In this document: piece after piece, positions 1 through 29,316 of the stretch
Numbering within the stretch: the stretch's first letter is position 1
How the letters are laid out: each line of letters starts with the position of its first letter
Origin: a virus
Length of the DNA stretch: 29,316 bases
Reading direction: 5' to 3' (one strand)
IMG/VR virus record: IMGVR_UViG_3300025671_000357
Coordinates: 1 to 29,316 of that record
The notes under the pieces: generated by a model
What the model saw: the letters and a program-made list of their open reading frames with translations, nothing else
What the model was told of the DNA's origin: nothing
Database searches by the model: none
Made by a program: the position numbers and the translations under genes

Positions 1-338
1 GTTCCGCCGGGACTAATCGAGAGTGGGTCGACCTGCGGTGAACCAAGGGTATCGTAGCCAAACTGATACCTACCTGAAGCGTCGCCTCCTTGTCGTCCAA
101 AGTATAAGCCATCTTGATAGCTCCCATAAAACTGGTCTTGGGGGAATGTTGGCCCCGGCATAGAGTATCCGGCATTGTCACCAAGAAAAGCCATCTGTGT
201 GTCGGCGTACGGCATTTGCCCACCCGACGGGTTCATATTGTAACTCCCCGCAATCCGAGGCGCCATGTCGGTGCGCCCTTGACCTGCATATCCATAGGCT
301 GCGTTCAGAAGCGGGTCGTTGTACTTAAAGTTGGCCAT
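1..338 (-). CDS. Partial Gly/Gln/Tyr-rich protein, truncated by the left edge
   Basis: An open frame starts with ATG at 338 and runs without a stop to base 1, so at least 112 residues are coded and the C-terminus lies outside the window. The start (MANFKYNDPLLNAAYG) lies 9 bases after the stop of the muzzle-like gene, in the same direction, so it is probably co-transcribed. The visible part is rich in Gly, Gln, Tyr, Pro and Met, with almost no Lys after the first residues. Such low-complexity composition is common in phage virion or ejected internal proteins, but I do not recognise a family. A role in the tail or as an injected protein is inferred from position alone. Confidence 0.75.
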   Translation of the reverse strand, partial: MANFKYNDPLLNAAYGYAGQGRTDMAPRIAGSYNMNPSGGQMPYADTQMAFLGDNAGYSMPGPTFPQDQFYGSYQDGLYFGRQGGDASGRYQFGYDTLGSPQVDPLSISPGG

Positions 339-342
339 GCTG

Positions 343-350
343 CAAAGTTA
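343..350 (-). promoter_or_regulatory. Weak candidate -7 box TAACTTTG
   Basis: The minus strand reads TAACTTTG, an exact TAnnTTTG match, overlapping the stop codon of the muzzle-like gene and 5 bases before the next ATG (338). No TTG-type -33 element sits at the usual distance, and the start would be nearly leaderless, so this may be chance. Confidence 0.2.
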
Positions 351-3300
351 GTTAACTCTGTCGTTATGAAGGCGTGAGCGCTCATAAATCGCGTTGATGG
401 CGTAGAGCTCGTCCTTCGTGGTAGAAGAGTTTGTCAGTTTAATTTTTAGATAGTAGTCTCTCAGGCGGTCACCTGCAATGTGCAACGCGTTGGGGATGCT
501 TTGAGCGACAAGGATGTCACCCACATTGATGCCAGTGTTTGCACTGACGTTGAGGGTGTTTCTGTCTTTGACGCTTGTGATTGTTCGGGTGGTGTCTGTA
601 CCGTTGGCAAGAAACAGCCTGTCCCCTGAGTTGAACGGGATGTTGTTCACCCTGCCCTTGAACTTAATCTCTCCCGGTGTAGATACGTCAGTCACCTCGC
701 CAATCGTAATCTCATCGAGGTGGCTTGACGTGCTGGTGTCGCCCGGCATGTTGCAGTACAGCATACCCTCTCTGAAACCATCCCCCGCTCTGAGCGTGCC
801 GTCGATGTCTTGGTCCTTCCACATGTCAACCGTAATGGTTGATGACTGGTCGGAGTTAGATAGCTCGGCAGACCAAACAGAGTTGCCTTCAAGACTGAGA
901 GCCTTGTACACTTTAACCATGGACGGGTTAATCTTGGAAATAGCTTCCACGATGGAAGTGTACTGAACGCCGTAGTAGTTGTTAACAATACCCAAGTCGT
1001 CGTGCCTCCAAGGCTTGCCGCTCGCAAAAGTCAAGAAGTCCTCAAAGATGCCAACGATGTCCTCTGGCTCAAACGAGTACTTGGATGTCCACACCTTGGA
1101 CTCGTAGTTGTATCCGATAGAACCCCGCTCTGCCACAACAACCGCACCCTTCGATGCTGTGCCCGAACCTCCGGCATCCTTGGCTCCACCCGCAGTTTCG
1201 TCAAGGGTTCCGAGGCGTGACTTGATTGCTTGAGTCATCTTAGCGAAGAAGTTGCCGTCTTTGTCTGTTACAAGGAAGTCGTGGGTTGTCTTTGGAGTAA
1301 GGCTGGCGTCCACGTAGCCTATCTCTCGGGGCTGGTCTACAAGCACGACACCCTTCCCGGCCTGCTCCCAACCCAAGAATACATCCTCCCAGTTTTGTCT
1401 TTCGTTGACAATGTCGAGTGGAGAGCCCGCAATCTTGTGGACCTTCTTCATCATTGTCAAGTCAAACTTGCTGTTGTCGTCTCTGTCTACGGGCAAGTTC
1501 CTGCCGTAAGAGGTGCCGTCAACACGGATGTCTCTTCTGTCTCTGCTGTTGACAGCAACAATAATTTCTTTGTTGTCTGGGTGTACACCAATCATTGTAG
1601 CACCATACGCCATAGAGCCTTGAACCTTTTCAAGTCTTTCTTTGAAGTAGGAGTCAACCTTTCTGTCGCTGATGACCTGAATGCCGTTGCCACCAAGCAT
1701 GCACACGGTACCCATCTCAGCATCCACAAAGAAGATAGTTCCTCCAAACGACACGGCCCCCCTGCTGTACTTGCCGATGCCATGGTCACCCGCGTAGTAG
1801 CGCTCGGTACCCAGAACCTTATTGGAAGCAATCATCATCCCCCCGTCTGCCGTAGCCAAGTAGTCTTTGCTGACAGGAGTCGATGACGCCTTTCTCTCAT
1901 GGAGCATGGCGATACCCCCGCCCATGTCAAACATTCTCTGGATACTTCCGTACCTAAGATTGTAGTCCTTGAACGGGAACATGGCAGGGTTGAAACTAGA
2001 AAGAGCGAGCACCTCTCCGTCAGATGCGTACGGGTCGCTGTACGTGACTGACGAACTACGAACGCTCGTCTGCTCATCGGGGCTGTAGATGTGTGGCCTA
2101 CCATAGTGGTAGTTTCTTGTCACAGTAGATGGCAAGAAGTCATTGAAGCCGGGGTCCTCTATATTCCTGCGAATGAAGTTTGCGTCTGTAGCGTTGGTGA
2201 GCTGACCCGGGTCGTAGCTTCCATTAACCACAGCAGATGTTCTCATGTCTCTCTGCCTGAAGTATGTGTCCCCTTGGTCAGTCAGATGCACGTTAACGTT
2301 TACGGTATTCTTCGTAAAGGCACACTTGGCTGCTCTTGATGAAAGCTCGACGCCGTCGGGGTTGGCGCCAAACGCCTCGGTGTGAATCTGGAACTGGTTG
2401 CCCGATATGTTTGGGCTCACCGTGCCCGGACCTGAATAAGGTGTTGACTCGAACACCTCGTACTCGTAGTATTCTGTCTCGGTTGCTTGGTCGTAAAATC
2501 TTCCACGAACTCTTTCTACCGTAAACTCGTTTGACTCATCCGGGTCGTCTGCGTTCAGTGGGTCACCACCTACATTGGGCGGGTTGTCAAATCCAAAGTA
2601 CCCCCCTCCTGCAACGTCTGCTTCGGTCGCCAGCTTAACAGCGTTAAACTTATCTCCCCTGAACAGTCTTTGCGTAGACTTGCAGATGTTGCTATTAGTT
2701 GTGGTAAATACTACGGGTAGTTCTTGAGAGTAGTCCACGTCATCCTTAGAGTCCTTCTGTACGGGGAAAGATTCCCCAATCTCGTAGTACACTCTGTCTT
2801 CATCAACAACGTCGATGCGCGGGCGAAGGATTTCAATTCTAACATCCTGACCCCACTTGTTGACGGTAGCGTTGCTGTTTCTAATGTCTGAAGGTCTGAA
2901 TCCCGGGTACTGAGTGTTGTCCCCTCTTAGAATAAGCATCCATCCTGAACGACGGTACTCGCCCTCTGCCGTAAAGTTCCCATCTTCCTGATTGGGAAGT
3001 ACCAGCACGTTTTGCTCTGAGTTTGCTTGGAAGTATTTGTATCCAAGAACGTCAAAGAAGTAGTTCTTTGGGAACTGATTGACCAATGTTTCGCTTGACC
3101 CGGCTCCTGCGTAACTGACAATCCTAACCTTATCTCCGGGCCTGAACTCATAGTTGAGTCTAGCGCTTTTAGATTCTTTGTAAGAGTCAACCTTGCCCTC
3201 GAAAAATCTCATAGGCAGGTAGATAGCGTTGTTGATAATACCGACAGATTCAGCAACAGCCATACTTGGGAAGTTGCCAAAGTTGGTTGCGTCAGTCACA

Positions 3301-6095
3301 CCCTCCTCAAGGGAACCTGCGTCGACGTCATCCCCATCACTGAAGGACGGGTCTCTAATAACAACCTTCGACATATCCGCAATCAACGCTTCACCAACAG
3401 TCACGGTCAAACTGTCCTCAAAAAGTGAGTTGCCAGCGTAAACTATTTGATAACGCTCTGCCCAATCGGGAATGAACTCCTTGTCAAAGTTTACGTCGAT
3501 GTCGTAAGGAACAAGGACATTGCTGCCGTTGCCTACAGGGGAGTCTGCTGAGCCGGAGAATGGGACGTAGGATTCTGGAAGCAGGTTCACATTGCTGCTT
3601 CTGTTTCTGTGGTCGTAGAACACAACGCCAAGCGGGTGGTGTGCTCCAGACCTAAAGGTCAGCCTGTTAACCCCAATGTCTCCTGCAGAAGAAACGCTAG
3701 GAGTAAAGTATGATGTTGTTGTTTTTTGGTCACGCTGCCAATCCAGAATTGCACTGTGGAAAATATCCTCATTGCCAGCCCCATCTGGGTTACCGTCAAT
3801 CCCAGCCGTAGTAGCCTCCATGTCTATTTGGATGTCGGCTGCAGCGTCACTCCCGTTCAACAACGGCGTCGTTGTGTCTAAACCCCTAGGCTGGTCCTCG
3901 TAAGAAAGTCCGTCGTTGTTGATGTACACAGCAGGGCCTGCGTGACCTACCCGGTTGAATGTCATGCTCAGCTCCGACAGCTGGTACTGCACACGTAGCT
4001 GTAGGCTGCTGCCTCCGCTCCCCACCACAAAAGCGTTGGTCGCCTTGAAATCCATGTACTGTGAATCCTGAGCGCCACCACTATTTGTGAGCAGGTATCT
4101 GCACATCTTTTGTCCAGACAGTCTGTCCACGGTTCCCGCGAGGAAAGCACTTCTTCTGTACGGAACTCCGTGAGCGGTAGCGAATGCGGCACCAGAGACC
4201 CTGAATCCAAGGTTAGATTCTAAAATGCTGTTGGCCAGCTCCTGCGCAATCTCAGACTTTGTCATAGCCGCCTGAACATCAACCGTTGCGCTTTGAGCGT
4301 CAGAAAAGTTCGCGTTGATTCCTGCGATGCCACAGACCTTTGCGTATCCATAAAGCTGCCCTCCCAACTCAAGGTCGTCGTTACTTCCGATACTCTCTCC
4401 CCCATGAAAAAGCTTGAATGTCTCGCTTTGTATTGAGTTGTCGGATGCAGCCTCAGTGCCTTCAGGGAAAGGCTTGAACCTTCTATCGAACTCTCTCTTG
4501 CCCGTTTGATTGTCGTAGTTCGGGACAACCATTGCCCTTCTTCCTTCAACAGTCCAGTTAACTTCAAGCTGCCCTGCCACCCCATATCCTTCAAGAGGAA
4601 TGTTGTCTAGGTTAATTACAACCTCAATACGGTTGGTATCACCCATACCCCAAGCCAAGTTTGGCTCATACACGCTGCCTGAATCTGCTGTTGTTCCGCT
4701 TGACCTAATTGCCCAAGGGACACTTTGTGTGTCCCCAGTAAACCTCATCTCTGTCTCGCTGCCATCTTCTTTGTCATTGACAAAGTATCCAAACAGGTTT
4801 TCGACGCTGCCGAGTTGATTGCCCGATGCCAATACCGTATCGGTTTGAGGCTCCATGTACACAAAAGAAGAGTACTGTGTCTTATGGTTGTAGAGAGACT
4901 TGTACGCGTGGTCAGTTTCACCGACTTGCGCTGTTTCAAATCCATCGCCGCTAAGGTTGACAGCAAGCTCCTCAATGCCTGCTGACACAGGAAACGAGTG
5001 GGTTGTCAGGCTGTCGTCCTTGATAAAATCTGGCCATGTAGTGGCGTCATATCCATCTACATAGTTGCCAAAGAAGAGTCTGTTCTCTGATACGCACAAA
5101 GACTTGGCCTTGTAGGGGACGTTGTCGAACAGCTTGTTTGTCTCTGCATCACCTACAATCCTGTAGGCCTTGGAGTTTGTGAACGTTTCTACGAGAACAC
5201 TCTCATCGTATGCGGTGAACCTTTCGGCAAAAATATGCCAAGCTCCAGTGTTCCCGCTGCGAGCGAGGAACCTGATTGCCTTAACATCACCATCTACGTT
5301 ACTACCAGTATCACCGTTAAGCCCGGCCTTATTCACCAGAACCTGAATCGCATCGTACTGCGTCAGGTAGAGGTCGGTCATAGTCCCGGTCGGATTAAAG
5401 TGGTCTTCGTAGTAGGATAGCTTAGAGTAAGGCCCGATGGCGGACACCTCACCGTCAACATAAACGTACTGAGCAGCGAACTGAAATACGTTGTCTACGA
5501 TTCTGTTTACGACTGTCTCATCTTCACCAGCTTGAATGAAGGTAAAGGTAGGGGGTCGCATGGGCGGCCTCTTACATACCGTGAGCGCATTTGACGCCGT
5601 AGTAGCTACGTCAATAGAATCGTCGTAGGAGCCGGAAAGGATTCTGCTGACGTTAATCTTTCTTGGCTCGTTAACGTCATCGGTGAAGTACAGCAAGATG
5701 TCTCCATTGCCCATCTTCACGACCTCGCTTTGAATATGAGAGTTTTTCTCAAAAGCCAGAGAGCTGCTTTGGTACAGCTTCACATAGTCGTGCTCAGCAA
5801 TGTCGTACATGTAGATGCCGTGGTTGTCATTGCTATTCCACACGTAGTAGAACACCACCCCTCCCGCCTCGTAGCTTACGCTAGAAACCGTGTAGTTTGT
5901 TCCAGCAGGAATCTCGTCTGACGCATTACGGAATCGGCCCTCTCGGTTTCCCTGAGCTTGCTTGATAACACCAGCATCCTCTTCGTCGGCCACGGAGATG
6001 TCGACATTAAACGCATCTGTCATCTGGACAGACTGCACCAGTCGCTCGTCGTCATCCAAGTTTAGATAACGAGGTGTCAGTTTATCAATAGCCAT
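348..6095 (-). CDS. Giant tail nozzle (muzzle / tail stabilisation-like) protein
   Basis: This 1915-residue protein is the largest in the window. It follows two connector-type proteins, the place where short-tailed phages encode the T7 gp12 / P22 gp10 / crAss muzzle nozzle protein. The N-terminus opens with a short set-up segment (MAIDKLTPRYLNLDDDERLV) leading into repeated beta-rich segments that look propeller-like. Around residues 1375-1485 there is a segment typical of nozzle proteins: SIQRMFDMGGGIAMLHERK, then an H-G-I-G-K-Y-S patch, the strand TIFFVDAEMGTV, and GIQVISDRKV before a helix. No signal peptide or membrane span is visible. It starts on the stop of the upstream gene (shared base 6095). 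Assignment rests on size, order and the propeller-like pattern; a receptor-binding function is not excluded. Confidence 0.7.
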   Translation of the reverse strand: MAIDKLTPRYLNLDDDERLVQSVQMTDAFNVDISVADEEDAGVIKQAQGNREGRFRNASDEIPAGTNYTVSSVSYEAGGVVFYYVWNSNDNHGIYMYDIAEHDYVKLYQSSSLAFEKNSHIQSEVVKMGNGDILLYFTDDVNEPRKINVSRILSGSYDDSIDVATTASNALTVCKRPPMRPPTFTFIQAGEDETVVNRIVDNVFQFAAQYVYVDGEVSAIGPYSKLSYYEDHFNPTGTMTDLYLTQYDAIQVLVNKAGLNGDTGSNVDGDVKAIRFLARSGNTGAWHIFAERFTAYDESVLVETFTNSKAYRIVGDAETNKLFDNVPYKAKSLCVSENRLFFGNYVDGYDATTWPDFIKDDSLTTHSFPVSAGIEELAVNLSGDGFETAQVGETDHAYKSLYNHKTQYSSFVYMEPQTDTVLASGNQLGSVENLFGYFVNDKEDGSETEMRFTGDTQSVPWAIRSSGTTADSGSVYEPNLAWGMGDTNRIEVVINLDNIPLEGYGVAGQLEVNWTVEGRRAMVVPNYDNQTGKREFDRRFKPFPEGTEAASDNSIQSETFKLFHGGESIGSNDDLELGGQLYGYAKVCGIAGINANFSDAQSATVDVQAAMTKSEIAQELANSILESNLGFRVSGAAFATAHGVPYRRSAFLAGTVDRLSGQKMCRYLLTNSGGAQDSQYMDFKATNAFVVGSGGSSLQLRVQYQLSELSMTFNRVGHAGPAVYINNDGLSYEDQPRGLDTTTPLLNGSDAAADIQIDMEATTAGIDGNPDGAGNEDIFHSAILDWQRDQKTTTSYFTPSVSSAGDIGVNRLTFRSGAHHPLGVVFYDHRNRSSNVNLLPESYVPFSGSADSPVGNGSNVLVPYDIDVNFDKEFIPDWAERYQIVYAGNSLFEDSLTVTVGEALIADMSKVVIRDPSFSDGDDVDAGSLEEGVTDATNFGNFPSMAVAESVGIINNAIYLPMRFFEGKVDSYKESKSARLNYEFRPGDKVRIVSYAGAGSSETLVNQFPKNYFFDVLGYKYFQANSEQNVLVLPNQEDGNFTAEGEYRRSGWMLILRGDNTQYPGFRPSDIRNSNATVNKWGQDVRIEILRPRIDVVDEDRVYYEIGESFPVQKDSKDDVDYSQELPVVFTTTNSNICKSTQRLFRGDKFNAVKLATEADVAGGGYFGFDNPPNVGGDPLNADDPDESNEFTVERVRGRFYDQATETEYYEYEVFESTPYSGPGTVSPNISGNQFQIHTEAFGANPDGVELSSRAAKCAFTKNTVNVNVHLTDQGDTYFRQRDMRTSAVVNGSYDPGQLTNATDANFIRRNIEDPGFNDFLPSTVTRNYHYGRPHIYSPDEQTSVRSSSVTYSDPYASDGEVLALSSFNPAMFPFKDYNLRYGSIQRMFDMGGGIAMLHERKASSTPVSKDYLATADGGMMIASNKVLGTERYYAGDHGIGKYSRGAVSFGGTIFFVDAEMGTVCMLGGNGIQVISDRKVDSYFKERLEKVQGSMAYGATMIGVHPDNKEIIVAVNSRDRRDIRVDGTSYGRNLPVDRDDNSKFDLTMMKKVHKIAGSPLDIVNERQNWEDVFLGWEQAGKGVVLVDQPREIGYVDASLTPKTTHDFLVTDKDGNFFAKMTQAIKSRLGTLDETAGGAKDAGGSGTASKGAVVVAERGSIGYNYESKVWTSKYSFEPEDIVGIFEDFLTFASGKPWRHDDLGIVNNYYGVQYTSIVEAISKINPSMVKVYKALSLEGNSVWSAELSNSDQSSTITVDMWKDQDIDGTLRAGDGFREGMLYCNMPGDTSTSSHLDEITIGEVTDVSTPGEIKFKGRVNNIPFNSGDRLFLANGTDTTRTITSVKDRNTLNVSANTGINVGDILVAQSIPNALHIAGDRLRDYYLKIKLTNSSTTKDELYAINAIYERSRLHNDRVN

Positions 6096-6892
6096 CAGTA
6101 CTTAGGCGCTTGCTTGAAGTTCTTACGAATCACGCGCAGTGCCTCATCCTTGTTGAATGTTCTCAGACGTGCGTTGGCCTTGCGTCTTTCGTTGTAGTAT
6201 TCTTGTCTTGCGCGGGCCTTCTCCGCATTGGGGACGCCTCTCTTGCGCTCGATGATTCGGAAGTACATGTATGCGCGAAGAGCCTCCTCTGCTTCCACAG
6301 GAACTTGAGGGTCCTTGGCTCTAGCCTCATCAGCCACGTACTCCACCACGATTACACCAGTCGTACCTGAGTCTGTCTCAAGCCTGTTCTGGTCTCTGTT
6401 CAGTCTGTACTCGCCTGCGTAGATGCCGCCACCGAGACCGTAGGTCCGCCCCACAGCTTGGTTGTAGGCGTAGTTGTTGAAGAGCAGTGCCTCCTCCTCT
6501 CCGAGGATACCCCCACCGCTTCCGCTCGTGTCGTCCTCTCTGTCGAAGAATCCGTCGCCATCACTGTCCACAGGGTCGTCTACATTCGTGTAGGCCTGAG
6601 ACATGTTGAGGTTGTCGTTCATGGCCAGCGGGTAGAACATCCCGTCAGAGCCTGCGAGTCCAACCCTTACGATGCTTGCAAAGTCATCGGGCAGGTTGTA
6701 GGTGCCATTGGTTTCGGGGGACAGCTTGAGAGAGCGCACCTTGCCTGAGATGTCAAACCCAAACTCCCGGATGCCGCGAAGTGCAACCTGACGTAGAAAG
6801 GTTCTAGTCACATTGCCAGCATAGTCATCACCCTCAGTAGAGATGAGGAAGTCGTTGATGATGTCCGCTACGCCTACTAGGTTGTGTGCCAT
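6095..6892 (-). CDS. Connector / ring-type protein with a calcium-loop insert
   Basis: 265 residues. The first 80 residues have the pattern of tail-tubular-A/ring adaptor proteins: a helical start (IINDFLISTE), a conserved TFLRQVALRGIREFGFD helix, then LKLSPETNGTYNLPDDFASIVRVGL, where the L-P-D-D-F motif is typical of these adaptors. The C-terminal half is a long basic helical region (residues 200-265), as in adaptors that clamp the portal. Residues 109-121 read DSDGDGFFDREDD, an acidic loop like a thrombospondin-type-3 or EF-hand calcium site, followed by a Gly/Ser run. It lies between another connector protein (3-base gap) and the muzzle gene (1-base overlap). In the crAss-like scheme it would be a ring protein; that is inference from order and motif. 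Confidence 0.65.
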   Translation of the reverse strand: MAHNLVGVADIINDFLISTEGDDYAGNVTRTFLRQVALRGIREFGFDISGKVRSLKLSPETNGTYNLPDDFASIVRVGLAGSDGMFYPLAMNDNLNMSQAYTNVDDPVDSDGDGFFDREDDTSGSGGGILGEEEALLFNNYAYNQAVGRTYGLGGGIYAGEYRLNRDQNRLETDSGTTGVIVVEYVADEARAKDPQVPVEAEEALRAYMYFRIIERKRGVPNAEKARARQEYYNERRKANARLRTFNKDEALRVIRKNFKQAPKY

Positions 6893-6895
6893 CTA

Positions 6896-7741
6896 TTACT
6901 GTCTTTGTTCTTTAACGTCCTCCTGAGCTGCGTGCTGGTATACCTCCTTGTCTCTGAGGTTCACACCGATTAACAATGCAAGCTCGTTTACCAAGTCCAT
7001 CACGTAGTGGTCTGGCAATTCAAAGTCGATGCTGTTCGAGTCATCGTAAACCTCCTTGTTGTTGGTCACGGTGTACGCGAACTTTGGGTAAGAGGCCGAG
7101 AGCGCTCCTGCCGTGGTAAGCCCTTCTGGGTTCTTGTAGTACACAAAGCTCACCCCCACCTCGTCAGCAGTGCCAGCACTGGTAGTGTCCTTGTTGAGAA
7201 CCAAGTCGTGAGGGTAGAGCTCAAGCGTAAGCCCTGTAATGTAACACGCGGGAAAGGCTTTGGTCGGTCTGGACAATGTGCTAGAAAGGACTGCTTGAAG
7301 CTTGTTCGCATCCTCGATAACCTCTACCGGGATAACCTCTGCGTTGGTCGATGCGTTGACGGCAGCACTATCCGATGGGGAAGTGATGGACGCAGCAGCT
7401 GGTTCGTAGAGAACCTCAATAACCCTGTTGAAGTTGGTAGGCAGAGCCAAGGGAACATTCAATCTTGGGTATGTTGTGTCTGGGTCTTCGTCAAGCTGAA
7501 CCCTAGTGATGAACCTAGATAGGTCTTGCTTGAGCCCACGGATGCGAGACTCAGCCATGCCGGGGTCTGTGCCACGAAGGCGTGCAGCTTGGGCCCGCTC
7601 AAGCTCCATCCAGATGTTGTTGTACACCTGCTGCTGTGCAGTACCTGCAAACTGATTGAATACCGCAGGGGTGACGAATCCTCTCTCGTCTTTGTTTGCT
7701 AGTCCCTGAAGCGTTGTATAGACCTCTCGTACGCTGGCCAT
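6896..7741 (-). CDS. Head-tail connector / ring-type protein
   Basis: 281 residues with the start chosen at MASVREVYTTLQGL (ATG at 7741). An in-frame ATG at 7774 would add 11 residues but lies upstream of the -7 promoter box at 7762-7769 and inside the terminator T-run, so it is unlikely to be used. The protein begins with a helical region (DERGFVTPAVFNQFAGTAQQ) and continues with beta-rich segments (PLALPTNFNRVIEVLYEP) and a C-terminal helix near LPDHYVMDLVNELALLIGV. The pattern of a basic helical N-terminus followed by an L-P-x-x-F strand fits adaptor proteins of podoviruses. It is the first gene of the tail transcription unit and lies just ahead of a second adaptor. The exact ring position is unknown. 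Confidence 0.6.
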   Translation of the reverse strand: MASVREVYTTLQGLANKDERGFVTPAVFNQFAGTAQQQVYNNIWMELERAQAARLRGTDPGMAESRIRGLKQDLSRFITRVQLDEDPDTTYPRLNVPLALPTNFNRVIEVLYEPAAASITSPSDSAAVNASTNAEVIPVEVIEDANKLQAVLSSTLSRPTKAFPACYITGLTLELYPHDLVLNKDTTSAGTADEVGVSFVYYKNPEGLTTAGALSASYPKFAYTVTNNKEVYDDSNSIDFELPDHYVMDLVNELALLIGVNLRDKEVYQHAAQEDVKEQRQ

Positions 7742-7761
7742 GTTGTTACTATTACTACCAG

Positions 7762-7769
7762 CAAATATA
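7762..7769 (-). promoter_or_regulatory. -7 promoter box TATATTTG for the tail operon
   Basis: The minus strand reads TATATTTG, matching the Bacteroidota -7 consensus TAnnTTTG, 20 bases before the chosen ATG at 7741. It directly follows a rho-independent terminator. A 16-base stretch around it (plus strand gcaaatataaacaaaa) is identical to the one before the portal gene. A -33 TTTG at the normal distance is not visible. Confidence 0.55.
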
Positions 7770-7772
7770 AAC

Positions 7773-7798
7773 AAAAAAGGGCCGCCCTAAGGCAGCCC
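7773..7798 (-). terminator. Rho-independent terminator after the capsid operon
   Basis: On the minus strand GGGCTGCC, loop TTAG, GGCGGCCC form an 8-pair stem with one G-T pair, followed at once by six T residues. It lies about 20 bases after the stop of the 286-residue gene and ends the head-gene unit just before the tail-gene promoter. Confidence 0.85.
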
Positions 7799-7819
7799 TC
7801 TTCCGCTAGGGTTATGGGG

Positions 7820-8680
7820 TTAGGCAATCTCCGAGAGTTGCCGTTCAATTTCTGTAAGTACAGAAGAGCCCTTGTCCGTGAGGCAGAAGCGCGTCAGGAC
7901 ATCAACTTCGTCCTGTCCGACAGGCACCCCTACGATTACTGCACCGCTGTCGAACCATGTGATGGCTCCACCCTTGTAGCGCAGAATCTGAAAGTCAAAG
8001 GCCTGCATGACTGACACGCGGGTCTGGACGATTGGGTTGTCGAAAAGGTCGATGAACTCCTGTGGCTTGGTCTTAGCAGCATTCACGAGAGCACGCTTGA
8101 TGGCGATGTTCTCTTGGTTTGTATTGATGTTCAAGCTAAGTGCAACAGGCAAAAGCTCTTCGATAGAGCGGGACTTAATCATCTGAATCGCGTCAGTGAC
8201 AAGGAAGTCTCTGTCGATGGTTGATTCCACCTTGGCTTCGGTATCGGCCATCTTGAAGATAGAACCACCGTTGGCTACGTTGCCCGGGTGTACGTTCAAG
8301 AACTCACGAAGGTTTGGCTTGGTGTAAGGAACCATCAACACGTTCTGGCGGAAGATGACTTGGCTACGTGTAGCTGCATCGCTCTGCTCGTCTCTCCAGA
8401 TGGAGGGCTCGTTGGCGCAGTAACGAATCTCGCGCACTCTACCACTCTCTTCGTCGTAGATGTTGACTCGGTTGTTGGCAAGCTTCAGGTAGACGCCGCC
8501 CCCGTAGGAGAAGTAGTAGACGTCCTGCTTGGACTTGTCCTTGAGGTTTCTTTTGATTGCTGGACGGCTCCGGTCAGTGGGAGGAGCATCCACGATTGCC
8601 TGTTCTTCAACGACAGGCTTTGCCGCAGCCGTTGGCGCGGTCTTCTTAGCGGGTTTCCGCTGGATAGTTTCTGTAGACAT
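7820..8680 (-). CDS. Conserved phage protein of unknown function (HPxN..NGG motif)
   Basis: 286 residues. The first 50 residues are Lys/Ala/Pro-rich and probably disordered. Residues 52-115 are beta-rich (VYYFSYGGGVYLKLANNRVNIY). Residues 116-142 hold the block MVPYTKPNLREFLNVHPGN followed by VANGGSIF, a motif I have met in marine and Bacteroidota phage proteins next to head and tail genes. The region after 145 is mainly helical (EELLPVALSLNINTN; TKPQEFIDLFDNP). No catalytic motif or membrane span is visible. It is the last gene before a strong terminator, so it belongs to the capsid unit. A structural or assembly role is inferred from context only. Confidence 0.7.
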   Translation of the reverse strand: MSTETIQRKPAKKTAPTAAAKPVVEEQAIVDAPPTDRSRPAIKRNLKDKSKQDVYYFSYGGGVYLKLANNRVNIYDEESGRVREIRYCANEPSIWRDEQSDAATRSQVIFRQNVLMVPYTKPNLREFLNVHPGNVANGGSIFKMADTEAKVESTIDRDFLVTDAIQMIKSRSIEELLPVALSLNINTNQENIAIKRALVNAAKTKPQEFIDLFDNPIVQTRVSVMQAFDFQILRYKGGAITWFDSGAVIVGVPVGQDEVDVLTRFCLTDKGSSVLTEIERQLSEIA

Positions 8681-8710
8681 GATTAAAAGAAATTAAAGTC
8701 AAACGAGTAG

Positions 8711-8742
8711 TAAGTGGGAGGAGGCAATTCCCCCTCCCCTTA
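8711..8742 (-). terminator. Strong GC-rich hairpin, possible terminator or processing site
   Basis: GGGAGGAGG at 8716-8724 pairs with CCCCCTCCC at 8730-8738 across a five-base loop. Flanking TAAG/CTTA pairs extend the stem past one bulge. It lies 8 bases after the stop of the 56-residue membrane protein. No T-run follows on either strand, so it may protect or process mRNA rather than terminate. Confidence 0.45.
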
Positions 8743-8749
8743 CCATATA

Positions 8750-8920
8750 TCACTTACGCTTACGACCGGTCAGGCCGTCGGTAATAGCTGTAATCAACAT
8801 ATCGACGTAACCAAAGACGACATTGTCGGCCTCGGATTTCGTGAGGTTGACCACGACCTTAGCAAAGGCCGCCAGTCCGATGAGCAAAGCTGCCCAGTTT
8901 TCAGCGATAAACGTCCACAT
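8750..8920 (-). CDS. Small membrane protein, holin-like
   Basis: A 56-residue gene from ATG at 8920 to TGA at 8750. It starts 11 bases after the stop of the structural gene upstream and fills an otherwise empty gap. The protein begins MWTFIAENWAALLIGLAAFA and continues KVVVNL, giving one hydrophobic helix at about residues 4-26. A short polar linker (TKSEADN) and a second weaker amphipathic stretch (VVFGYVDMLITAI) follow. It ends in a positive tail (GRKRK). One or two short hydrophobic segments, tiny size and a basic C-terminus fit phage holins, and very similar small proteins occur beside head genes in marine phages. Lysis function is inferred; a membrane-linked assembly factor is the alternative. 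Confidence 0.65.
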   Translation of the reverse strand: MWTFIAENWAALLIGLAAFAKVVVNLTKSEADNVVFGYVDMLITAITDGLTGRKRK

Positions 8921-8930
8921 TAGTCAGCTA

Positions 8931-9635
8931 TTAGCTGAGTGTGATAGAACCTGTAGCATCGCCCACACCAGTCACGAACCAAGTTGGTCCGTTTCCAGTA
9001 GTAGAGGATGAAACACACTTGCACTCAATGAAGTCTCCCTCGGTAGCTGTAGAAGCAGCAAAGGTGAGTACGTCGCGGTCAGCAACAGGTGTCGCAGAGT
9101 TGTTGATGTCGATAGTTCCGAAGAACAACTCCTCAGCAGTAGAACCGTCAGTAGTTGAAGTGATGGTAGCTCCGTTGGCACCCATTGCAGCATCCAAAAC
9201 GAAGGTGTACTCCAGTCCAACGGCAGGCGTTGGGAGCTTCAAATCGACGTCGTCGTTCACAATGACAATAGCCCCTGAGTCAGCAGCAGACAGAGTACCT
9301 GTAGCTGGCTCAATAACGTGGAAACGAGCGACAACAGGAACACCGTTGATGGTGGCAGCGCTTACGCTAGTCACGTCAGCGAGACCTGCGAAGTCGTTGG
9401 TCACATCGTCGAGGACAACAGTGCGCTCACTCTTGATGAGGTCAGCCAACCCGCGTGCAACCTCGTGCTCCGTACCTGCAGTGCAGTTCAAAGCGAGGGC
9501 GTCACGGGTAGGAGTGTCACCAGAGTCAACAGTTCTAAAGTTTGCAGTAACCAAGGTGGCTGCGATGTTCATTGACTCAAAGTCTCTTGAGTTGAACACA
9601 GCACCTGCGTTAGAGGCAGTCTTTACAATAATCAT
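8931..9635 (-). CDS. Probable head decoration or minor structural protein
   Basis: 234 residues, rich in Thr, Ala, Val, Ser and Asp with few Lys/Arg, and a repeated beta-strand look (ATGTLSADSGAIVIVND; LEYTFVLDAAMG; GDFIECKC; GPTWFVTGVGDATGSITLS). The C-terminal half resembles the small beta domains seen in phage decoration proteins and fibre repeats. It lies directly downstream of the major capsid gene, where decoration proteins usually sit. Its ATG is preceded by AGAACAA, as at the capsid gene, suggesting strong translation. I do not recognise the N-terminal part (residues 1-80) beyond an alpha/beta pattern. Confidence 0.6.
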   Translation of the reverse strand: MIIVKTASNAGAVFNSRDFESMNIAATLVTANFRTVDSGDTPTRDALALNCTAGTEHEVARGLADLIKSERTVVLDDVTNDFAGLADVTSVSAATINGVPVVARFHVIEPATGTLSAADSGAIVIVNDDVDLKLPTPAVGLEYTFVLDAAMGANGATITSTTDGSTAEELFFGTIDINNSATPVADRDVLTFAASTATEGDFIECKCVSSSTTGNGPTWFVTGVGDATGSITLS

Positions 9636-9661
9636 TTGTTCTAGGTGTTAAAGGTTAAAGA

Positions 9662-11113
9662 TTAGGCCTTAATCAACACGTGTTGGTTAGCAGCACGAGT
9701 CACCAATGCACACTCAGAACGGTAGTTGAACTTGGCCGTGTCTTCGGTCGTGTTACGGAATCCGAGGATAGAGCCAGTCACCCAGTGCTCCAACTCACGA
9801 GAGTATCCACCTGCAGCCTTGTAGTTCAACTCCAAAGCAGGAGAGCGGTCACCCGTAGTTGGGTCAGTCACTGTAGCCAATGGGCACATCACACCAGCAA
9901 CCAAGTTGGCAGCTTCAGTAGAGCCTCCCAAGAGCGTTGGGTCATTCAACAACTTCCAGCTGTGCTTGTGGAAAGTGTATCCACCGCGTGAGAAGGAAGA
10001 GAAACCGAGCTGAACAGCCATGTCAGGTGAGTTCTGGAATGCACCGTATGAAGCGGTGACACCAGCGATACCAGCCTTGGATGAACCGCCACCCTGAGCG
10101 ACCATGTCGTCGAGGCGCAAGTTCTGTTCAGTGTTCGCGTAGATAGCGTACTCAGGAGCGGAACCCTGCTTGTCGAACTCGATAATGAGGTCGTCCAAGT
10201 CAGCGAAACCACCGTCGTTACCGACGAGTCCGTTGGTCACCAAGCCACGAGCCTCGAGAGCCGTGATGTAACCTTCGTTACCGTCGATGTCCGTGATGTT
10301 GCTGTTGGTAGCTTCCTGACCGAACAAGAGTGTCATTTCACGCTTGTCCAAGAAACGCTGACGGGCATCCATTTCGCCCTTGATGTACCAGCGGTAGTCG
10401 CCGCCGCCTACGTCAATGTAACCAATGTTGGTGGCCTGTGAACCAGTCACCTCGTAGTTACCCTTGATGATAGCGTATGGCTTCTGGTAACGAACCACGT
10501 TAGATTCAACGAATCTGCCGGGCTGCTCTGAACCTTCGGCCCAGATGTTACCAATCACTGGCATGTCAACGACAGCACCGTTACCCAAGGTAGAAGCTGC
10601 GTCGCGCAACAACTTGGCCTTGAAGGTAGCAGTAGAGTTCGCAGAACCCTCTTCGGTAACGACCGCACGGTCGATTCCGTTAATCAAGAGGATGTCACCC
10701 TTCATTGGGGTGTTTGGACGAACGTCACCATCACCGCCAGAAGCAATAGACGCCTCAGCGTCAGCTTGGCTTTCAGCAGTGAACGTCATCTCAGCCACGT
10801 TAGCATCGCCTGAAGCGTATCCAGTAGTAACCGCAGCGCGGACCTTCTGGTGCAGACGAGCCTCCTCGTAGTAAGTGATTTTTTCGGCAGAGCCAGCAGC
10901 CTTGACGGCTCCGGTCATACGCAAGAATCCGGTAATGCCCTGATTACCGTAAGTTTTGATGAGTTCTGGACGAACGTCAAGGGCGTTAATAGTGCTCATG
11001 AAATCACCCAGAGAAGCGTACTTCTCAGGCGTTGCCAATCCAACCTGTGAATAGGCACCTCCGACAGAACCGCCGAGTGAACCATGAACATTAGGAGAAA
11101 CGATGTTGCTCAT
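9662..11113 (-). CDS. Major capsid protein (HK97-fold type)
   Basis: 483 residues, a typical size for this fold. The protein has a Gly/Ser-rich N-arm, a region with alternating strand and helix (VESNVVRYQKPYAIIKGNYEVTG), a long helix near GEMDARQRFLDKREMTLLFG corresponding to the spine helix, and a C-terminal block from residue 437 (YSRELEHWVTGSILGF, then FNYRSECALVTRAANQHVL) that I know from capsid proteins of Bacteroidota phages. It follows a Pro/Glu-rich scaffold-like gene and precedes a decoration candidate, the classic order. The leader AAAAAGAACAATT before the ATG is A-rich and lacks a Shine-Dalgarno site. Hundreds of copies would form the icosahedral head. Confidence 0.85.
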   Translation of the reverse strand: MSNIVSPNVHGSLGGSVGGAYSQVGLATPEKYASLGDFMSTINALDVRPELIKTYGNQGITGFLRMTGAVKAAGSAEKITYYEEARLHQKVRAAVTTGYASGDANVAEMTFTAESQADAEASIASGGDGDVRPNTPMKGDILLINGIDRAVVTEEGSANSTATFKAKLLRDAASTLGNGAVVDMPVIGNIWAEGSEQPGRFVESNVVRYQKPYAIIKGNYEVTGSQATNIGYIDVGGGDYRWYIKGEMDARQRFLDKREMTLLFGQEATNSNITDIDGNEGYITALEARGLVTNGLVGNDGGFADLDDLIIEFDKQGSAPEYAIYANTEQNLRLDDMVAQGGGSSKAGIAGVTASYGAFQNSPDMAVQLGFSSFSRGGYTFHKHSWKLLNDPTLLGGSTEAANLVAGVMCPLATVTDPTTGDRSPALELNYKAAGGYSRELEHWVTGSILGFRNTTEDTAKFNYRSECALVTRAANQHVLIKA

Positions 11114-11134
11114 AATTGTTCTTTTTAGAAAGCG

Positions 11135-12289
11135 TTAAAACTTGAATGTCATCCCCTTGTCTCCTCCGATGGCTGCAGCGAGCTGGTCGATAATCTTGTT
11201 TCTCTGAGCTTCTGCGCTTGTGTCAACCTGCTGCTGTTGTGGAGTAACAGGTGCAACGTTAGACGCTTGGTGAACCACACGACGCTGCCCGTCGCTCATA
11301 CCTTGTCGGTACACAGCGTTGACAATGCCGTCGATGTTGTCCATCACAGCTCTGTGAGAGTTCAAGAGGTCGTAGTCCCACTTGCCGTCATCAGAGACGT
11401 AGGAATCAAAAAATGACTCGAGGTTCGCATTCTTCTCCTTCAAAGTTGACTTGTACTGGTCGGCTAGGCCGTAGGTAAATGTCTTACCCGTAGGCAAATC
11501 AAATGAAATGCCGTCCAAGTTGTCAACCTCTCTGGACATGTTTGCGACCCACTGGTCGTCGATAGGACTCATAAACTCATCTTCGGCAGTGCGATTCGGG
11601 TCCGGCGCTGCGAACGCTTCACGAACTTCCTCGATGTGCTGACGAGCCTTATCCGCCGCCACCTTCAACTCCACAGCTGATGTTGCGATTTCCTCATCGG
11701 TGTACCTGTCCACGTCGAGCTTGTACTTATTGTTCATAAGCGTGTCAATCTCTTGCGCGGAAAGCTTTGGGTGGTCCATCTGCAACTGCATACGAACAGC
11801 CTTAGCATCATCCATTTCGGAAGTGTCCAAGGACTGATACTTGTACCAGTCGTCAATAGAACGACCCGTCTCCGTGACGAACTCGTTGATAGCTGCGACA
11901 GCTGGGTCGATGTCGGGCTTCCTGTTAAACTGCTGGGTCACGGCGTCGAAGTCATCGAACTTCATGTTCAGCCTTTCGCTGAGCTTCTGAAGTGCAATGG
12001 CATCTTCGTCGATTGCCTGCTGCTGCACAGGTTGGGGTGGAGCTTGTGGCTCCGTGTATTCTTGTCTGAAGACTACTTCTTGAGGTTCCGGCTCCGGTTG
12101 GGGAGCAGGCTCAGGAGCTTCCTGCACAGGCTCGGGAGCTTCTTCCGCTACAGGTTGTGCTTGTGGTTCCGAGGGTTGTGGCTCCGGCGAGGGTGCTGGA
12201 GCGTCCTGAGGTTCGTTCAAGAAGTTAGGGGAGTCACTGATTTTGATACCCTGAGCTTCAGCTGCTACTTCTAATTCGTGCTTAGCCAT
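11135..12289 (-). CDS. Scaffold-like protein
   Basis: 384 residues. Residues 25-90 are a low-complexity run of Pro, Glu, Gln and Ala (PEPQPSEPQAQPVAEEAPEP and similar) with direct repeats. The rest is strongly helical and acidic (LQMDHPKLSAQEIDTLMNNK; ATSAVELKVAADKARQHIEEV). The C-terminus is a short helix and a Lys-containing tail (IIDQLAAAIGGDKGMTFKF), as in scaffolds that touch the capsid with a basic C-end. It sits directly upstream of the capsid gene (21-base gap) and downstream of the portal, matching the portal-scaffold-coat order of P22-like phages. No protease motif is seen. Scaffold is the best reading, from composition and place. Confidence 0.65.
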   Translation of the reverse strand: MAKHELEVAAEAQGIKISDSPNFLNEPQDAPAPSPEPQPSEPQAQPVAEEAPEPVQEAPEPAPQPEPEPQEVVFRQEYTEPQAPPQPVQQQAIDEDAIALQKLSERLNMKFDDFDAVTQQFNRKPDIDPAVAAINEFVTETGRSIDDWYKYQSLDTSEMDDAKAVRMQLQMDHPKLSAQEIDTLMNNKYKLDVDRYTDEEIATSAVELKVAADKARQHIEEVREAFAAPDPNRTAEDEFMSPIDDQWVANMSREVDNLDGISFDLPTGKTFTYGLADQYKSTLKEKNANLESFFDSYVSDDGKWDYDLLNSHRAVMDNIDGIVNAVYRQGMSDGQRRVVHQASNVAPVTPQQQQVDTSAEAQRNKIIDQLAAAIGGDKGMTFKF

Positions 12290-12313
12290 TTAATTAAATT
12301 TTGGGTGTGTTAC

Positions 12314-13135
12314 TTATCGTGCTTTAGGCGCCCCCTTAGCTCCTGCGGCCAAAATCTTTCCTTGCTTGTTGTAAGGAGAGAACTCCAAGGATGGAGTGGC
12401 CTGACAGTAAAGGATGGCGTAGTGCGTGTTGACGGCCTGAGGCGTGAAGTGAGTAATCTCACCGTACACCACCTGACCGTCTGGGTAGTCGATTGACACC
12501 TCTCTAGTACCCGCTATGTTGTTCATTCTAAACGTAGCTGGAGTAGTGCGAGCATCATCTGTACCTGCATCAACACCGTCAACACCAAGCATCTCCACGC
12601 AGAAAGCAGGAGAGAATGGCAAAACGGTCACGTTGATTTTGTTGTCGTTTGCTGTAGCAGTAATGTCTGGAAGCTCAACACCCAAGTCCGCATCGCCGAA
12701 GACGTGGCGCGGTGAATCTGGTGCGAGGTACAAAAAGCAGTTGGTTGAGACAACGGCGGCTTCGACCAACGAGTAGGTGCCTGAGTACTCAGGGAAGGTG
12801 TTGGAGTTTACCACAACCTTGGCGCCCTTGAGGAAACAGTGAGCGGCGAAGGTTGCCTCCTCCCCGTACATGTTCACCGTCTTGACGGTCGATGTCGTAC
12901 CAATCTTTACTTTGTAGTAATCGTTGGAAGAGTCATACACCCATCCGTTGGTGCCGTCCATGTCAACAGGCACAGTCTCGTCCTTCAAGACTTTGCCAGC
13001 CTCGAAATCTTTTTCTCCGCTGGTGTTACCACGCAAGATGATTGTTTGAGTTCCGCCCGTGAGCATCCGGTTGGTAGCCTCGTCTCTGCCGAGGAATCTG
13101 CTACCGTTCTTTACATCGTGTCTTTGAAATCCCAT
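12314..13135 (-). CDS. Structural protein of unknown family
   Basis: 273 residues, mostly beta-strand in look. The N-terminus (MGFQRHDVKNGSRFLGRDEA) is basic. Later parts are Asp/Thr/Val-rich (DITATANDNKINVTVLPFSP) with a near-C-terminal segment PDGQVVYGEITHFTPQAVN. It lies between a small beta-rich protein (10-base gap) and the scaffold-like gene. No catalytic signature, signal peptide or membrane span is visible. Its place suggests a head component such as a fibre or decoration protein. I do not recognise the family. Confidence 0.6.
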   Translation of the reverse strand: MGFQRHDVKNGSRFLGRDEATNRMLTGGTQTIILRGNTSGEKDFEAGKVLKDETVPVDMDGTNGWVYDSSNDYYKVKIGTTSTVKTVNMYGEEATFAAHCFLKGAKVVVNSNTFPEYSGTYSLVEAAVVSTNCFLYLAPDSPRHVFGDADLGVELPDITATANDNKINVTVLPFSPAFCVEMLGVDGVDAGTDDARTTPATFRMNNIAGTREVSIDYPDGQVVYGEITHFTPQAVNTHYAILYCQATPSLEFSPYNKQGKILAAGAKGAPKAR

Positions 13136-13145
13136 GTCTTAGATG

Positions 13146-13538
13146 TTAGGCGTCAGTTCCGTAAACCATGAACTCAACCAACGTAGGGTTGGTAGTCGCG
13201 TACGCTTTAATGTCAATGCCTGCATTGAGCGGCATGATAGCGAAGTCGCCGCCAGCCAGCTTCAAAATGACAGGGTTGCCTGCCGTGGTCCCGTCGTACA
13301 CGTAGATGTAGTCGGAAGCCGTACTGTCTGTGTTCTTGACGTACAAGTACGCAGGGGCTGAGAAATCAGATGCCGTGTACAATGTAGTTGCACCTGCACC
13401 AACAGCGGTAGCCGTCACGGGTCTACGTGCCAAGCCTGTAGTGTTAGCTGCAGTGGTTTCCATAGACACACTGATTCCCAGCGTCTCAGACAGCAAGTCT
13501 GTGCTCGTCAGGGATAGTTGTGCGGTTACTGTTGCCAT
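13146..13538 (-). CDS. Small beta-rich structural protein
   Basis: 130 residues, first gene of the head transcription unit. It begins MATVTAQLSLTSTDLLSETL and has a strand-rich body with the phrase TASDYIYVYDGTTAGNPV and a C-terminal strand pair (LVEFMVYGTDA). It is almost free of Lys. This looks like the small single-domain beta proteins that coat heads or trimerise in fibres; I have seen the D-Y-I-Y-V-Y type strand in marine phage genomes. The -7 box TATATTTG lies 17 bases before its ATG, so it leads its operon and is probably abundant. The function is an inference. Confidence 0.6.
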   Translation of the reverse strand: MATVTAQLSLTSTDLLSETLGISVSMETTAANTTGLARRPVTATAVGAGATTLYTASDFSAPAYLYVKNTDSTASDYIYVYDGTTAGNPVILKLAGGDFAIMPLNAGIDIKAYATTNPTLVEFMVYGTDA

Positions 13539-13554
13539 TAGTTATTCTTTGATG

Positions 13555-13562
13555 CAAATATA
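13555..13562 (-). promoter_or_regulatory. -7 promoter box TATATTTG for the head operon
   Basis: Minus strand TATATTTG, exact TAnnTTTG match, in the 31-base gap before the ATG at 13538. No clear -33 TTTG is found at 18-21 bases upstream. It shares the core gcaaatata (plus strand) with the gaps at 7761 and 16338. Confidence 0.5.
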
Positions 13563-13569
13563 TGAAACA

Positions 13570-13875
13570 TTACCACTTGACTTTGTCGGCCCAGTAGGCA
13601 GCGCTCATCTTGCCTTTCTTAATGTTCTTGGCGTGTCTAGCCTTGAAGCTTGCACGCTTCTTCTTCATTCTATCCGACTCACCAGCCTTGGGCTTGCCAG
13701 CAGTCTCAGCTCCCTTCTCTCCAAAGCGGATGAGCTTGACTTTGTCACCCTCTTTTGCCAACACCATGTGTGACTTCTTGGGGTGACTTGGTGTAGCCTT
13801 TGGTTTGTTGACGCCTTTGAGTCCGTGCTTATTTAGCATGCGCTTAACGCGCTCTCTCATTGCCTCTTTGCTCAT
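13570..13875 (-). CDS. Small basic portal-linked phage protein
   Basis: 101 residues, about a quarter Lys/Arg. The first 30 residues form a helix (KEAMRERVKRMLNKHGLKGV). A middle segment (KSHMVLAKEGDKVKLIRFGE) leads into a C-terminal block KKKRASFKARHAKNIKKG followed by KMSAAYWADKVKW. The F-x-A-R-H ... Y-W ... W pattern recurs in many tailed phages as a short stand-alone protein near the portal. Its function is unknown; the charge suggests nucleic-acid or capsid-interior binding. It overlaps the portal stop by 4 bases (ATGA), so the two are translationally coupled. Confidence 0.65.
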   Translation of the reverse strand: MSKEAMRERVKRMLNKHGLKGVNKPKATPSHPKKSHMVLAKEGDKVKLIRFGEKGAETAGKPKAGESDRMKKKRASFKARHAKNIKKGKMSAAYWADKVKW

Positions 13876-16313
13876 CGTCTCATCAGTTCTTGGATGATGT
13901 CCCTGTTGTCTTGGTCCTCAAGTTCGGGGCGTGTACCCTTGCGCTGAGAGATAAGCTTGGACTGAGCCACAGCTTGCTTCTCAACGCGTGAGTCTTTTCT
14001 ATCATCCTTGCTCTTCTCGAGGTCCATGCGGAACTGCTTGTCTGCTGCCTGAAACTGTGACGTCATCTGGAGCTTTGCCATTTGAATCTGACCCTCCACC
14101 TGTTGACGCATCTGCAGGAGCTGCATGTCGACCTGACCCTGAGCCTGAATCTTCTGTAGGTCAGCCTGCGCCTTCATCTGCACCTCTTGCATACGCAGCT
14201 GTGCTGCGGCCTGCTGGGCCTGCATGTTCACCTGTGCTTGCATTTGCATTTGCTGCTGCTGTTGCTGCTGCAACGAGGCGATGCGGCGTTTGCGTCGGAT
14301 GATGAGGACTCTTTCTGCTTGGTCCAAATCCTTGAGACGACGGATTGCCATAGCATCCTCAAGGTCAATCTCTCTTTGTGCAAGTGACTGTTGGATGTTT
14401 TGTTCGAGTAACAACTTGGCTTCATCTGACATCTCTCGCTCAACAATCACACCGTAGTTGTGAAGTGGCAGAGAAGCAAACGAAGAAAGAATTTCCATGC
14501 TCGTGCTTCCGATGGCTCTTTCGTACGCCTCGTAGATGATGGACTCTGGGGGCAAGACCTGAAGGCACTTGACCACGTCCTCACACACTCTCTTGTACAG
14601 AACAGAGGCGCCATTGGTGATGTCGTTGATGGCGTTGTTGGCTGCAGCGAGCTGCTGCTGACGCACACCCACAAGGGCATCTGACTTTGGTGAGCTACCG
14701 TCAAGAACCTCGTTGACACCCGTGACATCACGAATCATGCGGAGGTAGTGGTTGTACAAACCAATAAGCTCGTTGATGTTCCGAATGGTATTGTCCAGTG
14801 GTCGCACAGGCGGGTTCTGGAATCCACCCTCTGGGTTCTTGCTTCTGTAGTAGAAGACACCTGTCTGCTCGTAGATGTCCTGAATGTCGAGAGGCTGAAG
14901 CTCTCCACCGTTGCCTAGAGACACATTCTCCAGACCCTCGATGTCCACAATCAAACCATCAGGCTTAGCCTTGGCAATGGCTTGTTGAATCTTGAGGTGG
15001 GTCAGCTGAAGCTGGTCAGCAAAGCCGATGACAGACGACACCATAGACTTGGGCATCTGACGGCGGAAGTTTGTTGCCACAACGCTGTACGAAAGACGAG
15101 CGCGTGTGAGGTCGTGCATGTTCTTCGGGATGTCCCGCTTCATGCCGTAGTTGAAGAGAAGCCCGCTACCGATGACATACGAGCCACCATACACGCACAT
15201 GTTGGGCATGGTGTGAATCTTTCTGTCGTACACTGAGTCGCTAGGCAGCTTGTAGCTCTCGCCCTTGTAGTAGAAACCAATGTTTCCAAACTGCGAGGTC
15301 TTCTCCTCGTAAATCATATCGTCGACGCCAAGGAACTCGAAGTCCAAGACGTCAACCAAGTATTCATCGTAGCCGTAGACATGGGCGCCACGGCTTCTGT
15401 CGTACACCGTCTGATTGAACTGGGAAGCGTTGTTGTAGCTTCTGTTCATCACAGACTTCGCAATCTTCTGATACTCCTCCTCAGGGATGTCTGTACCCGC
15501 CATGCGCTTCAGGTCCTGAATCGACACACGCTTGACGTGGCCTGCGTAGACGATGTCAGAGAAGTTTGGGTCTTCCGTGCTGGAGTGGATGAACTGCGCT
15601 GGGTCCACATACTCCGTCTTGATTCCGTAGCTAGGGTCGTTGCTCCTCTTGACAACAGCCATACCGTTGACCACGAGGTCCTCCACGGCGCGGCGGAACA
15701 CGTTGTCATCAAAGTCATTCCAGTCGAGGGTGAGCTTAGTGGCAAGTTGAGCTGCCACCTCAGCACTGGTCTTGATACTATCAGCCAAGTAAATCTCAGC
15801 CTCCTCTGAGTTGTCAGGCAACCCCTCGGGGACGCTCGCTGTCTTCAGGCCGAGAGACTTTGCCTCCTCGATAACCTCTCTTTCTTCAATAGCAAACTTG
15901 GCCAGAACCTTCTTCTTTTCCTTCTCGTCCTTCGACATCGGGTCGATGGCCTCCACGTTTGGGCGGAACTTGCGAGAGAGAATCTTGTTGACTACAATCC
16001 TAACAAACTTAGGGATGATTGGTACAGGTGACCAGTCGAGGTTCAGCAGTGTTCCGTCACCCCCTTGGGTGTCCATGCTGTTCAGAATCTGCTTGTAGAC
16101 TGCGGTATCCTGCGTGCCGTTGGCGTAGTCTCGGTTGCGCTGGAACTCTACCAAGCGCTTACCGAAGCCTGTAGAAAAGTCGTCCAAACCACCCCACTGT
16201 GCCTCGATAGATTTAGCATAGGAAATGCCATAGTCTTCGCTTGCTTTGACGGAAGCCGGAGCCATTGGGTCCGGGAACTGTGCATACGACTTTGGCTTAT
16301 GGTGACCCTTCAT
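13872..16313 (-). CDS. Portal protein
   Basis: 813 residues, in the size range of crAss-like and T7-like portals. The N-terminal 120 residues are helical with the loop DWSPVPIIPKFVRIVVNKIL. The central region holds a strand-rich part (YVDPAQFIHSSTEDPNFSDI) and the typical DNTIRNINELIGLYNHYLR helix followed by DVTGVNEVLDG. Residues 670-790 form a Gln/Met-rich coiled coil with a run of seven Gln at 682-688, as at the C-terminus of many podovirus portals. It is the first gene after the terminase, with its own -7 promoter box. It would form the dodecameric DNA channel at one capsid vertex. Confidence 0.85.
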   Translation of the reverse strand: MKGHHKPKSYAQFPDPMAPASVKASEDYGISYAKSIEAQWGGLDDFSTGFGKRLVEFQRNRDYANGTQDTAVYKQILNSMDTQGGDGTLLNLDWSPVPIIPKFVRIVVNKILSRKFRPNVEAIDPMSKDEKEKKKVLAKFAIEEREVIEEAKSLGLKTASVPEGLPDNSEEAEIYLADSIKTSAEVAAQLATKLTLDWNDFDDNVFRRAVEDLVVNGMAVVKRSNDPSYGIKTEYVDPAQFIHSSTEDPNFSDIVYAGHVKRVSIQDLKRMAGTDIPEEEYQKIAKSVMNRSYNNASQFNQTVYDRSRGAHVYGYDEYLVDVLDFEFLGVDDMIYEEKTSQFGNIGFYYKGESYKLPSDSVYDRKIHTMPNMCVYGGSYVIGSGLLFNYGMKRDIPKNMHDLTRARLSYSVVATNFRRQMPKSMVSSVIGFADQLQLTHLKIQQAIAKAKPDGLIVDIEGLENVSLGNGGELQPLDIQDIYEQTGVFYYRSKNPEGGFQNPPVRPLDNTIRNINELIGLYNHYLRMIRDVTGVNEVLDGSSPKSDALVGVRQQQLAAANNAINDITNGASVLYKRVCEDVVKCLQVLPPESIIYEAYERAIGSTSMEILSSFASLPLHNYGVIVEREMSDEAKLLLEQNIQQSLAQREIDLEDAMAIRRLKDLDQAERVLIIRRKRRIASLQQQQQQQMQMQAQVNMQAQQAAAQLRMQEVQMKAQADLQKIQAQGQVDMQLLQMRQQVEGQIQMAKLQMTSQFQAADKQFRMDLEKSKDDRKDSRVEKQAVAQSKLISQRKGTRPELEDQDNRDIIQELMRR

Positions 16314-16338
16314 TACTTACTGTATTACAGGCAATGTG

Positions 16339-16346
16339 CAAATATA
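16339..16346 (-). promoter_or_regulatory. -7 promoter box TATATTTG for the portal operon
   Basis: Minus strand TATATTTG, 25 bases before the portal ATG, in the gap after the terminase stop. The plus-strand stretch gcaaatataaacaaaa (16338-16353) is identical to that at 7761-7776. A consensus -33 element is not visible. Confidence 0.55.
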
Positions 16347-16353
16347 AACAAAA

Positions 16354-18495
16354 TCACTTAGCGGGCTTGGAGACCCCGCCGGGCGTGTAGGTGTACTTGC
16401 GGAAGAATTTTTTACCTGTAAAATCAGCTGGCTTTTTCTTTTGCACAACAGTCTGCGCTGCGAGCAATGCAAGACCTGCGCTAATGGTCAAGTCAAACTT
16501 CGTGCGGTTGTCGATACGGTAACCAATCCAGTCCTCAAGCGTGCGGTTAAAATACATCCTACCGATTTCTCCTTTCTCATTGATTCCCACATGGTTGTGT
16601 ATGTAGTCTTCAATCGCTTGTGCATGTGTGTGGATGACATCCTGTGAGTTAGACGGGATGCCTTTCGTTTTGGTTGCAACAGAACCTGCGGTAGTCAGGT
16701 GTTGCGGTCTATCCAATAAGTAGCCATCATAACCTCTTGATTCAAAGTATCTTACGATGCCGTACTTATTGTTCTCCACGAGGAGCGGGTAGCCGTAGAA
16801 CACAGCCGCCATCAGGATGTCTTCGTAGAAGATTTTTGCCATAGGAGGGCGGGAGCAGTACTCTGCAACGAACATGTTAGAGGGGGCCCGCATGTTGAAT
16901 TTGTTGTAGATGTGACACGCTCCCTTAGAGCCCCTCCCGTCCGTAGTGGCGTCGATGTCGTAAGAGTCAACACCACCACAGCCAATGAGTTTGTTTGGCG
17001 CAATGCGTTTGCCCCGTTCGGAAACCTTGAGGTTCCTGAGGTCTGCAGGAGGCATCCATGATACGAACCACCTGCCCTCAGAGCTTGGAACAAACACAAC
17101 CTCTCCGTCCCTTACGCCTCCTTTCCATGTAAAGTTTCCACGCACCACGGGGTCTGGGTACATGTTCTCGTTGTGGTCAATCTGCTCATAAATCTTTCCG
17201 ATGTTGAACAGAGAGCCTTCGACGCTATCTCGGAACGCCTCGTCTGTGGTGAAGGGGAACTGACGAACAATCTCGTTCATCTCCCGGGCATCATGCCTGA
17301 GAGCCTCCCTTTCGTTTTTTAGAAACTCCTTTGCGCCTATCTCTACGGTTTCCCCGTCCAGCGTCTCCACCTCCTGTCCCGGAGTCTCGATGATTGGCTT
17401 CCCGTACTTGTCGAAGAATCCCTCTAAGGCTTCGTAAGCCGGAATAAAGATTCTGTACAATCCGGAGGTTGTCCTGCCGTTTTTGTTGCGTTCTTGTGGG
17501 TCGGAATCTTTCCAAAGCTCTTTGTATTCCTGACCTCCTTTGTCCATCGGGTTGACTGTGCTGCCCACAAGCGCCTTCCCGATAACACGGCGTCCCACAA
17601 TCAAGCAAGTCCGTTGTATCCTCCATGCTTCTCTAATGTCTGTTGGTTTCTCCCACTTGCCTGCCTCATCGAGATACAAGATATGCAACTTCTCACCATC
17701 GTACGCATTGTTCGTGGTGTTTTTCCAGTTAATGATTGTGTTCAGGGCGTCGCCCTTGACAGAGGTCTTGTTGTTTTTGGTAATCCTTTTAGACGGTTCT
17801 CTAAACGCCAACTCCATTCTCGGGTTGGTAGTACCGTCTTGGATGGGCTTAAAGAAGAACGGGTAGGACTTGAAGATAGCTACGACCTTCTTCATGAAGA
17901 CGTTCTCCTGCGCGTCCTTACCCGTCTTCGACTGGATACCCAAAAGTTTGTCCTTGACCTGTGTGGCTTCATCAACTAGAACGCAGGCGGACATGTTCGT
18001 GTACCCTGAGCGACGACACTTGGTATACAGTTGACCAAGGCATCTGGGGTCAGCCTCACACGCGGCCTGATGGATGAAGAGCTTCCGTTGGAAGTCTAGG
18101 AAACTAGGATAGCCAATATCTATCTTGCTCCACTGAAGCATCATGTAGTGACGCCCAGTGATGTATGTAGGTTCTCCGTTGTTGTAGAACCAGTAGCCCT
18201 CGCGCCTTCTACGGAACTCCTCCTCGATGAAGGGAGAGAACCTCTGGCGAAACTCCTTGGGCATTTCATACCACTCGTCCATGGATTTGATGCGAGCAAG
18301 CTCAGATGGCATCTCGCTCCTGTTCCAGCACTGCAAGTGGTTCGGCAGGTCGTGGCCTGCAATCTCTTTCTTCGGTGGTTTCTTTGGCAGACAGATAGGA
18401 AGCCCGGAGATGTCAATGACTTCCCCGAGTGTGCCGCGCGGGCAGATGGATACGACTGGTTGGTCGTGCTTCTCTATGTCTACCAGCCCCGTCAC
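16354..18495 (-). CDS. terL: Terminase large subunit (DNA-packaging ATPase/nuclease)
   Basis: 713 residues. The ATPase half has a deviant Walker A at residues 158-166 (TKCRRSGYT), Walker B at 271-277 (HILYLDE, catalytic Asp276-Glu277) and a coupling motif GST at 311-313. The nuclease half has the RNase H-like acidic triad: Asp510 in GCGGVDSYDID, Glu574 in LLVENN and Asp668 in TKFDLTISAGLALLAA. The N-terminal block YPSFLDFQRKLFIHQA (130-145) is the usual adenine-binding lead-in. It overlaps the upstream coiled-coil gene by 4 bases. It packages DNA through the portal encoded next and cuts concatemers. The lack of a canonical G-K-T in Walker A is unusual but seen in distant terminases. Confidence 0.9.
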   Translation of the reverse strand: MTGLVDIEKHDQPVVSICPRGTLGEVIDISGLPICLPKKPPKKEIAGHDLPNHLQCWNRSEMPSELARIKSMDEWYEMPKEFRQRFSPFIEEEFRRRREGYWFYNNGEPTYITGRHYMMLQWSKIDIGYPSFLDFQRKLFIHQAACEADPRCLGQLYTKCRRSGYTNMSACVLVDEATQVKDKLLGIQSKTGKDAQENVFMKKVVAIFKSYPFFFKPIQDGTTNPRMELAFREPSKRITKNNKTSVKGDALNTIINWKNTTNNAYDGEKLHILYLDEAGKWEKPTDIREAWRIQRTCLIVGRRVIGKALVGSTVNPMDKGGQEYKELWKDSDPQERNKNGRTTSGLYRIFIPAYEALEGFFDKYGKPIIETPGQEVETLDGETVEIGAKEFLKNEREALRHDAREMNEIVRQFPFTTDEAFRDSVEGSLFNIGKIYEQIDHNENMYPDPVVRGNFTWKGGVRDGEVVFVPSSEGRWFVSWMPPADLRNLKVSERGKRIAPNKLIGCGGVDSYDIDATTDGRGSKGACHIYNKFNMRAPSNMFVAEYCSRPPMAKIFYEDILMAAVFYGYPLLVENNKYGIVRYFESRGYDGYLLDRPQHLTTAGSVATKTKGIPSNSQDVIHTHAQAIEDYIHNHVGINEKGEIGRMYFNRTLEDWIGYRIDNRTKFDLTISAGLALLAAQTVVQKKKPADFTGKKFFRKYTYTPGGVSKPAK

Positions 18496-18785
18496 TTACT
18501 GAATCTTTCTGCAAACCCGCCTGAGTAATCCTTTGCTTCGTCGATAGCTCCGTTTTCGCTTAGGTCCTTGACCATCTGCTCCAGACGCTGCCTTTCGATT
18601 AGCAGTTCTTTGCAATCGGTAGCGGTCTGCTTGATGGACTGAAGCTCAGCCTTGCGTGCAGCACCACCAGCCTCTGGGTCGACGGGTCGCTTGACCTCCT
18701 CAATCATATTGTTGATTGCGATAGCCATGCTATCCATCAGCCTGCGAGAGGCCTCGATTGTCTCGAACTTAGGCTTCCTCGACAT
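18492..18785 (-). CDS. Small coiled-coil protein, possible terminase small subunit
   Basis: 97 residues, nearly all helical: RRLMDSMAIAINNMIEEVKR, a Pro/Gly break, then a long heptad-like helix (AELQSIKQTATDCKELLIER, QRLEQMVKDL). It lies between a GroES-like gene (17-base overlap) and the large terminase (4-base overlap). That position is usual for a small terminase subunit, and an oligomerising coiled coil would fit, but no helix-turn-helix DNA-binding motif is visible. The small-terminase reading is therefore only positional. Confidence 0.55.
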   Translation of the reverse strand: MSRKPKFETIEASRRLMDSMAIAINNMIEEVKRPVDPEAGGAARKAELQSIKQTATDCKELLIERQRLEQMVKDLSENGAIDEAKDYSGGFAERFSK

Positions 18786-19359
18786 ACATCATCTCTTCTG
18801 AGCGCATGCGAAACACGGTGGTGTTGTCCTCCAATCGCATCTCGTAGTCTCGGTTCTTTTTGAACCCAACGATGTCTCCTGCCTTTACGCCCTGAGTAAT
18901 CATATCCTTGGGGCAGCAGAACACTTTCGCCTTGAGGTGCGTCTTGGGCTTGAGGTCAACCACGATAATCTCGCTCTCCTCTGGTTCCTCTTCTTCGAGT
19001 GGCTGAAGGAATACCCAGTCCGCAAGCATGTGGAGCTCACCAGTATCCTTGCTTCGGTAAGCAATCGCATGGCAGCCAAGGGTGTTGTCTGGGTCGTACC
19101 CCACAATGAACCTGTCCTCGTCGTCAACCTGAATCTTCAAGGCATCAGACATGACTACGTGGTGGTGGAAAAACAGGGTGTCTCCCGGCTTGACATCCAC
19201 GTCGTACTTGACTGGGGTTGACGTCACCTCACCGTACATGACGCGTCGCTCGAACTCCTTCCACTTAGGGTCGACGTAGAGCGACGTGCCGTTCTCCAGC
19301 TCGATGGTGTCGTGATGAGTCTTCTCAAGCTTCACCACGAAGTGATACAGCGCCTTCAT
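18769..19359 (-). CDS. GroES-like protein with two tandem chaperonin-10-type repeats
   Basis: 196 residues. Residues 1-120 show the GroES pattern: a start strand (YHFVVKLEKTHHDTIELENG), a turn with VDVKPGDTLFFHHHVV (53-69) matching the G-D-x-V-x-F core, and a closing strand HMLADWVFLQPL. After an acidic linker (EEEEPEESE) a second half at residues 130-195 repeats it more clearly: GVKAGDIVGFKKNRDYEMRL, then VFRMRSEEMMYVEE, close to the GroES C-terminus. T4 gp31 and RB49 CocO are known phage co-chaperonins for capsid folding. This one could help fold the capsid or giant tail proteins with host GroEL. The hydrophobic I-V-L mobile loop is not obvious, which weakens the call. It overlaps its upstream gene by 4 bases. 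Confidence 0.6.
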   Translation of the reverse strand: MKALYHFVVKLEKTHHDTIELENGTSLYVDPKWKEFERRVMYGEVTSTPVKYDVDVKPGDTLFFHHHVVMSDALKIQVDDEDRFIVGYDPDNTLGCHAIAYRSKDTGELHMLADWVFLQPLEEEEPEESEIIVVDLKPKTHLKAKVFCCPKDMITQGVKAGDIVGFKKNRDYEMRLEDNTTVFRMRSEEMMYVEEA

Positions 19360-19595
19360 TCAAAGTTGCAATCGTATTCAACAATGACCGGGGTGTTCTC
19401 CACAGTCTTCCACAGGTAGGACGATTCACTGTCCTGAGTGTAGATGTTGTACCTACGAATGTTGTACTTGAACATAGCGCGGTCATCCTCCTCGATAAGA
19501 ACAACCTTTCCTGCGCCAGCTTTCATGCCGACGTAGTACGCCATCGCATCCTTCGGATTGGGACCGATGACGATTTTCCTGATTAAATTTTCCAT
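19356..19595 (-). CDS. Small hypothetical protein
   Basis: 79 residues of mixed alpha/beta character (MENLIRKIVIGPNPKDAMAY; KVVLIEEDDRAMFKYNIRRY). It starts 4 bases after the stop of the upstream acidic protein and overlaps the GroES-like gene by 4 bases, so it belongs to the terminase unit. The A-x-x-Y-x-V-G pattern and the strand GKVVLIEED could form a small alpha/beta domain. No known motif is recognised and no function is proposed. Confidence 0.6.
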   Translation of the reverse strand: MENLIRKIVIGPNPKDAMAYYVGMKAGAGKVVLIEEDDRAMFKYNIRRYNIYTQDSESSYLWKTVENTPVIVEYDCNFE

Positions 19596-19599
19596 TGTA

Positions 19600-19917
19600 T
19601 TAGTTGAGGTTGAAGCCTAGGTCGCCTAGGTCGATGTCATCAATGTCGATGTCATCATCTTCTTCGGTAATCCTTTCGTAAGAGGCCATGATGGCTGAGA
19701 ACAACTCGGCAAGTTCTTCCGGGTTATCTACATGCCATTTGCTGGCCACCTGCCAAGCGGGACCAATATCTGGGATGTCGTCGACGATGCCGAGCCCAAA
19801 GATGTATGCCACCCTTTCGTTTACTTGATACTTCTCGATGACGTCTTCAAGCTGCGCCAAGACGTCTGCTACTTCTGAGATGAAGAGCTCCTTTAGGGTG
19901 GGGTCCATGGTTGTCAT
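19600..19917 (-). CDS. Small acidic helical protein
   Basis: 105 residues with the start chosen at MTTMDPTLKELF (ATG at 19917), which shares one base with the stop of the preceding gene. An in-frame upstream ATG at 20007 would extend the protein far into that gene and is rejected. The body is helical (ELFISEVADVLAQLEDVIEK; AELFSAIMASYERI), and the tail is strongly acidic (EEDDDIDIDDIDLGDLGF). The acidic tail could mimic DNA or bind a basic partner, but that is speculation. The family is not recognised. Confidence 0.6.
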   Translation of the reverse strand: MTTMDPTLKELFISEVADVLAQLEDVIEKYQVNERVAYIFGLGIVDDIPDIGPAWQVASKWHVDNPEELAELFSAIMASYERITEEDDDIDIDDIDLGDLGFNLN

Positions 19918-20798
19918 TATTGTCCGTTGATTACGAGGATGGTTGAAGGGTTGGTAGAGTTTCCGACAAGCTTTCCGCTGACGTGCCATCCGGCGTCGTC
20001 GTAGCACGTAAGCTCAAGGAAGCTTCCTACTGCTCCTCCGAGGTTGTCACTATCTTGTTCCAGCGTGAGCTGGTTGTGTGTAGAGACAGCAGCCGATGCG
20101 GTTGCACGGGTTACAGTCTGAACAGCAGTCTTGTTTCCAGTCGTAGAGACGTGCGTGACTGCGCCGTAGAAGTAGTCACCCGATGCCGCGTTGATGTTGC
20201 ACGCGGTGTTCGACCCTACATCCACAAGAATGCGCAAGAACCTGCCTGCAGATGCACTGGGCAGGGTAAGAGTTCCTCCAGCAAGAGTATCACAGTCCAA
20301 GAATACGGTAGCTCCTACTTCTGAACTTGCGTTAACCGAAGTGGTGGTAGTTACGTTCAGTGTCTTTCTAACGTCGTACTTCACGGTTATCTGAGACCCG
20401 TTAGCGCGAAGGGTTATGTTCTGACCCGACTGAAAATTTGCTGTAGACGCGTGCCCGGCTGAATCCGTAATGGTAACGCCGATAGCAGTGCCGGTACCAT
20501 TTACCGTGGTGCCGTTGCCGGTAGATACCTGAACGGTCTTGAGGTTCGGAAGGGTGCGTGTGCTAATCAATCCGGTAGACGCATCGCGTACTAGGATTTG
20601 GTCGCTCGTGGAAGTTGCGGGTGAATCAATCAGAAGATTCGTTACCTTTACCTGAGCTGTAGACACAGACAGTGCCGTATCATTGCCAGCGCCATCGGTA
20701 ACAACTTTAAGGCTACCGCTAGCTGCAGCGTTGTCGGTGGTCTTAAGGATTCCGACGTAGGTGGTTTTGATTTGAGTACCTGATAGTGACGTTCCCAT
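19917..20798 (-). CDS. Fibre-like or head-fibre structural protein
   Basis: 293 residues from MGTSLSGTQIKTTYVGILKT (ATG at 20798). An in-frame ATG at 20882 is rejected because it lies upstream of the -7 box and across the start of the divergent gene. The N-terminal pattern (SGTQIKTTY...KTTDNAAA) is one I associate with fibre and head-fibre proteins of Bacteroidota phages. The rest is a run of Thr/Ser/Ala/Gly-rich beta strands (LPNLKTVQVSTGNGTTVNGT; DCDTLAGGTLTLPSASAGRF) ending in FLELTCYDDAGWHVSGKLVG. No enzymatic domain is seen. It leads the terminase transcription unit and its leader shares AAAAAGAACAA with the capsid gene. Confidence 0.65.
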   Translation of the reverse strand: MGTSLSGTQIKTTYVGILKTTDNAAASGSLKVVTDGAGNDTALSVSTAQVKVTNLLIDSPATSTSDQILVRDASTGLISTRTLPNLKTVQVSTGNGTTVNGTGTAIGVTITDSAGHASTANFQSGQNITLRANGSQITVKYDVRKTLNVTTTTSVNASSEVGATVFLDCDTLAGGTLTLPSASAGRFLRILVDVGSNTACNINAASGDYFYGAVTHVSTTGNKTAVQTVTRATASAAVSTHNQLTLEQDSDNLGGAVGSFLELTCYDDAGWHVSGKLVGNSTNPSTILVINGQ

Positions 20799-20817
20799 CT
20801 TGTTCTTTTTGTCTACA

Positions 20818-20825
20818 CAAATATA
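20818..20825 (-). promoter_or_regulatory. -7 promoter box TATATTTG, divergent control region
   Basis: Minus strand TATATTTG, 20 bases before the fibre-like gene ATG at 20798, in the 33-base gap that also separates it from the plus-strand regulator gene (ATG 20832). A regulator binding here could block both genes. No matching promoter facing the regulator gene was found. Confidence 0.5.
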
Positions 20826-20831
20826 CTCAAA

Positions 20832-21278
20832 ATGAAGAGACACAGACCTGAGCGCAAAATGCGGGAGTTCTCCTACCTCCACGAGAAGTACGTGAACAAG
20901 AACTACCTCAAGTATCTAAAGCTCGCAGAGACAGACATGCTGCAGCATTACGACGTTAGGCCAGTAGAGATGCAGGTGATGTTGTTTGGTTACGACTACG
21001 AGTTCTTTACCGCGACGCACATCGCAAAGTCATTGTTTGCATCCCCCAAGAAGTTCAGAGAGCGCACGCTACAACCCATGATGAAGAAGGGGTTAATACA
21101 CGTGGTACACCGTAGGTTCAACGTGGACACAGGAAGCGAGGCCGACATGTACTTCACAGAGGAAGCTAAGGCGAACTACAAGCACAGGTACGGTCTTACG
21201 CCCAAGGCAAGACACCTCGTGCAGAGGTTCTATCGCAAGCTAGAGGGCGAAGAGGCGATTAAGATTTCCCGTGAGTGA
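20832..21278 (+). CDS. MarR-like winged-helix DNA-binding protein
   Basis: 148 residues, the only convincing protein gene on the plus strand. After a basic N-terminus (MKRHRPERKMREFSYLHEKY), residues 40-95 have the MarR-type pattern: a dimer/helix start (DVRPVEMQVMLFGYDYEFFT), a helix-turn-helix (ATHIAKSLFASPKKFRERTL, positions 61-80), then QPMMKKGLIHVVHRRF as strand and wing. Residues 118-138 (HRYGLTPKARHLVQRFYRKL) match the L-T-x-x-A closing helix of such proteins. It would bind DNA as a dimer, perhaps at its own divergent gap. Its 3' end overlaps the convergent minus-strand gene by 20 bases. The ATG at 20832 is used here; ATG at 20859 is an alternative. Confidence 0.75.
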   Translation: MKRHRPERKMREFSYLHEKYVNKNYLKYLKLAETDMLQHYDVRPVEMQVMLFGYDYEFFTATHIAKSLFASPKKFRERTLQPMMKKGLIHVVHRRFNVDTGSEADMYFTEEAKANYKHRYGLTPKARHLVQRFYRKLEGEEAIKISRE

Positions 21279-21450
21279 CGGTCTTGAATGACGCCTTCTC
21301 TACAGCTCCGGGGTGAGGCTTGTAGTCTCCCTTCATCAGAAAGTACCTACCTCCCTCTTCCATCCAGTGGTAGCCCTTGGGAGGGTCTACCGTAACCTTC
21401 TTGCTCAAGACCTGAAGACCACCCTTCTTGTATTTCTTTACAGTGTTCAT
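21259..21450 (-). CDS. Small basic hypothetical protein with a KYKKGG motif
   Basis: 63 residues, Lys/Gly-rich. The N-terminus carries KYKKGGLQVL (residues 6-15), a copy of the aromatic-x-x-Gly-Gly motif that recurs in other small genes of this cluster. Then PPKGYHWMEEGGRYFLMKGD suggests one beta-hairpin. It overlaps its upstream neighbour by 4 bases (ATGA) and converges on the plus-strand regulator gene, overlapping it by 20 bases. No function can be assigned. Confidence 0.6.
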   Translation of the reverse strand: MNTVKKYKKGGLQVLSKKVTVDPPKGYHWMEEGGRYFLMKGDYKPHPGAVEKASFKTVTHGKS

Positions 21451-21590
21451 GCGTTGTCTGCCTTAAGCTGAGCGAAGTAAGCATGCTCGGTAGGGAAGCT
21501 TTCTTGGGGATAGGCCGCAAGAAAGATGTCACAGTACTCGTAGATTTCTTCCGAGCTAAATGAAGTTTGTTCTGGCCACTGGTCTTCCAT
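21447..21590 (-). CDS. Very small hypothetical protein (47 residues)
   Basis: ATG at 21590 shares one base with the stop of the preceding gene, and TGA overlaps the next ATG by 4 bases, so tight coupling on both sides supports a real gene. The protein reads MEDQWPEQTSFSSEEIYEYC, then DIFLAAYPQESFPTEHAYFA and QLKADNA. It is acidic with aromatic residues and a probable helix at the C-terminus. I do not recognise it. Without it the 137-base gap would be the only unexplained one in the cluster. Confidence 0.6.
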   Translation of the reverse strand: MEDQWPEQTSFSSEEIYEYCDIFLAAYPQESFPTEHAYFAQLKADNA

Positions 21591-22027
21591 CAGTATGTCT
21601 TTGTTGCGGTTTGAGCAATGTCTGCGTATCCATCTCTAGACAGAGTGAAGTCTATTCTGATTGTGTGACCCACCGCTCCGCTGACCAAGGTTTGTACATT
21701 TTGTCCAGTAAGCAAGATGTAATAACCATCACCCGATTGACCCAGCGGCGTGTTGTAGGCAGTGTCTGCTGGAGTTGCTGTATCGCTCGTAGTCTCGTTG
21801 GTCCAAGTGATGTTCTTTAGAGTGTAGTCGCCAATCGTTCCACTCCAGTCGTTGGCGAAATCAATTATTGTAGAGACGGTCGTACCCCTAAGCGTACCCG
21901 ATAAGGCGCTCTCTGGAGTGGTAAACACTCCTACGGTTGTCACCGTCCACTCTGTAATCCGAGAAGGAAGTTGTCGAATACGAGCTTGTGACCTTCTGCG
22001 GGCCGATGAATTTGCTAGTCTTCTCAT
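21590..22027 (-). CDS. Hypothetical beta-rich protein with a basic N-terminus
   Basis: 145 residues. The first 23 residues are strongly basic (MRRLANSSARRRSQARIRQL). The rest is an immunoglobulin-like or fibre-like beta domain rich in Thr (ITEWTVTTVGVFTTPESALS; DYTLKNITWTNETTSDTATP; HTIRIDFTLSRDGYADIAQT). It overlaps the giant calcium-loop protein gene by 4 bases, so the two products may act together. The basic head with a single beta domain could dock on a partner or on DNA. The family is not recognised. Confidence 0.6.
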   Translation of the reverse strand: MRRLANSSARRRSQARIRQLPSRITEWTVTTVGVFTTPESALSGTLRGTTVSTIIDFANDWSGTIGDYTLKNITWTNETTSDTATPADTAYNTPLGQSGDGYYILLTGQNVQTLVSGAVGHTIRIDFTLSRDGYADIAQTATKTY

Positions 22028-25000
22028 GTTGTTTCAGTCGGGGTTGGTGGCGGAAGAGGGAAGCTAGGCAGAGGGGCGTAGTCTTGGTCGTACGTGATTC
22101 CAGAATCCCAGTCAGAGCCGAAGTAGTTTACTGGCAAGAGGTTATCTCCTCCAAAGTCAATCCAAACACCCGATTCGTTAAAGTAACCAAACAGGTTCAT
22201 GGTGGCACTATCGAGGTTTCCGTCCTCCGAAAAGCTTCCGAAGAATGCCGTGAACTGGTCAATGTCAGACTCGTCAAATACTTGGTCTCCATTGATGTCG
22301 TACCCGGCAAGACCCATATTTGAAATCATATCGTAGTCTCCGCCCAGCTGTGTGTTCAGAAGGTCGATAAACGAAGCGAAGGCCTGTACGTCGGCATAGC
22401 TAAACACTCCGTCAGAGTTGAGGTCAAACGGTAGGTCTGGGTTTGGAGAAACCCCACTGTTGATAAATTGATTCAGCAGAATCGAAGTAGCCTGAGGAGA
22501 ACCCGGTGCGTAGCTGCCTGCGGTAACATCGTAAGTACCGTCAGTAGCGGTGGCGTAGAAGGTTGCTGCGCCCCAAGCAAATTGCTCTCCATCAAGACCA
22601 TTAAAGAGAGTGGTAGCCGCATATTCTGTGTCAAGGATGTCTCCAAACATAGCCAGTGCTGCAACGTTGTCTCCAACGGCTGTGATAGTATCATTGGCAA
22701 AGAACCCAGCTCCAAACTGTCCAGAGGTTTCAAAGAAGCCATTTTCCCAAAGGAACGTGCCAAGAATGAGGACATCATCTCCTTCAATCAAAGACCGACC
22801 TCCTTGAACGGCAGATGTGTTGTAGGAATTAACTAGGTCGAGCCATGATTGTCCATTCTGAACCGCATTCTCGATAAAGCCCTGAAGAGACGACCAAGCT
22901 AGTGCATCACTGTTGTCGAAAACACCGTCACCATCGAGGTCGAGGTTCAACGGTAGGCTTGAGCCAGAGTTGTAGTTTCCGACGTAAGCTGCGATGTAGT
23001 TCTGATTGGCAATAGAAATCAAGTCGTTATACAGGCCATCTGCAAGAGATGTTCCGTTCGACTGGAAGTTGATTGCCATGCCATCGTTGTCGAGCACCGC
23101 TCCCACTCCAGCATTAAGACCAACCGCATCGAGGTAGTCTACATACGCTAGGAGCTCTGCGTTGGTGGGCAGGTTGTTCGCTACACCGCTTCCTCCTCCA
23201 AAGTTGGTAGGGTTGAAAATAAAGAAGGTTCCACCTCCATCATTCCAAAGAACCCCATCAAAATCACCTGATGCAAAAGGCGCGAATGATGGCGGGGCTT
23301 GCTGATTTGTGTACCATTCCGGCACAGAGCCCGTGTCTTGGGTTTCTTGTACTGCCTCCCAGTAGTAGAAGAAGCTTGCAGTAATACCCAAAAGAGCACC
23401 CACCTCTGAGCTGCTATAGGTCCCGGTGTAAGCATCTCCTGCCCCGCTGTATCCGGTAAACGAAAGGTAAGCATCAAAGGCTCCTCCTTGAGGAACCAAG
23501 CTATCGAGAGCTGATGCCCAAGCAGGCATTCCCCCAAAAGGGTCTCCTTCATTCGGGGTAAAACCTCCAAACCCGAGCCAGTTAAGTTGATAGCCGCTTA
23601 GGTCACCGTAGCTTCCGTTTCCAAAATTTTGAAAGAAAGCATTGCCTTGGAGGCCATCGTAAAGTCCAAATTGTTGCCAATTAGTTCCGGAGTTGTAGTT
23701 GTTGACCACACCTCCTCCTTGCATGAGGAACTGCCAAAGGTGACACCAGTCGGCAAAGTTAATCTGACCGTCGCCACCAAAGTCAACAAGTCCGTTTGCA
23801 GACCTGAGCCAGTTCTTCCAGCTGTAGCTATCTGCTGGAGAATTGAGGCCTTCTCCCCCGTCGAACAAGCTAAGTGCGTTTGCGCCAAGCGGTGGGATGA
23901 GGATGGTAGCGTTAGCCGTGTTAAAGGTGTAGAATACCGTACCGTCTGCGACGTTCACGTAATCGTAGTGACCCTCGAGGCTAGGGTCCTGACCAAAGTT
24001 AAAGTAACCGTACCCGTACCCAAGAACATTTAGGAACTGAGTAAAGCTAGGTGCATCAAATCCAAACTCATCTGCAATGTCATTATCCGAAAAGCCTTGT
24101 GCAACCCAGCCAATGTATTCATCCCAAAAAGCCTCGTATCCGTCGGTAAGCATTGAGGTGTACTGCCCTTGACCCAAAGCCCAATCAAAGAAGCTTGCGT
24201 CTAAGAAGCCAATACTGAAAAAGATGTCCGTCGTAACAAGCGTGTCATAGGTAGCGCCATACGGCATCTGAAGTGCCAAGAACGTCGAGAGCTGATAGTC
24301 AGTCCAAGTGCCATCACTAAGAACGTCCAGCACTCCCGGCGGTTGGTACTGGTTGGTGATAAAGTCATACCAAACCGTTGACTCAATCAAACCGGTGGCG
24401 AGCGAGTTTCCTGAGTAACCCGTCGCAAAACCACTGATGGTAATTATGTTTGGAACACCCGGAACGAGGGCTGTTGGGCCCGCAGTATTAAGAAAGTTCT
24501 CTACCTGCTGAAGAACGTTCGGTTGGCTGAAGTCGTAGCTAGTTCCAAACACCTCGTTAAGACTATCCAAGTACTCTTGCACCAAGGTGCTATCTACCGT
24601 ATCCCCCGTCGCCCCAAAGATTTGAGTCATCAAAGAGTCGGTATAAATCTGGGACCATGTGCTCAAGTCATTGCCTTGCTGGCTGGGGTTGCCGTTTTGA
24701 GAAAGGTTCACATCGTAAAGCTGCCTCCACTGCTGAGTGTTAATCATCAGGTTGAGGTAGGCGTATGGCGCGATGGTGCCGTTAGGCGTTCCCGTCACTC
24801 CTTGTGTCGTGGGCCTATTCTCCAACCAAACACTACCCGGCGTGCTCTCATTTAGAGTCGGCGGGTTCAAGATGACAAACAGAGACTGGTCTGTTAGGTT
24901 ATCCAGACCATCAAAGCTGCTGTACGGGCTGGTTCCGGTGGTAATGAAATAGGCAGGGTAACCATTATTGTCGATGTACTCGATGTACCCGCCGCTTCCT

Positions 25001-27033
25001 CCGGTGATATATCCGTAGTCAAGTCCATCATTGTACCATTGGACAAAGGCCAAGTAGTCCAGCCAAGGGCTAAGTCCATCAGGGTTTGGAAGCCCCGGGT
25101 CATTGGCCGAACCCCAGAGCGCGGCGAGCAAGAACGGGTTGTTGTCCGCGCCGAACAGCAGGTCTGCTTCTGTTGACGTTATGCCCCAAAGGAAACCTGC
25201 ATTTGACCCTCCGTTAAATACAGTCGATGCGTATTCGCTTGCACCGACGTCGTTAAAGTAGTCTGGCCACCAATCTGTGCCCGGTATTCCAATGGTGCCC
25301 AAGCTGTCTATCCCGAATGGATAGTTCATCCACATGAACGTGGCAATCTGCATCTCTCCAAACCCGGTGTTGGCATTTGGCAGCATCCAGTTGGGCCATG
25401 GAGCATCGTTAAAGATGTCGGTCAGGTTGTTTTCAGCAAGCCAGTTGGTGTCAAAAATTAACGGGCCATTCGGGCCGTCCAGCGTAAGAATGTCTTCTAA
25501 CGTAAATGTCAGAGCTGGAGAGTCGGGTAGATACTGACCGTCGTTAAAACCATCGGCCATGTCTTGAGCGTAGTTGTAGAACCACGTCATACAATCCGTC
25601 CACCAAGCCCCGAGGTTGTCGATAGCGTTAAAGTTGTCAGGACCATTTTGTCCCCAGTCGATGTCGTAGTTAGAGCGCCAAAGAGCTGTACTGGAGAGTG
25701 CGAAGTTAATGGCGTTTGACTGAAGGTCTGGCCGCTCGGCCTCCCACGCATCAAAAGTTGGTGGGGGGAGAGGGGGTCCATCGACAATCCCGATGAGGTC
25801 TAGCTGCGCTTCTCCCGCTCCTGAGATGTCGTTAATGTTCTGGGTATCATCCCATACTCCATTTGTATCGAAGTAAAGGTTACCAGACCCGATTGATGTG
25901 CCGTAGTAGTTGTAGTATTCTACAATGGCATCAATGTCTTCCTGAGTGTAGATGCCGTTGCCTGCAGAAATAGTCACAGACTCACCGTTTTGGATTGCCT
26001 GAACAACTTGAATCATTTCAGTCACATCCAACCATGCCGTGATGTCCTCACCATTGAAGGTGCCATCCCCATTTACATCAAAAGAAGCAAGAGTAAAGTT
26101 AGACTCTAGAGAGCCTGTGAGTGCGTTTGCAGCAAGCCCGAGCTCTCCTCCTGAAGATTGTACCGTATCGAGCCATTGGGACAAGTTGTTATCGCTATAC
26201 CCAAGAGGGTCTCCCGTCATGTTGTACAGAGCGACGTCTGCGTAGATGTTAAGCAAAGGCAACATGTTCAGGTCGAACCACGAGCCTAGGTCATCAAGGT
26301 CTTCTGCTGTAGGGTTGGGGTTTACAAGGAGGGTTTCAAAGAAGTCTGCTGGAACGTCACCCTGATATGCGTTAAAGACCGCTTCAAATGCGTTGCCTCC
26401 GTCGGCAGCGTTTCCGGTGGCTGCAAATAAATTCCAGTCAAACGGTGCCAGAAAGAGTTCGTTATCTAGCAGGTCTTGAAACGTGGTATAAGAACCGTCC
26501 CCGGTCGCCGGGTCATAACCCCCTTGAGGGTTGTAAAACATCCCGTACCCCCAGTTAAAGTTCACTCCCGTTATGTCCAAGAAGACATTTCCAAGGTTGT
26601 ATGTAAAACCGTCTGCCGCCCCGGATGGAGACTGCCCGGCCATCTGAGCCCAGAAGTCAACAATAGAAAGTGCGTCGTAAATATCAAGGGTGCCGTCAGG
26701 AGCCCCATCGGGTCCGTAGGTGTCCATGTTTCCACCAGCAAAAGAGATAGCACCACCAAGTGCTCCGATAGATTGTCTGTAGGACTCGGGTAGCTGTGGG
26801 GGGTCTTGCTCTGTTACAGGCGGTGGGGGTGGCGGGTCGCCGCTCGGGTCAAATCCACCATCGGTTTGCGTACCGTCCTCTTCCTCGTCCTCCTTCTTCT
26901 TTAGGTAGGCCTTGTTTAGAGCTTCGTCATCGCCAAGAGGCTCGCGCTTGATGACTTCATCAGGTGCAAGCGGTACTGCCTTCTCGCCGTGTTCTGGGTC
27001 GCGGAAGGTGTCCGATAGCTTCTTCAGCTTCAT
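22024..27033 (-). CDS. Giant acidic protein with EF-hand/dockerin-like calcium loops
   Basis: 1669 residues. After a Lys-containing N-terminus with TFRDPEHGEKAVPLA (9-23) and a Pro-rich linker (66-72), the protein is extremely poor in Lys/Arg and rich in Asp, Asn, Gly, Trp, Tyr and Phe. Loops of type D-x-N/D-x-D-G-x-x-x-x-x-D followed by a hydrophobic helix start at residues 319, 1365 and 1537. A Gln for Gly variant starts at 1579, and degenerate ones lie near 109, 356, 903 and 1084. Such loops are typical of type I dockerins and EF-hands and imply Ca2+ binding. A motif of type A/G-x-x-x-G-h recurs near 622, 987 and 1213. No signal peptide or membrane helix is visible. It is flanked by small genes, overlapping one by 4 bases. 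A virion surface adhesin or internal protein is inferred; I recognise no whole-length family. Confidence 0.75.
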   Translation of the reverse strand: MKLKKLSDTFRDPEHGEKAVPLAPDEVIKREPLGDDEALNKAYLKKKEDEEEDGTQTDGGFDPSGDPPPPPPVTEQDPPQLPESYRQSIGALGGAISFAGGNMDTYGPDGAPDGTLDIYDALSIVDFWAQMAGQSPSGAADGFTYNLGNVFLDITGVNFNWGYGMFYNPQGGYDPATGDGSYTTFQDLLDNELFLAPFDWNLFAATGNAADGGNAFEAVFNAYQGDVPADFFETLLVNPNPTAEDLDDLGSWFDLNMLPLLNIYADVALYNMTGDPLGYSDNNLSQWLDTVQSSGGELGLAANALTGSLESNFTLASFDVNGDGTFNGEDITAWLDVTEMIQVVQAIQNGESVTISAGNGIYTQEDIDAIVEYYNYYGTSIGSGNLYFDTNGVWDDTQNINDISGAGEAQLDLIGIVDGPPLPPPTFDAWEAERPDLQSNAINFALSSTALWRSNYDIDWGQNGPDNFNAIDNLGAWWTDCMTWFYNYAQDMADGFNDGQYLPDSPALTFTLEDILTLDGPNGPLIFDTNWLAENNLTDIFNDAPWPNWMLPNANTGFGEMQIATFMWMNYPFGIDSLGTIGIPGTDWWPDYFNDVGASEYASTVFNGGSNAGFLWGITSTEADLLFGADNNPFLLAALWGSANDPGLPNPDGLSPWLDYLAFVQWYNDGLDYGYITGGSGGYIEYIDNNGYPAYFITTGTSPYSSFDGLDNLTDQSLFVILNPPTLNESTPGSVWLENRPTTQGVTGTPNGTIAPYAYLNLMINTQQWRQLYDVNLSQNGNPSQQGNDLSTWSQIYTDSLMTQIFGATGDTVDSTLVQEYLDSLNEVFGTSYDFSQPNVLQQVENFLNTAGPTALVPGVPNIITISGFATGYSGNSLATGLIESTVWYDFITNQYQPPGVLDVLSDGTWTDYQLSTFLALQMPYGATYDTLVTTDIFFSIGFLDASFFDWALGQGQYTSMLTDGYEAFWDEYIGWVAQGFSDNDIADEFGFDAPSFTQFLNVLGYGYGYFNFGQDPSLEGHYDYVNVADGTVFYTFNTANATILIPPLGANALSLFDGGEGLNSPADSYSWKNWLRSANGLVDFGGDGQINFADWCHLWQFLMQGGGVVNNYNSGTNWQQFGLYDGLQGNAFFQNFGNGSYGDLSGYQLNWLGFGGFTPNEGDPFGGMPAWASALDSLVPQGGAFDAYLSFTGYSGAGDAYTGTYSSSEVGALLGITASFFYYWEAVQETQDTGSVPEWYTNQQAPPSFAPFASGDFDGVLWNDGGGTFFIFNPTNFGGGSGVANNLPTNAELLAYVDYLDAVGLNAGVGAVLDNDGMAINFQSNGTSLADGLYNDLISIANQNYIAAYVGNYNSGSSLPLNLDLDGDGVFDNSDALAWSSLQGFIENAVQNGQSWLDLVNSYNTSAVQGGRSLIEGDDVLILGTFLWENGFFETSGQFGAGFFANDTITAVGDNVAALAMFGDILDTEYAATTLFNGLDGEQFAWGAATFYATATDGTYDVTAGSYAPGSPQATSILLNQFINSGVSPNPDLPFDLNSDGVFSYADVQAFASFIDLLNTQLGGDYDMISNMGLAGYDINGDQVFDESDIDQFTAFFGSFSEDGNLDSATMNLFGYFNESGVWIDFGGDNLLPVNYFGSDWDSGITYDQDYAPLPSFPLPPPTPTETT

Positions 27034-27036
27034 GGC

Positions 27037-27591
27037 TTACTTCTTTCTGCTGTCCTTAATCATTCGGACGAAGTCCACGGGGTCCATTACCCCGAAGCCT
27101 CCCTGCTCAAAGGTTCGCATCATCTTTCCGCCGCCCTTGTAGCTTGGGGTCTTCGCCCCTCTTTTGGCAAGCATCATACCCTCCTCACCTGTTTGTAAAG
27201 GTCCTGTGCCTGAGCCAGAGACTTCGGCTGAGGGAGCATCTTCAGTACCGAACGTAGGCACCTCGATGTCCTCCATAAGCTCAGTGAAGCCAATGATGTT
27301 ACCATCTTCATCGTAGGTGTACTCGTACTGGCCAGTGCCGATTTGCTGCGTCTCACTTCCTGTCTGAACAGTTTGCTGTGCAGTGTATGGGTCACCCATT
27401 ACCGTGGTTCCGGTTTGCTTGCGTGACACCTCTCCTGCCAATGGCTCAGACTTAGCCCCGTGCTCTGGGTCTCGGAATGTAGAGAAGTCGGCGGGGTTGT
27501 TTCTTACAGCCTTGTCTGTAGCTGCTTTTCTTGCGGCTGCTGTGCCACGGGCGGGCATGCTGCCACCCTCTTGCATCTTCTTGGTTCTCAT
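27037..27591 (-). CDS. Hypothetical protein with GG motifs and a tag shared with its neighbour
   Basis: 184 residues. Residues 5-10 are KMQEGG, 150-155 SYKGGG and 160-165 TFEQGG, three copies of the cluster's aromatic/Met-x-x-Gly-Gly motif. Residues 38-52 (TFRDPEHGAKSEPLA) closely match residues 9-23 of the giant protein encoded next. The middle is polar and Thr/Gln/Gly-rich (TAQQTVQTGSETQQIGTGQY) and looks disordered, with a short acidic block. The C-terminus is basic and helical (DPVDFVRMIKDSRKK). It starts 4 bases inside the upstream gene and ends 3 bases before the giant gene. No enzyme motif; a virion-internal or adaptor role is only a guess. Confidence 0.6.
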   Translation of the reverse strand: MRTKKMQEGGSMPARGTAAARKAATDKAVRNNPADFSTFRDPEHGAKSEPLAGEVSRKQTGTTVMGDPYTAQQTVQTGSETQQIGTGQYEYTYDEDGNIIGFTELMEDIEVPTFGTEDAPSAEVSGSGTGPLQTGEEGMMLAKRGAKTPSYKGGGKMMRTFEQGGFGVMDPVDFVRMIKDSRKK

Positions 27592-28082
27592 AGGTTCAGT
27601 TTTGCGATGACAACATCATTGAGGTCGATGTACTCGATGCGAACATCCCCCCCATTGTTAAGTGCCTTTAGAATTTTTGGGTACACTCTCTTGTACGCCT
27701 GTGTTGATTTGCCGATGAATCCATCATCCACGAGCTGATTGTTCTCTTGGCTGTCACCAAGTAGAAGACATCCTGCTGTGTGCTCGTCTGTGTTGCCACA
27801 GTGGATGAGGATGTATTCAAAGTTGGGAACGTCTCGCACCCAGAGCATGCCCTCATGGATGTCGGGAAAACGCTCGGAGTACTTGGCGTGAAACCCGCCC
27901 TCGGTCCGAAGCGTGATGTCGTATGTCCCCTCAGGGATTCGGGTCTCCCCGTACTTCTTCTTCTCCCGCTCCTCGTCCTCCAAAGTGTAGCACAGGAACT
28001 CACGCCCATCAGGGAGCAACTCAAACAACATGCCGTTGGTCGAGTCGCCGCTATCGGAGAATCTGAGTACCTGCAGGTGCAT
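27588..28082 (-). CDS. DUF5675-like protein with an L,D-transpeptidase-like His/Cys motif
   Basis: 164 residues. The architecture fits my memory of DUF5675: an N-terminal strand pair (GMLFELLPDGREFLCYTLED), the segment KYGETRIPEGTYDITLRTEG (44-63), VRDVPNFEYILIHCGN, then TAGCLLLGD (102-110). His94 and Cys105 lie in I-H-x-G-N-T ... T-x-G-C-h-h, which resembles the H-G ... S-x-G-C core of YkuD L,D-transpeptidases. That makes a cell-wall role (peptidoglycan cutting or crosslinking at entry or lysis) plausible but unproven. No signal peptide is present, as in holin-dependent endolysins. It overlaps the upstream stop by 1 base and the downstream start by 4 bases. Confidence 0.75.
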   Translation of the reverse strand: MHLQVLRFSDSGDSTNGMLFELLPDGREFLCYTLEDEEREKKKYGETRIPEGTYDITLRTEGGFHAKYSERFPDIHEGMLWVRDVPNFEYILIHCGNTDEHTAGCLLLGDSQENNQLVDDGFIGKSTQAYKRVYPKILKALNNGGDVRIEYIDLNDVVIAKLNL

Positions 28083-28378
28083 TACTTCTTCGTCTTCTTC
28101 TTGAGGAACATTCCCTTATTGGCCTTAGGAGTCTTTGCTTCCTTGGCCGCAGACTTCATGGACTCGGTCTTGTTGCCGTCCCCATCAATGTCGATGTAGT
28201 CTGGCTTGCCGCCCTGAGCGAACTTCTGAGTCTTACCTCCGTACGCAAACGTCCGCTTGGACAGCTTGACGCCTCCGCCCATCATCATCTTCTTGATTTC
28301 GTCCATGGACATCTGCTTGACGTTACCGCCTGCGTAGTAAACAGGGTAGGTGCTCCCTTTCTTTTTTGCTTTTGCCAT
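28082..28378 (-). CDS. Small basic protein with GG repeats and a DGDGN loop
   Basis: 98 residues with Lys-rich ends. It carries VYYAGG (13-18), MMMGGG (31-36), TFAYGG (43-48) and KFAQGG (52-57), the densest set of the aromatic-x-x-Gly-Gly motif in the window. Residues 61-74 read YIDIDGDGNKTESM, which looks like half of an EF-hand calcium loop but lacks the closing acidic residue. Similar short proteins with a G-D-G-N-K-T-E patch occur in marine phages as I recall. The C-terminus is a run of Lys (FLKKKTKK). A -7 box lies 20 bases before the ATG. Function unknown; packaging into the capsid is one possibility. Confidence 0.6.
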   Translation of the reverse strand: MAKAKKKGSTYPVYYAGGNVKQMSMDEIKKMMMGGGVKLSKRTFAYGGKTQKFAQGGKPDYIDIDGDGNKTESMKSAAKEAKTPKANKGMFLKKKTKK

Positions 28379-28397
28379 CTCGTTCTTGTTGAGGTTA

Positions 28398-28405
28398 CAA
28401 ATCTA
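28398..28405 (-). promoter_or_regulatory. Candidate -7 box TAGATTTG
   Basis: Minus strand TAGATTTG matches TAnnTTTG and lies 20 bases before the ATG at 28378, in the 33-base gap after the upstream gene. A -33 TTG is only present too close (12 bases), so this is a weaker call. Confidence 0.35.
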
Positions 28406-28411
28406 ATAAAA

Positions 28412-28834
28412 TTATCGCAAGTCTGTATCGTGCTTCTTGGAGCCCTTGATGAAGCTGTTGACTCTTCCCATCGCCCATGCAGCCATACTTGTCTTGGGCC
28501 TTGAGCCGCTGGACAGATACGCACCCTGACCTCTACGATACACCTTCTTGAGTGTAGCAAGAGACTTGCCGGATGACTTGGCTTTCTTCTTGAGCGAGGC
28601 AATGGTAGATGCGTTCAAGGGCTTACTATCTTCCTTGGCCCCCTTGCCCTTCTTTACCTCACCACCTTCCTTGTACTTCTGTCGTTCATCAAAGTAGCTG
28701 TCGGGGAGTCGCTTCCCTTCTTTGTAGGCCTCTTGGCCCTCCTTGATGGTTTCGGCTCTTGCCGCCCGATTGGGTGAGCCAGCGAGGTACTTCTCAGGAA
28801 GCCCCGTCTTCTTGTCCTTCTTTACCGCTTGCAT
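28412..28834 (-). CDS. Small basic phage protein with two conserved segments
   Basis: 140 residues. The N-terminal segment TGLPEKYLAGSPNRAARAET (10-29), with an aromatic/Lys pattern behind it, resembles what I remember as DUF5824. The C-terminal segment ATLKKVYRRGQGAYLSSGSR, then SMAAWAMGRVNSFIKG, is a separate short domain frequent in phages and giant-virus-like genomes. Between them lie KYKEGG (53-58) and a Lys-rich linker. The high Lys/Arg content suggests DNA or RNA binding. The start at 28834 overlaps the preceding small gene by 41 bases in another frame, a longer overlap than elsewhere here. Domain names are from memory and unchecked. Confidence 0.65.
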   Translation of the reverse strand: MQAVKKDKKTGLPEKYLAGSPNRAARAETIKEGQEAYKEGKRLPDSYFDERQKYKEGGEVKKGKGAKEDSKPLNASTIASLKKKAKSSGKSLATLKKVYRRGQGAYLSSGSRPKTSMAAWAMGRVNSFIKGSKKHDTDLR

Positions 28835-28964
28835 TGCCGTAGAATTTGTTTAGGGCTCTCTCCATTGCACGTCTCCGCGCACGAGCAGAACCATTGTTCT
28901 TTTGTTTCTTGGATGCTGAAAGCAGCACCTCCAGAAACTCAGGGTTTAGCTGAGGAATGTACAT
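28794..28964 (-). CDS. Small basic hypothetical protein, first gene of the cluster
   Basis: 56 residues from ATG at 28964 to TGA at 28794. The protein reads MYIPQLNPEFLEVLLSASKK, then QKNNGSARARRRAMERALNK and FYGNASGKEGQEDGAS: a short hydrophobic helix and an Arg-rich helix. It is the first frame after the strong leftward promoter and the structured leader, and a near-consensus -7 box precedes it. The 41-base overlap with the next gene is a caution, and the gene might be non-coding leader. No family is recognised. Confidence 0.5.
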   Translation of the reverse strand: MYIPQLNPEFLEVLLSASKKQKNNGSARARRRAMERALNKFYGNASGKEGQEDGAS

Positions 28965-28969
28965 GGTTG

Positions 28970-28977
28970 TAAATATA
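28970..28977 (-). promoter_or_regulatory. Near-consensus -7 box TATATTTA
   Basis: Minus strand TATATTTA differs from TAnnTTTG only in the last base and lies 5 bases before the ATG at 28964. It may be a secondary start or a relic of the repeated promoter motif. Confidence 0.25.
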
Positions 28978-29132
28978 CTACAGGAATGGGTACAGCTATC
29001 CTCGATACGGCACTTGGTGAGTACGATTCCGCTAGTGTTGTGTCACGCGGCAACAGTTCTGAAGGAGAAGCGACCGAGACCCTCCCCACAAGGGGCGAAG
29101 GGCGTGTTCTCGTTGTCGAGAGTGCCACTCGG
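28978..29132 (-). promoter_or_regulatory. Long structured 5' leader of the leftward cluster
   Basis: Between the inferred start of transcription (about 29132) and the first ATG no convincing coding frame is seen. Segments TCTCG (29121-29117), CGAGA (29112-29108) and TCTCG (29079-29075), read on the minus strand, can pair as 1:2 or 2:3 but not both. The second pairing encloses a CCCC-TTGT-GGGG hairpin (29095-29084). This could be a regulatory switch; no U-run follows. The structure is a reading by eye, not folded computationally. Confidence 0.35.
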
Positions 29133-29137
29133 CTTAG

Positions 29138-29168
29138 CAAAGTTACGGGAAAAAAATTAAAAAGTCAA
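29138..29168 (-). promoter_or_regulatory. Bacteroidota-type promoter of the leftward cluster
   Basis: Minus strand: TTG at 29168-29166, a 20-base T-rich spacer and TAACTTTG at 29145-29138. This fits the Bacteroidota consensus (TTG -33, TAnnTTTG -7). Transcription would start near 29132 and run into the small-protein cluster. Confidence 0.7.
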
Positions 29169-29179
29169 GTCCCGAAGCG

Positions 29180-29211
29180 TTTGTTTACTCGAGAACTTGT
29201 AAGTACCTTTG
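29180..29211 (+). promoter_or_regulatory. Bacteroidota-type promoter of tRNA-Arg
   Basis: Plus strand: TTTG at 29180-29183, a 20-base spacer, and TACCTTTG at 29204-29211, an exact match to both consensus boxes. The expected start is about 7 bases before the tRNA, typical for a stable RNA gene. It is divergent from the leftward promoter, with 11 bases between the two -33 boxes. Confidence 0.75.
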
Positions 29212-29224
29212 TGTCAAACGATAT

Positions 29225-29298
29225 GCTCCCGTAGCTCAACTGGAAAGAGCAACAGCCTTCTAAGCTGTGGGTTGCAGGTTCGAGTCCTGCCGGGAGTA
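29225..29298 (+). tRNA. tRNA-Arg(TCT)
   Basis: A complete 74-base cloverleaf: acceptor GCTCCCG/CGGGAGT (G-T at the first pair), D-arm GCTC/GAGC, anticodon arm ACAGC/GCTGT with loop CTTCTAA, five-base variable region and T-arm GCAGG/CCTGC with TTCGAGT. The anticodon TCT is at 29259-29261 and reads AGA (and AGG). The discriminator is A at 29298 and CCA is not encoded. Whether it belongs to the phage or to flanking host DNA cannot be told from this window. Confidence 0.95.
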
Positions 29299-29316
29299 CA
29301 GCGCTCCGAAAAAAGG

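Follow-up and report, generated by a model that had tools for sequence, protein, structure and literature searches.

PhixxGG, a motif recurring across unrelated small proteins in an uncultured crass-like phage: a candidate virion-cargo tag

INTRODUCTION

Four small proteins of an uncultured virus carry copies of the same short string, a hydrophobic residue (Phi), two variable residues and two glycines. The question raised by this locus is whether such copies in separate genes reflect composition or a common signal and, if a signal, what it directs. The first-pass annotation had suggested sorting, for example into the capsid, or double-glycine processing.

The window spans a complete IMG/VR virus record (29,316 bases), which is probably fragmentary, and all genes discussed lie on its minus strand. 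Its terminase shares 40.8% identity with Flavobacterium elemo phages and 46.9% with MW202828, and its portal is akin to those of the elemo phages, MW202828, and Cellulophaga and Tenacibaculum phages of the Pervagoviridae and Pachyviridae (families of the isolates according to PMC8776804). The relationship of both proteins to Pervagoviridae, Pachyviridae and elemo phages places the window among the crassvirus-related podophages. The nearest long relatives are records of 54.6 kb (L011, G001) and 53.7 kb (L013, G002), in which one of the 51 proteins scanned matched the crassvirus muzzle domain PF25729 (E 2.8e-5). Judged by these similarities, the source is an uncultured crass-like phage with many aquatic relatives, and the host presumably belongs to the Bacteroidota.

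RESULTS AND DISCUSSION

Motif copies within the window

The eight strings named in the first-pass annotation lie in four minus-strand ORFs (Table 1). That list was incomplete, as it left out MEEGG in the 63-aa protein and MMMGG and MMGGG in the 98-aa protein. Homologues have Q or R in place of the first Gly of MEEGG, so that this copy probably forms a turn within a folded domain. The four proteins had been called otherwise unrelated, and indeed no similarity beyond the motif was detected among them, every pairwise BLASTP comparison giving E 0.48 or worse. They had also been called basic, which does not apply to the 184-aa protein (23 K+R against 26 D+E).

Table 1. Motif-bearing proteins of the window and their motif copies
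Feature	Coordinates	Strand	Remarks
140-aa protein	28412..28834	-	HTVC111P gp58-like module, motif linker and DUF5824 module; PF19141 E 1.1e-9
YKEGG, residues 54-58 of 140-aa protein	28661..28675	-	Linker between two modules; homologues have 1-3 copies here
98-aa Lys-rich protein	28082..28378	-	5 motif copies (overlapping or separate), then KPDYIDIDGDGNKTESMK module
YYAGG, residues 14-18 of 98-aa protein	28325..28339	-	Phi and GG in 8/8 homologues
MMMGG and MMGGG, overlapping, residues 31-36 of 98-aa protein	28271..28288	-	Missing from several homologues
FAYGG, residues 44-48 of 98-aa protein	28235..28249	-	Phi and GG in 8/8 homologues
FAQGG, residues 53-57 of 98-aa protein	28208..28222	-	Immediately precedes KPDYIDIDGDGN module; missing in homologue L118
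184-aa protein	27037..27591	-	MRTKKMQEGG as N-terminal tag; motif twice more in C-terminal part
MQEGG, residues 6-10 of 184-aa protein	27562..27576	-	Closes 10-residue N-terminal tag; motif in 9/9 homologues
YKGGG, residues 151-155 of 184-aa protein	27127..27141	-	C-terminal copy
FEQGG, residues 161-165 of 184-aa protein	27097..27111	-	Near C-terminus; F and GG invariant in 9/9 homologues
63-aa protein	21259..21450	-	N-terminal tag MNTVKKYKKGG, then small conserved domain
YKKGG, residues 7-11 of 63-aa protein	21418..21432	-	Closes N-terminal tag; in 9/11 close homologues
MEEGG, residues 30-34 of 63-aa protein	21349..21363	-	Fits the pattern; left out of tag count

Together the four proteins contain 12 GG pairs. 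Tyr, Phe or Trp stands three residues before the first Gly in seven of these, and Tyr, Phe or Met in 11. When each protein was permuted with its composition preserved, the corresponding means were 0.55 and 0.91, and none of 2000 shuffles reached seven or 11, respectively. With GG held fixed, binomial P values are 4.8e-6 (Y/F) and 9.2e-10 (Y/F/M), both post hoc and calculated over copies that may be non-independent within one protein. The motif had been seen before the test was made, so replication in relatives matters. The remaining 21 minus-strand ORFs of the window, with 77 GG pairs, show no excess (8 seen, 7.7 expected).

The codons of both glycines and of Phi differ among the copies. This rules out a repeat or recombination signal at the DNA level and indicates that selection acts on the peptide. 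Across homologues Phi and GG are kept and the two residues between them drift; in the FEQGG copy of the 184-aa protein these two have conservation values of 0.67 and 0.44, against an all-column mean of 0.73. The motif is nevertheless missing from some homologues. Two close homologues of the 63-aa protein have NKGGK in place of YKKGG, and sister-clade proteins have SER[AP]K, which suggests that for this protein the tag is dispensable in some phages.

Several other features of these genes were observed. Roseobacter phage CRP-901 (L203) encodes the domain of the 63-aa protein at 9001-9114 (tblastn, 65.8%), where no gene is annotated. The 184-aa protein (27037-27591, minus strand) and the neighbouring 1669-aa protein (22024-27033, minus strand) have a common N-terminal stretch, FRDPEHGxK...PL, possibly another signal shared by neighbouring genes; the 1669-aa protein also has a weak match to dockerin type I (PF00404). 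A basic protein of 101 aa encoded after the portal gene (13570-13875, minus strand) lacks the motif, has relatives in many of the fetched phages, and gave no Pfam match above the cut-off.

Consensus and recurrence in relatives

The true consensus is [M/Y/F]-x-x-G-G, often preceded by Lys or Arg. The earlier description of the motif as aromatic holds for Tyr and Phe and was too narrow, as Met is as good or better. Among 921 dereplicated small proteins of related loci, position -3 of GG is occupied by Met in 77 cases, where 20 would be expected (z 12.6), and by Tyr in 46, where 25 would be expected. Across 1997 proteins of uncultured loci, Tyr or Phe occurs at this position 171 times (97.8 expected) and Met 124 times (40.5 expected). 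At loci chosen for the PDYIDID module, described below, Met is again in excess (30 seen, 13.7 expected) and Tyr or Phe is not (32 seen, 28.9 expected). The loci in these wider sets were chosen because they have homologues of window proteins and are not a random sample of phages; their genes were called as simple longest ORFs, and diverged members of a single family are still counted separately after dereplication. In 51 proteins with at least two copies, the first position of the 154 copies is M in 74, Y in 52 and F in 28. In 53 of them Phi directly follows K or R, and in 94 an M, V or L stands two positions past GG.

Many proteins of uncultured relatives, unrelated to one another, thus carry PhixxGG, at frequencies above expectation. 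Isolate and named phages differ. In 418 proteins from 11 stretches there was no excess (Y/F 15 seen, 16.8 expected; Met 6 seen, 5.5 expected). The small proteins in the stretches of phi38:1, phi18:3, elemoE, Gundel_1, Panino and MW202828 show none, which rules out a general property of Bacteroidota podophages. The large proteins of Gundel_1 do show an excess (10 seen, 3.2 expected; 1/100 shuffles). Searches by tblastn with the motif-rich proteins found no motif-bearing isolate beyond relatives of single modules, and the host or prophage carriers of the motif were two MAG contigs only. A regular expression for a DKITGADF-type module gave zero matches.

A strictly late-gene signal was considered and rejected as stated, since early-strand proteins of G001 and G002 are enriched too (7 seen, 1.6 expected, some of these ORFs being possibly spurious).

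The suggestion of a common signal is therefore sustained at the protein level: the offset is exact, Phi and GG are conserved, the codons are free, the pattern is replicated in relatives, and it is frequent as an N-terminal tag.

N-terminal tags and module junctions

The motif is found in two ARRANGEMENTS: as an N-terminal tag and at module junctions. The tag consists of the initial Met, a stretch containing Lys or Arg, and the motif. It occurs in 30 of 1783 dereplicated complete ORFs, several of these rows being diverged homologues of one family, compared with a mean of 3.6 when N-termini were shuffled (200 rounds, never more than 10); a smaller count gave 24 of 970 against 2.2. The ends of the motif peak at residues 10 and 11 (7 and 9 cases). 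Residues 9-13 hold 22 motif ends, compared with 12.1 per five residues further in, and are depleted of GG pairs that lack Phi (24 against 37.8). The tags are 10-12 residues long, with basic leaders rich in Lys and Arg, and end in GG. The N-terminus of a 406-aa protein of L099 (MKAKKDNTKKYAVGG) is doubtful as a tag, as homologues have a hydrophobic, Gly-rich segment where its GG falls in the alignment.

The 140-aa protein fuses two modules that are encoded by separate neighbouring genes, gp58 and gp59, in pelagiphage HTVC111P, and YKEGG lies between them. Three homologues (L082, L011 and L124) have two or three copies at this junction, with extra segments between them. Some of these segments, lying between two motif copies, are Gly-rich, hydrophobic and glycine-zipper-like, and are absent from the window version. 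In dereplicated DUF5824 proteins, PhixxGG lies upstream of the domain in 10 of 25 when Phi also includes L, I and V, and in eight with Y, F or M. An AlphaFold model of L124 (mean pLDDT 60.6) has a confident, helical DUF5824 part.

The module downstream of FAQGG, KPDYIDIDGDGNKxExMK, occurs in many aquatic phages, including S-SCSM1_92, where it is annotated 'virion protein'. A scripted count of 55 distinct junctions found Phi-x-E directly before the module in 22 and PhixxGG in seven, compared with 5.1% and 3.3% when positions in these proteins were taken at random. After inspection by eye the counts were 19 and eight, with L121 moved to PhixxGG and L332 and L343 recognized as start-codon artefacts. 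A looser count, allowing the motif up to 12 residues upstream, was weak (7/30, against 11%). Both the S77 prohead protease and gp23 were present in three of 30 records, two of them with Phi-x-E (G029/L350 and G035/L362) and one classed 'other' (G033/L357). They were in none of 10 PhixxGG, SPAK-type or window-lineage records, most of the records being fragments. In other phages (L314 and L316) the module is preceded by repeats of GSPAK or SPMEM, which would be in keeping with a lineage-specific separator at this place.

Comparison with known head-targeting sequences

In phage T4, a 10-residue N-terminal capsid-targeting sequence (CTS) suffices for head entry; residues 4 and 7 are mainly responsible for targeting and residues 8 and 10 for processing, and gp21 cuts internal proteins after L/I-x-E (PMC9026906; see also PMC9958956). 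The picture is similar in SPN3US, with an AxE signature (PMC10052503).

The tags described here resemble the T4 CTS in that about 10 residues are found at the N-terminus of unrelated proteins, with a hydrophobic residue at a fixed distance before the end, and in that the T4-type signature also precedes shared modules in other phages. In contrast to the T4 CTS, the tags end in GG rather than (L/I)xE, their leaders are basic, and no gp21 homologue was found. Packaging and, more speculatively, cleavage would be candidate roles of PhixxGG. Since they end in GG, the tags are not filed as a T4-type CTS. The head propeptides of SPN3US and phiKZ (A-x-E or S/A-x-E) offer a parallel, in that a short, lineage-specific signature is found on many head proteins; there, however, the protease is known, the cut sites were determined by mass spectrometry, the propeptides are mostly longer, and there is no GG. 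Phi-crAss001, compared here by its published description, is a phage of related type with cargo genes after the tail genes, and the treatment of cargo proteins in its structure paper mentions no such motif (PMC10172136). Head-entry tags on phage proteins are thus of a known kind, and searches of open-access literature turned up no description of such a motif or, for proteins of crass-like phages, of a tag of the GG type.

Alternative explanations

The reading placed first is a virion-cargo tag, set out below. Nearly as likely, and itself still short of probable, is a plain structural role: PhixxGG would end a Lys-rich helix, GG breaking the helix and Phi packing back, wherever small helical modules are joined, and no receptor would be needed. 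All three copies in the L124 model are placed at helix ends, albeit in a model of low confidence (pLDDT 60.6), and internal copies lie between modules. Phi at -3 and the hydrophobic second residue after GG (94/154) also resemble helix C-capping patterns. By itself, however, a helix stop leaves the 10-12 residue N-terminal tag common to unrelated proteins unexplained, and isolate relatives also have small helical proteins, yet show no excess of the motif. Composition offers a further account that dispenses with a specific receptor, in which Lys, aromatic residues or Met, and Gly would make up a low-complexity, multivalent stretch able to bind or condense DNA. The Lys-rich surroundings and the repeated copies, up to nine per protein, are in keeping with this; the exact spacing and the conservation of Phi-x-x-G-G go beyond what composition would need, and the 184-aa protein, not basic overall, does not fit. 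This account is highly unlikely.

Two of the alternatives involve cleavage. The motif might serve chiefly for processing: as the head matures, a protease of phage or host origin would cut after GG, freeing the tags and separating mini-modules. The copies between modules, the free choice of residue after GG, and the Phi-x-E that precedes the PDYIDIDGDGN module in other phages, matching the gp21-type L/I-x-E rule, would suit such a site. Against it, no S77, S78 or other peptidase was recognized among the scanned proteins of G001 and G002, PF03420 (S77 prohead protease) was absent from G001, G002, G040 and G041 (fragments or near-complete records), and the model obtained for a 273-aa protein, encoded between portal and scaffold, was beta-rich and of poor quality. 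DUF5675 in a 164-aa neighbour had only a sub-threshold Tlde1-like match. Processing as the chief function is thus considered unlikely. Double-glycine processing in the sense of class II bacteriocins, with an N-terminal leader cut by a C39 peptidase/exporter, is very improbable indeed, and in this sense the first-pass suggestion finds no support. C39 leaders are likewise N-terminal and end in GG, and glycine-zipper-like segments do lie between two motif copies in L082 and L011. The consensus C39 leader is, however, acidic and helical, with hydrophobic residues at -4/-7/-12, whereas the leaders here are basic with Phi at -5 from the putative cut, and further copies lie mid-protein and at the C-terminus. 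Pfam scans of the relatives' proteins found no C39 peptidase. GG-specific cleavage of another type is conceivable.

A possible virion-cargo tag

Under the cargo-tag reading, the phage would mark virion cargo with the protein-level motif [K/R]-[M/Y/F]-x-x-G-G-x-(often M/V/L), which would close a basic leader of 10-12 residues at N-termini and lie, as internal copies, between small mobile modules. A step of head assembly would recognize it, via scaffold, portal or capsid interior, and so load the head with its cargo, one larger protein besides others that are mostly small and basic; ejection of this cargo along with the DNA could follow. More speculatively, the motif may also be cut after GG, as the T4 CTS is after L/I-x-E.

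The larger protein, of about 600 aa, is encoded in G001, G002 and G004 (truncated in G004, where the stretch ends) and begins with MKASKRKFNQGG or MKVSKRNFQRGG, that is, with the tag. Its gene comes after a homologue of an ejection-type protein. For L099 (406 aa), of this ejection-type family, the matches include a 'structural protein' of an elemo phage and a PHROG made up of virion structural proteins, and the first ORF of the window (1-338) resembles the start of the ejection-type gene. The gene for the protein of about 600 aa sits in the slot of phi18:3 gp121, annotated as structural from MS/MS; this equivalence is one of gene order, no sequence similarity to gp121 was detected, and the isolate counterparts lack the tag.

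From these observations we infer late expression, virion location and recognition of the tagged proteins. The capsid as destination, as first proposed, is plausible in view of gene position, the tag on the protein in the cargo slot, and the module preceded by T4-type cleavage signatures elsewhere. The cargo tag is nevertheless given somewhat less than even probability because no peptidase was recognized in Pfam scans of the relatives' proteins, early-strand proteins are enriched, and a helix stop would account for the motif without a receptor.

Phi-x-E or PhixxGG before the PDYIDIDGDGN module, taken with the T4 CTS and the AxE of SPN3US, gives rise to the idea that this mini-module may be preceded by the head-processing or targeting signature of the local lineage, which here would be GG. 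A fuller GG-type system of head targeting and maturation, in which cargo is tagged, packaged mini-proteins are separated and an unrecognized protease cuts after GG, would be a tailed-phage counterpart of the T4 LxE system; it is decidedly unlikely at present. GG-specific maturation is found in some eukaryotic DNA viruses, to which such a system may be likened.

If the motif is a packaging tag, a sequence rule would predict which of the uncharacterized small proteins of uncultured crass-like phages are carried in the virion and delivered to the host, and the tag could be a handle for loading foreign proteins into such phages, like that of T4. The role of the many small basic mini-module proteins of aquatic phages would become directly testable by mass spectrometry.

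Met-rich proteins with four to nine motif copies are encoded close to where the late region ends in G001, G002 and G004 (L090:16246-16749, L087:2797-3540 and L095:13230-13658, all on the plus strand). L095 also encodes a giant late protein of 2922 aa (1714-10482, plus strand), which has the LPD38 domain of polyvalent proteins (E 3.6e-33) and weakly matches an ADP-ribosyltransferase.

Follow-up and report, generated by a model that had tools for sequence, protein, structure and literature searches.

A giant lysine- and arginine-poor phage protein with conserved calcium-type loops: a candidate arm of the adsorption apparatus in Elemovirus-like podoviruses

In the T-even phages T2 and T6, fibre and adhesin form a pair, gp37 and gp38, in which the gene for a long protein is followed directly by a small exchangeable gene, with rapid exchange among close relatives. 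RTX and other calcium-dependent surface adhesins have a very acidic body that is poor in basic residues and carries calcium-binding motifs. Two further points of reference are the canonical EF-hand (PF00036, PF13499) with its 12-residue loop, and the type I dockerin (PF00404; 2y3n chain B), a module of ~60 residues with two tandem loops spaced near 32, Asp/Asn at loop positions 1, 3, 5, and 12, and Gly at position 6. Literature searches for dockerin and EF-hand proteins of phage particles yielded passing mentions only, of gene 40 of VvAW1 (PMC3558961) and of a modelled domain in HSE2 Gp02 (PMC5967307), and neither is comparable to the protein described here.

We analyzed a stretch of 29,316 nucleotides from a virus (IMG/VR record IMGVR_UViG_3300025671_000357), hereafter called the window, which encodes a giant acidic protein. 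The protein, two of its motifs, and the terminase used to place the phage lie as follows:

22024..27033, minus strand: giant acidic protein of 1669 aa with a Lys/Arg-free body and EF-hand/dockerin-type loops
26968..27033, minus strand: N-terminal basic motif MKLKKLSDTFRDPEHGEKAVPL, kept wherever the start of a family member is present
22108..22188, minus strand: C-terminal motif GYFN..G.W.DF..D....YFG..W, nearly invariant across classes A, B, and C
16354..18495, minus strand: terminase large subunit

The 1669-residue open reading frame described in an earlier note on this DNA was confirmed, and its strand, which that note had left unstated, is the minus strand. The chain contains only 19 Lys/Arg residues, 11 of them within the first 50 positions; the reported scarcity after residue 50 thus holds, with 8 residues left beyond residue 50 and 7 beyond residue 90. 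The computed pI is 4.05 at a net charge of about −198, and no apparent signal peptide was seen when the N-terminus was judged by eye. In a charge–hydropathy comparison the protein lies just past the Uversky line, towards folded proteins (H 0.479 versus a boundary of 0.456), which gives no support for calcium-dependent disorder. Because only seven Lys/Arg residues lie beyond residue 90, the body should be nearly invisible to trypsin-based mass spectrometry, and it would probably resist Lys/Arg-specific proteases. This poor visibility may help explain the absence of similar annotated proteins.

A search with the single protein returned seven loci; searching viral contigs with the family alignment defined a family of 15 loci, which does not include L008, one of the first seven. 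Full-length members fall into three length classes, i.e., A (1669–1671 aa), B (1409–1451 aa), and C (1765–1767 aa). All of them start with MK.KKLS.TF...EHGEKA.PL (TFRDPEHGEK-like) and carry the near-invariant C-terminal motif, and their bodies contain 0.15–0.51 Lys+Arg per 100 residues. We identified no relative in 84,980 genomes, INPHARED phages, PHROGs, or NCBIfam, no PDB match to the giant protein as a single sequence, and no homologue of known function; described tail fibre and tailspike families were likewise not matched (PHROG, NCBIfam, phage records, single-sequence PDB). Where the terminase was ≥ 92% identical and the upstream DNA reached far enough to include a portion of the gene, 11/11 loci carried it; of the ten loci with a terminase of 72–75% identity and at least 9 kb upstream, none did. 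Judged by these sequence searches, the protein belongs to an apparently undescribed family, whose members have all come from a single clade of Elemovirus-like podoviruses.

Terminase, portal, and structural genes of the phage match PHROG head-and-packaging families. The terminase is 47% identical to that of the uncultured podovirus ctfjg026 and 41% identical to those of Flavobacterium Elemovirus phages, and of the 133 phage records that match it, 68 bear the name Flavobacterium and 17 the name Cellulophaga. As these relatives are mostly Flavobacterium and Cellulophaga phages, a host among the Bacteroidota is likely. A sign of type IX secretion is consistent with this: in L047, a more distant relative, the protein at L047:1904-3112 combines an apparent signal peptide with a CHU_C sorting domain of that system (E 4e-14), as does L036:500-1705 by similarity, i.e., both are putative phage-encoded T9SS cargo. 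Another protein, L067:2847-3992, has an apparent signal peptide, a Peptidase_M43 domain (E 9e-19), and a dockerin-like loop pair, and was read as a secreted metalloprotease. At the equivalent position in ctfjg026 and Elemovirus, between the peptidase gene and the terminase, tail-fibre-like genes are found (by their repeat character, judged by eye). We also considered a packaged giant internal virion protein and set it aside: the 54.6 kb contig G001 has a separate protein of more than 3000 residues ending its structural module, which makes the product of the gene studied here something other than the giant internal virion protein usual in phages of this kind. A tRNA-Arg (TCT) is encoded on the plus strand at 29225-29299, close to where the late block starts.

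Loops were located with a purpose-designed EF-loop scoring scan (cut-off score ≥ 12) against a background of 300 composition-matched shuffles. Six EF-hand/dockerin-type loops reached the cut-off, near residues 319, 1537, 1365, 1084, 109, and 1579, where 0.20 per protein are expected by chance. Their positions, all on the minus strand, are:

26674..26709, minus strand: loop near residue 109, interrupted here by an insert, intact in relatives of class B
26044..26079, minus strand: loop 319, DVNGDGTFNGED, kept by class A and class B members
23749..23784, minus strand: loop 1084, DFGGDGQINFAD, kept by members of every class
22906..22941, minus strand: loop 1365, DLDGDGVFDNSD, kept by class A and class B members and partly by class C
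22225..22437, minus strand: C-terminal paired EF-hand/dockerin-like unit of loops 1537, DLNSDGVFSYAD, and 1579, DINGDQVFDESD, resting on the scan, on conservation, and on a family-profile match to PDB 2y3n_B

The earlier note had named clear loops at 319, 1365, and 1537 and a variant at 1579, and all four stand above the shuffle background, with ligands mostly kept in homologues. Loop 1084, which it had called degenerate, is on the contrary the best conserved of the family (D1084, D1088, G1089, and D1095 invariant). The same word suits the loop near 109 only in the window, where an insert breaks it; its counterpart in relatives is the intact DTSGDGTLDILD. Region 356 is indeed degenerate and forms the partner of loop 319. 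A further loop proposed near 903 was dropped, as it is not conserved in homologues and was treated as chance. Between residues ~370 and 1083, scan and homologue comparison gave no supported loop, so that the description of loops over the whole length was too strong. Class C members have neither loop 109 nor loop 319, which indicates that not every loop is essential.

Most Asp/Asn ligands of loops 319, 1084, 1365, 1537, and 1579 are kept in homologues at 23–40% identity. The earlier note had made its calcium loops depend on conserved Asp positions, and the ligands are kept far above the rest of the protein: between classes A and B, 15 of 20 ligand positions in the five loops are invariant versus 264 of the 1219 remaining aligned positions (p = 7e-7, odds ratio 10.9), for Asp/Asn positions only 15/19 versus 45/203 (p = 1e-6), and with class C added 11/18 versus 97/1145 (p = 5e-8), all p-values being only indicative because members of one class do not count as independent observations and a single member served to choose the loops. 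The prediction that these are calcium loops is thereby supported. One might instead take them for evolutionary relics or purely structural turns of an appendage that does not use calcium, and the breaks at 109 and 356, the loops lost in class C, and the absence of the usual Gly at position 6 of loop 1579 fit such a history. The excess of conserved ligand columns, which persists in the Asp/Asn-only control, makes this very unlikely.

Profile searches agree with the predicted calcium loops. Pfam Dockerin_1 matched residues 310-331 of the giant protein (E 8e-5, barely above the gathering score) and five of seven family members (best E 2.5e-10), and an EF-hand_7 pair was matched in 4/7 members. 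A profile of the C-terminal 630 residues matched the solved structure of the cellulosomal dockerin 2y3n_B with an E-value of 3.2e-6, covering both C-terminal loops, and gave weaker matches to EF-hand proteins. The tandem loops 1537 and 1579 and their counterparts in relatives have Asp/Asn at positions 1, 3, 5, and 12. Off-diagonal self-matches link the 319 region to the 1537 region and, in class C, one region to another (domain E ~1e-6 to 1e-4, in a composition-biased protein), which suggests that the body may be built of diverged repeats centred on the loops. Two AlphaFold jobs with family alignments, together spanning the whole chain, gave mean pLDDT values of 34 and 29, and helices were drawn after 1084, 1365, 1537, and 1579 at a confidence too low to carry weight as evidence (pLDDT 34).

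Regarding loops outside the giant protein, the connector-like virion protein (6095-6892) has an insert, DSDGDGFFDREDD, resembling another calcium loop, and the product of 28082-28378 contains DIDGDGNKTESM. A protein of a relative, L054:6047-7192, ends with DANKDGKITGQDF (Dockerin_1, E 1e-3). In the more distant relative L048, a gene downstream of that for the capsid (L048:11410-12753) encodes a fibre-like protein with the loop DINNDGDVGTADLLEFL, which indicates that calcium-type loops recur in this phage group.

The giant gene is part of a block that differs sharply from the sister phage L018:

21458..27551, no strand: replaced block, without a long nucleotide match to L018; flanks 94% and 85–93% identical
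27037..27591, minus strand: upstream 184-aa gene, with the TFRDPEHG motif repeated within residues 35-51 and a terminal FEQGGF..MDP motif; co-varies with the giant gene
21590..22027, minus strand: downstream 145-aa gene with an Arg-rich N-terminus; its start overlaps the stop of the giant gene by 4 bases
27588..28082, minus strand: conserved flanking gene, DUF5675, 96% identical to L018

Nucleotide identity to L018 is 94% over 10366-21458 and resumes at 85% from 27551 and 93% from 28674; inside the ~6 kb block (21.46–27.55 kb), which comprises the giant gene and the two small genes, only two short pieces of ~70% match. At the protein level, the 184-aa gene is 49% identical, the giant ~31% over 61% of its length, and the 145-aa gene 41% over half, while the nearest conserved flanking genes reach 95–100% (95% for 21259-21450, 96% for DUF5675). 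Similar identity drops were found against L022, L026, and L089. So sharp an edge is hard to account for by divergence in place; replacement of the block by recombination accounts for it. A conserved opposite-strand gene at 20832-21278, 86–100% identical in relatives, breaks the late block, and its product looks by eye like a small DNA-binding regulator. In or flanking the cassette, 28082-28378, 28412-28834, 27037-27591, and 21259-21450 encode small, mostly Lys-rich proteins with Y/F-x-x-GG-type motifs.

The downstream gene keeps its Arg-rich start and varies in its body. Its overlap with the stop of the giant gene is 4 bases in the window, L026, and L089 and 17 bases in L030 and L096. In the window, L018, and L022 the small body has no family match; in L026, L030, and L096 it is a Laminin_G_3 lectin (Pfam, E 2e-14 to 2e-9), to which L089 adds by similarity to L026. 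The lectin form accompanies both class B and class C giants, indicating that tip and arm would be shuffled independently.

The gene belongs to the late block and lies a short way upstream of terminase and portal, a location that would also suit a calcium-stabilised structural or decoration protein of capsid or tail that has no part in receptor choice and whose loops rigidify the particle in seawater; the conserved loops of the giant protein and the similar ones in the connector and a small YxGG protein point the same way. We consider this improbable, since most core virion genes are 77–100% conserved between the same phages in which the giant is ~31% identical, and since neither block exchange nor a lectin neighbour is expected for a core part. 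Of the two virion roles offered by the earlier note, the adhesin is thus favoured, on indirect support and with virion presence presumed, over the calcium-stabilised structural protein, because the cassette was replaced as a block between near-identical phages.

The charge of the protein, the scarcity of Lys/Arg in all full-length members once past the N-terminus, and nearby genes for Lys-rich possible partners (28082 and 28412, the latter with ~24% K+R) could alternatively indicate an acidic polymer that is freed at lysis or injected and acts as a decoy, charge mimic, exclusion factor, or protease-resistant matrix. This is unlikely as well: the giant has no apparent signal peptide, its N-terminal motif recurs in a neighbour whose C-terminus bears a motif of its own, and the overlap with a gene for a lectin-like protein points to an appendage.

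We favour the reading, at a probability of roughly 0.6, that this Elemovirus-like podovirus infects marine bacteria of the Bacteroidota type and attaches to them with an adsorption apparatus in which the giant protein is a long, acidic arm that binds calcium; the arm would be encoded, with its two neighbours, in a cassette of three genes for host recognition. The role in host recognition is drawn from the exchange of the whole block in a conserved background, from the sibling lectin in the overlapping gene, and from the fibre-like genes at the syntenic place. Exchange against a conserved virion background is a trait of receptor-binding appendages, and the comparison with L018 reveals it for the giant gene; rapid exchange also marks genes in other kinds of host conflict, which counts against an attachment role. 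We infer that the protein resides in the virion, binds Ca2+, contacts a tip protein, and takes part in receptor recognition. The N-terminal basic motif, common to the giant and its 184-aa neighbour, is proposed as the particle anchor that would dock the giant on the particle, with the strongly acidic, Lys/Arg-free body pointing outward. Ca2+ in the EF-hand/dockerin-type loops, most clearly in the C-terminal pair, would keep the body in shape. The downstream 145-aa protein is proposed as the exchangeable tip, lectin-like in siblings, which would contact the host surface, and a swap of the cassette would change the specificity of the phage.

In its most extended form this picture becomes tentative: an arm of 1400–1800 residues, purged of Lys/Arg, would be flexible in the low-calcium cytoplasm, fold in seawater through its EF-hand/dockerin loops, carry an exchangeable lectin tip, resist Lys/Arg-specific proteases, and evade trypsin-based proteomics. 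We regard this full combination as rather doubtful, and its most speculative element, that Ca2+ would trigger folding once the protein leaves the low-calcium cytoplasm, as a guess. If the attachment role is true, the family would represent a new phage attachment protein family built around calcium-binding loops in Elemovirus-like podoviruses, and the cassette swap would be a candidate sequence marker of host range for metagenomes and isolates.

Compared with the known systems, the giant shares with type I dockerins Asp/Asn at loop positions 1, 3, 5, and 12, Gly at position 6 in most loops, and two tandem loops near the C-terminus, to which the profile match relates. Unlike in dockerins, its loops are spaced by 42 residues (~35 in class B), the pair is followed by a C-terminal extension, and further loops are scattered through the chain; no cohesin (PF00963) was found as a partner in nine phage records, though one supplied by the host is conceivable. 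We claim no membership in the dockerin family, which would also call for cohesin binding and a matching module size. With canonical EF-hands the protein shares the 12-residue loop, the EF-hand_7 pair in 4/7 members, and, in class B loop 1365, Glu at position 12; however, position 12 is mostly Asp in the family and flanking helices are predicted at very low confidence only. The arrangement of a long protein followed directly by a small exchangeable gene, with rapid exchange among close relatives, resembles gp37/gp38 of T2/T6 as an analogy of arrangement only: unlike that pair, the giant is acidic, Lys/Arg-free, and carries calcium-type loops, and no sequence relation is claimed. Unlike RTX adhesins, it is phage-encoded and not secreted by a known system, and the RTX nonapeptide family gave no match in Pfam or NCBIfam. 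Like RTX-type adhesins, it combines a very acidic body, poor in basic residues, with predicted calcium-binding motifs, and it may work like a calcium-loop adhesin.
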